From: an archaeon
Lineage (GTDB): Archaea; Micrarchaeota; Micrarchaeia; Norongarragalinales; UBA97
DNA: 64,000 nucleotides
Assembly (NCBI GenBank): GCA_020057405.1
Contig: JAGVFW010000003.1
Location: 124,001 to 188,000, forward strand
Reading direction: 5' to 3'
Part shown: positions 1 to 64,000 of the stretch, one piece after another
Position numbering within the stretch: the stretch's first letter is position 1
Layout of the letters: each line of letters starts with the position of its first letter
Notes under the pieces: model-generated
The model's input: the letters and a program-made list of their open reading frames with translations, nothing else
What the model was told of the DNA's origin: nothing
The model's database searches: none
Position numbers and translations under genes: made by a program

Positions 1-424
1 AGTCGTCGCGGTCCACGCTTGTGATGACGACGTACTCAAGGCCCCACTTTGCAACTGCCTCGCCGACTTTTCGCGGCTCGTCCGCGTCAAGAACATCGCC
101 TTTGGGCCCGTGGGGAACTGCGCAAAAGCGGCAGCCGCGAGTGCAAGTGTTGCCAAGCACCATGAAAGTCGCTGTGCCTCCGCTCCAGCACTCGGTGATG
201 TTGGGGCAGTGGGCGCTTTCGCACACTGTATGCAAGCCGAGTGACTTGACTGTCGCCTTGACGTCGGCAAACTGGCCGGTTGGTGTCTTGATGCGCAGCC
301 AGTCGGGTTTTGCGGGGTCTGCAACTTGCGAGAAGCTTAGAGTAGCGTAGTGCGGCGCAAGCTGGTGGGCTGAAATGCCTTCTTCCTGCGGTTCCCCGGC
401 AGGCTCTACGCGCAGCGGAATCAT
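1..424 (-). CDS. lipA: Lipoyl synthase (LipA), N-terminal part, truncated by window edge
   Basis: Reverse-strand translation gives [16 protein letters not shown]...[56 protein letters not shown]...[11 protein letters not shown]. Both LipA cysteine motifs are present: C-x4-C-x5-C (auxiliary cluster) and C-x3-C-x2-C (radical SAM). Absent from the ORF track because it is open at the edge. Confidence 0.93.
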
Positions 425-555
425 AGCACAGAGAATTGGCGCTGCAAGCAATTTAAAAACGATGCTGGAGGTAAAGCCAACGGCAAAAGACGAAGGGGAC
501 CGGCACGGAGGGGTTAAACCCCACGCTTTTTAGCCCTTGGGGGTATCAACTCCTA

Positions 556-1491
556 GTGGTGGATTTAGTGGACGAGATTTACGACTTTGCAGTCATCGGG
601 GCCGGCGGAACTGGCTTTGCGGCAGCGATGTATGCCGGAAGGTTCCAGCTAAAGACTATAGTCATCGGCGAGACGCTAGGGGGCACCATCATTTTGACTG
701 ACGTGGTAGAAAACTACCCTGGCTTCAAGAAGCTGACTGGCATGGAATTGGCCGAGAAAATCCAGGAGCACGCAATGGATTACCCAAGCGTGAAAGTGGA
801 GAACGACCGCGTGACGGACGTCAAGAAGGAAGGCGAGCTCTTCGCAATCACCACGCTTGAGGGAAAGGTCTTCAAGTCCAAGACCCTGCTTTTCGCAACC
901 GGCACCGAGTGGAAGAAGCTCGGCGTGCCCGGCGAGAAGGAACTGATGAACCGCGGCGTGCACTACTGCGCTCTCTGCGATGGCCCCCTATACAAGGACA
1001 AGACTTTAGTCGTCGTCGGAGGCGGGGACAGCGCGGCAAAGGAAGCCCTCTTGCTAACGCAGTGGGCAAAGAAAGTCTACATGGTCTACCGTGGCGAGAA
1101 AATCCGGCCCGAGCCAATCAACTATGATAGGTGCATCGCCAACCCCAAGCTTGAGATAATCAGCACCACCAAGGTAGTTCAAATCAAGGGCGAGAAGAAA
1201 GTGGAAGGCGTAGTCTTCGACAAGCCCTACAACGGCAGCACGGAATTTCCCTGTGACGCCGTCTTTGTCGAGATTGGCCACCTGCCGCTATCGCAGCTTG
1301 CAGTCAAGCTGGGCGTGAAAGTGAACAAGAAGGGCGAGATTGAGATTGACAGGCTTGCAAGAACCAACGCGCCGGGAGTTTTCGCTGCAGGCGATGTTGT
1401 TGACACCGAGTTCAAGCAGGCGATTACTGGCGTTGCCGAAGGCGTCCTGGCGGCTTACAGTGCGAACGAGTTTTTGAAGGGCAAAGCCTAA
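556..1491 (+). CDS. trxB: Thioredoxin reductase-like FAD-dependent oxidoreductase
   Basis: FAD motif GAGGTGFAAAMYAGR, redox CALC(D) motif, second GGGDSA nucleotide-binding motif, C-terminal GVFAAGDVVD. GTG start; GTG at 559 or 568 is also possible. Confidence 0.9.
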   Translation: MVDLVDEIYDFAVIGAGGTGFAAAMYAGRFQLKTIVIGETLGGTIILTDVVENYPGFKKLTGMELAEKIQEHAMDYPSVKVENDRVTDVKKEGELFAITTLEGKVFKSKTLLFATGTEWKKLGVPGEKELMNRGVHYCALCDGPLYKDKTLVVVGGGDSAAKEALLLTQWAKKVYMVYRGEKIRPEPINYDRCIANPKLEIISTTKVVQIKGEKKVEGVVFDKPYNGSTEFPCDAVFVEIGHLPLSQLAVKLGVKVNKKGEIEIDRLARTNAPGVFAAGDVVDTEFKQAITGVAEGVLAAYSANEFLKGKA

Positions 1492-1532
1492 ACGCAAACG
1501 CTTTAAACCCCGAAGAGTATAAGTGTGTTATA

Positions 1533-2108
1533 GTGATTTCAATGGAACACGTCAAGGGCGACATGCTCGTTGGTGAAATTGTTGCGCGCTACCCGCAGGT
1601 GGTGCCGGTTTTCCTAAAGTACGGCCTCCATTGCGTTGGCTGCCGCGTCTCGCCTTTTGAGACTATTGAAGAGGGCAGCATGGGCCACGGCATGCCGAAA
1701 GACGTTTTTGAGAAGATGATTGTCGAGGCAAATGAACTCGTTACCAACTCAAAGGCCGAAAAAGTCGCAAGCGGCGGGGAAAGCAAGCCCGTCTGGGTCA
1801 CCGAGAAGGCCGCGGTACAGATTCGAAAGATTGCAGAGGGCGAGGGCAAGGCCGGCTTTGGCTTGCGCATCAGCGTGCAGGCGGGAGGCTGCGCCGGCCA
1901 CAGCTACCAAATGGACTTCGAGGAGCAGCCCGATAAGGACGACGTCGTCATTGAGGCGCACGGCATAAAAGTTTTCTACTCAAGCGAGCTTGACAGCCTC
2001 ATCCACGGAACTACTATTGACTACCGCGAGGCGCTGCAGGGCGCGGGCTTTGTGATGCAGAACCCGAACGCCAAGACCTCATGCGGCTGCGGCCAGTCGT
2101 TTGCCTAA
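1533..2108 (+). CDS. DUF1858-type domain fused to a HesB/IscA-type iron-sulfur carrier domain
   Basis: N-terminus VGEIVARYPQVVPVFLKYGLHCVGC (DUF1858-like); C-terminus GLRISVQAGGCAGHSYQMDFEE...SCGCGQSF (A-type carrier cysteines). Start may be the ATG at 1542. Confidence 0.85.
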   Translation: MISMEHVKGDMLVGEIVARYPQVVPVFLKYGLHCVGCRVSPFETIEEGSMGHGMPKDVFEKMIVEANELVTNSKAEKVASGGESKPVWVTEKAAVQIRKIAEGEGKAGFGLRISVQAGGCAGHSYQMDFEEQPDKDDVVIEAHGIKVFYSSELDSLIHGTTIDYREALQGAGFVMQNPNAKTSCGCGQSFA

Positions 2109-2467
2109 TCTTTTTTCAGGCCGAACCGAGATCCCAAGTCGTCCGCCTTTGACTTTTTGGCCGGCTTGTCGGAATATTTGAGCGAATAGTATTTTCCAAG
2201 GGCGAATGACGAACCCGCGTCAGGCGCGGTGTCCTTATCGTTGCCGTAGGCGGACGGCAGGTTGGAGAAAAGAACTTTCTGGCCGGCAAAGGCGACTGCG
2301 ACAACGAGCACTAGGCCCGCAACTCCGAACACCAGGCGGTTGGACACGCCAAACAGGTTGCCGCTGCCGGCGCCAGACACTAGTAGGGAGACACCGCCAA
2401 GAACTGCGCCAAAAAGGATTAGAAACTGCACAATTCGAATTGCTAGCGCCTTGGATCGATTGTCCAT
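2105..2467 (-). CDS. Small predicted membrane protein, unknown function
   Basis: MDNRSKALAIRIVQFLILFGAVLGGVSLLVSGAG... with two hydrophobic segments; overlaps the preceding stop by 4 nt. Confidence 0.6.
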   Translation of the reverse strand: MDNRSKALAIRIVQFLILFGAVLGGVSLLVSGAGSGNLFGVSNRLVFGVAGLVLVVAVAFAGQKVLFSNLPSAYGNDKDTAPDAGSSFALGKYYSLKYSDKPAKKSKADDLGSRFGLKKD

Positions 2468-2476
2468 ACGCTTTTT

Positions 2477-2959
2477 ATGGCCGCTTTGGTTAAGAACTTT
2501 GTGAAAACGGTTTTTCTGGCAGCCGACCACGCCGGTTTTGAGCTAAAGGAATTCGTCAAGCACTTGCTCAAGCGCAAGGGCTATTCCGTCAAGGACTTCG
2601 GCACGCACTCAAACGAAAGCTGCGACTATCCTGACTTTATCATTCCCTGCGCAGCGGCGGTTGCCAAGAGCAAGGGCGCGGCCGCGGGAATCGTCTTCGG
2701 GGGAAGCGGCAACGGCGAGCAAATGGCCGCCAACAAAGTCAGGGGCATCCGAGCCGCGCTTTGCTATGACTTGCAGACTACAGTGCTTGCGCGGGAGCAC
2801 AATGACGCCAACGTGCTTAGCCTAGGGAGCCGGACGGTGACGAAGGACAAAAAGCTCGCGACGAAAATTGTGCTCGCGTTTTTGACAACCGCCTTTAGCG
2901 GCGAGGCGAGGCACAAGCGGCGTTTGAGGAAAATCGCGGCTTACGAGAGGCGCAAATAA
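2477..2959 (+). CDS. rpiB: RpiB/LacA/LacB-family sugar-phosphate isomerase (ribose-5-phosphate isomerase B)
   Basis: FLAADHAGFELKE, YSVKDFGTHSNESCDYPDF, GGSGNGEQMAANKVRGIRAALC, AREHNDANVLSLGSR. Confidence 0.92.
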   Translation: MAALVKNFVKTVFLAADHAGFELKEFVKHLLKRKGYSVKDFGTHSNESCDYPDFIIPCAAAVAKSKGAAAGIVFGGSGNGEQMAANKVRGIRAALCYDLQTTVLAREHNDANVLSLGSRTVTKDKKLATKIVLAFLTTAFSGEARHKRRLRKIAAYERRK

Positions 2960-3939
2960 TGGCAAAACTCTTGTTCATTGGAACGCTCGCCCTTGATGTC
3001 ATCGCCAAGCTGGATAAGCCGGGCAACACGGTTGTCGGGAAATTGACTGCAGCTGATTTCATGGCCAAAGCATTTGCCGACAAAGTCGAGCTTGACCGGC
3101 TGGAGGTGCGGCCCGGCGGGAGTGCCGCAAACGCGGCCATCGCCGCCCACGCGCTTGGAAGCAACTGCAGCCTCGTAAGCGCAGTTGGTGGCGACTTGTT
3201 CGGCAGGCACTTGGTTGCCAACATGAAGGGCCACGGCATTGCAGTTAACGGCGTTGCGGTGATGGCGGGACAAAAGACGAGCACGAGCGTCATTTTGCTT
3301 AGCGACGGCAACAAGGCGGTTCTCTCAAGCCGGGGCGCGTTTGCCCACCTCGGGCCCAAGCACTTGGGCGAAGAGCTCGTGAGAAAGAACGAGGTCATCA
3401 TCACCACTTCCCTATCCTCTAACGACAACTTCGCGCTCTTTCTAAAAGCCGTGAAGTTGGCGCACAAGGACCGCAAGAAAATCGTTTTCGCCCCAAGCAT
3501 GACGATGCTTAAGGCGCAGGGAAAGAAGTTCGCCAAGCTGCACCCGCACTTTGACCTGGCAATTTGCAACGAGGCCGAGGCGGCCTACTACACTGGCGAA
3601 AAAACGGCCGAGGCGGCAGTAAGAAAGCTGCCGGGCAAGGTGCGCGTGGTGACGATGGCGCAAAAGGGCGCGATTGCTTTTGCGGAAGGCAAGATTTTGA
3701 GAATTGCTGCCCCGCCGGTTAAGGTTGTCGACACTACGGGCGCAGGCGATTCATTTACGGGCGCGTTTGTGCACGAATTCTATAGCCACGGTAGCGTGAG
3801 AAATGCGTTGCAAACCGCAACTGCTGTCGCCGGACTCAAACTTGCGCACTTGGGCGCGCACTTTACTGGCACGGCTAAGGAAGTTAAAGCGTTCAGGAAA
3901 GCGCATGGCCGCCAGATGCTGGTAAAAACAGCGAACTAG
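2959..3939 (+). CDS. PfkB-family carbohydrate/nucleoside kinase
   Basis: RPGGSAANAAIAAHALGSNCSLVSAVGGDLFGRH and the C-terminal signature DTTGAGDSFTGAFVHEF. Confidence 0.92.
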   Translation: MAKLLFIGTLALDVIAKLDKPGNTVVGKLTAADFMAKAFADKVELDRLEVRPGGSAANAAIAAHALGSNCSLVSAVGGDLFGRHLVANMKGHGIAVNGVAVMAGQKTSTSVILLSDGNKAVLSSRGAFAHLGPKHLGEELVRKNEVIITTSLSSNDNFALFLKAVKLAHKDRKKIVFAPSMTMLKAQGKKFAKLHPHFDLAICNEAEAAYYTGEKTAEAAVRKLPGKVRVVTMAQKGAIAFAEGKILRIAAPPVKVVDTTGAGDSFTGAFVHEFYSHGSVRNALQTATAVAGLKLAHLGAHFTGTAKEVKAFRKAHGRQMLVKTAN

Positions 3940-4241
3940 TTGTTGGGCGCCTTTAGGATGCCTTGAAGGAATTTGTACGCGGCAGTAACCGGTTCGGGAT
4001 TGCTGCGGGCGATTAAATTAATGATGTACTTCCCGTCCCGAAGCGATATTGAAATGTCGGCGATGGCCGCAGCTTTAAGCTCAAAGCCCCTCTGCTCGTC
4101 AGTGATGCGAAAGCCCGGAGGCAGTTGCAGCACTACCGTGAACGAAGACCGCTTGAGGGCCCCGGCGGTTTCCAACCGCGTCAGTTCAATGAGTGCAGCG
4201 CCGCGGCTAAGGAAATGTCCTAAGAGTGCCTTGATTGGCAT
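3936..4241 (-). CDS. Hypothetical protein
   Basis: ORF MPIKALLGHFLSRGAALIELTRLETAG...; the start upstream of 4241 is probably spurious because it overlaps the next gene. Confidence 0.5.
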   Translation of the reverse strand: MPIKALLGHFLSRGAALIELTRLETAGALKRSSFTVVLQLPPGFRITDEQRGFELKAAAIADISISLRDGKYIINLIARSNPEPVTAAYKFLQGILKAPNN

Positions 4242-4255
4242 GTAATCCCAAAAAC

Positions 4256-4663
4256 CTAGAATTGGCTGTGGTGGGCGCGCTTGAGTTCGAAGCACTCGCC
4301 CTTGCACAAGTAGACGAAGACCGCTTCTGACTTGTCTGCAGGGAACTCTAGAGAGTCGAGGAGTTCCTTTGCCTTCTTGGCGTTTACAGCGCACTTTTGC
4401 AGGAGGGGGGAAATGTCGTTTAGCTCGTGGCTTAGGATTAGAGTGTTGTCGCCCTTGCCGAGTTCGTGCAAGTAAGCGGCTGTGACGAGGACGTCGTACT
4501 TGCCGCCCTGCATTGAAACGTATCGCTTCATGTTCTTGACGACTTGCATGGTGTGCAGGTAGTCGGTTTTTGAAAGTTCCTTGAAAATTCGTTGCTGCAG
4601 CTTGGGTTCAAAGTCCTCATAATCGAACGAGGCCTGTTTGAATGTTTGTACACGCAGCGACAT
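4256..4663 (-). CDS. HD-domain-like protein (degenerate HE motif)
   Basis: YLHTMQVVKNMKRYV...VLVTAAYLHELGKGD resembles the HD-fold H...HD layout, with HE in place of HD. Confidence 0.5.
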   Translation of the reverse strand: MSLRVQTFKQASFDYEDFEPKLQQRIFKELSKTDYLHTMQVVKNMKRYVSMQGGKYDVLVTAAYLHELGKGDNTLILSHELNDISPLLQKCAVNAKKAKELLDSLEFPADKSEAVFVYLCKGECFELKRAHHSQF

Positions 4664-4908
4664 TCAATTTTTTCCTCGACGATACAACCAAAGTGGGGTA
4701 ATAGTATGTTGCGGATAGGATGCTTAAATAGCTTACCCCGTTTGCGAGGGAAAAACGCGTTTTTTCGAGCTGAAAACTCGTTTCGCTTGCCTTGAAAACA
4801 TCCGCCCGTGGGCAATTATTAAGACGGACGACGACAATAACTAAGTAATAGAAACTTCAAACGACTCGTTCGCGCCTTTTTTCCGCGCAAACGCCGGAGG
4901 AGATTTTC

Positions 4909-6075
4909 GTGGCAGTTGAATTTGAGCTTGAAGGCAACAACCTAATCGTTCGCGACCTAATCGCAGTCCAGGCAATCGACCGCGGGTTCTTCGGCTCCCC
5001 GTTCCGCGGCAGCAGAATAGAACTCCAGCTAACCCCGGAGGAGGCACTCTACCTAATTGACGTGCGCGGGGCAGTCTGCCGGGACGGCGAAGGCAACTTA
5101 GTCGGGTTTAATGACCTCGCAGAGCGCTTTGACGGCAAGAAGTTCCTCGCCCGCTACTTTTGCTACCGCGACTGGCGCGACAGGGGCATCGTGGCGCGGC
5201 CGATGTCTGAAGCCAAGGGCAATTACGGCCGCTCGCCAATGGGCAAGTACCCTTCCCAGGAGTATCAGCCGCCCAAAGTGAACGGAAAAGCGCTTTTCTT
5301 CAAGGACGACCTGATGGCAGTCATTGACGACAACGAGGTGGGCCGGCGGCTCTACGAAGAAGAGTGGTTTGGCCAGTTTGGCACGTATAAGGCGAAAAAG
5401 CACGGCCAGTTCCTAAAACTTGACGCTTACGAGACGCTATTTCTAATGCAGCACTCGCGGCTAAAGCTAAACGAGAAGGAAAAGCAGATTGTCGAGGCGG
5501 CGATTAATCGCCGGCCGGACTTCCTCGCACTCTACGAAGTTTACGAGGACTGGAGAATGCGGGGCTTTGTGCTAAAGACGGGCTTCAAGTTCGGCACGCA
5601 CTTTCGGCTCTACTTCCCGGGCGCCAAGCCGACACTGGAGGACGCCGAGTGGATGCACTCAAAGCACGTCATCCAGGTCTTTCCCCGCGACAGCAAGCTC
5701 TTAATTTCCGAGTGGGCGCGCGCCATCCGCGTGGCGCACGGCGTTCGAAAGACGTTCATTCTCGCAATCCCAGGCAAGAAGCAGCCGGGCGAGGAGAAAG
5801 TCGCCCTCGACTTCCTGCTTTACCACAGAAAGAAGGGCATCATCGAGACGCCGAAGAACGACAAGCCCAAATACGTCATGCTCGCCTTCAGCGAAGAGGA
5901 GGAAATCGGCGGGGCGGAACTGGCGAGTGCCATCGAGCAGGCAAAGGCAATGGGCCTCGACCTCATCCTGAGCATCTGCGACAGGGAAACGAGCGTCACG
6001 CACTACCGCATCAAGAGAATCGAGCTGCCGGGAAGCGGCTACGAGTACTACGAGATAGAGTGGATTCAACCTTGA
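4909..6075 (+). CDS. endA: tRNA-splicing endonuclease, long single-chain form
   Basis: YEDWRMRGFVLKTGFKFGTHFRLYFPG...HSKHVIQVFPRD...RVAHGVRKTFILAIP carries the Tyr/His/Lys catalytic residues; a ~100-aa extra C-terminal unit and an N-terminal unit are present. Confidence 0.92.
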   Translation: MAVEFELEGNNLIVRDLIAVQAIDRGFFGSPFRGSRIELQLTPEEALYLIDVRGAVCRDGEGNLVGFNDLAERFDGKKFLARYFCYRDWRDRGIVARPMSEAKGNYGRSPMGKYPSQEYQPPKVNGKALFFKDDLMAVIDDNEVGRRLYEEEWFGQFGTYKAKKHGQFLKLDAYETLFLMQHSRLKLNEKEKQIVEAAINRRPDFLALYEVYEDWRMRGFVLKTGFKFGTHFRLYFPGAKPTLEDAEWMHSKHVIQVFPRDSKLLISEWARAIRVAHGVRKTFILAIPGKKQPGEEKVALDFLLYHRKKGIIETPKNDKPKYVMLAFSEEEEIGGAELASAIEQAKAMGLDLILSICDRETSVTHYRIKRIELPGSGYEYYEIEWIQP

Positions 6076-6536
6076 GCGAAACTCGCACACTTTCCTCCTT
6101 TCCCGACAAAACTGGAAAAAAGCTAGTCGTGTGCTTTAAGGGGGAAAAACCGGGCGCAGGTACAGAGTACGAGCTTTCTCCTGCTCGGCGGCCGTTTTGG
6201 ACTTTAACGCCGGGAAGGGTTATTGAGGTTGGCCACGGGTACCTTTCTACTCCTGACGGCATGCAAAGGCGGGGGAACGCTGAAGAACTGATAAGGAGAT
6301 TGCACGAGGTCGTGTTTCCGGCCCTATCTCAAAAAACAGGCCTGACCGTAATCCATCGCATGGACCTCCTTGATGCGACAAACACGCCCATGCTCAATCT
6401 TGCCAAAAAGCTTGGCTTTAAGGGAATCCTGCTTAGCTTGGGCGGCTGGAGCAAGAAGATGAGCGGAAGCCCCAAGGAGATTCCAACAACTGAAGAACAA
6501 GAAATCGTCAGCTGGCTCGAGCGTAAGCAACAGTAG
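6072..6536 (+). CDS. Hypothetical protein (TTG start overlapping endA stop)
   Basis: TTGAGCGAAACT... is in frame to 6536. The larger ORF 5649-6536 overlaps endA and is discounted. NTPMLNLAKKLGFKG vaguely resembles a GNAT C-terminus. Confidence 0.5.
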   Translation: MSETRTLSSFPDKTGKKLVVCFKGEKPGAGTEYELSPARRPFWTLTPGRVIEVGHGYLSTPDGMQRRGNAEELIRRLHEVVFPALSQKTGLTVIHRMDLLDATNTPMLNLAKKLGFKGILLSLGGWSKKMSGSPKEIPTTEEQEIVSWLERKQQ

Positions 6537-6609
6537 GCTTGGTTCGCCTGCGCACGCGAACTCTGGTCCCGCAAGCGGTTTTTAACCTTTAGCGAGCTTA
6601 ATCATCTCA

Positions 6610-8190
6610 ATGGCCGATACTGAAAAGCAGGGAATGTTCTGGGCTGACCAGGCGGCGCGAGAAGTCGCGGACGCCCCGTCAGGAATGCACGTAGTCAGCG
6701 ATGCAAAGACTCCAAGCGGCCGCGTGCACGTCGGAAGCCTTCGGGGCGTGATTGTCCACGACGTGCTGCACAAGGGGCTCCTTGATGCGGGAAAGAAGGC
6801 TGAGTTCGTCTACCGCTTTGACGACTTTGACCCGATGGACTCGTTTCCGGCTTACTTGCCTGAGAAATTCAAGGAATACATGGGCAAGCCGCTTTGCAAC
6901 ATCCCGTCGCCAGAGCCCGGTTTCGACAGCTTCGCGCAATACTACGCAGTGGAATTCGAGACAGTCTTTGAGGCGCTTGACTGCCACCCGCGAATTGTTT
7001 GGATGTCAAAGGACTACAAGGCGGGGCTCTTCGACGACGCGATCAAAACCGCGATTGGGAAGGCGGCCGACATCAGAGAGATTAACGAGAGAATCAGCGG
7101 CGGGAAAAAGCAAGGCGATTGGCTGCCGGTACAAGTCGTGTGCGACGAGTGCGGACGCATCGGCACGACGCAGGCAACCGATTTTGACGGCGAAACTGTC
7201 GCCTACACTTGCGCGGGCGCAAAATACTCGCCAGGATGCGGTCACGCGGGCAGGAAAAGTCCCTTCAATGGCGGAAGCAAGCTCACTTGGAAGGCCCATT
7301 GGGCGGCGCAGTGGCAAGTCTACAACGTCACAGTCGAAGGCGAAGGCAAGGACCACGCGGTCATCGGCGGCTCAAGGCAAGTGTCAAACGAAATCGCGAC
7401 TAAAGTGTTCGGCTACAAGCCGCCCTACGATTTACCTTATGAGTTCTTCTTAATCGGCGGGAAAAAAATGAGCTCCTCAAAGGGCCTCGGCAGCACGGCG
7501 AAAGAAGTTTCCGAAGCGCTCCCGCCCGAGCTCCTTCGATTCCTGCTCGTGCGATACAAGCCGCGCACTGCAATCAACTTTTCGCCAGAAGGGGAGACGC
7601 TCCCAAGGCTTTACGACGATTACGACACATATGGAGAGAACTTTTTCGGAAGAAGGCATAGCCGCGACCCAGACGAACCCCGCATTTACGAGTTCTCGCA
7701 AGTCAACGGCGTGCCAAAAGACTACTACCGGCCGCAGTTCTCCTTCATCGCATACCTTTTGCAGGTTCCGCACCTCAAGTTGCGGGAAGTGATTGAGAAG
7801 CGCATCGAGCGCATGCTAACGCAGGACGAAGCTGGCGAGCTCGAGCGGCGCAGCCGCTTTGCGCGCAATTGGCTTGAGAAGTACGCGGGCGAAGAGTACA
7901 TCCTAAAAGTGCTTGACCACCCAAGCGCCCTCAAGTTGCACTCGCAACTGGCTCCCGAGCTGCAGAAGGCCTTGGCTGACTTTGGCGAGTTTTTCGAGGA
8001 AACAACGAGCGAAAACGCCCAGACTGAGTACCTAAAGCGCATGTGCGAGAGGCACGGGGTCAAACAACAGGCTTTTTACGAAGCTGCTTACAACATATTC
8101 CTAGGAAAGCCCAAGGGCCCGCGCTTGCTGCCGTTTCTAAACGCTTTGGAACGGCCTTTCGTCGCCCAGAGGCTGCGCGGAGTCGGATGA
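6610..8190 (+). CDS. lysS: Lysyl-tRNA synthetase, class I (archaeal type)
   Basis: TPSGRVHVGSLRGV (HIGH-like), zinc-binding CDECGRIG...CAGAKYSPGCGH, KMSSSKG. Confidence 0.95.
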   Translation: MADTEKQGMFWADQAAREVADAPSGMHVVSDAKTPSGRVHVGSLRGVIVHDVLHKGLLDAGKKAEFVYRFDDFDPMDSFPAYLPEKFKEYMGKPLCNIPSPEPGFDSFAQYYAVEFETVFEALDCHPRIVWMSKDYKAGLFDDAIKTAIGKAADIREINERISGGKKQGDWLPVQVVCDECGRIGTTQATDFDGETVAYTCAGAKYSPGCGHAGRKSPFNGGSKLTWKAHWAAQWQVYNVTVEGEGKDHAVIGGSRQVSNEIATKVFGYKPPYDLPYEFFLIGGKKMSSSKGLGSTAKEVSEALPPELLRFLLVRYKPRTAINFSPEGETLPRLYDDYDTYGENFFGRRHSRDPDEPRIYEFSQVNGVPKDYYRPQFSFIAYLLQVPHLKLREVIEKRIERMLTQDEAGELERRSRFARNWLEKYAGEEYILKVLDHPSALKLHSQLAPELQKALADFGEFFEETTSENAQTEYLKRMCERHGVKQQAFYEAAYNIFLGKPKGPRLLPFLNALERPFVAQRLRGVG

Positions 8191-8191
8191 C

Positions 8192-9409
8192 ATGACACAA
8201 GCAGAACTCAACATAATGACTTCAGGCCATGTCGACCACGGAAAGAGCACGCTAGTCTGGTCACTCACCGGCATTTTCCCCGACACGCACAGCGAGGAAA
8301 TCAAGAGAGGCATTACCATCAAGTTAGGTTATGCCGACCTGCTCATCCGCGAGTGCCCCAAGTGCGCTGCCCCAAACAACTTCACTGCAAAGGAAAAGTG
8401 CCCCGCGTGCACAAGCGAGACAAAACCGGCACGGCGAATCAGCCTGCTTGACGCGCCCGGCCACGAGACGCTCATGGCAACAGTTGTTGCCGCAAGCAGC
8501 GTTGTCGACGGCGCCCTCTTCATCGTCGCCGCCAACGAGGAGTGCCCCCAGCCGCAGACGATGGAACACTTAATGGTGCTCGAGGCGGCTGGTGTCAAAA
8601 AAATCATCGTAGTTCAGACCAAAGTCGACCTCGTTGAGAAGCCACAGGCGGCAAAAAACCACAAGCAAATCATCGACCTGCTAAAAGGCAGCGCGTTTGA
8701 GGGCTCGCCAATCATTCCGGTAAGCGCAATCAACGGCACCAACCTTGACGTCCTCCTTTACGCAATTCAGACGCTTATCCTGACGCCAGTGCGCGACGAG
8801 GCGGCGCAGCCGCTCATGTACATCGCAAGAAGCTTCGACATCAACGTGCCCGGCACCAAGCCGACCAAGATTGGCGGGGGCGTGCTTGGCGGAAGCATCG
8901 TCCGCGGCATCCTGTCCGAAGGCGATGACATTGAAATCCTCCCAGGCTACTTGGAAGTGAGAAAGGAACGCGAGACTTACAAGCCCATCAGGACAAAAAT
9001 CACTTCACTCAACGCTGGCGGCGCTGCAAAGCAGGCGAGGCCAGGCGGTTTAGTGGGCGTTGGCACGAGCCTCGACCCCGCACTCACGCGCGCGGATGCC
9101 CTTGTCGGCAATGTCATCGGCAGGCCGGGCACGCTTCCCCCGGTAGTCAACTCCTGCAACCTTGAAATTACGCCGATGAAGAGGCAGATGGCGAAGTTTT
9201 CCGAAGGGTTTGTCGAGAACGAGCCGCTCGTCCTGGGCATCGGCACTGCAACTACGGTCGGCTTTGTGCTTGGGAAAGTCAAGGGCAATCGAAAAGCAGT
9301 TGAAGTCAAGCTCAAAAAGCCAGTTTGCGCAAAGGCGGGCGACACGTTCGCCATTCTGCGGCGCACGAATAGCCGATGGCACTTCTACGGCACGGCTAAA
9401 GTAGTCTAG
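8192..9409 (+). CDS. eif2g: Translation initiation factor aIF2 subunit gamma
   Basis: SGHVDHGKSTLVWSLTG, KRGITIKLGYAD, CPKC..CPAC zinc site, DAPGHETLMATV, QTKVDLV. Confidence 0.97.
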   Translation: MTQAELNIMTSGHVDHGKSTLVWSLTGIFPDTHSEEIKRGITIKLGYADLLIRECPKCAAPNNFTAKEKCPACTSETKPARRISLLDAPGHETLMATVVAASSVVDGALFIVAANEECPQPQTMEHLMVLEAAGVKKIIVVQTKVDLVEKPQAAKNHKQIIDLLKGSAFEGSPIIPVSAINGTNLDVLLYAIQTLILTPVRDEAAQPLMYIARSFDINVPGTKPTKIGGGVLGGSIVRGILSEGDDIEILPGYLEVRKERETYKPIRTKITSLNAGGAAKQARPGGLVGVGTSLDPALTRADALVGNVIGRPGTLPPVVNSCNLEITPMKRQMAKFSEGFVENEPLVLGIGTATTVGFVLGKVKGNRKAVEVKLKKPVCAKAGDTFAILRRTNSRWHFYGTAKVV

Positions 9410-10182
9410 CCACGACGGCGTAATTCTTTCTGATAAGGCAGCGGCTTCTTCATTCCCACCGCAACCTCGTGGATTCCTTGGGCGATTTTTTTCGCGGCCT
9501 CTGCGCTCACGAGACCGAAGTGCTTGGCAGCGTGAAGGTTGGACTCGGACAAAAGGTAACTGAAAACGTTCAGCTGGGGCGCTATCCGAGTCAAGTCTGG
9601 CTTTTTACCCGCGTAGAGCTCCCGGAGCTTTTCAAAAACGTCCTCCTTCTCCTCAGCCTCAAGGTAAAGTGGGTCTACTGCATTGACGAAGCTTGGAATT
9701 TGCTCTCTCGCGTCTGGGTGGGTTGAGCCTTTGGGCGAGGCAACTTCGACGAGGTGGTGGTTTGCCGGCAGATTGGGCAAAGAAAGAATGAAGTGGCGAC
9801 CAGGCGTTATCATTGGGCCCGTTGATTCGCCCCTCACCCGGTCCATCAGGTCTGATAAGAACTCGCCGGGAATCGACAATGTTCCGTCATGCATGCTGAA
9901 GACCAGGGTGTCGGGATGCGCTTTGACGAGCTTTTTCCAAAACGCCTTCTTTCTAGACTCGTGACCTGCCATAAATTTTTCCAGCTCCTCGATTGAAAGG
10001 GGCTCGCCTTTGCGCTCGTCCGATAGTTTCTTGGCCCGCTTGTTAAGGTCATCCTTTGCTGGCCACTTCACAATCGAAACGGCGTGGCCCAGTCGGCTTA
10101 ACTCGGACGCTATTTGCGCATGAAGGGCGGTAGAAAGGTGCTCGTTGGCGTCCTCTCCTATTGAAAGCAGTATTTTAGCCAT
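9406..10182 (-). CDS. Hypothetical protein
   Basis: 258-aa ORF MAKILLSIGEDANEHLSTALHAQ...; family not recognised. Confidence 0.6.
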   Translation of the reverse strand: MAKILLSIGEDANEHLSTALHAQIASELSRLGHAVSIVKWPAKDDLNKRAKKLSDERKGEPLSIEELEKFMAGHESRKKAFWKKLVKAHPDTLVFSMHDGTLSIPGEFLSDLMDRVRGESTGPMITPGRHFILSLPNLPANHHLVEVASPKGSTHPDAREQIPSFVNAVDPLYLEAEEKEDVFEKLRELYAGKKPDLTRIAPQLNVFSYLLSESNLHAAKHFGLVSAEAAKKIAQGIHEVAVGMKKPLPYQKELRRRG

Positions 10183-10215
10183 GAAGAGTTTTGCCGGATG
10201 TGATTTAAAAAAAGC

Positions 10216-10863
10216 CTACTTTTCCAGCAGTTGGAGGAGCTTGCCGAAGTTTTCTTCGACTCCGCCGCCAGTGCCGCTCATGTCCTTGACCACGCCGGCA
10301 GCCTTGTAGTATGCCAGGACGGGCTCGGTGACGTCGTGGTAGACTTCTAGCCGCTTTCGGATGGCAGTGTCGCTTTCGTCACTGCGTTTGATTAAGTCGC
10401 CGCCGCACACGTCGCACTTGCCTGAGTGTTTTGGCGGCCAGTACTCGATGTTGTAGATTGCGTGGCACTTGGGGCAAGTGAAGCGCTTGACGATGCGGTT
10501 GATGATTTCCTCCTCGTCTACCTTGATGTTGACAACGGCGTCAAGCTTCCAGCCGCGCTCTCCCAAGTAGGAGTCGAAGGACTTGGCCTGCGGTGCAGTT
10601 CGGGGGTAGCCGTCCATGATGAAGCCCCGCAGGACGTCTCCGCGCTTGAAGCGCTCCTTGACGAGCGCCGTGACCACGTCGTCGCTAAGAAGCTGGCCGC
10701 TTGCGATTAAGTCCTTGACGGCGAGGCCAAGGGGAGTTCCGGAGGAAATCTCGTCGCGTGCAATCTCGCCGGTCGAGATGTGGGGTATATGGAATTTAGA
10801 GGAAAGTAGCTTGGCGTACGTGCCTTTGCCCACTCCCGGCGGGCCAAACATTACGAGCTTCAA
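10216..10863 (-). CDS. adk: Adenylate kinase
   Basis: GPPGVGKGTYAKLLS, HISTGEIARDEI, GFIMDGYPRT, zinc lid CPKC...CDVCGG. Confidence 0.97.
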   Translation of the reverse strand: MKLVMFGPPGVGKGTYAKLLSSKFHIPHISTGEIARDEISSGTPLGLAVKDLIASGQLLSDDVVTALVKERFKRGDVLRGFIMDGYPRTAPQAKSFDSYLGERGWKLDAVVNIKVDEEEIINRIVKRFTCPKCHAIYNIEYWPPKHSGKCDVCGGDLIKRSDESDTAIRKRLEVYHDVTEPVLAYYKAAGVVKDMSGTGGGVEENFGKLLQLLEK

Positions 10864-10968
10864 ACCAGTTAACCCCTGAAAGCAAATTAACGGGAAACAG
10901 AAGTAGAGTTCCTAGGAAAAATAGGGTAAAGAACACTTTTAATTGTTTGTGCAGCACTAGCTAGTAGT

Positions 10969-11436
10969 ATGGCAATTGAACGCACTCTGGTGCTTGTGAA
11001 GCCCGACGCCCTCCAGCGCGAGCTGGTCGGGCAAGTCATTTCCCGCATCGAGAGGCGCGGCTTCAAGATAGTTGGCGTCAAGATGGCCCTTCTTGACCAA
11101 AAGACGCTAAAAGAGCACTACGCTCACCTGGCGGCCAAGCCCTTCTTTCCCAGAATCGCGGAGTTCATGTCAAGCGCGCCCGTAATCGCGATGGCAATTG
11201 AGGGATTTGACGCAGTCGAAGTGCTGCGAAAGATGAGTGGCGTCACCAAGAGTTCTGCTGCCGAGCCGGGAACGATTAGGGGCGACTTTGCCCTTAGCGT
11301 CATGTGCAACATCATCCACGCGAGTGACTCTAAAGAGGCTGCCGCGGCGGAACTAAAGCGCTTCTTCAAAGCCTCCGAGCTCTTCGACTGGAAGCGCGCT
11401 AATGTGGAAAACGTCTACGCTCCTGACGAGCGCTAA
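10969..11436 (+). CDS. ndk: Nucleoside diphosphate kinase
   Basis: ERTLVLVKPDALQRELVG, GTIRGDFAL, catalytic NIIHASDS. Confidence 0.97.
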   Translation: MAIERTLVLVKPDALQRELVGQVISRIERRGFKIVGVKMALLDQKTLKEHYAHLAAKPFFPRIAEFMSSAPVIAMAIEGFDAVEVLRKMSGVTKSSAAEPGTIRGDFALSVMCNIIHASDSKEAAAAELKRFFKASELFDWKRANVENVYAPDER

Positions 11437-11439
11437 GAA

Positions 11440-12261
11440 GTGGATTCCATAACGGAATTGCTTTTTGACAACCTGTTTTTGCTGCAACTAGCTGCCACGT
11501 TCATCGTTGGTGGCGCGTGGATTACTTTTGCAACCGTTGTCGCCGACAGGCTTGGAAGCAAGCTAGGGGGGATTATCGCGGGCCTGCCTTCAACCATACT
11601 CGTGCCACTTCTTTTCATCGGCATCATACAGTCGCCGCAAGCCGCGTCGGATGCCACCACACTCATGCCAGTCATTTCAGGCATAAACACGCTTTTCCTC
11701 GCAATCTACGCGGCTTCCTCAAGCAAGAGCTTCACAAAAGGCCTTTTGACTGCATTCGGGGTCTTCTTCGTCCTCGCCATCGCCGTGGTGATTTCCGGTG
11801 CATTCACTTTCGAGCTCTCGGTTGCCGCCTACCTCGCCCTTGCAGTTGTATCCTACTTCCTAATCCAGTCGGTAAAGGACTTGCCTTCGCCCATAAGCGG
11901 AACCGGCAGGAGACACTCGAAGGGGGAAATCGGGGCGAGGTTCTTCGCAAGCGGCCTGGTCATCTCCGCGGCGGTGCTTGTCAGCAAGCTTGCGGGCCCG
12001 GTTCTGGGTGGGGTAATCTCCGACCTGCCGATTGGGAATTCGTCCACGGTAGTAATTTCATACAAGTCACGGGGACTTGAGTTTTCGCGCTCCATAGTCA
12101 AGCCCCTGATGTTTAGCGGCATTGCAAGCGTCTTTGCCTACATCGTGGTCGTGAGGTACGCCTATCCCGCACTCGGGCTCTTGTGGGGAACGCTTGTCGC
12201 CTGCCTGGCGTCAGTTGCCGGAGCGGCGTTGGTCTACTTGATGTCGGAAAAGTCCAAATAA
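11440..12261 (+). CDS. Polytopic membrane protein, unknown function (GTG start)
   Basis: Multiple hydrophobic segments (LLQLAATFIVGGAWITFATVV... GVFFVLAIAVVISGAFTF...). Confidence 0.7.
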   Translation: MDSITELLFDNLFLLQLAATFIVGGAWITFATVVADRLGSKLGGIIAGLPSTILVPLLFIGIIQSPQAASDATTLMPVISGINTLFLAIYAASSSKSFTKGLLTAFGVFFVLAIAVVISGAFTFELSVAAYLALAVVSYFLIQSVKDLPSPISGTGRRHSKGEIGARFFASGLVISAAVLVSKLAGPVLGGVISDLPIGNSSTVVISYKSRGLEFSRSIVKPLMFSGIASVFAYIVVVRYAYPALGLLWGTLVACLASVAGAALVYLMSEKSK

Positions 12262-12283
12262 GCTCCAAAAGAAAAGAAGTGAG

Positions 12284-12358
12284 CGGGCCCGGGGGGATTT
12301 GGACCCCCGACATGCTGGTTAAAAGCCAGCCGCTCTGGCCAAACTGAGCTACGGGCCC
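12284..12358 (-). tRNA. tRNA-Lys (anticodon TTT)
   Basis: Reverse complement GGGCCCGTAGCTCAGTTTGGCCAGAGCGGCTGGCTTTTAACCAGCATGTCGGGGGTCCAAATCCCCCCGGGCCCG folds as a cloverleaf; anticodon loop CTTTTAA. Confidence 0.93.
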
Positions 12359-12415
12359 GTTAGTAAATTGTGTGCGGAAAAGTTAATTAGGCGCAGTCTA
12401 CGCAATCGCTTTACA

Positions 12416-12796
12416 ATGCAACGAATAGTGCTCGACACTAGCGTGCTATTGCTGCCGGCCCAGCGGCGGCTCGACGTTTTCGTCGAGTGCGAGAGGATTG
12501 CTGAAAACTGCGAGTTCCTCGTGCTGCGTCAGACCCTCGACGAGCTGACGTCACTGGCTGCCAAGCGCGACAAGGCCGGAATCGCAGCCCGCATTGCACT
12601 AGAGCTTCTTGGGAAAAACAAGGTCGGGCAAATCGAGGCGAAGTCCAAAAAGGCAGATGAAGCGCTCGTGGAACTTGCTAGAAAGGACAGGACAATCGCT
12701 TTTGCGACAACTGACGCGCCCCTGCGCCGCAGGCTTAGGGACCTAAATGCCAGGGTGATTTGCCTGAAAGGCGAGTCGCGGCTTGACTGGTGCTAG
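12416..12796 (+). CDS. PIN-domain protein (Fcf1/VapC-like nuclease)
   Basis: MQRIVLDTSVLLLP...QTLDELTSLA...FATTDAPLRRRLRDLNARVICLKG; conserved acidic PIN positions. Confidence 0.8.
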   Translation: MQRIVLDTSVLLLPAQRRLDVFVECERIAENCEFLVLRQTLDELTSLAAKRDKAGIAARIALELLGKNKVGQIEAKSKKADEALVELARKDRTIAFATTDAPLRRRLRDLNARVICLKGESRLDWC

Positions 12797-13461
12797 GCCG
12801 CTGCTGCAAGCATTTTTGCCTCTTCTTCTTCGGCCCGCTTGACAAGGCGGGCTTTAGTGAGCTTTAGTGCGAAGAAGCGCTCGGCTTCCAGGCGGTTTAG
12901 CGAGTCTTGGATGAGGCGGATGTTGTCGCGGATCATGGGCTGGACGTTGTACTCGAGGGCATTCACGCGGCGGTTGGTTTTTTGGATTTCCTTTAGCAGC
13001 CGGCGCAGCGAATTCTCCGTTTCCGCAAGCTGGATGACGCCGTTTAGGGACGTTTCGAATGACTCGACTGCGTCGTCAAACTGCGCGCTTGAGCCTAAGG
13101 GCGAGTAGCCGCGCTCAAGGAGGTTGCGGCGCACGTCGATTGCGGTGATTAAGGGAATTCGCACGCCCATGATGTTCTTCGCCTTGACTTCGACTGCGGG
13201 CACAGTCCGTGCCGCAAGCGCGTTTGCCTCGACGAAGAGGTCGCCGTGCACGCTTCGGGCGATTGCGAGCTTCTTGTGGGAGAGGACCATCTGGCCGTCA
13301 ACTTGAGAGCGCAGGTCGCGGGCCTTTTTGACCACATTGAAGAACTCGATGACTAACGCGTCGCGCTTTTGCTTTAGGAGCTTGTGGCCGCGCTGGGCCA
13401 TCACTAGCCTTTGCTTTTGGTTTAGGAGTTCCATGCGCGTTGGCGCGACAGTGTCAGCCAT
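12793..13461 (-). CDS. atpD: A/V-type ATP synthase subunit D
   Basis: PTRMELLNQKQRLVMAQRGHKLLKQKRDALV; position in atp operon. Confidence 0.95.
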   Translation of the reverse strand: MADTVAPTRMELLNQKQRLVMAQRGHKLLKQKRDALVIEFFNVVKKARDLRSQVDGQMVLSHKKLAIARSVHGDLFVEANALAARTVPAVEVKAKNIMGVRIPLITAIDVRRNLLERGYSPLGSSAQFDDAVESFETSLNGVIQLAETENSLRRLLKEIQKTNRRVNALEYNVQPMIRDNIRLIQDSLNRLEAERFFALKLTKARLVKRAEEEEAKMLAAAA

Positions 13462-13512
13462 TTTCGTTCACACTACTAAAAAAACGCGGGCCGTTTGCAG
13501 CCCGGATTTTCC

Positions 13513-14979
13513 CTACGCTTTGGCGGCCTCCGCTTTCTTTTCCTCGTGCTTGTGGTGGCCGTGCTCTTCCTTCTTCTCGACGCTCCTGAACTTGCGGCCG
13601 TAAGCCTCGAGGTGCTCGGGCTTGACGCGCTTGAGCTCGCCTTCTGGAATGTCGGCGAGGAGCTCCCAGCCGAGGTCGAGTGACTGCTCAATTGTGCGGT
13701 TCTCGTACTTTCCTTGCTGGACGAACTTGGACTCAAAGGCGTTTGAAAACGAGAGGAACTTCTTGTCGCGCTCCGAGAGGGCTTCCTCGCCTACGACGGC
13801 GACTAGCGAGCGCAGGTCGCGGCCTTCGGCGTAGGAGGCGTAGAGCTGGCTTGAGACTCCCGCGTGGTCTTCGCGCGTGCGCGCTGCTCCGATGCCGAGG
13901 TTCATCAAACGCGAGAGGGATGGGAGAACGTCGACGGGCGGGTACTGGTTCTTGCGGTGCAGCTCGCGCGAGAGCACGATTTGGCCTTCGGTGATGTAGC
14001 CCGTCAAGTCGGGGATGGGGTGGGTGATGTCGTCGTCAGGCATTGAGAGGATGGGCAGTTGCGTCACCGTTCCCTTCCTGCCGTGGATGCTGCCTGCGCG
14101 CTCGTAGATGCTTGCCAGGTCGGTGTAGAGGTAACCCGGGTAGCCGCGGCGGCCGGGAACTTCCTGGCGAGCCGACGAGAGTTCGCGCAAGGCGTCGGCG
14201 TAGTTTGTCATGTCAGTGAGGATGACGAGCACCTGCATGTCACGCTCGTAAGCGAGGTATTCGGCCGTCGTCAGGGCGAGGCGGGGGGTGATGATGCGCT
14301 CGATTGACGGGTCGTTTGCGAGGTTGAGGAAGAGGACTGCGCGCTCGAGTGCGCCGGTCTTCTCAAAGTCCTGCATGAAGAACGCGGCTTCGGCAAAAGT
14401 GATGCCCATTGCCGCGAAGACGACGACGAAGTCCTCCTTGTCTTCTCCGCCCTTGCCGTGGCTCGCGCCGCGGACGGTCGCCTGCCTGGCGATTTGGGCC
14501 GCCATCTCGTTGTGGGGCAGGCCGTTGCCTGAGAAAATCGGGAGCTTCTGGCCTCGGACGAGCGTGTTGAGCGCGTCAATTGTTGAAATGCCGGTTTGGA
14601 TGAAGTCATGCGGCTCTGCGCGGGCAACCGGGTTGATTGAGCTGCCGGTAATTTCGAGCTTTTCTTCTGCGATGATTGCCGGGCCCTTGTCGATTGGTTC
14701 GCCCGAGCCGTTAAACACGCGGCCGAGCATCTCGTCGCTTACTGGCATGCGCAGGATGTCGCCTGAAAATCGCACGCGCGTGAGCTTTGTGTCAAGGCCG
14801 GTGGTGTTGCCGAATACCTGCACGGCTGCCATGCCCTTGCTGGTCTCGAGCACTTGCCCGTTGCGCTTCTCGCCGTTGGGGAAAATGATTTGCACTAGCT
14901 CGTTGTACGCTGCGTTCTCGACGCCCTCGACAAAGACGATGGGGCCGAAGACTTCCCGGACTGTTTGAAATTCTTTCAT
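13513..14979 (-). CDS. atpB: A/V-type ATP synthase subunit B
   Basis: [67 protein letters not shown]. Confidence 0.98.
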
Positions 14980-14991
14980 TTTTCATCCCTC

Positions 14992-16731
14992 TTAGTTGGC
15001 AAACCACTTGTCTATTGACTTGATTGCGGCTTCAGCTTTCGCCTCGACTTCCTTCTCAGGCGTGCGCTTGAGTGAGGCAATGTCGCCCCGAACGGGCGCT
15101 TCAAGCACTTTTGATAGGGGCATGTCGACGGCGATTGCCGCGCTTGCCTTGTCGTAGAAGTGCAGGATGGTCCTTAGCATGACGTACTGCTTGCGCAGAG
15201 TGCAGTAGGCGTCAATCTCGTCGTAGCTGTTCTGCTGCAGGAAGTCCTCGCGAATCATCTTCGTTGCCTCAAGCACGAGCCGCTCCTTGTCTGGGAGCGC
15301 GTCGGGGCCGATGAGCTGGACGATGTTCTGCAGTTCAGCTTCCTTTTGCAACAGCGCCATTGCCTGGTTTCGGTGCTCAAGGAAGTCCTCGGAGACGTTG
15401 GTTTCGAACCACTCGCGGAGCTCCCCGCCGTAAAGCGAGTAGCTTTTCAGCCAGTTGATTGCGGGGTAGTGCCGCCGTCTTGAGAGGGCCGAGTCAAGGG
15501 CCCAGAAGACTTTCGTCACGCGAAGCGTGTTTTGCGAGACCGGCTCGGACAAGTCGCCACCGGGGGGCGAGACTGCACCGACGACGGTGACGCTGCCGCT
15601 GCGCTTTGGCTTGTCGCCAAGGCAGACTGCGCGGCCGGCGCGCTCGTAGAATTCCGCCAGGCGCCTGCCCAAATAGGCGGGATAGCCTTCCTCGCCCGGC
15701 ATTTCCTCCATGCGGCCTGAGATTTCGCGCATTGCTTCGGCCCACCTGGAAGTCGAGTCTGCCATGACTGCGACGTCAAGGCCCATGTCACGGAAGTACT
15801 CGGCGATTGTGATGCCCGTGTAGATGCTTGCCTCTCGGGCCGCGACAGGCATGTTTGAAGTGTTGGCAATGAGCACCGTTCGCTGCATGAGCGGCTTTTG
15901 CGTTTTCGGGTCCATGAGCTTGGGAAAGTTCTCAAGCACTTCGGCCATTTCGTTGCCGCGCTCGCCGCACCCGACGTAGACGATGATGTCGGCGTCAGAG
16001 TATTTTGCCAAGTCGGTCTGGTTGACGGTCTTGCCCGAGCCAAAAGGTCCGGGGATTGCGCCAGCCCCGCCTTTTGCGATTGGGAAGAAGGTGTCCATGA
16101 TGCGCTTGCCGGTGATGAGGGGGGGCTCGAAGTGTTTCTTTTCCTTGATTTCGCGGGGGAGGCGGACGGGCCACTTTTGCATCATCGTCACGTCTTTTCC
16201 GCCAATCTTTGCTATTGCTTGGGTGATGGTGTAGTTGCCGGCCGTGATTTCCGTAATCTTGCCGCTAATTCCTTTTGGCACCATGATTTTGTGCTCGATG
16301 TTGAATTCCGCGACTGTGCCGAGGATGTCGCCCTGCGAGACTGTGTCTCCGACTTTTGCTTTTGGCACGAACTTCCATTTCTTGGAGCGGTTTAGGGACG
16401 GCACGGTGACGCCGCGGACGATGAAGTCGCCGGACTTCTCGCGCACAGCGTCGAGGGGCCGCTGGATGCCGTCGAAAATGCCGGAAAGGAGGCCCGGCCC
16501 GAGCTCGACTGATAGGGGCGCGCCGGTGCCGTCAACGGGCTCGCCGGGGCGCAGGCCGCTTGTCTCCTCGTAAACCTGGATGGATGCCTCGTCGTTTTTC
16601 ACGGAGATGACTTCGCCTAGAAGCAGCATGTCACCTACGCGGACTAGCTCGTTGATTTGGACGCCGCGCATGCCGCCAGCGCGGATGACAGGACCCGAAA
16701 CTTTCGTGATTGAACCCATTTCAAACATCAC
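14992..16731 (-). CDS. atpA: A/V-type ATP synthase subunit A
   Basis: GPFGSGKTV Walker [46 protein letters not shown]. Confidence 0.98.
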
Positions 16732-16747
16732 CTTTTTGATAAAAAAA

Positions 16748-17062
16748 TTACTTGAGCTCGACGCCCATTACTTTTTTGATGAGAACGGCGATGCTCTCGC
16801 CGCCGGCGGCAACTGCCTTTTTTCCCGGCACCTCGATTACTGCCGGCTTTGCAAGAGACTGGAGCTGTTTTTGCGTCTTTTGCGATAAGGTCGACATGAC
16901 TTCCTGCGTGACTATCATGATGCCGGAGTCCGTGGCGGCAACTGCGGTTGCAACCGCTTCCTCGGCCTCTTGCGGCGTCGTCACGGTGCGCGCTTCGGTG
17001 ACGCCAGCTAGCCGAAAGCCGAGAACCGTATCAGCATCGCCAATGACGACTATTTTATCCAT
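16748..17062 (-). CDS. atpF: A/V-type ATP synthase subunit F
   Basis: [18 protein letters not shown]; operon position. Confidence 0.93.
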
Positions 17063-17066
17063 TTTT

Positions 17067-18086
17067 TTAACCTGCGCTTAGCACGCGCTCCCTGATTTCG
17101 TCCTTTACCTCAAACTGCGTAGCGTAAGCTATCTTGCGCAGCGAGTGGACTTCTTCGCGCTTGAGGTGGAGGAAAGCGACTGCGACTCCCATCGAGAGGA
17201 CGCCGCGGGAAAGCGTGCTTCGGGCCTTTCGAAGGAGGGCGCGCTCGAGCTCGACTTCGACATAGGGCAGGCCCTTTGCTTTTAGGAGTTCGACTAGAGG
17301 CGCGGGGGCGAGGAGCTTCTTTCGCGCAAAGACTTCAAGGGCGCCTTCAGGAGAATCCTGCAAGAGCATCTCGTTTGCCAAATACGCGCTGTTGACGGTG
17401 TAGGGGCGGAGCTTTTCTTTTGAGACGCCCGACTTCATCATCCGCAGAATCAAAAACGCGTTTGCAAAGTCCAGGCGGTCTTGAAGAAAGCCGCGCGTGA
17501 ATGCGTCCGGCGCGAATTTTAGGGCCGCGTGCAGTTCCACGTAGTACGCCCGGTCGAGTTCGGAGAGTATGATGCGGAAGTCCTTTGTCTTCTCAAAGTC
17601 CTTTTCAGCCGCGCGGACTGCCTTTGAGTAGCGGGACGCGCGAAGTATCTCAAGAGTGACTGCCAGGTCTGGGGCTGTAACCAAACGCGCAAGGAGGCCG
17701 ATGCTCTCGCGGTCAACTGGAATCAGGTTCTTCATCTCAATGGGCCTGCCCAGTGCCTTGCTGGCGACGATTTTCTTGATGTTGTTGAGCTCCCACTCGC
17801 GCATGAGGACGGCGTAGATTGGGAGGGCCGAGGGGGGAAGGAAGTTTGCGATGCGGCCGATGGTGGCGATGAGGTCGTCGTCTAGGGCGCGCTTGACTAG
17901 TTCGAGGCCCGTATATCTCGTGCTTGCGGATACGAAGGCGCCCTTGTACTCGCTTTCCTCCAGTAGCTCTACAAACTCGTCGAGCGTTCGCACGTCCATG
18001 AGCTCGCGCATGCGGTCGGGGTCAAAAAGCTTGCTCTTCATTGCTTTTAGCCGCGCGTTTGCATACGAGAAGGAAAGGTCAGCCAT
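17067..18086 (-). CDS. atpC: A/V-type ATP synthase subunit C
   Basis: MADLSFSYANARLKAMKSKLF... typical N-terminus. The listed ORF start at 18263 runs into atpE and is probably too far upstream. Confidence 0.92.
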   Translation of the reverse strand: MADLSFSYANARLKAMKSKLFDPDRMRELMDVRTLDEFVELLEESEYKGAFVSASTRYTGLELVKRALDDDLIATIGRIANFLPPSALPIYAVLMREWELNNIKKIVASKALGRPIEMKNLIPVDRESIGLLARLVTAPDLAVTLEILRASRYSKAVRAAEKDFEKTKDFRIILSELDRAYYVELHAALKFAPDAFTRGFLQDRLDFANAFLILRMMKSGVSKEKLRPYTVNSAYLANEMLLQDSPEGALEVFARKKLLAPAPLVELLKAKGLPYVEVELERALLRKARSTLSRGVLSMGVAVAFLHLKREEVHSLRKIAYATQFEVKDEIRERVLSAG

Positions 18087-18807
18087 TGGCGCGCCTCTTG
18101 CTGCCCTTAGCGGGCTTCTTTGCCTTGCCGGCTTTCGCCTTGGCGGGCGTTGTCTTGAGTGTTTTTGCGGCCGCCGGCTTCTTGACCGCTTTTGCGGCCT
18201 TTGCCTTGCTTTGCGCAATGACTTGCTGCTTTCGCCGCTCTCCAAAGAGCTCGCCGTAGGCAACGCGCTTTAGCTCGACTGCATATTGCTCAAGGAGGCT
18301 CTCGAAAGTGTAGCTTGCGCGCACGCGGCCGCCTGCGTCCTGGGCCACCATGCCCCCTGTGCAGTCAAGTGCTTTTGTCTTTCCGAACTTGGCTGCCATG
18401 GACAAGTCTTCCTTGCGGCAGTAAATCACGGCGTCGCCGCCGAGTTCGGCAACCGCGTTTTTCGCCAGCTTGTTAAAGAGTTTCTCGTAGAGCTTGCGCT
18501 TTTCCCCGGCTTTTGCCGACGCGAGTTCTGCAAGCCGCTTTTGCAGCCTGCCCATCGCGGCCTGGATGACGCGCTCGCGCTCTTCAGCCATCACGCGCTT
18601 TGCTTTCAGGCGCGCGCTTGAGACTTTTCGCGCTTCGTCAACAGCTAGGGCCGCGCCCTCGACTTTGGCTGCCTCGACGATTGCGTTAGACTCATTGACT
18701 GCCTGCGTGAGGACTTCCTTGGCAGACTCGTGGGCTGAGGCTAGCACGCGCTTTTCTTCTTCGGCTGCGCTGTGGCGGAGTTCCTTTACAAGCTCTTCGA
18801 GGCCCAT
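18079..18807 (-). CDS. atpE: A/V-type ATP synthase subunit E with basic Lys/Ala-rich C-terminal tail
   Basis: MGLEELVKELRHSAAEEEKRVLASAHESAKEVLTQA... plus operon position; tail KAKAAKAVKKPAAAKTLKTTPAKAKAGKAKKPAKGSKRRANG. Confidence 0.9.
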   Translation of the reverse strand: MGLEELVKELRHSAAEEEKRVLASAHESAKEVLTQAVNESNAIVEAAKVEGAALAVDEARKVSSARLKAKRVMAEERERVIQAAMGRLQKRLAELASAKAGEKRKLYEKLFNKLAKNAVAELGGDAVIYCRKEDLSMAAKFGKTKALDCTGGMVAQDAGGRVRASYTFESLLEQYAVELKRVAYGELFGERRKQQVIAQSKAKAAKAVKKPAAAKTLKTTPAKAKAGKAKKPAKGSKRRANG

Positions 18808-18834
18808 TGGTTGCTCAAATCTCCAGTCTTTCTT

Positions 18835-19074
18835 TTACTTCGCGCCGGATATGATGAGAAAGGCGACGACGAAGCCGAGGATGACGAGCGTTTCGGGAAT
18901 TGCGAGGAACAGCAGCACAGAGCCTTCCTTGCCTTCCTTCTCCGCCATCAGGCCCATGCCTGCAGAACCGATTGCCGCTTGCGCGTAACCGGTGGCCAGG
19001 GCTGAAATGCCCAATGCGAGGCCTGCGCCGAGAGCGGCCAAACCGATACCAAGTCCTTCAACCATTTCTTCCAC
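18835..19074 (-). CDS. atpK: A/V-type ATP synthase subunit K (c-ring proteolipid)
   Basis: 79-aa single hairpin with GAGLALGISALATGYAQAAIGSAG and LFLAIPETLVILGF. Confidence 0.95.
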   Translation of the reverse strand: MEEMVEGLGIGLAALGAGLALGISALATGYAQAAIGSAGMGLMAEKEGKEGSVLLFLAIPETLVILGFVVAFLIISGAK

Positions 19075-19076
19075 CT

Positions 19077-20969
19077 CTAACGTGATTTGCTTAAGTTGTT
19101 CGTGTTACGCAGCGGGGCGAATGCCGCCCCGCCCCCGTGATAGAATTTCGAGAAGAACTCCACGTACTGGAGACGAAGGGATTGGATTCCGCTCTCGAAA
19201 AGGCCGAGGACGAGAGCCATGCCCTGGGCGACGATGAAGAGTGCGGCAAACGCTATGAAGGTCGCCAAGGCGGTTAGGAATGCGACTAGCTCAAAGCCAG
19301 CGGAAACGCTTGCCGAAAGCGTGGAGAATGCCGTGCCGACGGGAATCTGGTTGATGATTTGCGCCAGGATGACGCCGCTCATGCCAAGGGCCATGAGACG
19401 AAGGTATGACATGACGTTTGAGAGTAGGCTCGGGATTTCGACAACGGCCGGCACGCCTTCGAGGCGGTAGAGCGAGACTACCGCAATCAAGGCGATTGCG
19501 CCAAAAACTAGAGTAAGGGCAGGGTTGATGACGCCGACTTGCGTCAAAACGACGAGTACGAGGGACCACATGAGTGCGAGCCACGAGAGCTTGGCGTAGG
19601 CGTGCTTGCGGTCATGGTTCCAGTTGACGTAGACGCCGATGAGATAGCCGACGGTTAAGTGGATGACGCCGGCCGCAAGCGAGATGACCATCAGCGTGTT
19701 GACGCCCTCGGCGTTGCGCTCAAGCAGCCGCGGCAATGGCGTGCCGAAGATTGATTCGGCGCCGAAGAACTCGCCGTAGATGATGCCGAAGAAAATCGTC
19801 GAGACTGCGCTAAGGAACAGCATGCCGCCGATGTCTTTTAGGAACTCCGCCTTGGCTTTGAGACGAAGGTAGATGGCCATGATCACGGCGAGTGCGCCGT
19901 AGCCGATGTCGCCTAAAATCATGCCGAAGAAAATGGGGAAGGCGACGCCGATGAAGAGGGTCGGGTCGACTTCGCCGCTTTGCGGCAGGGAGAAGAAGCG
20001 CACGAGGAACTCGAAGCGGCGGATGAGGGGCGGGTTGGAAAGCATTGTTGGCGGCTGCTCGCGAACGCCGATGCGCTCGACCATCACCTTTTCGCCAGTT
20101 GCATCAGACATATCAGCCTGCATTTTGGCGAAGACTTTTTCGGGAACCCAGCCTTCGATGATTTCTACGAACGTTGAGCGGCCGAACTTGTTGGGCAACT
20201 CCGCCTTTTTGGCGTGCTCCTCAAGCTGAGTGCGCACGCGCGTGATTTGCTTGCCGTGCTTCGTTGCAAACTCTGCGAGGAACTCGGACTGCGTCTTTTG
20301 CTTCGCCTTGACGCTCTCGAGATCTGCCTTTGCCGCATCAAAGGCGGCCTGAAACGAGGCTGCAGTGGCTTTCGGCGCGGTCAGGCGGGTGCCGTGCTTT
20401 GCGAGTTCGCGCTCGGTGTCGCCGGCTTTTCGCGAGTCAACCGCGACTAGAGCGTAGTCGGCGTTGCCGTGCCTTAGCATTGCGGCGTCAAGGCGCAGCT
20501 TGCCTGCGGCGACGAGAAACTCTTTTGCATTGGAGGGCTTGAAGTAGAGAAGCGTTGCGCGATTGGTTGCGTCAAAGAGCTTGGGGTTAAGGGGCACTGC
20601 GGTAAACGGCTCGAGTTCGCGGGCGCGGCTTGCAAGCGACGACTGTTCCGAGCGCAGTTCTGAGAGCTTCTTTTCCGCCTCTGAAACGCCGGTGAGCTCA
20701 GCTTCGAGCTCGTGCGCTTCCTTTAGGAGGATATGGGCGGGAGCGAGTTCCTCAAAGGCGGCAGTTTCCTTGAGGCCGAGTGACTTTTCTGCTGCGCGAA
20801 GCGCGATGAGTGATTTTGAGAATTCCTCGAATGACGGCATTGGCAGGTCGGGAGTGCCCTGGCGCGAGCGCGTGATTTGGATTGCGCCGAATTCGTAGAG
20901 CGCGTCTACTGCCTTCTCCGTGCTTGACCTTGAGCACACGACGCGCACTTTCACCATTTTTTCAATCAT
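19077..20969 (-). CDS. atpI: A/V-type ATP synthase subunit I
   Basis: 630 aa, hydrophobic C-terminal half, FFGMILGDIGYGAL and MSYLRLMALGMSGVILAQIIN signatures. Confidence 0.96.
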   Translation of the reverse strand: MIEKMVKVRVVCSRSSTEKAVDALYEFGAIQITRSRQGTPDLPMPSFEEFSKSLIALRAAEKSLGLKETAAFEELAPAHILLKEAHELEAELTGVSEAEKKLSELRSEQSSLASRARELEPFTAVPLNPKLFDATNRATLLYFKPSNAKEFLVAAGKLRLDAAMLRHGNADYALVAVDSRKAGDTERELAKHGTRLTAPKATAASFQAAFDAAKADLESVKAKQKTQSEFLAEFATKHGKQITRVRTQLEEHAKKAELPNKFGRSTFVEIIEGWVPEKVFAKMQADMSDATGEKVMVERIGVREQPPTMLSNPPLIRRFEFLVRFFSLPQSGEVDPTLFIGVAFPIFFGMILGDIGYGALAVIMAIYLRLKAKAEFLKDIGGMLFLSAVSTIFFGIIYGEFFGAESIFGTPLPRLLERNAEGVNTLMVISLAAGVIHLTVGYLIGVYVNWNHDRKHAYAKLSWLALMWSLVLVVLTQVGVINPALTLVFGAIALIAVVSLYRLEGVPAVVEIPSLLSNVMSYLRLMALGMSGVILAQIINQIPVGTAFSTLSASVSAGFELVAFLTALATFIAFAALFIVAQGMALVLGLFESGIQSLRLQYVEFFSKFYHGGGAAFAPLRNTNNLSKSR

Positions 20970-21337
20970 TTGGTTTCCTCGATGAGGGTCGAAAGCATTT
21001 TTGCGCTCGTTGGCTCGACTTTGGTCATTGCGACTTTGCGCATCTTCTCGGCGTCGAGCTGCGCGCGCTCGACGATTTTCTTTGCCTCGGCAAGCGTCTT
21101 TGCCTCGGCTACCTTAAGGAGGGCGGTCTTCTCGTCAACCGCTTTCTTGCGGGCGGAGGCTATGATGTCCTGGGCTTTTGCGCGGGCTTGGGCGAGCAGC
21201 TCGGCGGCCTTGGCCTTGGCCGCTTCAATGCGCTCCTGGGCTGCCTTCTCTTCCGCCATGAGGGCTTCCATTCCCTTGCTTATGCCCTCTACTCCAGTAG
21301 AAAGCGAATGAACGTGGCCGTCGCTACTCATTTTCAA
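20966..21337 (-). CDS. atpH: A/V-type ATP synthase subunit H-like coiled-coil protein
   Basis: Alanine/lysine coiled coil ALMAEEKAAQERIEAAKAKAAELLAQARAKAQDIIASARKKA, first gene of the atp operon. Confidence 0.85.
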   Translation of the reverse strand: MKMSSDGHVHSLSTGVEGISKGMEALMAEEKAAQERIEAAKAKAAELLAQARAKAQDIIASARKKAVDEKTALLKVAEAKTLAEAKKIVERAQLDAEKMRKVAMTKVEPTSAKMLSTLIEETK

Positions 21338-21671
21338 TCACCGTACAAAATCGTATAGAGGGTGGGGCCCCCAACTGGGCCTCGCACAGCGTCGCGTGCA
21401 ACGAGGTCCTTCAAATGCCCCCAACTCCCAAAACTTTATGATAAAAAAAAAGAACAAAGGAATGTTATTGCCGCACGTATTTAAGCCATGCGGTGCCACT
21501 GCCCCTTCAAAGAAGGTCGGCGGCGGACTCGACAAAGTGTTTCGTCGCCTCTGCAGCGTCAAAGGCCATCTGGAAGATTTCCATTATCATTGACAATCAC
21601 CAATTGACCTAATAAAGTGGGAAAAGCATTTATTGGTTGCGTCTTTCGTAGTGTGGGAGGGGGGAAAGGAA

Positions 21672-22874
21672 ATGGAGGCGGCAAAGCGGCTAGACGGCAT
21701 CACTTACGCCATTCGCGACGTCATCGCGGCATCCCAGGAGCTCGAGAAGCAGGGCCGCACCATACTCAAACTCAACATAGGGGACCCCAACGCCTACGAC
21801 TTTGACACGCCCGACTACGTGAAAAAGGCGCTCCATGAGGCAATCGAGAGCAAGCTCAACGGCTATGCCGACTCGCAGGGCTTCCTGCGCCTGAGGCAAG
21901 CGATTGTGGCGCAGAACCATAGGCGCGGCTTTGACTCAACTACTGAAAACGTAGTTGTCTCAAGCGGGCTTTCGGAGGCAGTGAACTTCACTTACGCCAG
22001 CCTGCTTAACCCCGGCGACGAAGTCATGTCGCCTTCACCCACCTACCCGCAGTACGAGGCGCTGGCTAAATTCTATGGCGCGAAGAACACCTACTACGAG
22101 CTAGTCGAGGAAAACGGGTTTCTGCCCGACGTTGACGACTTAAGGAAGCACGTCACGGCCAAGACGAAGGCGATTGTCTTAATCAATCCAAACAATCCGA
22201 CTGGCAGCCTCTTGCCTGAAAAGGAAGTCAGGAAACTGCTTGACTTTGCGGGCGAGCACGGACTCGTCGTGATGGCGGACGAGATTTACAGCGAAATGGT
22301 CTTCGACGAAACTGCCGTTGCCGCAGCATCGCTTTCAAAAGACGTGCCCATTATTGCGATGAACGGCCTGTCGAAAAACTTTTTGGCACCCGGATGGCGC
22401 ATGGGCTGGGTGACGTTCTGCAACTTTCCGGACGACAACGTGAAAAAGGCGTTCATCCAGTTGTGCCGCCTGAGGCTAAGCGCGTCATACCCGGTAGAGT
22501 ATGCTTCGGCTGTTGCGCTTGAGAACACTGGCGAGTACGAGCCTGCGAAGAGACAGATGCTTGAGAAACTTCGCCGCCGGCGCGACTTGGCATTCAAGAG
22601 GCTAAATGAGATTCCGGGCATTTCGTGCGTGAAGCCGGGCGGCGCGTTCTACGCGTTTCCGCAAATCCACGACGAAAAGAACGTCTTTGCGGATGACAAG
22701 CAGTTTGTCTACGATTTGCTTGCCGAGCACGGAGTGCTGACGGTTTTTGGAAGCGGGTTTGCGGAAAAGCCGGGCAGCAAGCACTTCCGCATCGTCTTTC
22801 TACCGCCCGAAGAGACTCTTGAAAAGGCATTCGGCGAGATAGAAAAGTTCATGAGAAAAAGGGGGTTTGCATAA
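21672..22874 (+). CDS. PLP-dependent class I/II aminotransferase (alanine/aspartate aminotransferase-like)
   Basis: ILKLNIGDPNAYDFDTP, NPNNPTGSLLPEKEV, ADEIYSEMVFD, MNGLSKNFLAPGWRMGW (PLP lysine). Confidence 0.95.
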   Translation: MEAAKRLDGITYAIRDVIAASQELEKQGRTILKLNIGDPNAYDFDTPDYVKKALHEAIESKLNGYADSQGFLRLRQAIVAQNHRRGFDSTTENVVVSSGLSEAVNFTYASLLNPGDEVMSPSPTYPQYEALAKFYGAKNTYYELVEENGFLPDVDDLRKHVTAKTKAIVLINPNNPTGSLLPEKEVRKLLDFAGEHGLVVMADEIYSEMVFDETAVAAASLSKDVPIIAMNGLSKNFLAPGWRMGWVTFCNFPDDNVKKAFIQLCRLRLSASYPVEYASAVALENTGEYEPAKRQMLEKLRRRRDLAFKRLNEIPGISCVKPGGAFYAFPQIHDEKNVFADDKQFVYDLLAEHGVLTVFGSGFAEKPGSKHFRIVFLPPEETLEKAFGEIEKFMRKRGFA

Positions 22875-23076
22875 ACCCGGTTGGAAAATATTCGGTAGTG
22901 GCGATTGCAACAAAGCCGGCGCTAATGCCGCATTAGCCCGTTTTCATTACATATACAATTATAGTGCGAAATTCCGACAAAGTAATAAATAGCGGCGTGC
23001 GGTAAAGGGTATTCGCTGATTTTTTGCCGGCTTTATTCGGCTAGCTTCGTTTCATTTAATTTGGGGTGGGGTTTGG

Positions 23077-25047
23077 ATGGTTCTTTTGGCTGCAACGCAG
23101 ATCGCTTTTGCCGTAGGCGTGTTCGTACTCTTATTCGCCGCTTATCTTGTCTGGAGCATCCTTCGGTTGCCTGCTGGCAGCGCCAAAATGCAGGAAATCG
23201 CCGCCGCAATCCGCGAGGGTGCCGGCGCCTATCTCATGCGCCAGTACACCACGCTCATCCCGTTCGTCATCGTCCTTGCGGGGCTCATTTGGTTTCTCGT
23301 CGGCAGCCCGACGGCAATCGCTTTTGTCGGGGGCGTAATCTGCAGCACACTTGCAGGCTACATCGGCATGACAATCAGCGTGCGCGCCAATGTACGGACC
23401 GCGCAGGCGGCCTTTGGAGGCATCGGACCCGCGCTTAAGACCGCAAGCCGCGGGGGCGCTGTCACCGGCATGGCACTCACGGGCCTTGGCCTCATTGGCG
23501 TTTCAACGGTTTACTACTTCACCCAAGACTTGGGCGCGCTTGTGGGCTTCGGCTTTGGCGCGTCGCTTATTTCGCTTTTCGCCCGCGTTGGCGGGGGCAT
23601 TTACACCAAAGCCGCTGATGTCGGCGCTGACCTCGTCGGCAAGTTGGAGAAGGGAATTCCCGAGGACGATCCCAGAAACCCGGCAGTAATTGCTGATAAC
23701 GTGGGCGACAACGTCGGGGATTGCGCGGGCATGGCTGCTGACCTCTTCGAGTCCTACGTCGTCACCGTCATCGCCGCAATGCTGCTTGGCGCTGCAATCT
23801 CGCCTTGGCTGGTTGCACTGCCGTTAGTCATTGCTGCAATCGGGGCGCTCGCGGGCATGTTCGGCGTGTTCTTCATAACGCTAAAGCATGGCACGAATGT
23901 GATGGGCGCACTTTACAAGGGCGTTTACGCAACTGCGGCTTTTGCCCTGGTCGGCCTGTGGTCGATTCCGATGGGGCTCGAGCTTTACCTCGCCTCGGCG
24001 GTTGGCGTCTTGGCGACTGTTGCAATATTCTACATCACCGAGTATTACACTGGAAAGCAGTTTGCGCCAGTTCAGGAAATCGCTTCGGCCTCGAAAACGG
24101 GCGCCGCGACGAACCTTATTGCAGGACTTGCAGTCGGCCTTGAGAGCACTGCCCTGCCGCTGCTCTTGATTGTTGCCGCAATCGCGATTTCATTCAAGCT
24201 CGGCGGCGTCTACGGCATTGCGGTTGCCGCGGCGTCAATGCTTTCGCTTACGGGTATCGTCATCACACTTGACGCCTACGGCCCGATTACCGACAACGCC
24301 GGCGGCATTGCCCAAATGAGCAAGGCGCCAGAAAAGGTGAGGAAGGTAACCGACGCGCTTGACTCGGTTGGCAACACGACGAAGGCGACGACGAAGGGCT
24401 TTGCAATTGCAGGAGCGGCCTTGGGCGCGCTCGCGCTGTTTGCGGCCTTTGCCGAGGCAACGCACCTTACGACAGTCAACCTGCTTTCGCCCGCAGTTGT
24501 CATCGGATTGTTCATTGGCGCGGCGCTTCCGTTTGTCTTCAGCTCGTTTATCATGCGCGCTGTTGGCAGGGCGGCTTTCGAGATTGTCGAGGAAGTGCGC
24601 AGGCAGTTCCGCGAGATTAAGGGAATCATGAAAGGGACTGCAAAGCCCGACTACGCAAAGGCGGTTGACATCAGCACTCGCGCGGCACTGCGCGAACTCA
24701 TGGTGCCCGGAGCGCTCGCGGTCGTCACCCCGCTGCTTGTCGGCCTTCTCTTTGGCGCTCAAGCGCTTGCGGGCCTTCTTGCGGGCTCGATTGCAACCGG
24801 ATTTCTCATGGCGCTATTCATGAGCACCTCAGGCGGCGCCTGGGACAATGCCAAGAAGCTAATTGAGGACGGCAAATGGGGCGGGAAAGGCAGCGATGCG
24901 CACAAGGCCGCGGTTGTCGGAGACACTGTCGGCGACCCGTTCAAGGACAGCGCGGGCCCGTCGCTAAACGCGCTTATCAAGGTGCTCAACACCGTATCAC
25001 TCGTGTTCGCAAGCGCGGTGCTTGTCTACGCACTAAATCTTTTGTAG
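23077..25047 (+). CDS. hppA: Membrane-bound (ion-pumping) pyrophosphatase
   Basis: GGGIYTKAADVGADLVGKLEKGIPEDDPRNPAVIADNVGDNVGDCAGMAADLFESY; VGDTVGDPFKDSAGPSLN. Confidence 0.98.
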   Translation: MVLLAATQIAFAVGVFVLLFAAYLVWSILRLPAGSAKMQEIAAAIREGAGAYLMRQYTTLIPFVIVLAGLIWFLVGSPTAIAFVGGVICSTLAGYIGMTISVRANVRTAQAAFGGIGPALKTASRGGAVTGMALTGLGLIGVSTVYYFTQDLGALVGFGFGASLISLFARVGGGIYTKAADVGADLVGKLEKGIPEDDPRNPAVIADNVGDNVGDCAGMAADLFESYVVTVIAAMLLGAAISPWLVALPLVIAAIGALAGMFGVFFITLKHGTNVMGALYKGVYATAAFALVGLWSIPMGLELYLASAVGVLATVAIFYITEYYTGKQFAPVQEIASASKTGAATNLIAGLAVGLESTALPLLLIVAAIAISFKLGGVYGIAVAAASMLSLTGIVITLDAYGPITDNAGGIAQMSKAPEKVRKVTDALDSVGNTTKATTKGFAIAGAALGALALFAAFAEATHLTTVNLLSPAVVIGLFIGAALPFVFSSFIMRAVGRAAFEIVEEVRRQFREIKGIMKGTAKPDYAKAVDISTRAALRELMVPGALAVVTPLLVGLLFGAQALAGLLAGSIATGFLMALFMSTSGGAWDNAKKLIEDGKWGGKGSDAHKAAVVGDTVGDPFKDSAGPSLNALIKVLNTVSLVFASAVLVYALNLL

Positions 25048-25057
25048 GTGGAAACAA

Positions 25058-25654
25058 ATGGCTGGCAAGAACTCGAACGGAATGTTTGGTGGCATCAGCA
25101 AGACCTGGTTGGCAGTAGGTGGTGTTGCGCTAATAGTCATCATCGGCGTGCTTTGGTGGATGGGCACTTACAACGCGCTTGTTGCTAAAGACGAGGGCGT
25201 GGCGGGCCAGTGGGGCAATGTCCAGGCATCCTACCAACGCAGGTTTGACTTGATTCCTAACCTCGTTAACACGGCGAAGGGCATCATGAATGCCGAAGTT
25301 GCCTTGTTCGAGGAGTTTGCCAAGGCGCGGCAGGCGTACGCGGCTGCAGGCAGCGTGAACGACCAAGTCAAGGCTACAAACCAGCTGGAATCGACGATTT
25401 CGAAGTTCCTTTTCGTGTCGGAAAATTATCCCGAACTCAAATCGCAAGAGAACTTCCTTGAGCTGCAAGCCGAACTTGCGGGAACTGAAAACCGCATCAG
25501 CGTAGAGCGCATGCGCTTCAATGACGCCGTCAGGGACTACAATGCCTTCAAGCGCAGCTTCCCGGCGAACTTCATTGCAGGCGGCTTCCCCGACTACGAG
25601 TACTTCGAGTCAAAGGCGGGCGCTGACTCGGCACCGACCGTGACCTTCCCATGA
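25058..25654 (+). CDS. LemA family protein
   Basis: N-terminal TM, YNALVAKDEGVAGQWGNVQASYQRRFDLIPNLVNTAKGI, RMRFNDAVRDYNAFKRSFPANFIA. Confidence 0.95.
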   Translation: MAGKNSNGMFGGISKTWLAVGGVALIVIIGVLWWMGTYNALVAKDEGVAGQWGNVQASYQRRFDLIPNLVNTAKGIMNAEVALFEEFAKARQAYAAAGSVNDQVKATNQLESTISKFLFVSENYPELKSQENFLELQAELAGTENRISVERMRFNDAVRDYNAFKRSFPANFIAGGFPDYEYFESKAGADSAPTVTFP

Positions 25655-26586
25655 AAACGGCCATAGCGGCTGTTTTCCTCCTTCTTCTTTTCTCCTTCTC
25701 CTTAGCGGAGTCAGTAGACTCGCTCGCCCCAACTGGTTTTGTCAACGACTTTGCGGGCGTACTCTTGCCCAACGAAAGCGCAGCGCTTGAGCAAAAGCTT
25801 TCCGAATACGAGAAGAACTCGTCGAATGAAGTTACAGTTGTCATTGTCAACAACATGGGTGGCGACTACGTCGAGCACTATGCCGTGACTCTCTTCGAGA
25901 AGTGGGGCATTGGGAAAGAGAAGCAGGACAATGGCGTGCTCTTGCTCTTCTCCATGGAAGAGAGGGAAGTGCGCTTCGAGGTCGGCTATGGCCTTGAAGG
26001 GATGGTGACTGACGGGCGGGCCAAGCGCATCATCGAAGCACGCGTAGTGCCTAACTTCAAAAACGGCGGCTATTACACCGGCATTGATTCCGCTGTTGAC
26101 CAAGTGATTTATTTTGCCGGAGGTGGTGAGGAGCAAATTACTCCGTTGCCAGCGTGGCAGAGCGCTATCGTGGGCGCCTGGATTTTGCTTTTGCCTTTTG
26201 CTTTCGTCGGAATTTTCGCCGGCATTGCCGCGCTTGCCTACATAGGCCACAAGAACAAGGGCAAGCTACCGACACGGGGCTCGCGAATCTCGGCAGCAAT
26301 AGCGGCCCTCGGAGGCAACTTGCTCATCGTCCCGATGCTGGCGATTCTGCTTTTTGAAGTGAGCTTCATCCTCTCGATACTGCTTGCGGTTGCAAGCCTC
26401 ATTTCAATCTACCTCGCGTGGAAGTGGGGCGGCGCTGGCGTCAAGGGCGGCTCAAGCGGAGGCGGCTATTGGGGCGGTGGCTTTGGCGGAATGGGCGGCG
26501 GATTCGGCGGCGGTTCTTCCAGCGGAGGCTTTGGCGGGTTCGGCGGCGGCATGAGTGGCGGTGGCGGCGCCGGCGGAAGATGGTAG
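25651..26586 (+). CDS. TPM-domain (YgcG-like) membrane protein with Gly-rich C-terminus
   Basis: Signal peptide, TGFVNDFAGVLLPNESAALEQKL, VRFEVGYGLEGMVTDGRAKRIIE, C-terminal GGGYWGGGFGGMGGGFGGGSSSGGFGG. Confidence 0.93.
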   Translation: MKTAIAAVFLLLLFSFSLAESVDSLAPTGFVNDFAGVLLPNESAALEQKLSEYEKNSSNEVTVVIVNNMGGDYVEHYAVTLFEKWGIGKEKQDNGVLLLFSMEEREVRFEVGYGLEGMVTDGRAKRIIEARVVPNFKNGGYYTGIDSAVDQVIYFAGGGEEQITPLPAWQSAIVGAWILLLPFAFVGIFAGIAALAYIGHKNKGKLPTRGSRISAAIAALGGNLLIVPMLAILLFEVSFILSILLAVASLISIYLAWKWGGAGVKGGSSGGGYWGGGFGGMGGGFGGGSSSGGFGGFGGGMSGGGGAGGRW

Positions 26587-26587
26587 T

Positions 26588-26839
26588 TCAGTATTCCCTA
26601 TAGACTTCGTCGCGCTTGCCGACTCGCACGAAAATTACGGTGCTTCCTTCTACGCGGTAAATAATACGATAGTGCAGAAAACGCTCGCTGTGGAAAAGCA
26701 GCTTTCCGTGCAGATGCTTTCCAAGAAAAGGGCGTTCCAGAATCCTCTTGATGCGTTTTGCTACAACTTCCTTGACCGAACCGTCAAGCTTTGCTGCCGT
26801 TCCTTTGAATTCATCGGTGTAGAACGGTTCAAACTGCAC
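26588..26839 (-). CDS. RelE/ParE-family toxin-like protein
   Basis: EFKGTAAKLDGSVKEVVAKRIKRILERPFLGKHLHGKL...HYRIIYRVEGSTVIFVRVGKRDEVYREY. Confidence 0.82.
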   Translation of the reverse strand: MQFEPFYTDEFKGTAAKLDGSVKEVVAKRIKRILERPFLGKHLHGKLLFHSERFLHYRIIYRVEGSTVIFVRVGKRDEVYREY

Positions 26840-26937
26840 GTGAGCTCACCACAAAACTATCGAAGACTATAGCACCAATCCTTTCGCCAGTGGCTTGCCG
26901 GATGGTTTTTATAGTAGTTATTAGCATAGTTTTAGTT

Positions 26938-27195
26938 ATGAATATGAACATCAAGCTCATCGGTATTCCGGAACGCATCATCGAGGGCGCAATTCACGAG
27001 GGTCTGGCAAAGACTAAGACTGACGCGATTACACTTGGCCTCCTTGAGCTTGACCACAAGTACAAGCTTCTTGAAAAGCTCGAGGATGAAGAAGACATTC
27101 GCGAGGCCGACAGGATAATGGCGGAAGTGAAAAGCGGCAAGCAGAAACTCCATTCCCAAAAAGAATTCGAGAAGCAGACTGGAATCAAGTTGTGA
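26938..27195 (+). CDS. Antitoxin-like (RelB-type) small protein
   Basis: MNMNIKLIGIPERIIEGAIHEGLAKTKTDAITLGLLELDHKY... looks like a ribbon-helix-helix archaeal antitoxin N-terminus with charged C-terminus. Confidence 0.65.
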   Translation: MNMNIKLIGIPERIIEGAIHEGLAKTKTDAITLGLLELDHKYKLLEKLEDEEDIREADRIMAEVKSGKQKLHSQKEFEKQTGIKL

Positions 27196-27245
27196 GCTTT
27201 GGCGCAAACAACCGATGCGGGCGATAGGCTCCCAAACGCAAGGGG

Positions 27246-27252
27246 TTATAAA
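27246..27252 (+). promoter_or_regulatory. Possible TATA element upstream of the rpoE operon
   Basis: TTATAAA in the intergenic region ~80 nt upstream of rpoE; motif match only. Confidence 0.3.
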
Positions 27253-27330
27253 CCTCTTGGAGGCGTAATTACTTTTGCTCTTTATTTTCTTTAGCTTTGG
27301 CTTGGGATAGGGAAAACGAGGTAAAACAAG

Positions 27331-27873
27331 ATGTACGAACTTGCAAAATTCGTTGAGAGTGTGCGCATTCCGCCCGCTCTCTTTGGGAAGAAGATGAATG
27401 ACGCTGCACTGCAGATGCTGCGCGAGCAGTACGAGCGGACGGTGCAAAAAGAGTTCGGCGTAATCGTGAGCCTGCACAACGCCAAGATTTCGGGCAAGGG
27501 CCGCATCATCCCGGGCGACGGCGCGGCTTATTTTGACGTCGAGTTCGACGCGGTTGTCTACAATCCTAAAGTGAACGAGATTATCATCGGCGAAGTGAGC
27601 GAGATTGTCGAGTTCGGCGCGTTTGTCCGCCTCGGACCCATTGACGGCCTGGTGCACGTTTCGCAGGTTGCAGATGACTTCTTCACTTACGACAAGAAGA
27701 AGCTCATTCTAGTCGGGCGCAAGAGCAAGGCGACGGTGAAGAAGGGCGACGTCGTGAAAGCCAAGATTGCGACGGTTAGCATGAAGGACAACATTCCTAA
27801 CTCTAAGATTGCGCTTACGATGAGGCCCATTGGTTTGGGCAGGGAAAAGGGAGCGGCTGTAGTAAATGTCTGA
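27331..27873 (+). CDS. rpoE: DNA-directed RNA polymerase subunit E' (Rpo7)
   Basis: MYELAKFVESVRIPP, S1-like GEVSEIVEFGAFVRLGPIDGLVHVSQVADDFF. Confidence 0.96.
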   Translation: MYELAKFVESVRIPPALFGKKMNDAALQMLREQYERTVQKEFGVIVSLHNAKISGKGRIIPGDGAAYFDVEFDAVVYNPKVNEIIIGEVSEIVEFGAFVRLGPIDGLVHVSQVADDFFTYDKKKLILVGRKSKATVKKGDVVKAKIATVSMKDNIPNSKIALTMRPIGLGREKGAAVVNV

Positions 27874-28048
27874 GAAAGCGTGCCGCACTTGCCGGCTCAT
27901 AGTCAGTGGCGACGTGTGCCCCACCTGCAAGGATTCGGAACTTACGAAAGCCTACGAGGGCTTCATTTTAGTGATTAACCCGGAGAGCGAGGTCGGCAAC
28001 GCGATTGCCGCCAAGACCCCCGGAAAGTACGCGCTCAAAATAAAGTGA
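27866..28048 (+). CDS. spt4: Transcription elongation factor Spt4 (RpoE'')
   Basis: MSEKACRTCRLIVSGDVCPTCKDSELTKAYEGFILVINPE; two CxxC; overlaps rpoE stop. Confidence 0.95.
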   Translation: MSEKACRTCRLIVSGDVCPTCKDSELTKAYEGFILVINPESEVGNAIAAKTPGKYALKIK

Positions 28049-28061
28049 GAGAAGTGATAAG

Positions 28062-28358
28062 ATGAAGATTGAACTTGTTTCGGAAAAGGACAACCCCTTG
28101 CTTGAACGCAAGGAAGTCGTCGTGAAAGTCAGCGACTACGGCGCAACGCCATCGCGCACCGACTTGCTCGAGGAACTGCCCAAAATCCTCAAGGGAGCGA
28201 ACAAGGAAGGCGTCTACATTGAGAAGGTCGACCAGCACTACGGCCGCAAGCAGACTCTCGTCATGGCACACGTTTACGCCAGCAGGGAATCGCTTGAGAA
28301 GCACATCCACAAGAAGCTTTTGCGCACGAGCGGCAAGAAGAAGGCCGCTGCTGCATAA
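28062..28358 (+). CDS. rps24e: 30S ribosomal protein S24e
   Basis: NPLLERKEVVVKVSDYGATPSRTDLLEELPKIL...VYIEKVDQHYGRKQTLVMAHVYAS. Confidence 0.94.
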   Translation: MKIELVSEKDNPLLERKEVVVKVSDYGATPSRTDLLEELPKILKGANKEGVYIEKVDQHYGRKQTLVMAHVYASRESLEKHIHKKLLRTSGKKKAAAA

Positions 28359-28369
28359 GGTGAAGTAAC

Positions 28370-28519
28370 ATGGCTGAGAAACCGAAGACCAAATCCTTTA
28401 AGGCTTATACTGGTGGCAAGTACTGCCCCAAGTGCGGGCCCGGCACCAAGCTCGGAGTGCACAACAACCGCTTTGCCTGCGGAAAGTGCCGCTACACCGA
28501 GATGGCAGACAAGGCGTGA
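28370..28519 (+). CDS. rps27ae: 30S ribosomal protein S27ae
   Basis: Manual translation MAEKPKTKSFKAYTGGKYCPKCGPGTKLGVHNNRFACGKCRYTEMADKA (49 aa, zinc CxxC pairs). Below the ORF-track length cutoff. Confidence 0.94.
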   Translation: MAEKPKTKSFKAYTGGKYCPKCGPGTKLGVHNNRFACGKCRYTEMADKA

Positions 28520-28525
28520 GTCTAA

Positions 28526-29005
28526 ATGAAAATCGTTTATGCCCGGTTAGGAGTTTTGCTGCTAATCCTGGCCGCAGGCGTTTTTGCAATGCCGCTTTCA
28601 AAACCAATTGACGAGCCCTGCCCGGCTCAAATTGCTGACTTTGGTGACGGCATGATTCAAGGCTGCGCCATTGAAGTTCCCAAGCCCGACTACGTAGTGC
28701 AGTGGATTCGCATCGACCACGTCAACAACACGGGCTTCGTGCACATCCAGGCGCTAACAGTCAACATCGGCGCTGACGCGGCTCAATCATCGCAAACTAA
28801 ACTTACAGCCACTGAATACAACGGACTCGACTACTCAGTCAGCTTTGATGTCCCGCCATTGCCCCACGGCGGCTATTCGCTCCACGAGCTCTACTACAAG
28901 TGCAGCTACAAAGTCACGGTCCATGGCCTAGCCGACGCGCAGGGCAACATCGACGAGGAAAGCGAGACGAACAACGGGAATTCCGCGTCGGGCCGTTGCG
29001 CATAA
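28526..29005 (+). CDS. Exported protein, CARDB-like fold
   Basis: N-terminal signal peptide (LGVLLLILAAGVFA) and CARDB-like pattern ending NIDEESETNNGNS. Confidence 0.65.
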   Translation: MKIVYARLGVLLLILAAGVFAMPLSKPIDEPCPAQIADFGDGMIQGCAIEVPKPDYVVQWIRIDHVNNTGFVHIQALTVNIGADAAQSSQTKLTATEYNGLDYSVSFDVPPLPHGGYSLHELYYKCSYKVTVHGLADAQGNIDEESETNNGNSASGRCA

Positions 29006-29084
29006 AAACCATTAAATCCCCTCTTTCACATTAATTGTTTCGCTAGTTCTTTGAGCTAGCCCGAAGATATAAGGGCAAATTGTG

Positions 29085-32000
29085 ATGCAGGAATTCGGCC
29101 AGTATGGCCGTGAGTTGGAAAAGTCAGTGCTTGCCTACTGGCAAGAAAAACAGATTCCGCAAAAACTTTCTTCTCAGCGCAAGGGCGCGAAAAAGCACGT
29201 CGTGCTTGACGGCCCGCCTTACGTCAATGCACTGCCGCACGCTGGCCATGTGCTCACGACAACGTCGAAAGACATTTGGACGCGCTTGGCGTACATGCGG
29301 GGCTTTGACGCCCACATTCAACCCGGCTTTGACTGCCACGGCCTGCCAATCGAAGTCATGGTAGAGAAAGAACTCGGAATCAAGAGCAAGCGCGAGATTC
29401 TTGAGATGGGCATCGAGAAGTTCGACGCGGCCTGCCTTGCGAAAGTCACCAACAACGAGGGCGCGTGGATGAACTACTACCGAGAGCTTGGGGCATGGCG
29501 CGCATACTTTGAGCCCTACTTCACTTACAAGCCGTCCTACATCCAAAGCGTGTGGTGGGCGTTCAAGCAATGGCACGATGCGGGCATGATTACAGAAGGC
29601 GAGCGCAGCATCCACTGGTGTTCCCACTGCGAGACGGCGCTCGCGGGTTATGAAGTGAGCGACAGCTACGCACAGCGTTCGGACCCGGGGCTTTACGTCA
29701 AGTTCAAGGTAAAGGGCGCGGAAAACGAGTTTCTCCTAGTGTATACGACCACGCCTTGGACTTTGCCGGCAAATGTCGCGATTGCGGTTAAGGGAGATGC
29801 CGAGTACGTCAAGGCGAAAGTCGGCGGCACGGTCCTCATCCTCGCTAAGGCGCTTGCGGAAAAAGTTTTGAAGGAAAAGGCCGGCGTTGACTACGAAGTC
29901 GTCTCGACAATCCGGGGAAGCGACCTTGACGGCGTGGAGTACGAACCGCTTTTCGGGTGCGCAAGCCAAAAGAAAATCGGGGAGAATCCAAAGGCCCGAC
30001 GCGTTTACTTGAGCATCCAGTTGATGTCGAGGAAAAAATACAACAAGCACGTGAAAAAAGACGAGGCTGGCGGCAAGGACGCAACCGCCGTTCTTGACGG
30101 CAAGAAAGAGGAGGGCGAACTGGCCGCTTCGGCAAGCGCTCCTTCGTCTGAATTCGAGGAGTTCGTCACACTTTCTGAAGGAACGGGTCTTGTGCACTGC
30201 GCTCCCGGCCACGGCACTACTGACTTTGTCTTTGGCAAGCACTATGGGCTGCCTGCCGCCTCGCCTGTCGACGAGCGCGGGCTCTTTACGGCGGACGTCG
30301 AGCAGTGGCAGGGGCAGTACGTCAAGAAGGCTGACAAGGAAATTTCGGCTTTTCTTGACGGCAACGGCAGCCTCTTCCACCAAGAGACGATAACGCACAG
30401 CTACCCGCTTTGCTGGCGCTGCAAGACGCCGCTTCTCTTCCGCCTTAGCCCGCAGATTTACCTTAGCATCGACGCGGTGCGCGAGAAGATGCTTGAGGCG
30501 AATGGCAAGACTCACTGGATGCCGCCGTTTGGCGAGGACGCGTTTGGCAACTGGGTCGCTGGGGCGCAGGACTGGTGCATATCACAACAGAGGTTCTGGG
30601 GCACGCCGATTCCGCTTTGGAAGTGCGGAAAGTGCGGTGCGAAAAAGGTTATCGAGAGCTTAGCCGAACTCAGGCTGTCCGCGGTGAAGGACCCGGGCGT
30701 GCTCACTGACTTGCACAGGCACGCGATTGACGGCATCGAGCTAAAGTGCGGCGAGTGCGGTTCGCCGATGAAGCGCGTGCCCGACATTTTCAACGTATGG
30801 ATTGACTCTGGCCTGGCGTTCATTGCAAGCCACGGCTATCCTTTTGCCAACAAGGAATTGGCGGAAGAGCTGATGCCCGTGAATTTGGTGTGCGAGAGCC
30901 AGGACCAAATCAGGGGTTGGTTCTATGCCCTGCAGTTCACTTCGTTTGCAACTTTCGGCCGGCCGGCGTTTAAGGAGTGCGCGGTGATGGGCTGGGTTGT
31001 CGACGAGAAGGGCGAGAAGATGAGCAAGAGCTTGGGCAACGTCGTTGACGCGCAAAAGGCAATCGATACGCTTGGCGCGGATGCGCTAAGGCTCTACTAC
31101 TGCAGCGACGTTGCGCCGTGGAATGTCCACAGGTTTTCGTTCACTAACGCGAAGGAGAGCCAACGCAACCTCAACATCCTGCTTAACACGCTCAAGTTTT
31201 ACAAAATGTACGCACCCGACGGGTTTGTGCCGGTTGAAGTGAGCGCCAAGACGGCGGGGCTTAGGCCAGAGGACAAGTGGATTCTCTCGCGGCTCAACAC
31301 TGTTGCGGGGCAGGCCAACTCGCGCCTAGACGAGTTCGAGTTCCACACTGCGGGCAGGCTGCTCGTTGACTTTGTCGTAAACGACTTTTCGCGCTGGTAT
31401 GTCAAGCTTGCCCGCGACAGGGTTGCCGTTGAGGCAGAGGAAGGAGACAGGAGGGTTTGCTTGAGTGTCATGCGACACGCGCTCTTGCAGGCAAGCAAGT
31501 TGCTTGCGCCAATCACGCCCTTTCTTAGCGAATACTCATACGGCCAGCTAAACGGAGGGCTCGAGAGCGTTCACTTTGAAAGGTACCCGAAGTCGATTGA
31601 GGGCGCTAGCGACGAGGAGCTTGAGGAGCACATGGCAATTGCGATGGCTGCCTCAGAAGCTGCGGCAAGCGCTCGTCAGGAGGCGGGCGTGAAGTTGCGC
31701 TGGCCGCTTGGCCGCCTCGTCGTCACGGGCGATGCGGGCTTGAGCAAGGCGGTCGAAGGGTTTGCATCCCTGCTCTCAACACAGGCTAATGTTCTGCAGG
31801 TGAGCTATTCGCAGGTTCCGCCTGCAGGTGGCAAGTGGGTGAGCCGCGAGATTACGGCAGGGGAAAAGACGGTGACGGTGTTGCTTGACTGCGAAATGAC
31901 TGAAGACTTGCGGATGCAGGCGCTTTTGCGCGAGCTCGTGCGCGCGGTCCAGGAGAGCCGCAAGCAAAATGGCCTCAACGTGCGCCAGAGGATTGTCGTC

Positions 32001-32186
32001 TCGGTTGCATCGCCCCAGAGCTCGGTTGCGGAATTTTTGAGGAAGAACGCCGGGCTTTTGGCGCGGGAAGTTGGCGCCGGCTCTGTCGGCATCGTCGAGG
32101 AAGCGAAGCTAGTTGGAGCGTTCTCGGCATCGGCCTCCATTGACGAGAAAGCAACGGTGAAGGCGCGCTATTCTGTTTCCGGCTAG
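29085..32186 (+). CDS. ileS: Isoleucyl-tRNA synthetase
   Basis: DGPPYVNALPHAGHVLTTTSKDIWTRLAYMRGF, CHGLPIEVMVEKELGI, GEKMSKSLGNVVD. Confidence 0.95.
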   Translation: MQEFGQYGRELEKSVLAYWQEKQIPQKLSSQRKGAKKHVVLDGPPYVNALPHAGHVLTTTSKDIWTRLAYMRGFDAHIQPGFDCHGLPIEVMVEKELGIKSKREILEMGIEKFDAACLAKVTNNEGAWMNYYRELGAWRAYFEPYFTYKPSYIQSVWWAFKQWHDAGMITEGERSIHWCSHCETALAGYEVSDSYAQRSDPGLYVKFKVKGAENEFLLVYTTTPWTLPANVAIAVKGDAEYVKAKVGGTVLILAKALAEKVLKEKAGVDYEVVSTIRGSDLDGVEYEPLFGCASQKKIGENPKARRVYLSIQLMSRKKYNKHVKKDEAGGKDATAVLDGKKEEGELAASASAPSSEFEEFVTLSEGTGLVHCAPGHGTTDFVFGKHYGLPAASPVDERGLFTADVEQWQGQYVKKADKEISAFLDGNGSLFHQETITHSYPLCWRCKTPLLFRLSPQIYLSIDAVREKMLEANGKTHWMPPFGEDAFGNWVAGAQDWCISQQRFWGTPIPLWKCGKCGAKKVIESLAELRLSAVKDPGVLTDLHRHAIDGIELKCGECGSPMKRVPDIFNVWIDSGLAFIASHGYPFANKELAEELMPVNLVCESQDQIRGWFYALQFTSFATFGRPAFKECAVMGWVVDEKGEKMSKSLGNVVDAQKAIDTLGADALRLYYCSDVAPWNVHRFSFTNAKESQRNLNILLNTLKFYKMYAPDGFVPVEVSAKTAGLRPEDKWILSRLNTVAGQANSRLDEFEFHTAGRLLVDFVVNDFSRWYVKLARDRVAVEAEEGDRRVCLSVMRHALLQASKLLAPITPFLSEYSYGQLNGGLESVHFERYPKSIEGASDEELEEHMAIAMAASEAAASARQEAGVKLRWPLGRLVVTGDAGLSKAVEGFASLLSTQANVLQVSYSQVPPAGGKWVSREITAGEKTVTVLLDCEMTEDLRMQALLRELVRAVQESRKQNGLNVRQRIVVSVASPQSSVAEFLRKNAGLLAREVGAGSVGIVEEAKLVGAFSASASIDEKATVKARYSVSG

Positions 32187-33991
32187 TTGTCGTAAGTGTA
32201 GCTAGTTTTCTTCTTGTAGAGGTAATACCCGCCCGCCGCTACTGCAATTAGTACGACTAGCCCGAGGATTACCAGCGGGTCTATTGAAAGACCGCCCTGT
32301 TGGGGAACGGGAGTGGCGGTAGAGGCAAGCGTGGCCTGCAGTGACGCTTCTGCTTCCTTAAGCTTGGTAATCGCGGCAGTGTAGTCGCCGCTTGAGGCCA
32401 AGCCTTCTGCAACTGAAATTATCGACTCGACGTCTGCGGTGAACAGGCGTTTTTCCTTCAGTTGGGCCAAAAGCGCCTCGACAACCTGCTTTTCGGAATC
32501 GTAGTCCTGCTTGGCTGATGGCTTGGGCGTGACTGAAGCTTGGGGGGTTGCGTTCAGTGAGGGGGTGGGTGTTGGCGTTACTGAAGGCCGGGGGGTGGGG
32601 GTCGGGATTGGCGTCGGGGCGGGCGTGGGGGATGGCGTGACGGATGGTGCCCCGCCGCTTGTCGGACCGTAGACCGTGCGCTTTGCGGTTTTGTTCATGT
32701 TGCCGGCGGAATCGCTGGCGTAGACTGCGAATGAGGCGCTTCCTGCAGTGGCGATTGTCTTGTTGGTGATGAAATAGGGGCTGCCGGCGGGGAGGTTCTG
32801 GAGTTCGGCAGTGTAGTTGATGCCGTTAAGCTCGAGTGTGACGGTGCTGCGGAATGCGTCTGAGATGCTGGTGTTGATTACTAGAGTCGTTGTCGCAAGC
32901 GTGGTGCCGTCAGCCGGCGTTTCTTGCGTGAAGGCGACGCGGGGGGCTTTTGAGTCGGTGATTAGTGAGTAATTGGTTGGAGCAAAAGCGCAGCCTGTTG
33001 CGGTGCAGGCAAGCGCGTTCCAGACGACGAGGGCTTCTGAAGGCGGGCTTGTGACTGAGACTGTGTGCGTTGAGCCCGCAAGCGTGGCATTCGAGGTCGT
33101 TGCCGCCCAGGTGCCCGAAAAGTTCGAGTAGAGCGTGAAGTTTACGGCGTTTGCTGCAGTGATTGTGAAAAGTATGGCCTGGCTTGGAGTCGAAGCGCCG
33201 CTTGAGGGGCTGACGAGTGAGACGCTAGGCAGTTCGGCAACGGTGATGAAAATGCCGGAATAGTTTGCGCAGTTGCCGGCAACGTCGCACAATTGGTGCA
33301 CCAGGTCGTAGGTGCCTGAGGGGAGGGAAGCGAAGCCAGTGCTGACTGCAGAGCCGTTTGAGACGCTGGAGTTTGCAGCGCGGGCCATTGCCGAGCCGTT
33401 TGAGTGGACTGCGAACACGGTTGTTGCCGAAACGCCGGAGAGGGCGTCGCCGGGAGTGAAGGTGACTGAAAAGCCGCCCGCCGCATTTGAGTTGTTTGAA
33501 GGTGCGGTTGAGGCGAAGTAGTTTGGCGCAGTCGAGTCTATTGTGAGGGTGTTGTTGGATGCTGCAAACGCGCTTGAGTCGTTGGTCGAGACGTTTGCGT
33601 TCCACAGAAAAGTGCCTTCAGGCATGTTGACTGAAATCGAGCTTGCGGTGAGGTCGGAAAGCGGGGAGGAGTTGGTTGAGTTGGCGGCCCAAGCTATTGC
33701 CGGAATGCCTGGGGCGAGGGAGGAGGTGTTGGTGAAGTATAGTTCTGCAGTCCAGAAGCTGCAGCATGGGTCGGCCTCGTCGGGAGTGAAGGAAAACGAC
33801 ACTGCCGAAGTTGCCTGCACCGCGCCGTTTGAAGGAGAAGACAAGCTTACGGTGACGGGGGATGCGAAAACAAGTGTTGCGAGCAGAAGGAACGCGGCGA
33901 CAAAAGAGAACCTCAAGACAACCAACTCCACCAGATGCTGAAACAAGAACGAAGAGTAACAATCTCGCAAGGTAATATAATTGTTTTGCAA
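32183..33991 (-). CDS. Surface protein with Ig-like repeat, Pro/Thr linker, helical segment and C-terminal TM anchor
   Basis: Signal peptide LRFSFVAAFLLLATLVFA; repeat APNYFASTAPSNNSN...HQLCDVAGNCANYSG; linker PSVTPSPTPAPTPIPTPTPRP; TM LVILGLVVLIAVAAGGYYLYKKK. Start uncertain (GTG at 33931 possible). Confidence 0.8.
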   Translation of the reverse strand: MQNNYITLRDCYSSFLFQHLVELVVLRFSFVAAFLLLATLVFASPVTVSLSSPSNGAVQATSAVSFSFTPDEADPCCSFWTAELYFTNTSSLAPGIPAIAWAANSTNSSPLSDLTASSISVNMPEGTFLWNANVSTNDSSAFAASNNTLTIDSTAPNYFASTAPSNNSNAAGGFSVTFTPGDALSGVSATTVFAVHSNGSAMARAANSSVSNGSAVSTGFASLPSGTYDLVHQLCDVAGNCANYSGIFITVAELPSVSLVSPSSGASTPSQAILFTITAANAVNFTLYSNFSGTWAATTSNATLAGSTHTVSVTSPPSEALVVWNALACTATGCAFAPTNYSLITDSKAPRVAFTQETPADGTTLATTTLVINTSISDAFRSTVTLELNGINYTAELQNLPAGSPYFITNKTIATAGSASFAVYASDSAGNMNKTAKRTVYGPTSGGAPSVTPSPTPAPTPIPTPTPRPSVTPTPTPSLNATPQASVTPKPSAKQDYDSEKQVVEALLAQLKEKRLFTADVESIISVAEGLASSGDYTAAITKLKEAEASLQATLASTATPVPQQGGLSIDPLVILGLVVLIAVAAGGYYLYKKKTSYTYDN

Positions 33992-33994
33992 TCG

Positions 33995-34600
33995 TCAGGC
34001 AATCTGGCGTGCCAGGTCGTCGAAACCGCGGCGCTCTATTGCGCTTGCGAAAACGACCGACTCGGGCTTGTCGCGGCTGGGCGCGAACAAGTTTGACTTT
34101 GCGCGCTTGACGGACTCGGCCTTGTTTAGAACAGGCACTACTGGCTTTTCGCACGCGCTTGAAAGCAGCGCGCACGTTTTTTCGAAAAGCGCGTAGTCGC
34201 TTGCGCGGGAGGCGTCGGCGACGTAGACTACTTTGTCGGCGTGCTCAAGCACGCTTTTGCCTGCGGCGAAGAGTAGGGAATCTAGGGGCGCGCGCAAGTC
34301 GAGGAGAGTCACTTCAGTGCCGGCATCGCGCAGTTCGCGCCAGACGCGTTTATCCTCAATTGCCTCAAGCAGCGCAAGTTCGCACGCGCGTTCCTGGTTG
34401 CCGCCGGCCTTTTTTGAAAATGCTTTTGCGGGAAAATGCTTGCGGATGTCGAAGTCGGGAGAGTAGGGCGGGCGCTTTGCCGCGGGGTCGAAGTTGGCGA
34501 TTGCGCAGCTAATTCCGCGCTTTTGCAAAAACTTGCTAAAGGAAAAGCACAGCGAGCTCTTGCCCGAACCGCTCTGGCCGCAGACTGCAATCACGCGCAT
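33995..34600 (-). CDS. P-loop NTPase, GPN-loop GTPase-like
   Basis: Walker A CGQSGSGKSSL, NFDPAAKRPPYSPDFDIR (GPN-family NxDPA), VVYVADASRASDYALF, NKAE. Confidence 0.7.
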   Translation of the reverse strand: MRVIAVCGQSGSGKSSLCFSFSKFLQKRGISCAIANFDPAAKRPPYSPDFDIRKHFPAKAFSKKAGGNQERACELALLEAIEDKRVWRELRDAGTEVTLLDLRAPLDSLLFAAGKSVLEHADKVVYVADASRASDYALFEKTCALLSSACEKPVVPVLNKAESVKRAKSNLFAPSRDKPESVVFASAIERRGFDDLARQIA

Positions 34601-34628
34601 GGTTTCAACACCAAATCACTCGAATACA

Positions 34629-34636
34629 TTTAAATA
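34629..34636 (+). promoter_or_regulatory. Possible TATA element for the ~2190-aa surface protein gene
   Basis: TTTAAATA 38 nt upstream of the ATG at 34674; motif match only. Confidence 0.35.
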
Positions 34637-34673
34637 TCCGGGTTGATTAGTGTTTGCAGTGGTTCTATTGGGG

Positions 34674-37600
34674 ATGCGTTCTGGCAAAGCTACTTTATTT
34701 TTCATAGGTATTCTGTTCGTCGCGTCGGTTGCCTTCGCAACCCAATTGAATGTCCTGCTAGTCTTTCCGGCTAACAACACTAACGCAAGCGCCACTACGG
34801 TGAACTTCGTGTTCACTCCAATTAACCAGAACTCGACTTTAGGGGAGGGATTGGAAAACTTTTCTGGCGCCACAGTATGGATAACCAACACCACGGCGCT
34901 GCCTGTAGGCGTCAGCGGCCTCGTCTGGGGAGTTGCTAACAACACGAACGCTTCGGACTTGCAGAACGCAACCCAGGCGACGATAACTGCCGGGCTCTAC
35001 CAGGGCCGCTATTCTTGGAACATCAACGTTTCCACAAACGCCACTTCCAACTTTTCGCAAGCCAACTATACGTTCACCATTGACAACACCGCGCCGGGTT
35101 ACTTTGCCTCAATCCTGCCGCTAAACGGATCCAACCAATCAAGCACGGCAGTAGACATCAGCTTTGTGCCCGGAGATGGGTTTACAGGCGTTGCGAACAC
35201 CACAGTTTGGGCAACTTCAACGGGCCCGCAGACAGCAAGCTTTTCAAACACCACCTGGATTTTGAACGGCACGCCCGTGACCGGCGGTCTTGTCGGTTTG
35301 GCTGCCGGCAGGTACAACCTCACCTACCAGCTTTGCGACTTTGCCAACAACTGCGCCAACTTCACCGGAGTCTTCTTCACAATAGACAACGTCAACCCCG
35401 GCTACTTCGTTTCCGTCAGCCCGACGAACAACACCAACCAGTCAAGCCCGTTCGTCAACGTAAGCTTCGTACCCGGCGACGCCTTCACTGGCGTCACAAA
35501 CACTACCGTGTGGGCGCGTTCGGCGGGTTTTGGCGCGCACTTCACCAACACCTCAGTCACCAACGGCACTCAAGTCACCGGCGGTTTCGCAGGCCTGACT
35601 AACGACGCCTACAACCTTACTTACCAATTGTGCGACTGGGCGAACAGCTGCGCCAACTTCACCGGCGTGTTCGTCATTGTCGACAACACCAACCCCACCT
35701 ATTTGCCAATCAGCCCGACAAACAACAGCAACCAGTCCGCCAATTCCATTAACGTAAGCTTTGTTCCATTCGACGGGCTCGCCGGAGTAGCAAACACGAC
35801 GGTTTGGCTGCGCAACACTACAGGCTTCGATCGTCACTTCACCAACACGAGCATTGCCAACGCGACGCTCGTGAGCGGCGGGTTCTTGCCGTTGTCTGAA
35901 AGCGTTTACAACTTCACTTACCAGTTGTGCGACTGGCCGGGCAACTGCGCAAACTACACGGGCGTATTCACAACTATCGACTTTACTAACCCCGGCTACT
36001 TCGTGCCAGTCACGCCCGCGAACAACACCAACCAGTCAAGCGCCTTCGTCAACGTCAGCTTCGTGCCAGGGGACGCGCTCACCGGAGTCGCTAACACCAC
36101 AGTCTGGGCAAACAGCAGCGTGACGGGAATTACACGCCACTTCACCAACACGACTGTAACCAACGGCACGCTCGTCACAGGCGGGTTCGCGGGGCTGGGG
36201 GCAGCCACCTACAACTTTACTTACCAATTGTGCGACTGGGCGAACAACTGCGCAAACTACACTGACACAGTAGTTACGGTCTTAGGCGACGTTTCGCCGC
36301 CCGGCTACTTCGTCTCAGTCAAGCCGTCCGGCTATCAGGCTTCCACTTTCGTCAACGTCAGCTTCGTGCCCGGCGATGCGTTTACGGGAGTGACCAACAC
36401 TACGGTGTGGCTCGGTTTTGTGGCAAACGCGACGATATTCCGCAACTTTGACAACACTAGTGTCGTCAACGGTACGCTCGTAAACGGCGGTTTTGTCGGC
36501 GTCGGCACCGGCAACTATAGCCTGACTTACCAATTGTGTGACACTACCGGCAACTGCGCGAACTTCACCGGCGGCTCCAACGTTACTGTTGACACCAGCG
36601 CGCCGAACTACATCGTAGTCGATGCGCCAGTCAACAACAGCAACCAGTCGGCAACAGGCATTGGCTTCTACTTCACGACCGGTGACGCGTTTACTGGAGT
36701 GGACAACGTCACGGCATGGCTGTTCAACGCGACCGACACAGTTTATATCTCTACATCCTTAGCTTCCGGCGGCAACCTCAACAACACACCCTACGCTTCG
36801 AGCTTCCCAAGCGTGGGCGCGGGCCCATACAACATTACTTTCCGGTCCTGCGACTTTGCCAACAACTGCGCGAACTTGTCCACCTCGTTTGTCACAGTTG
36901 ACCCGCAGCCGCCCGGCTACTTCGTATCCATTAGCCCCACCAACAACAGCAACCAGTATGTCGGCTTCGTCAACGTAAGCTTCGTGCCAGGCGATGCACT
37001 AACCGGCGCGGCCAACACAACCGTATGGCTGCGTAACTCAACCGGCGCGTTTACCTCCAGCTTTACCAACTCAACAGTCACCAACGGCACTCAAGTCACC
37101 GGCGGTTTCGCGGGCCTGACTAACGGCGCCTACAATCTCACTTACCAGCTTTGCGACCTCGCAAACACCTGCGCCAACTTCACAGGCGTGTTCTTCACAG
37201 TCGACACCCAAGCGCCCGGCTACTTTGTCTCAGTCAAGCCATCAGGCTACCAGGCCTCCACTTTCGTCAACGTCAGCTTCGTGCCGGGAGACGCGCTAAC
37301 CGGCGTGGCCAACACCACGGTGTGGCTCGGCTTTGTGGCAAACGCGACAATCTTCAGAAGCTTTACCAACACTAGCGTTGTCAACGGCACTCTCTTGACG
37401 GGCGGTTTTGCCGCAGTTGGCACCGGCAACTATAGCCTGACTTACCAATTGTGCGACGCGGTCGGAAATTGCGCCAACATCACCGGCGGCTCCAACGTCA
37501 CAGTCGACACTGACGCGCCCAACTACGTCGTGGTCTCTGCGCCGGTCAACAACAGCAACCAGTCGAATATTACTATTAATTTCAATTACGTTGCCGGCGA

Positions 37601-40600
37601 TGCGTTTACGGGAATAGACAACCTCTCCAATTATCTTCGCAATGAATCAGGCGTCATAGCCTTCAGCGGGGCTTCTTCCTCGGGCGGCAACGCCAACAAC
37701 ACGCCCACAATTGGCTACTTTGAGAACTTGGCTGCAGGCAGGTACAATCTTACTTTCGGGGCCTGCGACTTTGCCGGCAACTGCGCAAACCTGACAACCT
37801 CGTTTGTCACAGTTGACCCGCAGCCGCCCAACTATTTCGTCTCAGTACTGCCGGGGCAGAACCACCGCAACCAGACTGCTTCGTTCATCAACGTGACTTT
37901 CGTGCCAGGCGATGCGCTTAGCATGATGGCGAACACCACGGTTTGGCTTGGCTTAACCAACGGCACGCTCCTTGGCCACTACACCAACGCAAGTGTGGAG
38001 AACGGCACGACGGTCGTAGGCGGGTTTGTTGGTTTGCCTGAAGGAAATTATCTCGTAACGCACCAATTGTGCGACCTCGCAAACAACTGCGCCAACTACT
38101 CAACGGCAGTCACAATAGACAACAGCGGGCCTGCGGGATTGTGGAGCAACCTGACCGGCCAGGGCGCCCAGCTGCAGATGATGCTTGGGCAAAACGGCGC
38201 GACTTTCACGCAATTCGTTGGGCTAAGGCGGGCAAAGCCGGTTGTCAACAACGCGACATTCATGGTCGCGCTCACTGATGCCGGGAGTGGAGTCCAGACC
38301 GTGACGGTTTCAAACGGCACGCCGGCGAGGACTGGTTTTGCGGGCCTCACGGTGGCCGCGGTTCTGCACTCGCGAACGGCAAGCGGGTCGGTATGGAACG
38401 CAACCTTAAACGTTAGCAACTTCAGCGAAGGATTCCAGAACTTCACGCTCACCGCAACTGACTTTGCGAGCAATTCGCAGTCGATGAACTTAAGCGGCAA
38501 TGGGGCGGGCGGTCTTTTCGAGACGAACTACGACTTTATGGCCGAAGCGGGCGTTCCGGGCTTGGGCGCGTTTTACGTGGACAACTACCCCACAGTCCAG
38601 GGCATCGTGTTCAGCACGCTTACTTCGAGTGCGCTTAACGGGTCGAACATCGCCACAGACGGCTATGCGGTAAACATCACGGTTCAGGAAAACGCATTCG
38701 GCCAGCCGCCGTCGTACGCGCAGTCGTTTACGGTCAACAGCCAAGGCGAGTTCTTCATCGACGTGATTGACGAACGGGCGCGCGCGAATGCCAACTCATT
38801 CGGCCAGGGCGGCCAGCCCCCGACGCTCTATAACTATATAGTACGCGTAAAGGGCCTCAACAACCAAGTGAGTTTTGCCTCGCCCAACCTGCCGCCAATG
38901 CCAATTGGCGTTCCCGGCATGGGCATTCCCGGCATGCCGGTCAGCGGAAGGAACTTGTACGTCGTGCCTGCAGAAACGCTTAACATCGCGGCGTCAAACG
39001 GCACGCACTGCACTTCGTTCTATGGAATGATTCTCGACCAGCGCAGCGGCATTCCTTACGCTTTCTTCGACAACCGCAGCGCATATACGCCAACGCCGTG
39101 CCAGTTCGTCGAGGCAATAGTGCCGGCAAACCGCAACTTCACCATCACGCTTGGCAACGAAGCCCAGGGCGGCGGCTATAGCTTCCCGGCAAGGACGGTT
39201 GCAGTCACGACCGAGAACATCAGCACCACAAACGCACAGCTTGGCCAGTATAACGGTAGCAATCTCACCGTGACAATCAACACGAGCTTCATCATCATCG
39301 AATCGGCAGGCAACTGGAGCGTGAACAATGGCACGCTGTCGTCACCGGCTGCAAGCAACTTGAGCAACGTTCAAGTCAACTACACGCGCTTCCAGATTCA
39401 GATGGTCGCCGGCCCAAGCGGATTTATCCCGCCTGCAGTGCCCATGCTCAAGCTAAACGCTGTCGAAACCAACGCAAGCGGCGGATGGAACACGAGCCTT
39501 CCGAGCGGCTCGCCTTACCTAGCGTCCGTCTTCGGCCACAGCGGGCCGACTGATTCAACCGGCAATTACTTCATGGGCTTCGTAGTCGTGCCCGGCCCGA
39601 CGTTTAACGACAATCTCGCCACTGCAGTCAACCAGAGCATCACGCTCTACCGCATGGCGGGCGTTTTCCGGGGAACTTCCGCAAGCGACCCGTTCGGGTT
39701 CAACACGAGCAAGACGCGCATCCAATTCGTTGACGATAATGGCACGCTGATTACGCAAAACCAACAGGGCCAGCAGGCCAATGACATCAACGTCGAGGTT
39801 GAGACCAACTACAGCGGCGTTCAAATGAGGCGGCAGTACCGCACGCAAGGACAGGCGTCGGTCGACGTGCCGCTGCTTGCAGGCGAGCCGGTGAAAATAA
39901 AGGTGTTTGCAGGCGGGTTCATGCCCATCCAGCGGCTCTTTTCAGGCACGCTTGTCACTGCCAACGACACGCTTAACGTCACGCTGCAAAAGCCCTCGAT
40001 GAGGCCGCCGCGCAATGGCGGGCAGGAGAACAGCTCGTTTATTAGCGGGGTGCAAATCGAGTTCGTCACTTACAACTCCACCTGCAATCGGCCCTCGCCG
40101 CCCAACTCATGCTACCTCTCGAACATAAACTCGAACTTCCGCGTCGAGGGCGGCAGCGCACAACAGTTTGACTCACAGAATTTCGTCATGGGCGGCACGC
40201 AGAACATCCTCATCAAGGACAACAACACGAACACTAGCGTACTCATCATCGGCCTGTCGATGGACCAGAGCAGCATTCCAAACATGGAGTTCGACACCAA
40301 CCCAATCCAGCAATCCCAGAACGGAAGCGCGCAGGTAAGGCGGTTCGGCAGCCTCGTCCCAAGCAACTCCATCGAGTCAGCATGGCTGGCAACGCCCTAC
40401 AACGCAAGCGCAATCAACGAGAGCCTGAACTTCAGCATCGACATCCCCTACCTTTACGACGATGACGGGAACCTCGCGTGGAACGTAAGCGCTAACACGA
40501 GTTCGCAAGTACCATCGCAATACCAGGACTATTCGGCCTATTACCCGGGCATTGCGACCAACGCCAGCTACCTCAAAGGCATCCAGTGCTTTGCGCTTAA

Positions 40601-41243
40601 CGACACTAACATTGCAAACACTTCGCGCAAGTGCCTGGTCGACACCACGCTCAACCTCATTTGGCTGCAAGTGCCGCACTTCTCCACAATAGGCGCCCAG
40701 GGTGCGGGCCAGCCGGTTACAACCGCATCAAGCAGCAGCTCGAGCAGCTCCTCAAGCTCCAACAACGGAGGCACGTACGGAGGTTACGTCGGCAGCTCAA
40801 CGCCGACGCCCGAAGCGCCGGCTGCAACACCGACGCCGGCAACTCAGGCAACGCCAGAACCGACTACTGTCGAACCGGACGTTACTCCAACACCAGCTGC
40901 AGGCACCGGAATCGACGCCGGCAAGGCCATCATGCAAGCCAATTCTCTCTTCCGACAAGCGAAAGATGCCGGAGTCTCACAGGCCACTCTTGCCGAGGCC
41001 ACGCGCCTGTTGACACTGGCGCAGCAGCTGCTTGCTGCAGGCGATGAAGCTGGCGCTGCTGCAAAGGCAAAGGAAGCGGCGGACGTGCTTACTGCGGCGA
41101 TGGCAGTGCGGCCGACGAGCCAGCCGCCTCAAGCGGCCGGCGGCATTGGAGGAGCTTGGGTCGAAATTGCGCTCATTCTCGCAGTGCTAATCGGCGCTGC
41201 GGTTATCCTCTCTACTGTGCGGAAGAACAAGCGCGGGCGCTAG
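34674..41243 (+). CDS. Giant tandem-repeat surface protein (~2190 aa), N-glycosylation-sequon rich, C-terminal TM anchor
   Basis: Signal peptide MRSGKATLFFIGILFVASVAFA; ~10 tandem ~100-aa repeats; Ser tract and PT-rich linker; terminal TM WVEIALILAVLIGAAVILSTVRKNKRGR. Confidence 0.9.
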   Translation: MRSGKATLFFIGILFVASVAFATQLNVLLVFPANNTNASATTVNFVFTPINQNSTLGEGLENFSGATVWITNTTALPVGVSGLVWGVANNTNASDLQNATQATITAGLYQGRYSWNINVSTNATSNFSQANYTFTIDNTAPGYFASILPLNGSNQSSTAVDISFVPGDGFTGVANTTVWATSTGPQTASFSNTTWILNGTPVTGGLVGLAAGRYNLTYQLCDFANNCANFTGVFFTIDNVNPGYFVSVSPTNNTNQSSPFVNVSFVPGDAFTGVTNTTVWARSAGFGAHFTNTSVTNGTQVTGGFAGLTNDAYNLTYQLCDWANSCANFTGVFVIVDNTNPTYLPISPTNNSNQSANSINVSFVPFDGLAGVANTTVWLRNTTGFDRHFTNTSIANATLVSGGFLPLSESVYNFTYQLCDWPGNCANYTGVFTTIDFTNPGYFVPVTPANNTNQSSAFVNVSFVPGDALTGVANTTVWANSSVTGITRHFTNTTVTNGTLVTGGFAGLGAATYNFTYQLCDWANNCANYTDTVVTVLGDVSPPGYFVSVKPSGYQASTFVNVSFVPGDAFTGVTNTTVWLGFVANATIFRNFDNTSVVNGTLVNGGFVGVGTGNYSLTYQLCDTTGNCANFTGGSNVTVDTSAPNYIVVDAPVNNSNQSATGIGFYFTTGDAFTGVDNVTAWLFNATDTVYISTSLASGGNLNNTPYASSFPSVGAGPYNITFRSCDFANNCANLSTSFVTVDPQPPGYFVSISPTNNSNQYVGFVNVSFVPGDALTGAANTTVWLRNSTGAFTSSFTNSTVTNGTQVTGGFAGLTNGAYNLTYQLCDLANTCANFTGVFFTVDTQAPGYFVSVKPSGYQASTFVNVSFVPGDALTGVANTTVWLGFVANATIFRSFTNTSVVNGTLLTGGFAAVGTGNYSLTYQLCDAVGNCANITGGSNVTVDTDAPNYVVVSAPVNNSNQSNITINFNYVAGDAFTGIDNLSNYLRNESGVIAFSGASSSGGNANNTPTIGYFENLAAGRYNLTFGACDFAGNCANLTTSFVTVDPQPPNYFVSVLPGQNHRNQTASFINVTFVPGDALSMMANTTVWLGLTNGTLLGHYTNASVENGTTVVGGFVGLPEGNYLVTHQLCDLANNCANYSTAVTIDNSGPAGLWSNLTGQGAQLQMMLGQNGATFTQFVGLRRAKPVVNNATFMVALTDAGSGVQTVTVSNGTPARTGFAGLTVAAVLHSRTASGSVWNATLNVSNFSEGFQNFTLTATDFASNSQSMNLSGNGAGGLFETNYDFMAEAGVPGLGAFYVDNYPTVQGIVFSTLTSSALNGSNIATDGYAVNITVQENAFGQPPSYAQSFTVNSQGEFFIDVIDERARANANSFGQGGQPPTLYNYIVRVKGLNNQVSFASPNLPPMPIGVPGMGIPGMPVSGRNLYVVPAETLNIAASNGTHCTSFYGMILDQRSGIPYAFFDNRSAYTPTPCQFVEAIVPANRNFTITLGNEAQGGGYSFPARTVAVTTENISTTNAQLGQYNGSNLTVTINTSFIIIESAGNWSVNNGTLSSPAASNLSNVQVNYTRFQIQMVAGPSGFIPPAVPMLKLNAVETNASGGWNTSLPSGSPYLASVFGHSGPTDSTGNYFMGFVVVPGPTFNDNLATAVNQSITLYRMAGVFRGTSASDPFGFNTSKTRIQFVDDNGTLITQNQQGQQANDINVEVETNYSGVQMRRQYRTQGQASVDVPLLAGEPVKIKVFAGGFMPIQRLFSGTLVTANDTLNVTLQKPSMRPPRNGGQENSSFISGVQIEFVTYNSTCNRPSPPNSCYLSNINSNFRVEGGSAQQFDSQNFVMGGTQNILIKDNNTNTSVLIIGLSMDQSSIPNMEFDTNPIQQSQNGSAQVRRFGSLVPSNSIESAWLATPYNASAINESLNFSIDIPYLYDDDGNLAWNVSANTSSQVPSQYQDYSAYYPGIATNASYLKGIQCFALNDTNIANTSRKCLVDTTLNLIWLQVPHFSTIGAQGAGQPVTTASSSSSSSSSSSNNGGTYGGYVGSSTPTPEAPAATPTPATQATPEPTTVEPDVTPTPAAGTGIDAGKAIMQANSLFRQAKDAGVSQATLAEATRLLTLAQQLLAAGDEAGAAAKAKEAADVLTAAMAVRPTSQPPQAAGGIGGAWVEIALILAVLIGAAVILSTVRKNKRGR
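35089..38126 (+). repeat. In-gene tandem repeat, ~300-bp unit, about 10 copies
   Basis: Repeating PGYFVSVSPTNNTNQSS...VNVSFVPGDAFTGVxNTTVW...YNLTYQLCDxxxNCANFTG... at ~300 bp spacing (starts near 35089, 35392, 35690, 35990, 36298, 36602, 36905, 37210, 37515, 37825). Confidence 0.9.
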
Positions 41244-41281
41244 AAAAGAGTTAAATGGCCGAACGCTGTTGCTAAATCCCT

Positions 41282-41824
41282 ATGGACGAAGAGCGCGTGC
41301 TTGAGCGGATGGCCGGGGGGCTAAAGAAGGCTAATGTACCCCAGTTGCGCGCGCTTGGGTCGGAACTGGCCGAAGAATCTTTCCTCACAGGCTCGCCCCG
41401 GCTAGTTGAACTGGCTGCAGTAAGCTATTCGCTTGGCAAATTCCTCGAAAAGCACTACATCACCGGGAGCAAGCGCTGGAAGGCATTTGAAAAGCAGTCG
41501 GGCGAGCGGCTTGCTGAAGCGGCAAAAGCGGTCCGCGCCGGCAGGGAAGAGGACGCCGAGCGCGCGATTGACTCCGTCGTCGAGGACATCACCGAATTTA
41601 GCGAGTCGATGGGCCGCTTCCAGGTGGATGTGGTGACTAAAGCGCGCGTCAAGATTGCCACCGACGCGTATGCCCACGGCGCGTCCCTTGGCCGGGCCTG
41701 TGCCTTGGCGGGAGTCAACAAGGCGCTCGTGCTAAACTACATCGGCGTCACTACGCTTTCCGACAAGTACGAGACTCTAAGCGTGCGGGAGCGGCTTGCA
41801 AGCGCCAGGAAGGTTTTCGGATGA
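41282..41824 (+). CDS. Hypothetical helical protein with a UPF0175-like HTH segment
   Basis: C-terminal region ARVKIATDAYAHGASLGRACALAGVNKALVLNYIGVTTLSDKY; ATGA overlap with next gene. Confidence 0.6.
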   Translation: MDEERVLERMAGGLKKANVPQLRALGSELAEESFLTGSPRLVELAAVSYSLGKFLEKHYITGSKRWKAFEKQSGERLAEAAKAVRAGREEDAERAIDSVVEDITEFSESMGRFQVDVVTKARVKIATDAYAHGASLGRACALAGVNKALVLNYIGVTTLSDKYETLSVRERLASARKVFG

Positions 41825-42492
41825 CTGCGACCATCGTGTTTGACTCATCGACGCTCATCAGCTTCAGCGAGTCCTGCCTCGTAGGCAGCCTGCCGTTTTT
41901 GAAGGAAAAGACTGGCGCGCGGTTCCTAATCACACCCGAAGTGCGAAACGAGATTGTCAGCCGGCCCCTGCACGTCTCGCAGCACGCCTTTAGCGCCCTT
42001 AGGCTGCGCAAGCTCCTTGACGACGGCGTTTTAGAAGTGGCCGAGCCGCCAGAGGGCCTGGCGCGCGAGCTTCTCTCAATTGCCAATAGCCTCTTCATCA
42101 TTCGCGGCGGGCCTGTTGAGATACTGCAGGCGGGCGAGGCCGAGTGCGTCGCGCTCTTGGCGGCAAAAGGAGCGGGTGCGATTGCGGTTGACGAAAAAAC
42201 GACGAGGCTTTTGCTTGAGGACCCCAACTTAATGCTTGACAAGATACGAATGGAGTTCCGCTCGAAAGTCGAGATAAACGGCGAGCGGCTTAGGGAGTGG
42301 CGAAAAACGGCTGGCGCCGCGACGGTGCTGCGCTCAAGCGAGCTGCTTGCAATCGCCGCTGAGAAGGGGTACTTCAAGGACTTCGGCAAATCGGAGGGCG
42401 AGGTGCTTCACGCCGCGCTCTTCTCGCTTCGCTCGGCTGGCTGCTCGCTTACGGGAAGGGAACTCGGCGAGTACTCGCAAGTTCGGATTTAA
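41821..42492 (+). CDS. PIN-like nuclease domain protein
   Basis: MTATIVFDSSTLISFSES...FLITPEVRNEIVSRPL...LQAGEAECVALLAAKGAGAIAVDEKTTRLLLE. Confidence 0.7.
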   Translation: MTATIVFDSSTLISFSESCLVGSLPFLKEKTGARFLITPEVRNEIVSRPLHVSQHAFSALRLRKLLDDGVLEVAEPPEGLARELLSIANSLFIIRGGPVEILQAGEAECVALLAAKGAGAIAVDEKTTRLLLEDPNLMLDKIRMEFRSKVEINGERLREWRKTAGAATVLRSSELLAIAAEKGYFKDFGKSEGEVLHAALFSLRSAGCSLTGRELGEYSQVRI

Positions 42493-42494
42493 AT
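42488..42494 (+). promoter_or_regulatory. Possible TATA element for tRNA-Ala
   Basis: TTTAAAT ~38 bp upstream of the tRNA 5' end. Confidence 0.35.
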
Positions 42495-42529
42495 CGCTTT
42501 CCCGACACAATTACTTCGCAACTCCTTTA

Positions 42530-42601
42530 GGGCCTGGAGTCGGTCGGTAAGACACCGCCTTCGCAAGGCGGGGATAGCGGGTTCAATTCCCGCCGGGTCC
42601 A
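42530..42601 (+). tRNA. tRNA-Ala (anticodon CGC)
   Basis: GGGCCTGGAGTCGGTCGGTAAGACACCGCCTTCGCAAGGCGGGGATAGCGGGTTCAATTCCCGCCGGGTCCA; anticodon loop TTCGCAA; the G3-U70 pair is the alanine identity element. Confidence 0.9.
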
Positions 42602-42613
42602 CTGAACCTTTTT

Positions 42614-43507
42614 TTACTTAACGAGGGCGACGCCAATCAAGATGAGCAGCGTTCCCAGCACCTTCTGCATCAGGGTAGTGCGCTTGAGCTCCTCGTCAAG
42701 GGCCTTGGGGTAGGTCATGCCGACTAGCACTGCGAAGACGAGGACGAAGAGGGCTTGGGTCGAGAGGATTGCGGAAACGGCGGTGATGGGGCCCGTCTCT
42801 GCGGCTATGGTAATTAGGAGAAATGACGCCATGCTCGCAACTGCAAGGGCGGTTACTATTTTCGTGGTGCGGGTGCCGGCGGCGCTTGCCTCGCGTGAAA
42901 GCGTAGTGCGGCCGACAAAGGCGGCGACCACCATCATGGCAAGCACTGCGCCAAAACGCGTGTAGGAAAAGACGGTGAGGGCGTCTGCAAAGTAAAGAAG
43001 GTACTTCATTGTCACCACGTATGCTGCTGAGAAAAGCAGCGAGGCAAGCAGGTACTTCTTGGCCTTGACAAACCGCATTTCCTTGAGGCTGTGGATTGAC
43101 AGGACGATTGCGCCGGCTACAAGCAAAGCAGCGCCAAGGTATCTTACGGGTTTTAGCGTCTCGCCCAAAAACAGGAATGCGAAGGCGGCGATGAAGAGCG
43201 TGTCAAGGTAAAGAATGGGGATTACGCGCGAGACTTCCTCGGCTTTGAGTGCCTCGAAGTAGTACCATGCGTGGATTACGAAGAATGCGCCGGCGAGGAG
43301 GCCGAGAAACACGTTGACTGACGAGAGTGGGTCAAAGCCGCGGAAGAGGAGAATGGCGAGGGCGAAAGCGAGGCCGACTAGGGCGTCGATGGAGAGCATG
43401 AAGGCCACGCTTTTGGTCAGGCGCGTGACGACGTGCTTGTCAGCTACGTTGACTGCAGCCAAAATCGCGGCCGCGAGGGCAGCGGCGAGGGGCCAGAACG
43501 GAAGCAT
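42614..43507 (-). CDS. EamA/DMT-superfamily transporter-like membrane protein
   Basis: MLPFWPLAAALAAAILAAVNVADKHVV...ALKAEEVSRVIPILYLDTLFIAAFAFLFLGETLKPVRYLGAALLVAGAIVLS; ten-helix DMT pattern. Confidence 0.8.
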   Translation of the reverse strand: MLPFWPLAAALAAAILAAVNVADKHVVTRLTKSVAFMLSIDALVGLAFALAILLFRGFDPLSSVNVFLGLLAGAFFVIHAWYYFEALKAEEVSRVIPILYLDTLFIAAFAFLFLGETLKPVRYLGAALLVAGAIVLSIHSLKEMRFVKAKKYLLASLLFSAAYVVTMKYLLYFADALTVFSYTRFGAVLAMMVVAAFVGRTTLSREASAAGTRTTKIVTALAVASMASFLLITIAAETGPITAVSAILSTQALFVLVFAVLVGMTYPKALDEELKRTTLMQKVLGTLLILIGVALVK

Positions 43508-43543
43508 AGCATTAGAAAAACAAGTCGGGGCTATAAAGCCTTC

Positions 43544-44101
43544 GTGAAGCATTTCAAAGCCGTCGGCGGCTTGGCGGGCATTTTCTTCAAGCAAAAGCGC
43601 GACTCGCAAACAAAAGACGCCTTGCTCTTCCTCCTCCTCTTCGCGGCCTTCGCGGGCGTAGCCTATGGGGCGCTTTTGGCAACAGGCACGGCGCTTAATT
43701 TGCTTGCGGCAAAGTCAAGCGTGCTCGCGATGGGCGCACTCGGGATTGATGCAAGTGTAGTGCCTAACTCCGACTTTCCGCACATTGTCGGGGAAGTGCG
43801 CGGCACGCCCTTTGAGGCCGAAATCAACGGCCTCTGCGCCGGTGCGATTGAGCTTGCTGTTGTCTTTGGCATCGTGATGGCGAGCCGCGACAAGAGCGTT
43901 CGCGCGAGGCTGCTGGGGGCACTCGGCGGTTTTGCGGTTTTCCTCGCCTTTAACCCATTGCGCATCGCCCTTACGCTGAACGCAGTAGGCAGCTGGGCCC
44001 TGCCACTCTTGCACGACGTGCTCTTCCGTCTCTCGCTTCTCTTCGTCATCGTGGGTTACTACGCAGTGTGGTATTACTCGACCGCGAGCAAGCGTTTTTA
44101 A
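43544..44101 (+). CDS. Archaeosortase/exosortase-family membrane protease-transpeptidase
   Basis: Polytopic; catalytic-type Cys in NGLCAGAIEL (codon 43835), Arg in FNPLRIALTLN (codon 43961), His in PLLHDVLFRLSLLFVIVGYYAVWYY (codon 44012). GTG start inferred. Confidence 0.82.
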   Translation: MKHFKAVGGLAGIFFKQKRDSQTKDALLFLLLFAAFAGVAYGALLATGTALNLLAAKSSVLAMGALGIDASVVPNSDFPHIVGEVRGTPFEAEINGLCAGAIELAVVFGIVMASRDKSVRARLLGALGGFAVFLAFNPLRIALTLNAVGSWALPLLHDVLFRLSLLFVIVGYYAVWYYSTASKRF

Positions 44102-44123
44102 CGAGCCCGCGCTAAGCGTTGCT

Positions 44124-46088
44124 ATGCTCAAGGGCTTCATCTCAGCGCCTCTTCTTGGAACGCTAGTTTTCCTCGGCGCTGTTGTCTTCGTCGTGCACAT
44201 CACGCAGATGGAGAAAGCCGAGGTCAGCAGCATAGTCTCCGACATTTACCACAACCGAGTAACCTCAATGCTCGAAGACTACCGCTACGACATGGGCTCG
44301 CTCTTTGCGGTTGCCCTCTCCCGCGCGATTGAACGCTATCTCTCAAGTGAATGCTGGGAAATCTTCGCGCTCAAAAACGACAATTACGCCGAGCCCGGCG
44401 GTGCCGACGGTGGCGGAATTGCGACGCGGGGCGTGCCGCCCGCGGGCTTTCCTAAAACGGGGCACGCGGACTACAACTACGACGACTTTGGCTGGTGCAG
44501 GAACACCGGCACCGGCGCTAACCCGACCTGCAGCGACGTTAGTGAGACGAACAAGCACCCAAACAACCCGAACTACGATTACCTGTGCGCCGAGAACTGC
44601 AACGGCCAGCTCGACTACTACGAGCTGCGCTACAAAAAGTGCACTGAAATAAGCGACATCATCCGCGACGGCATCTGCCCGTATGACCCCAAGTACGGCC
44701 TGACGGCGTGGCTAAACGCGACGCGAACGCCGTTTAACTTCGAGGGAGTCGGCTTCTCCCTCTCGAACCCCGAATTGGTCGAGACATACGTCTCGCAGAT
44801 TTCCTGCACGTTTAGCGGCCTGGGGACGGTCACCAACACGAACATGTTTGAGTACGACTTGGGCTCAAGCAGCGGCTCGTGCAAGGGACGCGACAACTGC
44901 AAAGTCAAGGTCGGAAACGGCTTCCTTACCTGCGCGAAAAAGGACGGCGTGCCCGACGGCACGCTTTCGGTCGGCGACGGCATCAAGAACTGCAGGCAGC
45001 TTGTGGGCGACAGCCTCTTTGACTGCAGAAACTTCGCAGAGGACTTGGGCAACCCGTACCGCTGCTGCAGCCTCTACTCGAACACTGGAGAATGCTGCGC
45101 GCAGTCCGATGGCCCGTCTAAAGGGTGCGACCAAAAGAGCCACGTCATGCCAGGCTGTGACGGGGGCAGCTTTTTCGTCGGCGTCAACGTGCTTGCAAAC
45201 GACAACGTCTACCGCAGCCTGCCGCGGGTCAACGCAACTGACAAGGGCGGAAACGAAATCCAGGGCGGCGCCCTTGGCGATCGCAACTTCACAATCCACG
45301 TCAAGTACCCGGTCTACAAGTACCTCGACGCGGCCTTCAGAACCTACATGCCAATCGCTTACGGCATTTGCGTGAATTCCGCGCACCCAGAGTACGACTT
45401 TGAGGCGCCCGTTAACATGCGCGTGCACGAAGGCCAGGGCGGCGGCACCAGGTCGTGCCCAAGCGGCAACAGCCCGCAGAGCGACTTTGAGGGAATCATC
45501 GAGGGCCTCTGCTACGGCGAGAGCTGCGGGGGCTTCAACGTCAACCCGGAGTGCCTGGGTTTAAACCCGCCGGCTTATTGCGACACGAAAGGCTTTGAAG
45601 GGAACAACAATGGCCAGCATTTCCGCACCAGGGAAAAAGCAATTGAGTATGCAAGGGCCAAATTCTTAGGCGTGTTTTTGAGCCCCGACCCGGCGGTGGG
45701 GACAAGCGTGTGCCGGCTGTTTCGGCCGCTCCTTTGCGACACTTTCGGCCTCTGCGACACGAAAATGCTCATCCGCGGCATGGGCCTGCAAAACCCTGCG
45801 GACGGAAGCGACGGCTTCTACACTCTTTGCCCGCAACCGCCGGCTAGTTGGGATTCTCCAGACTGGACCGCAATCCAAGCGAAGTTGTCAGTCGACAGCC
45901 TCTTCCGCGCTTATGACGACTGCACAAGGAATCCGAACAACCACCAGGCGTGCGCTGCGGTCAACAGCCTGTCGTTTACGATTAAGTTCGTGGACAAGAA
46001 GGCGGAGACTCTAGTGAACCCCATTGCAAACAACTTCTGCTGGCACATGCGGCCGGTGCACGTTAACCCTACCAAGTCAACGCAGTGA
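44124..46088 (+). CDS. N-terminally anchored, Cys-rich exported protein (654 aa)
   Basis: N-terminal TM ISAPLLGTLVFLGAVVFVVHITQ, then a large extracellular-type region with many cysteines (e.g. RCCSLYSNTGECCAQSDGPSKGC). Confidence 0.8.
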   Translation: MLKGFISAPLLGTLVFLGAVVFVVHITQMEKAEVSSIVSDIYHNRVTSMLEDYRYDMGSLFAVALSRAIERYLSSECWEIFALKNDNYAEPGGADGGGIATRGVPPAGFPKTGHADYNYDDFGWCRNTGTGANPTCSDVSETNKHPNNPNYDYLCAENCNGQLDYYELRYKKCTEISDIIRDGICPYDPKYGLTAWLNATRTPFNFEGVGFSLSNPELVETYVSQISCTFSGLGTVTNTNMFEYDLGSSSGSCKGRDNCKVKVGNGFLTCAKKDGVPDGTLSVGDGIKNCRQLVGDSLFDCRNFAEDLGNPYRCCSLYSNTGECCAQSDGPSKGCDQKSHVMPGCDGGSFFVGVNVLANDNVYRSLPRVNATDKGGNEIQGGALGDRNFTIHVKYPVYKYLDAAFRTYMPIAYGICVNSAHPEYDFEAPVNMRVHEGQGGGTRSCPSGNSPQSDFEGIIEGLCYGESCGGFNVNPECLGLNPPAYCDTKGFEGNNNGQHFRTREKAIEYARAKFLGVFLSPDPAVGTSVCRLFRPLLCDTFGLCDTKMLIRGMGLQNPADGSDGFYTLCPQPPASWDSPDWTAIQAKLSVDSLFRAYDDCTRNPNNHQACAAVNSLSFTIKFVDKKAETLVNPIANNFCWHMRPVHVNPTKSTQ

Positions 46089-46167
46089 CGGCCGGACACA
46101 ATCACTGCTTTTTTAAAGCAGCCTTGCCACAAGTAACTGTCTGTCTTGCAAGTGGGTAAGCGGGGTA

Positions 46168-49100
46168 ATGCGTTCAATGGGTTTGGCCGAGCAATACGAG
46201 GAGTTTCTTGACAAGCTTGATGAACAAGGTTTTCCAAGCCCAAAGATACTAGTTCCCGCACTCGCAATCTTAGCCGTTCTTGCAATAGCCTTCTTCGCCC
46301 TCCCGCTCTTGCAGGGAGTTGCCGGGGGCGGCTCGAAAAAAATACTTCTTGAAGTCCAGGACGCGGGCGGAACTAAAGTCTCCGGCGCTAAGGTAACACT
46401 CCTAACGATTGACGGCACGAAAGTCGATTCAACGGTAACCGACTCAAGCGGCGTTGCCTCTTTTGCCTCCGCACCTGCAAAGGAACTGCAGGTGACTGTC
46501 GAGGCGCCCACCTACAAGGCAGGGTTAATCACGCTTTCCTTCGATAGCCTTGGCGATACGGTCACACTCGAGTCCGACAACGCGCTTGCCAAAGTAAGCC
46601 GCGTGCAGGTTGCAGTCATCGACGAGGCCAGCTTCCCTGTTGCCGGCGCCGCAGTGCGCTTAACTACGTCAGCAGGCGACCGCTCTAGCGTCACCGACGC
46701 TACAGGCATTGCAGAATTCCCGTTTGAAACGCTTCCCGACTCCGCAAGCTTAACTGCGCAGCGCACAAGCTATGACGACGGGGTACTGCAGGGCGTTACC
46801 AAGCTCGAGCTCCAAGGCGCCGCTGACACGCCCATCAGAATCATCCTCAAGAAGCCGGCGCCAACCCCGGCGGCAACTGCAACAGTTCGCGTCACCATCC
46901 TCTCGCCAACTGGCGCCCCCGTAACCGGCGTCCTCGTTTCTCTCGTTGACAGCGCGGGTTCAACTGCGGGAAGCATGCAATCAACGCAGGGAGCGGCAGT
47001 GTTTGACAGCATGGTCCAAGGCAAGACTTACTTCGTGCGCGTGAACGACCCCAAGGGGGCATTCGAGGCGTTTGACGGCCCTGCCTTTACAGTCGACGCC
47101 AACTACAAGGAACTTCAAGTGCAGCTAAAGCGAAAGGCCGCCGAGAAAGTCTACGGCATTGCCGTCGGAATTGAGAACGCAAGAGGCGACCCCATTCCCG
47201 AAGCACAAGTGTCGTTATACTCGCGGGCGACAAACGCCCTCGTTGACACGAAATTCACTGACGAGAACGGCGCCGCGCTCTTTGACGCAACAGCCACCGA
47301 AAGCTACTACGTCACCGCATTCAAGGAAAGCTACTTGCCGGGATTCAAGGCGTCCGCAAAGACGGGAGACAGCATTACACTCACACTTGAAGAACAGGCT
47401 GCGGGCAACTTCGCAGACGCGATAGTGACTGTAACGCAGGACGGCAATCCCGCTTCGGGCGCTGTTGTGTCGCTCGTCGTGCGCGGAGGCTCGCGAAACG
47501 GCTTTTTCCTCGGCCTGCCGACTCTTTACGCCGGTCCCGACGGCATTGCGAGAACGATAGTGCCACGCAAGCTTGACTCTGCTGACTACAAGCTCGCTGC
47601 CTACGCGACTTTGGCCGAAAAGACGGGCGAGAGCGACGCTGTTGCAGTAGGGCAGGAGGGAGCGAAACTGCAGGTCGCTCTAAAGGCGCCCCAAGCATTT
47701 GTTGAGGCAATAGTCACCGACAAGCTCTCCGGCCGCAACGTCTCAAGCGCACTTGCGCAGGCCTTTGCCAACGGCTCTGTCGCCGGCAGCTGCATCACAG
47801 ACGCCCGGGGTGACTGCACGATGACGCTTGAAGCCGGCCGACAGTATACCTTTACTATCGGCGCGCCCGGCTACATTGACTCGACTACCGTCCCCCGGAC
47901 GCTGGCCGCCAACGAGCACTCGGCAATCAACGCCGCGCTCTATTCCGAGGCCGACTTGAAGGGGGCGAAAGCCGAGTTTCTTGGCGTCTTTGACGCTGGC
48001 GAAAACCGCGTTCTTGAAATCGACAACGCGCAAAGCTATCGTGCGCGCTTCCTTCTCTCCGCCCAGCAAGGCAACACGCTTGCCGGCATTCACTTCCGCG
48101 TTGGCAGCGGCACTGACACCGCGCACAACGAGGCGTTCATCACTAAAATCAACGCGCCCGGCGCGACCATGGTAGGCTACGGCCCGGCCCTTGCGGCGCA
48201 AGGCTGCGACGTGCAGGCGAACTCTTCAAACCAGGACGTGCTTGCAAAGTGGGCTGAAGCGGCCTACCCCGCGGGAATCACTTCAAGCAAGCAAATCGAG
48301 TTCACTTTCCGCGTAAAAAACGACGTGCCGGCAGGCACGCACGTTCCAATCGAATACCGCGCTTACGCTTACAAGACGGGCTTGCCGATGCTATCGCCCC
48401 TTGACAAGACCAAGGCAGCGGAACTGCTAAACAAGGCGCAGGGAAATGCCCAAATCACTGCCGCAGACTATTGCGGTGCTGCAAGGGACAACGCCGACCT
48501 GCGCCTCACTAGCCGGCCCCTTGCCTGCGACTCGACCGGCCTGTGCACGCGCTTCTCTTTCGCCAGCACCACGGGCTTAAGCGGCGGCAACGGGTTCCCC
48601 ATCGAGCTTGGCAAGGAATTCTCGCTGCAGTTTACCATAATCTCCCCGCAGGGAATAGACTACACTGGCATTTCCACCGCAAACGCGCAAGTGCTCGGCT
48701 TTGACTACAACACCACCGCGGCATTTAGCGGCACTCCGCTTTCTTCACTAAAGCTGGCAACAGAGACAACCGGCGAGCAGGCCCTTGCAATCAGCGCCTC
48801 GCCCGGGGAGCGGGTTGACGGCACTGTGCGCATGAAGGCAACGCAGCCCGGCGTGCGCGCGCCAGTTGACTTCTTCATCCACGTGCCCGGCGGCGATGCC
48901 AGGCGCGCGCCACTCTTCGTGCGCGTCACTGGCACTAACGCGTTTACGCCCACCACGCAATTTTCCGAATTAATCCTCGGCGTTGACACTAACGAGCGCA
49001 TTACGATAGTTGACAAGCTGGGCAAGCCCGTTACCGACGCGACTTTAACACTCACCGAGTGCAGCGGCTCGCCCCTTGGAGGCAACGAAATCATCATTGC

Positions 49101-52100
49101 GGGAGACGGGTCGACCAACCGAGGCAGAAGCGGCGTTTACCTCATTTCACTTAAGCCATCGGCCATGGGAAGGATGGGAGTGCGGCTAGAGCACACGGAC
49201 TTTGACACTTTCGAGTCCTGCGGCATCACCGTAATCGCAGGCAATTTCATCACAGTAGACCCTGACACCGCCGACTTCTCCGGCAGCTCGACGCCCCAGC
49301 AAGTGCTGCCCATTCACATTGCCTCGACACTGCCGATGCAGTCGCGCGTGAGCACCGCAGTTCGCTGCAGCGTCGGCGGCTCTTACGTTCCAAGCTCTCT
49401 CCTCTCAGTCGAGCCCGCACAATTCACGCTCGATGCATCCGACCGCGATGTTTCGATCAAGCTCACCGAGGGGGGGCGCGCGCAAACCGAGTGCGTCGTT
49501 GTCTTCACGGGCACTGCAGGCAGCGTGAGGACTGTTGCAACGGTCTTTGCAACAATAAACGTCACGTCGCCTCCGACTGCGCAGGAAACCTATCCGCCCG
49601 TCCCCTCAAGCATCAGGCTTGCGGTAGACGACACGGGCGTAGCGCAGGCGTTCTACTACATTGGCGACTTGGGCGAAGTGCGCGGCTGCCGCTTTGCACC
49701 ATCAGGAACCAACCCCATTGACGAGACTGCAATCCAGATGCAGTGCGGCGGGCAAGTACTCTCACTCGCTGTTGCATACAACTTTGCGACCCAATGCCTT
49801 CCCTCGTCCGGCGCGACTGGCCGGATTTTCGTCTCAAGGACAGTCAATGGCTTGCCACAAGCTGACGCCGCAATCGGGCTCGTCTTGACTCCCGGAAGCG
49901 GCGCCAACATTTGCAGCGGGACAAGCGCGACCCCAACGCCAACTCCCGAAGGCGGGGCGACTCCGACTCCTGTTCCAACCGGTTCGCCAAGCCCGACTCC
50001 AAACGGCTATCCGCAATTGCCCTCGCGCGTTGACTTGTTCCTAGACGACTTCGCTTTTGCTGAAAGCTATTATTCCCTTAGCCCTGTTGACGGCCCCATT
50101 TCGGGGTGCGAACTTCGCGCGACGGGGAGCGGCACTGACTCAATAGTGAACTTCGTGCGCATTGACAGCGACGCTTGCGCAAACGGGTTCCTTCACGTCA
50201 TTGCCGACTATAGCGGCTTCCCGGTGCCCCCCGGCCTCTACAAGTCGCTTAAGCAGACTGCGCAAGTGCGGCTTCTGCGCGCAGGACAAACTGCAGTCAC
50301 GCGCGAGCTGTCAATAAGTGCCAGTCGCATGACCGACATTCCGGCAGACGCGCCACGTTGTGGCGACGGAGTGTGTGATTCCGAGCGCGGTGAAGATGGC
50401 GCTTCATGCAGTGCCGATTGCCCGCTTGTCTCAAGCTGCACTGACGGTATCCGCAACGGCGCCGAGGACGGCGTTGACTGCGGCGGAGGCTGCGCAAAGA
50501 ACTGCACTTTCTCGGGCTATCCTGCGCTTCCGGCAACGGTTTCCTTGCGGCTTAACGACGAGGGCCTGGCGCGAAAGACTTACAGCCTCAAGCCAGTGAT
50601 GGACGCCGGCTGCAAGCCCGCATCGTGTGAAGTGCGCGCGTCGTACCTTGACTCGCAAAACCCGCTCACCGCGATTCCAAACTTTGTCTCAGTTGACTCC
50701 GGCCAATGCGCTTTGGGATTGGCGCAAGTGAGTGCGGACTACGGCACGTTCCAGAACCTCTACCGCACTTACGTTGGCATGGGCTCGCTTTACGTGCAGT
50801 GCGAGGATGGCTCTTTCGTGACGCGGCCGCTTCGAGTGTCGGCAGCTGACATGGCAAGCCTGCCTGAGGACCCCGCGACTTGCACTGACCGCATCAAGAA
50901 CCAGCACGAGGAGAATGTCGACTGCGGCGGCCCGTGCAACGCGTGCCCCGCGGCACCCACGTGCACGGATGGAGTCAAGAACGGCAACGAGACTGGCGTT
51001 GACTGCGGCAGCCAGTGCGGCATTTGCGCCGAGAGTCTTTATGAGGCGCTGCCAAACGAAATCAAGCTTTACTTGAACAACGACAGGTTTGCCGAATCGA
51101 CTTACCACACCAAACTATTGTCGGTCAAGCCCGTCACTTGCTCGCAGTTGCGTCCTGCCGGGTTCTTCGAGGACCAGGAACCGTCAACGCTGATTACAAA
51201 TTACGTCCAGCTTGACTGCAGCGGCGGCATCGTGCACGTCACCGCGGATTACGCAGGCTTCCCGACTGAATTATTGTGGCGCGGCCTTTCCCACGGAGGC
51301 AGCTTCCAGGTGAGCTTCGAGCCCATTGCCGGTAGCGGTGCGGTAGGCGGAGTTTCTTCAGGCGTCCAGCCCGGGCCCATGCTAAAGAAAACAATCCGCG
51401 TGATTGTGAGTGCGTCTAATGTTGACGGCGCGCAAATGACTCAGCCCGTCACCGGCATTGACTCGCTTCCAAACTCGATTGTCCTAAACGTTTACTCGCA
51501 GCAAAGCACTCAGCCCGGCCAGTTCGGCGGCGGAAGCGCGTTTGGCATTGACACGGGCAACCAGCGGACGGTGAAAGTCAAGTTCTTGCGCGAACCCGAT
51601 TGCACTCTACAGGGCTTCCTTGGGGCTGGTGCGGGCGGCCAGTTCGGCGGCGGCATTCCGGGCATGCCTTACGGCGCGCCACAAATCGCGTTCCAGCCGC
51701 AATCCTACTGGCAGGGCGCCCCACTGGCAGATGCAGCGGCAATACTCTACCCCGCAAGCGTTCCCCAGTCTTGCAGGGTTCCGGACGTGCTTACTAACCC
51801 CGAACTTTGTCCCGTTTGCCAGCAATACTTGCCCGGATTCAACTACTTTGAGCCCGGCGCCTTCTCCAAACAGTCAATGCAGGAACAGCGGCCGGCTCTG
51901 CAAACACAATACCCGTGGGTTGCAGGCGGCAATCCCGGCTACAACAGCTTCCAGCAGCCCTACGGCGGCTATTCCGGCTACGCTGGCCAGTCGCAACTTG
52001 GTTATGGCAGCAGCCAGGGCAGCTTTGCCGGAATGCAGCAGCAAGTCAATCCAGTTGCAATAGGCTTCCCAACCGGCCTGCCCCCAGGATGCCAGTTGCC

Positions 52101-54129
52101 CTACGTTTGCAGCAACCCGCAAGCTTGCCAGCTGAGTTACTGCAACGCACTCGTTGTCGGCGGCAAGGCGGCCCTGCAGGCGGCCGGAGCGCAAGTGAGC
52201 ATGCAGCCGACGGTAAGCTGCAGCAGGGACGAAATTACGGTTGTCGCAAACTACTTGGGCACCACGCCAACTAGCGGCTTTACGCAAACCAACACGCTCA
52301 AAGTAAGTGAGACCACACCCTCAGGTAAGGTGCGCACAAAGAATGTTCAAGTGCTCATCAACGTCTTAAGCTCATTTAGTTCCAACAGCATTCCGACACA
52401 GTCGTTCCAGCCAATGTGGTGCAGCCAACCCATTGCGGGACTGCAAAGGGGCCAAGTAATCCGCGTCACTGACTATGACACTGACAAGACGGGCGTGCCA
52501 AAGTCGATTGAAATCAAGCTCAACCCGATTACCATGAAGGGCGAGTACTCGACCGTGATTCCGGTCAAGTCGCCCGACGGCTCGCGTGTGCCCCTTTTGT
52601 GCGACAAGAGCCAAATGAGCCTCAGGGGCGGGCCTGACGTGCAACTTGATTGCGGCGATTCAGGCGCGCTGCACTTCGTCCTAGACTATTCGGGCACTAG
52701 CGTTGCGGGCCAGTGGCAGTCCGCGCCCGACTTCCCGCAAAGCATTTCCGATTCAGGCACTTTCCGCATCAAGCTCACTTCAGCCGGCCCAACCCTCGAA
52801 TTCCCCGTTGCAGTCAAAGTCGTCCCAGATGACTTCGCGCCATGGCAGATTGCGCTAATGGTTGACGCAAAGACTGGCAAGGCCGTTAGCAGCGAGTTCA
52901 AGTCGAGCACTAAGCTCTCGACGACGATGCTCAAGTCCATCATGGCCGCCGCGACAAGCATTAGCGCTTCCGCAAACGGCAATTCGTTCTTCATCGACGC
53001 AGCGTTCAAGAAGGGCGACGACTTGAGCAAGGCGAAGGGCACGGCGTTTATCGCCACGCGGCCCAAGCGTGAAATCGCAATCTACGCAGCGCAAGTGCCC
53101 AACAAGATGACTGTTACGCTTGCCAAGAGCGGAGATTCAATCACGATTGCGCCAAATGGCTGTAGCGACGGTGCCACCAAGTGGGACCCCGAAGGCGACA
53201 GCGACACTTGCGCATACCGCTTCTACCCCAAGGCAACGTCGTTCTCGCTGCCGGTTGGGTGCAGGCTTGACGCCAAGACCAGCGTGTCTGCAAGGCCTAG
53301 TGGCGATCAGTTCGCAACCGACGTGATTCTCTTTGACACAGGCGGCCCCACCTGCAACGCGGGCAAAGGCATCTTCCTCAAGCTCGACCCGCAGGCAGTT
53401 GCCGAAATCATGGCGCAAAACGCCGCGACGCCATTCGAGTTACTCAAGCTGCCGTTCCAAGTTACGCTGCAGGTTGGCGACGACCCGGCAACCGCATCGT
53501 CTTACACCATCCACGGCATGGCACTCGGTCCCAAGGCAAGCGCTTACTCAACAGCAGCTGATGCGGAAATGACACTCAAGGCACCCCTTGGCACCGCCGA
53601 CTTTGACGAGGAGACGGGCACTGCAAAGGCGACGCTTGCCGCGCCCTCAAAGAGGACTGCGGCACCCAGCCCCATAAAGGCGGGCGCCAACCGCTATGTC
53701 GGAGTCAAGTTCCCCAAGATTGTTGACGCAGGTGCGACGGGCACCAGCACTGCCGGCCTGCGCGTTGCAACCGAGGACGGCACCACGCTCTTCGCTTGGG
53801 GCAGCTTCAAGTGCGCTTCTGACGACAAGGGCTGCAAGCCACTGAAGCTGGAAGAGGACATCGGCCCCGATGGTATACACTACTTCAAAGTGCCGTTTGG
53901 CAAGGCCGCAAAGTATACTGTAGAGTCGACGGCACGCATTAGCGGCAAGAAACTTTCCGCAAAGGTAGACGTGCCGACCGACAGCGACGCCAATGTCGAG
54001 AAGCAGAAACCACCGGCAACAACGCCAGTCAAGAACTTAAACGGGCAGTCGGTAGCACCAAACACGCCGCCAGCGAAAACAACGACGGCTAAGGGCAAAA
54101 AGCCACTCAACGTAATAGGATTCGGATAG
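46168..54129 (+). CDS. Giant N-terminally anchored surface protein (2653 aa) with carboxypeptidase-regulatory-like domains
   Basis: N-terminal [26 protein letters not shown]; repeated [37 protein letters not shown]-type modules; PT linker; CTDGxxNGxExxVDCGG cysteine motifs. Confidence 0.9.
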
Positions 54130-54131
54130 AA

Positions 54132-55331
54132 ATGAGAAAACTTTTCGCGCTGACTGCTTTCCTTGCGATTGCGGCAATAGTGTCAGCCGCGTCAATCACT
54201 ATTGACTCTGCCACTTACGACAAGGACAAGGCGGTCGGGTCAAAGAGCGCAAACCAAGTAATAGGGTTTGTGGAAATTCCCGAAGAACAGATTTCCATCG
54301 CTGGATTTTTGCTCGACAGCAGCGGCAACTCGCTTAAAACCACGGCGGCACAGGCCTTTGACGGCGCCAAGGGAAAGTTCGCAAAAGTAACGGTTAACGT
54401 CGGCGATTCCAGCAAAAAATCGAAACTCAAGCTCCAGGGGGGCGCGGAATACGAGAGCATGGTTGAACTAAAATTCGGCACTGGCGAGGCAACCGGCACC
54501 GGCAACAACTACGCAGTAAAGAAGGTAATTGGCGTGTTTGCCGGAGAAAGCGGCCGAAGCCAAATTTCAGCGGCTCCCGCGGGCACTAAAGTAGTTATTT
54601 GGATGGAATTTGACTCGAATGTCGTCAAGGACGGCGGCAAGGTAAACATGAAATTCAATTTCGGGGGCGACAACCTGGATGCAATCGTGGGCGGGAAAGA
54701 CACGGCCATAATCAGCAGCAACACATTTGACGTTCCCGTGCGCAAGGACAGGGCTTCAGGAATGCTTTACGGAATCGGGACTTGGACGCTGCCGGAACTG
54801 AGCAAATACGACTACCAGAACACATGGATTGCAGCGATAGAAACGAAAATTTCAGAAGGCTCATGGACGCCATTCACCATCTTGCCCAAAGGAAAGTACG
54901 GCAAGAGCATCTACTTGGGCAACGGCGAGGCACTCCTTGCCCAAAACAGCTTACTGGCAATGAATGTCAACGGAAGGACACGCAAATTCAAGCTCCTTCA
55001 GCACGGCAACGTATTTACAAATGGGGCAATCGGCACTGCAATAAAAGTATTCGACGAAAAAGGCAGCCAATACGACTGCGACGCTTCGGTATTCAGCGGC
55101 GAACTTCTCCTAGAGCCCGGGGAAACGAAACCCTGCTGGGACGACAAGGCGCACCTTAAGGTAAAAGACATTGGCGGAGCCTATTGCGACGGGGCGGTAT
55201 TCACCCAAGGCTCGGTTGTCACAGGAAAAATTATCTTAAACCTAGTTACGTTTGGCATGGGCTCTTGGATACCCATCTACCGGTCCTGCGACTACTACGA
55301 AGGCAGGTTCAAGATAATCCCCGTAGGCTGA
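54132..55331 (+). CDS. Exported protein, unknown function (399 aa)
   Basis: Signal peptide MRKLFALTAFLAIAAIVSAA; start 2 nt after the preceding stop, so likely co-transcribed. Confidence 0.8.
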   Translation: MRKLFALTAFLAIAAIVSAASITIDSATYDKDKAVGSKSANQVIGFVEIPEEQISIAGFLLDSSGNSLKTTAAQAFDGAKGKFAKVTVNVGDSSKKSKLKLQGGAEYESMVELKFGTGEATGTGNNYAVKKVIGVFAGESGRSQISAAPAGTKVVIWMEFDSNVVKDGGKVNMKFNFGGDNLDAIVGGKDTAIISSNTFDVPVRKDRASGMLYGIGTWTLPELSKYDYQNTWIAAIETKISEGSWTPFTILPKGKYGKSIYLGNGEALLAQNSLLAMNVNGRTRKFKLLQHGNVFTNGAIGTAIKVFDEKGSQYDCDASVFSGELLLEPGETKPCWDDKAHLKVKDIGGAYCDGAVFTQGSVVTGKIILNLVTFGMGSWIPIYRSCDYYEGRFKIIPVG

Positions 55332-55401
55332 GCTCGGCAATTCGAGTACGCCCCACCAAATTCTTTTTAAACTGCCGAGTGGCTAATTAAAGCGGTTGTA
55401 G

Positions 55402-58400
55402 ATGGGGGAAGGCGAGCAATCAGAAGGCTCTGGCGGCATTTACCACCAGCTTGAGGACAAGTATTACGACTTGTGCGACTGGCTGGTAGAGAAGGGAATG
55501 CCCGTCTACCAGTATTGGGTTGAGCCCATTGAGAAAAATGGCGTCCCCAGCTTTCCAATCAGCGTAATTATTCTCTTCGCGCTTCTTTTCGCAATCGGTT
55601 TTGGCCTCGGCGCATTTGGCGGGGTCGGCAACATATTCGCTCCCCAGACGGCGTCACTTGACGTCTCAGTCCTTGCAGATGGCGCTGCCGTCGCGGGAGC
55701 GCAAGTGAGCCTCACTATAGACGGCGGCAAGACGTTTACAGCCACTACCGACAGCGGCGGCACGGTTTCCTTCTCGGGCCTGCCCAAGGGCGCGCGCGGC
55801 GTCATCGAAGTCACTAAAGACGGTTATGGCGTGCTAAAGCGCGCGGTAGTCATCGGCGAGCCGGTCACGGCAAGCCTTCAGGCGTCTGAAGTCACTCCCC
55901 CGCCAAGCCAAAGGACCGTAGTCACTTTCGTTGACGAAAAGACGCAGACGCCCCTCGATGGCGTCAAAGTCGTTTACCGCGACTCGAAGCTCGGCGTGCA
56001 GGAGCTCGCGAGCTCTGCCGACGGCAAGGCGGAACTGCCGGTCTCTGACGACACGGTCACGATTTTCGTCTCCTACGACAACTACAAGCCCACACGCGAA
56101 GTCATTACGGCGGGGAGCACGAACAAAATCGTCTTCCTTACGGCAGTGACATCGCCCCCGCCCGAAGGCTGCACTGGAGTTAACTGCCCGCAGCCAAAGG
56201 CAAGCGTTGCAGTCACTGTCGTTGACCCGGACGGCAATCCCGTTGACGGCCTCGTGCAGCTCTTCGAGTCCGGCAACACGGCTGGGCCCAAGTCGGCCCG
56301 CACTGCAAACGGCGTCGCCCTCTTTGAGGACGCAAAAGCTGCTGGCGTCACCGTCTACGCGGTTTTCACTCCAGACGACACTGCTACTTTCGGCAACGCG
56401 CAAAGCGAGTCCCTCACCCTAGCCGAGGGCTCAAACGATTTGGTCGTCACTGTTGCGACAAGGCCGCTTGAAGGCACGATAAAGATTGACTTGACGGTTC
56501 AGGACGATGCCGGGAGCAAGATTAGCGGGGCACGCGTCATGCTCTTTCTTGCCGGCAGCACCGACCCGGTCTCAATCCAGGAGACTAACGAACTTGGAAT
56601 CGCTTCATTTGAGGCGGCCTCAAATGTCGAGAAAGTCGCAATTGCCTACTCCCCCGGACTTCTTCCAAGCGACAAGCTCTTGATGCAGTCAACGAGCCAG
56701 TACGGCACGCTAGTCCTCAAGAAACCGATTGCCGGAAACAGCGGGAAAGTGAAGGTCGCGGTTACCGACACTGACGGCCACACGCAAGTCGCCGGGGCGG
56801 ATGTGGAGTTGCGCTACTTTGAGGACAACTACCCGCTCGGCATGCCACCAATCCAGACTAACGAAGTGGGCGAGGCACTCTTTGAGCTCGTGCCCCCAGA
56901 CAAGCGCTTCATTGCAGTAGCTTCATACGGCGCGCAGAGGGGTAAGAGCGCCGGCTTTACGGGCTCTGCAGGCAACACGGTCAACGTGCCCGTCAAGCTC
57001 GACAAGGCCCGCGGCGACATCGCGATTCTAGTGCGCGACCCCATCTCGCACAACCCGATTGCTAACGCGAACGCAACTGCCACGGTCCAACGCAATCCTG
57101 CCGGCCAGTGCGCCACTAACGGCCAGGGCACTTGCGTCATCAAGAACGTCGAGGCAAACACTGCAGTCACTCTCTCGGTAAACGCCCCCGGCTATGTCGT
57201 CAAGACCATCGACGGCCTCTCGGTCCCCGCACTTGGAATCCTAAGTGTCATCATTGAGGACGACCTCGTGCCCGCAGCGCTTGCAAACGAGAGCCGCCTG
57301 CACGTGGCACTCTACGACCCAAGCTGCGGCACACCCATTGCCTCAAGCGCGATTGAAAAGGGCAGGACTTACTGCGTGCGCGTTGACTTCAACCTGCCGA
57401 CAGCGCAGGCAAATCCGGTTGGCTTTAACGTTAGGATAAACGGCGATGGCACGGCTGACGCCGACTTCGCCTCAGTCACTTACTTCCAGGACCTCGACGT
57501 TTTGCGCCTGACTCCAGACAAGCTAACAATAAAGCGCTCAAACGACTACGCCACAGCTGCCGGCTATTCGTGCGACGACGCGCACAGAAAGAGCGCGAAC
57601 AAGCCGATTAAGTGGGTCAACTACGAGTTCCAAAACGTGCAGGGCAACAAGGCCATTCTCCTAAAAGTTTTTGTCAAGCCATCGGCGCAAAACGGCGACA
57701 AGCTTTCACTCAACTACTTTAGCTACGCAGCCCGGGACGGCCGCTTCTACCGCGTGCCGCAGGATGCCGTGCTTAGCACTCAACGGTCCACCGCAGCACG
57801 CGACTGGTGCCAGGCGACTTCAAGCACTGCGGAGTACACCATTGCGGACGGCACGGTTGCTTACTCCAAGGACGGCGCCCTCGGAATCAGCTTCTCGCAA
57901 GCAAAGGACGGCCCCCGCGCGTCATCGCTTGCAACGCAGCCCGGCAACGGCTTTTTTGTCCACTTTTCGGGCCGCCTCTTTAGCGCCCCGACCGCGCCCT
58001 TCATCAACGTCTACTTCGCCGACCCCGCGGGCAACAAGCGCGCCTACGCCCTCTTCAATGAATTTTCCTACAGCATCGGCGGCATCAGCCTGGCCGCAAG
58101 CCGCATTGACTTCCAGTCGCCAACGCCCAGTCCCTCTCCCGATCCGACGCCCACGCCAACCCCATCACCAACTGCAACGCCCTCCCCAACGCCTAATGCT
58201 ACGGCAACTCCGTCGCCGACTCCACCGCCCGGGCCAACCAACCTCACAGTCACCGTAACCACCTGCTCAAGCGGCTCGCCACTTGCTGGCGCAACAGTCA
58301 ATGCTGGCAACGACATCCGCAACACTGATTCCCACGGCGTCGCGTTCTTCCCGGCAATGGCCCCCGGCCAAGTGCAGCTCTCGATTAGCGCAACGAATTA

Positions 58401-61400
58401 CGTCACCCGCGGTGCTGGAGTGCAAATCAACCAAGGACAGGCCAACACTTTCTCCACTTGCCTCAACAGGCAAGGCGAGACTGGCGGAGGCGGGGGCGAG
58501 ACCGTCGGCGGCGGGCCCATCAACAACTTAAGCGAGTACCGCATCAACATCGACCCTGCTGCAATCCCAGTCCGTGACGGAGTGTGGGAAGTCGCAGGAT
58601 GGCTTCGCGCAACAGCCGCAGTTCCAATTCCCGCAGGCCGGGTGTTCGCCGAGTTTGGCGACGACGGTAGGCCCGACAACCAAGTTGTCGTGCGCAGCAA
58701 CGCCTCAATCCGCATTTACGGCACTGGTCAACTAGTCATCGAAGCGACGCCGGTGCAAATCTACGCAGGCACTGACACGCGCGTTGTCGTCGTCATCAGG
58801 ACTGCACAAGGCGCACCCGTAACCAACACCATCTTGAGTGTAAACAACATTGACGGCACCGACTCGCCGTTTGGCAGCCAATACAGCAACGGCGACGTCC
58901 AACTCGTCGGCGATAACACGCGCGACCGCGGGCAGGACGGCAGGTACGTCTTTACACTTAGGCCGCTTCGCTCGGGCACATTTACATTTGCAGCGGGCGG
59001 CAACTATGACCCGCGCTTTGCCTCCGGGGTCCTCTTAGAGAATGTCGTGCACCACAACTTCGCGGAAGCGACGCCAGCGTCACTATCGCTTGGCTGCACT
59101 GCGCAAACGCTTAGCGTGCGCAACTCACTCGACTACTCAAGCGCCCCGATACAGGTTTTCGTCCGCGAAAGCTGCGTGACCGTGACGGGTGCGACTTGCG
59201 GCACGGTAAACGGCAACACCAACTGCTCTTTTGTCCTCGAACCCCTGGCGGAAAAGACTCTCACGATAACGCCAAAGTTCTCCGGCGACTGCCCGATCGT
59301 CGTTTCCTCAAATCCGGCGCCGCTTCTGCAGTCCAGCCAAACGGTTGGCACTTCAATCGACTGCGCGCAGCTGGAGAGCTCCTGCGCCATCTCTTTTGAC
59401 AAGGACTTTGTGACAGGCGGAGCGCAGGGAACGGTGCGGGCAACCGCGACTTTCGCCAACCTGCGGCCAAGCGACCCTGCAACCAACATCAGCTGCGATT
59501 ACCCTGATGCCGAGGGCACGCGCGTTGGCATTTCCGGCGGAGTAGCCCGCCGCCAGTGCACTTACGCCGAAGTCGGCGGCTTTACTGAATTCACCGTCCA
59601 CGCGGTAAGCGACGGCGGAGTCGAGTGCAGCCAAACGATTACGGTCCTCCCGCCCTCTTCAGTGCCAACTTGCTCCCTAACGTCAAGGCCAATCAATGGA
59701 ACGACGATTGCGCGGCTTAGCGCGGACTTCTTCAACCTGCCAACTTCAATCCAGAAAGCGTTCTTCTTCTGCACGCCCAACGACGACCCCCACGAGGTTG
59801 ACGTCACCCCAAGCGAGGGCGTCGCAAGCGCTACTTTCGACTGCGACTACGCGACGCAAAACGGCGGGCTCTTCAACGCAAGCGCCGCGGCCGGCACTGC
59901 ATTCTGCTTTAACCCGAATGTGCGGCTAACACCACAGGACTCTTGCGCCTTGGGCGGCGAGCAACTGCGGTTCGGCAACTGCTCTACTTCAGCGTCGTGG
60001 CTGCGCTGCGACGAGTCGCCCTCAAACCCTGCAATTGCGCAAGACGCCGCCTGCTGCAGCGAAGTGCTAGGCAGCGGCAGGGTGCTAAAGAACAGCCCAT
60101 CAGTCCACTGCGGTCCAGTCAACCCGCCCCAAGGCAAGTGCGATGACGGAATTGCAAGCCCCGGCGAATGCGGCAGCAACGGGGCGGCGCCACTGCCCTT
60201 GCGCTGCGGCAATGACTTTACGTTTGCAACCGACGGCGCTTGCTGCGCCGAGGTGCTCGGCTACACTTACGACGCCAGCAGGCACGCGTGCATCAAGCCG
60301 TCAACTGCAGGCAAGTGCGTCGTTACCGATGGTACCACTAATGTCGTCACCGACTACGGCGTGTGCTCAACCGTTTACTCTGGCCAGAAATGCGAGGGCG
60401 ACGCCTCCGCACCTGCACTCAAGGGCGAGAACGCCTGCTGCCCGCAGGGACAAGTCTACAACGACAACGCAAAGAAGTGCGTGCCGTCAAACCAGGGCTC
60501 AAGCTCTTGCAGCAGCTTTGCCGACCCCGGCCGCTCAAACTGCTTGAGGCCAAACGCAGTCGGCGTGCCTGCACCATTCCAGTGCTCTGACAGCACGCTA
60601 CAGCAGGAGGGCGCCTGCTGCACCAACATTGTCTCTAACGGCAAGAAGTTCCGCCAGAGCACTGACGGGAACTATTGCGTTGAAATCCCGGCTAATGAGC
60701 TTACACCCGACTGCACGCTAAATGTCACGTCATACACGCGGGGTAGCGTGAGCGAACAGGGTAGCTTAAACGCGACGCTAGTTGCGCTAAACGGCTTTGG
60801 CGGCGGTAGCGGCAAGTTCGACTACTCGTGCGACCGTGGCGTGGCGCAAACGCGCACTCAAACATTTACTATTTCCAACACCCCAGGCGTGACGAAAGGA
60901 CTGCAGTTTAACTGCGACTACCCGCGCCAGTGGCTCGACTATTCAGTAATGCCGGCCACTGCAGCGATTGTAAGCAACAACGAACGCCAGGCCAGCATTG
61001 CCTGCACCTTGGGCGGCCCTGCCGATGTCATCCGCGACGGAGTGATTATCGTGCGGGGCACGAGCGGTGCCAACCTAACGTTCACTGCAAAAGCTTTTGC
61101 CGGCTCGACAGACTGGACGCAACTGACAGAGCGCCTCTTAGGTCCGCTCTCTAGCGTGACGCTCAAGGTGAAGGCGACGTCGCTGCCAACTGGCGTTACC
61201 TCGAGTCAAGTGCACCTTACTTTCGTCTGCGACTCGAGCGAAGAAGAGTCGCAGCAGCAAATGACGGCCTCGCGGACCGAGCAAAACACTTGGACTGGCT
61301 TCTGCAGCTACGCTTCAGCGCGGGGCACGGCCTTCCCGGCAACCCATTCCGCCCGCGCGTTCTACCAAATCGAGGCGACCAACCAAAGCGGCACTTTCAT

Positions 61401-64000
61401 CATACCACCAGTGCCCGCAGGCATCAACGCGGGCTTCCCGCCAATACTAGAGTACGACGCTCCCGTTGCAGCAGGCTTTGCTGAATTCTCTGGCCTGCCT
61501 TACGACGTGCTTCATGCTGCCACTCCACAAGACCAGTCAATGAAGGTAGGGCTTAGCGCGCTTTTCACCGGCCTGCCGCCCTCAATCAACGCTCAATTCA
61601 CTACCGACTGCGGCAACGGCGGACAGACGGTTCAGGCAAGCGCCCTTGCAAGCACTGATGGGAAGGCGACTGCGAAGTTCAACTGCACTTACTCCTCGGG
61701 AACTCCCCAGGACTTCACGGTAAAGGCGCGCTTTGACTACAAGGGGCTTAGCGGCAACCGCATTCTCGCGGCGAATGCAGAAAACACGGGTTCGGTTGCT
61801 TACGCCCCGTCGGGCTCGAATGCCGCGTGCACGTTTGACACCCTGCCGGCGCAAATCATTGCGGGCGACCCCAACTTGAACAACTTCCAGCCCATAGCCC
61901 GCGTGCTTGGCCTGGTGAAGGCACCCAAGTCAGTGCGCATCGACTGCGGCAATGGCGCTCAGGTTGACGCCCGCCTCGAGAACATCGCAGGCGAGGGCCA
62001 GTCGGTTGCAGTGAAGGCAACCGCGAGGACGGCTTGCCGCTACGACTTTAGCTTCCTGCAGGAGGGAGGCACTCAAGTGCAATTCAAGGACGCTCAGCTG
62101 GCAGTGTTTGTCGACGGCGGCGACTGCGAAGTTGCAGGCGGCAGCGAAGTGCACGTCGTTTCCGACAACAACACTCCGACCCTTGCGCTTGCGGGTTTTG
62201 AAGTGACGCCGGCGACTGGCGACCAACTCAACCAGGACGGCAGCGTAAAGACGCCCGGCACTAATGCGGTTGCAAGCTTCACCCCAACCGCAACGGCCGC
62301 ACACGCAATCGCGGACGCGACTTTCAGCGCGAAGATTGACTGCGGCACTGGGAGCACAACCGCGGGAAGCCCGACGACAGTGCAACTGCCTGACGACGGC
62401 AGCGGAACCGTGTTTGCAGCTGATGGCCAAAGCAAGTGCGAGTACAAGCCAGTTGTCGCGGACGCGCAACGCAAGATTACCGTTTCACTCTACCGCACTG
62501 CAGGTTCCAAGACGAACAAGGTCGGTTCTGTGCAAAACACGTTCACGCAAGTCAAGACGCCTGCGCAGGGCGCGGAGTTCCAAGCCTGCAACAACCCGAT
62601 GATGATGATGCTCATGTTTGGGCAAATGAGCGGCGAGGTAGGAGTTGACCAGGGTGTCGAGAACTCCGAGCGCGCGGCCCTGCTTCGGGCCCAGGCGCAA
62701 AAGCTTGCAGACCAAGGGAAAGCCATCGTGCTCAATGCAGACGGCTTTGCAACGAGCCCTGCTGCAACGAGCCGCACGGCTTACTTGTCTTCAGTAATCG
62801 GTTCTTTCGCCACCGAACCCGTTCCGGTCGTCAACCTAGTGCCATCAGCCAACCCCATAACTTTCGACGTCAACGTCCCTGGCGACGGCGCGTCCTGCCT
62901 TACGCCGTCAATCTACGGCGGCACTCCCAACGGGCAGTCAAGTGTAAAGCTTAAGACCGGGCAGACCGCAGCGGTTGCCTTCAGAATCAACCCCGCCGGC
63001 TGCCAAAACATCGCCCAAATCGGAGTCGAGATACGCGCCCAGGTCTCTGGCTCTCCACGCAGTTCAATCATCATCGTCAGCATAGTCAAGCTTAATGGCC
63101 TTGACGCGTACAAGTCGGTCACCGCACCCGGCAACACGGCGGTTCAATTGAGGACAAAAGCTGCAAACCCGCAGGAGCCGTTCGTCATCAACGCCCAGTA
63201 CCAGCCGCTTGCAAGGGACGCGTTCCCGCAGGGCGTGACTTCAGCGATAGTGCCGTTTGATGCGGCGAAACTCGAGAAGCTCGTGGCGTTTGACGTGGTG
63301 GGCAACTCGCTGTCTTCCGACCCGAACGCTGCCCTTGGCTGCAGCGGCAAGGACTTCTGCACGCCCAAGCAGGCGCAAGCCGCGGCCGACAAGCTGGCAG
63401 GCGAAATCGCCGCCGCAATCGGCCCGGTTTCGTCCAAGCGCACTGACTCGGTTCCCCAAGACACGTACATGCGCGCGCTCGCCGACGAGCTTTACAAGCA
63501 AAACTCTGTTTTCGGCAACCAAGTCCAGCAAAACGGCGGTCTTCAGGGCGGACTCTTCAGCAGCCCGCTCGGGCTCTTGGCAATGGGCGGGTTTGGCGGC
63601 AACACGGGCGGTTCGCAAGCCTGCGCCGCGATGATGCAGTGCACAATAATGATGAAGCAGCTGCTCAAGAACAACGCCGCCCTCGGCCCCGACGCACAGG
63701 CGCTTCCACTCATCTTCTGCTCTGACAAGAAAGTGCAGGAATCGCTCTCAAAGGGCGACTCGAGCCAGTTCACCAACCTGTTCATACTCTCGTCGCTTTC
63801 CAACCGGGTCCAGCAGCAAAAGGGGACGATCAAGACCGGCGGCGGTTACGTGATAATGCGCGGACAGGGCCAGGGCGCACAATCCAACTACCCGCTTTCG
63901 ATTCCAATACGCGTTTCGCAAACCAAGGACAGCGAGTCTTCAATGCAGCAAATCACCTGCGACATCAGAAGCGAACTTGACGTCAAATGCAGCCCCAAGC
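55402..64000 (+). CDS. Giant N-terminally anchored surface protein, >2860 aa, open at right window edge
   Basis: Manual translation from ATG 55402: MGEGEQSEGSGGIYHQLEDKYYDLCDWLVEKGMPVYQYWVEPIEKNGVPSFPISVIILFALLFAIGFGLGAFGG...; no in-frame stop noticed to 64000. Missing from the ORF track because no stop lies inside the window. Confidence 0.88.
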   Translation, partial: MGEGEQSEGSGGIYHQLEDKYYDLCDWLVEKGMPVYQYWVEPIEKNGVPSFPISVIILFALLFAIGFGLGAFGGVGNIFAPQTASLDVSVLADGAAVAGAQVSLTIDGGKTFTATTDSGGTVSFSGLPKGARGVIEVTKDGYGVLKRAVVIGEPVTASLQASEVTPPPSQRTVVTFVDEKTQTPLDGVKVVYRDSKLGVQELASSADGKAELPVSDDTVTIFVSYDNYKPTREVITAGSTNKIVFLTAVTSPPPEGCTGVNCPQPKASVAVTVVDPDGNPVDGLVQLFESGNTAGPKSARTANGVALFEDAKAAGVTVYAVFTPDDTATFGNAQSESLTLAEGSNDLVVTVATRPLEGTIKIDLTVQDDAGSKISGARVMLFLAGSTDPVSIQETNELGIASFEAASNVEKVAIAYSPGLLPSDKLLMQSTSQYGTLVLKKPIAGNSGKVKVAVTDTDGHTQVAGADVELRYFEDNYPLGMPPIQTNEVGEALFELVPPDKRFIAVASYGAQRGKSAGFTGSAGNTVNVPVKLDKARGDIAILVRDPISHNPIANANATATVQRNPAGQCATNGQGTCVIKNVEANTAVTLSVNAPGYVVKTIDGLSVPALGILSVIIEDDLVPAALANESRLHVALYDPSCGTPIASSAIEKGRTYCVRVDFNLPTAQANPVGFNVRINGDGTADADFASVTYFQDLDVLRLTPDKLTIKRSNDYATAAGYSCDDAHRKSANKPIKWVNYEFQNVQGNKAILLKVFVKPSAQNGDKLSLNYFSYAARDGRFYRVPQDAVLSTQRSTAARDWCQATSSTAEYTIADGTVAYSKDGALGISFSQAKDGPRASSLATQPGNGFFVHFSGRLFSAPTAPFINVYFADPAGNKRAYALFNEFSYSIGGISLAASRIDFQSPTPSPSPDPTPTPTPSPTATPSPTPNATATPSPTPPPGPTNLTVTVTTCSSGSPLAGATVNAGNDIRNTDSHGVAFFPAMAPGQVQLSISATNYVTRGAGVQINQGQANTFSTCLNRQGETGGGGGETVGGGPINNLSEYRINIDPAAIPVRDGVWEVAGWLRATAAVPIPAGRVFAEFGDDGRPDNQVVVRSNASIRIYGTGQLVIEATPVQIYAGTDTRVVVVIRTAQGAPVTNTILSVNNIDGTDSPFGSQYSNGDVQLVGDNTRDRGQDGRYVFTLRPLRSGTFTFAAGGNYDPRFASGVLLENVVHHNFAEATPASLSLGCTAQTLSVRNSLDYSSAPIQVFVRESCVTVTGATCGTVNGNTNCSFVLEPLAEKTLTITPKFSGDCPIVVSSNPAPLLQSSQTVGTSIDCAQLESSCAISFDKDFVTGGAQGTVRATATFANLRPSDPATNISCDYPDAEGTRVGISGGVARRQCTYAEVGGFTEFTVHAVSDGGVECSQTITVLPPSSVPTCSLTSRPINGTTIARLSADFFNLPTSIQKAFFFCTPNDDPHEVDVTPSEGVASATFDCDYATQNGGLFNASAAAGTAFCFNPNVRLTPQDSCALGGEQLRFGNCSTSASWLRCDESPSNPAIAQDAACCSEVLGSGRVLKNSPSVHCGPVNPPQGKCDDGIASPGECGSNGAAPLPLRCGNDFTFATDGACCAEVLGYTYDASRHACIKPSTAGKCVVTDGTTNVVTDYGVCSTVYSGQKCEGDASAPALKGENACCPQGQVYNDNAKKCVPSNQGSSSCSSFADPGRSNCLRPNAVGVPAPFQCSDSTLQQEGACCTNIVSNGKKFRQSTDGNYCVEIPANELTPDCTLNVTSYTRGSVSEQGSLNATLVALNGFGGGSGKFDYSCDRGVAQTRTQTFTISNTPGVTKGLQFNCDYPRQWLDYSVMPATAAIVSNNERQASIACTLGGPADVIRDGVIIVRGTSGANLTFTAKAFAGSTDWTQLTERLLGPLSSVTLKVKATSLPTGVTSSQVHLTFVCDSSEEESQQQMTASRTEQNTWTGFCSYASARGTAFPATHSARAFYQIEATNQSGTFIIPPVPAGINAGFPPILEYDAPVAAGFAEFSGLPYDVLHAATPQDQSMKVGLSALFTGLPPSINAQFTTDCGNGGQTVQASALASTDGKATAKFNCTYSSGTPQDFTVKARFDYKGLSGNRILAANAENTGSVAYAPSGSNAACTFDTLPAQIIAGDPNLNNFQPIARVLGLVKAPKSVRIDCGNGAQVDARLENIAGEGQSVAVKATARTACRYDFSFLQEGGTQVQFKDAQLAVFVDGGDCEVAGGSEVHVVSDNNTPTLALAGFEVTPATGDQLNQDGSVKTPGTNAVASFTPTATAAHAIADATFSAKIDCGTGSTTAGSPTTVQLPDDGSGTVFAADGQSKCEYKPVVADAQRKITVSLYRTAGSKTNKVGSVQNTFTQVKTPAQGAEFQACNNPMMMMLMFGQMSGEVGVDQGVENSERAALLRAQAQKLADQGKAIVLNADGFATSPAATSRTAYLSSVIGSFATEPVPVVNLVPSANPITFDVNVPGDGASCLTPSIYGGTPNGQSSVKLKTGQTAAVAFRINPAGCQNIAQIGVEIRAQVSGSPRSSIIIVSIVKLNGLDAYKSVTAPGNTAVQLRTKAANPQEPFVINAQYQPLARDAFPQGVTSAIVPFDAAKLEKLVAFDVVGNSLSSDPNAALGCSGKDFCTPKQAQAAADKLAGEIAAAIGPVSSKRTDSVPQDTYMRALADELYKQNSVFGNQVQQNGGLQGGLFSSPLGLLAMGGFGGNTGGSQACAAMMQCTIMMKQLLKNNAALGPDAQALPLIFCSDKKVQESLSKGDSSQFTNLFILSSLSNRVQQQKGTIKTGGGYVIMRGQGQGAQSNYPLSIPIRVSQTKDSESSMQQITCDIRSELDVKCSPK

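Follow-up and report, generated by a model that had tools for sequence, protein, structure and literature searches.

Art1, a putative order-specific archaeosortase family encoded beside pilin-like and giant surface proteins in Norongarragalinales

Introduction

Archaeosortases are known through the C-terminal tags of the proteins on which they act. A 64,000-nucleotide stretch of DNA from a genome of the archaeal order Norongarragalinales, the whole of which is referred to here as the window, encodes an archaeosortase-like protein at the head of a run of very large surface proteins. A sequence-only reading of the window saw no recognised tag on the complete proteins of this run and proposed that the locus uses an unrecognised sorting signal or a different substrate logic. 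What, then, does this enzyme act on, and which feature of its partners would it recognize? In this article, we consider the enzyme, its conserved partners, their relation to type IV pilus genes and the candidate signals at both ends of the surface proteins. No description of this locus was found in the literature searched.

Organization of the locus

The source genome comprises 1.22 Mb in 17 contigs, and the archaeosortase-superfamily gene, here called Art1, resides on contig C6. The main features of the locus are listed below by their positions in the window.

41282-42492, + strand: two small genes (180 and 223 aa) upstream of Art1, likewise located ahead of Art1 in two same-family relatives (L025, L035)
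43544-44101, + strand: Art1, archaeosortase-superfamily protein of 185 aa, GTG start
44124-46088, + strand: P654, large pilin-like protein of 654 aa with 32 Cys, a Cys-rich head and no C-terminal transmembrane segment (TM)
44130-44195, + strand: P654 residues 3-24, a conserved N-terminal stretch reading [KR][AG]F[IV][AS][AS]PL[IL]GT followed by a TM
46168-54129, + strand: G1, giant protein of 2653 aa with 56 Cys and CarboxypepD_reg / Ig-like domains
54132-55331, + strand: P399, exported protein of 399 aa with a signal peptide
55402-64000 in the window, ending at window-equivalent position 65571, + strand: G2, giant protein of 3389 aa with 85 Cys

The coordinates, strand and sizes given for this run by the sequence-only reading were all reproduced, and the protein that it recorded as longer than 2860 aa is G2, whose full length of 3389 aa emerges when flanking sequence is included. 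Intergenic gaps measure 22 bp between Art1 and P654, 79 bp between P654 and G1, 2 bp between G1 and P399, and 70 bp between P399 and G2. The same-strand run extends beyond the window end, where the flanking sequence adds SecF and then SecD downstream of G2, giving the order Art1, P654, G1, P399, G2, SecF, SecD.

These genes differ in how widely they accompany Art1. Protein family searches returned no family match for P399, and an exported protein fills its slot in one relative (L026), which places P399 outside the order-wide core. Both P399 and SecD/F were considered as parts of the system and set aside because their conservation with Art1 is seen only locally, within the family. G2 begins with EKNGVPSFP and a TM, and several further genomes of the order encode relatives of more than 3000 aa. 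About 73 kb upstream of Art1, the genome of the window also encodes a G2 paralog of 1107 aa, with an N-terminal PVYEKYINPLEKRGVPSFP and a TM (L119:11519-14842; G000:C6:91519-94842). The window also encodes, at 34650-41243, a 2197-aa surface protein with an N-terminal signal, NT-rich Ig-like repeats and a C-terminal TM followed by RKNKRGR; two related proteins of the same layout are found upstream of Art1 in another genome (G001).

Art1 and the archaeosortase/exosortase superfamily

Comparison with protein family models places Art1 in the archaeosortase/exosortase superfamily, as had been proposed from its sequence. Art1 reaches the cut-off of TIGR04178, the exosortase/archaeosortase family model, with 23.0 bits against a cut-off of 23 in the protein search and with 25 bits when the genome was searched, and all 23 Art1 relatives match this model at E<=0.01. 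The Cys, Arg and His residues that had been noted in the expected motifs are invariant across these relatives, which indicates that the constellation is under strong constraint. Invariant positions in the 23 sequences are F29, C98, E103, G125, N137, R140, I141, H157, F161, R162, Y173 and W176, and they include the motifs N137xxR140 and H157xxxF161R162. C98 is the single Cys of Art1 and, together with R140 and H157, is predicted to form the active site. An AF2 model of Art1 built from these sequences alone has a pLDDT of 90.5 and a pTM of 0.83; the PDB contained nothing meaningful that resembles Art1, either by sequence or by the fold of the model.

Within the superfamily, Art1 reaches the cut-off of no named archaeosortase subfamily among the NCBIfam models. 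Its scores fall far below those required for ArtB (21.8 versus 150 bits), ArtD (19.9 versus 125 bits) and exosortase H (17 versus 86 bits), and it has no match to TIGR04125 (ArtA) at E<=1. Among the 23 relatives, four match TIGR04125 weakly and eight match TIGR04124 (ArtE) weakly. Art1 may represent a catalytically intact enzyme of a new, order-specific subfamily of the superfamily that serves a type IV pilus-like surface system, a reading to which we give even chances.

Distribution and co-inheritance of Art1, P654 and G1

The family profile detects Art1 as a single copy in 27 of 29 Norongarragalinales genomes and in none of the 266 genomes sampled elsewhere in the phylum. Its orthologs score 144-220 bits, and everything else in the 295 phylum genomes scores at most 47 bits; the matches of at most 47 bits inside the order correspond to a paralog, Art2, described below. 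The N-terminal profile of P654 gives a single copy in 27 of the 29 genomes of the order and none in the 266 others of the phylum. When about 85,000 genomes were scanned with the P654 N-terminal pattern, 21 loci were recovered, all of them from Micrarchaeota or unnamed archaea. G1 is likewise represented by a strong match to its N-terminal profile in 27 of 29 order genomes, the weaker matches being G2-type giants. Genomes without one of the members are incomplete, or the gene would fall beyond a contig end; in G006, for example, Art1 lies only 82 bp from the end of its contig.

Gene order is also retained. Of the 26 genomes having both Art1 and P654, 20 have the two genes no more than about 2 kb apart, and P654 and G1 are adjacent in 19. 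Six genomes have Art1 and P654 on different contigs, and in family f1 Art1 has moved to another contig. In family f7 (L037, L041, L042), Art1 is found outside the module and adjoins a HemK-like methyltransferase gene.

Genome comparison thus supports single-copy co-inheritance of Art1, P654 and G1 together with their gene order, and the recurrence of this order across families bears out the earlier placement of Art1 with the giant-protein cluster. All of the association falls within one clade, and co-occurrence by itself is therefore a weak sign of interaction. The better argument for a tie among the three genes appears to be that their adjacency persists through rearrangements.

N-terminal features of P654 and G1

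The conserved signal of the cluster seems to be N-terminal, consisting of a class III prepilin-like segment on P654 and an EKG[FIV]PxP motif on G1. Every P654 member with a complete N-terminus carries [KR][AG]F[IV][AS][AS]PL[IL]G(T) followed by a TM, and the window copy has the class III-type sequence K-G/FISAPLLGT. All of these members satisfy the archaeal prepilin rule, in which a charged residue at -2 and Gly or Ala at -1 precede a hydrophobic helix (PMC4371748). Conservation of the protein is highest in its first 22 residues, with a pairwise identity of 0.66 versus 0.26 from residue 76 to the end. In the AF2 model of P654, which is of moderate confidence overall (pLDDT 67), a single 69-residue helix spanning residues 7-75, mostly at pLDDT ~73-86, leads into the Cys-rich head. 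Searches of the PDB gave nothing meaningful for P654 by sequence, and the head matches no PDB fold. P654 is much larger than ordinary pilins. Its N-terminus, its long predicted helix and the pilus genes linked to it nevertheless mark it as pilin-like, and a role in a filament is predicted.

G1 is organized differently, with a cytosolic N-terminal helix, a 12-residue motif, one TM and then CarboxypepD_reg / Ig-like domains, which match Pfam PF13620 in six stretches (3.4e-29). The N-terminal alignment identifies EKG[FIV]PxP as the conserved motif preceding the TM. G1 was also considered as a class III prepilin and rejected, given the Pro at +2 and, in the window copy, the Gln at -2.

Association with type IV pilus genes

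The genes for a T2SSE ATPase or a T2SSF platform protein are located within about 9 kb of Art1 in 11 of 27 genomes, belonging to families f3, f4 and f6. Gene maps of G011 and G028 show a pilin-T2SSF-T2SSE-ValRS group divergent from Art1-P654-G1, and those of G009 and G019 show the same divergent layout with no pilin visible. In four further genomes (G007, G026, G017 and G021), the T2SSF gene ends within a few bp of Art1 or overlaps it, and Pfam confirms both T2SSE and T2SSF at the equivalent locus of G017. Art1 is distant from the pilus machinery in families f1 and f7. In the genome that contains the window, Art1 is on contig C6, and a ValRS-ATPase-T2SSF group with several class III-like pilins is on contig C8 (L143); the T2SSE assignment there is confirmed by Pfam, and T2SSF is recognised by homology, below the Pfam cut-off. 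The prepilin peptidase (PF01478) is present in 40 of 40 genomes. T2SSE ATPases are found also in Micrarchaeota that lack Art1, which makes the Art1-P654-G1 module an addition to a common machine. Taken together, gene neighbourhoods suggest that the conserved partner set of Art1 is specifically P654 and G1, with a tie to type IV pilus genes.

Several other features of these pilus loci were observed. The C8 cluster (G000:C8, L143:5588-10004 and 12347-16000) encodes pilins with Gln at +1, in the sequences RG/QAFE and RG/QASWG, and a 196-aa protein with GPIGDDIPSIFP near its N-terminus; a protein of more than 1200 aa encoded near the cluster has the N-terminus MRKA/FLSSDKPFAALV. An intein that includes a LAGLIDADG domain is present in the T2SSE pilus ATPase of UBA95 (L083:1800-5561), and a 1258-aa ATPase (L085:1641-5417) probably contains an intein as well, judging from its length and split match.

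A possible role for Art1 in a pilus-like machine

These features can be assembled into a tentative model. The shared machinery would comprise the T2SSE ATPase, the T2SSF platform, small class III pilins and the prepilin peptidase. To this, the module would contribute Art1, P654 as one large pilin-like subunit, and G1 as a giant Ig-like adhesin or stalk with an N-terminal TM anchor. The prepilin peptidase would cut P654 after [KR][AG], and P654 would then be built into a pilus or pseudopilus, either at the tip or as a minor subunit. G1, whose cytosolic helix and EKG[FIV]PxP-TM segment are conserved, could dock on P654. At the outer membrane face, Art1 would use C98 with R140/H157/R162 to cleave or transfer a component of the complex, P654 or G1 in the first place, and that component would be either released from the envelope or attached to it. 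Recognition would rely on the conserved N-terminal segments close to the membrane instead of on a C-terminal tripartite tag.

This role for Art1, as a component of a pilus machine that processes P654 or G1 via N-terminal membrane segments and needs no C-terminal sorting signal, is put forward as a possibility well short of probable. The hypothesis that Art1 reads the N-termini of P654 and G1 faces a difficulty of topology, since an N-in orientation puts the start of the conserved motifs on the cytosolic side. Archaeosortases are considered to work on the outer side of the membrane, and to our knowledge none acts on an N-terminal TM.

C-terminal tags and the second archaeosortase

Art1 might instead be an ordinary archaeosortase whose substrates lie elsewhere and carry an unrecognised C-terminal tripartite tag, its adjacency to P654 and G1 reflecting co-regulation of surface proteins. 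We regard this as possible but would not call it probable. It agrees with the known chemistry of the superfamily, which is C-terminal (PMC7157517), and the ends of the surface proteins bear on it directly. Within the cluster, P654 members and complete giants all end without a TM and basic tail, and the earlier observation that the complete proteins carry no recognised CTERM was thereby upheld. Nor is there a PGF-CTERM substrate set elsewhere in the genome: PGF-CTERM (PF18204) was found in none of 40 genomes, and the Haloferax and Methanosarcina controls were detected. Simple sequence rules applied to about 37% of the window's own genome yielded few TM-plus-basic ends and no common motif.

Two groups of candidates were rejected. 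C-terminal hydrophobic stretches of G1/G2-type giants (L034, L039, L044) are situated about 60-115 residues from the end and lack a basic tail, and so they are not CTERM anchors. The window neighbour at 34650-41243, whose terminal TM and basic tail would suit an ordinary archaeosortase, was discarded as a substrate because no conserved motif precedes its TM and because it falls outside the order-wide module.

Some relatives do encode proteins of the expected form. An Ig-like Cys strand precedes tails of the type P[DE][LV]P/S, TM and K/R in three proteins of G025 and in G023, G002 and G011, with PELP, PDVP or PDLP before the TM and R/K-rich ends; in G025, the three are paralogous large surface proteins encoded on the Art1 contig, about 8-18 kb from Art1. 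The loci that bear this candidate new tag are L163, L164, L165, L166, L167 and L168. The P[DE][LV]P/S-TM-basic tail is a plausible candidate CTERM, of which the literature searched held no description. Its presence in four relatives keeps the classical C-terminal explanation alive. Against this explanation, such tails occur in only four of 29 order genomes and none was found in the genome of the window (about 37% of which was also rule-scanned), and a general enzyme would not be expected to show single-copy co-inheritance with P654.

A second superfamily member, Art2, offers a better candidate for such tails, since it is present in nearly all of these genomes and is encoded beside a lipid gene. 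Its position is as follows.

C6:195020-195604: Art2, 27 kb downstream of Art1 and about 7 kb beyond the end of the window
L002:8504-9605 (G000:C6): region containing Art2 and CarS

In each of the 17 genomes of the order that were examined, Art2 directly adjoins the gene for CarS, which we take to be CDP-archaeol synthase from its sequence. Art2 is also the one match of the genome to TIGR04125, at 19.9 versus 75 bits. In Haloferax, ArtA-dependent anchoring requires PssA/PssD, for which action on CDP-archaeol has been proposed (PMC7157517). Given this requirement and the neighbouring CarS, Art2 is likelier than Art1 to be the lipid-anchoring enzyme, which would free Art1 for a special role. The strict Art2-CarS pairing suggests a lipid source for classical anchoring in this lineage, with the donor pathway coupled to sorting.

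The initial proposal of an unrecognised signal or a different substrate logic is thus retained in part. The cluster proteins lack a CTERM, as that proposal held; what has changed is that there are two archaeosortases, that the partners are P654 and G1, and that the conserved motifs are N-terminal. Given the P[DE][LV]P tails of the four relatives, an ordinary C-terminal substrate set may yet exist somewhere in these genomes.

Other substrates and shared ancestry

The targets of Art1 in pilus assembly or maturation could also be the small pilins or membrane proteins associated with T2SSF, and not P654 or G1, as may hold for ArtE in Methanococcus. The four genomes in which T2SSF abuts or overlaps Art1 fit this alternative, with P654/G1 located elsewhere in two of them, and ArtE is needed for transformation, a process that also involves a type IV-like pilus (PMC10133366). 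We nonetheless consider it unlikely: the N-termini of the small pilins are of the ordinary class III type, these proteins lack a C-terminal TM, and across the phylum the pilus machinery is present in genomes that have no Art1. A purely historical linkage, in which the three genes originated jointly in the order's ancestor and were simply passed on, with no functional tie between Art1 and its neighbours, is highly improbable: every association does fall within one order and Art1 is detached in family f7, yet Art1-P654 and P654-G1 have mostly stayed together through many other rearrangements (T2SSF-abutting, ValRS-divergent and the f1 contig move).

Significance and comparison with known systems

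Distribution and gene order point to a real and new archaeosortase subfamily that spans the order and has unusual partners, and the single-copy trio offers a short list of candidate substrates. If the proposed role in a pilus-like machine is correct, the module would place the unexplained requirement for ArtE in DNA uptake by archaea in an evolutionary context. It would also illustrate how largely uncultured DPANN archaea, some of which are thought to be host-dependent, build their surface adhesion gear. Recognition of N-terminal segments, if true, would make the Art1 system categorically new.

Among characterized enzymes, ArtA of Haloferax volcanii (TIGR04125) shares with Art1 the TIGR04178 superfamily, a catalytic-type Cys and Arg, a multi-TM architecture and an association with surface proteins. 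In contrast to ArtA, Art1 is found in a genome without PGF-CTERM, its partners are untagged C-terminally, and it is not encoded beside lipid-head-group genes. ArtE of Methanococcus maripaludis (TIGR04124) resembles Art1 in its connection to a pilus-related process and in the weak match of its model to eight of 23 Art1 relatives. ArtE is required for transformation and DNA uptake in M. maripaludis, alongside type IV-like pilus genes, and thereby sets a precedent for an archaeosortase in a pilus-related process (PMC10133366). However, Art1 is not an ortholog of ArtE by the model, no P654/G1 module is known for ArtE, and the ArtE gene, MMJJ_17200, is far from the epd pilus genes in locus numbering (PMC10133366). 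More distantly, ArtB and ArtD show weak profile similarity to the window Art1 over the catalytic region, with scores far below the curated cut-offs, and XrtX, XrtM and pacearchaeosortase show weak profile similarity over the same region to some Art1 relatives.

The closest parallel for the neighbouring genes is provided by the archaeal type IV pilus systems. No locus described in a census of these systems, whose text does not contain the word 'sortase', includes an archaeosortase (PMC4858521). Their T2SSE, T2SSF and class III pilin machinery is the same as that found beside the Art1 module, and large extra proteins encoded at archaeal pilus loci have been proposed to be minor pilins, adhesins or PilY-like tips (PMC4858521).
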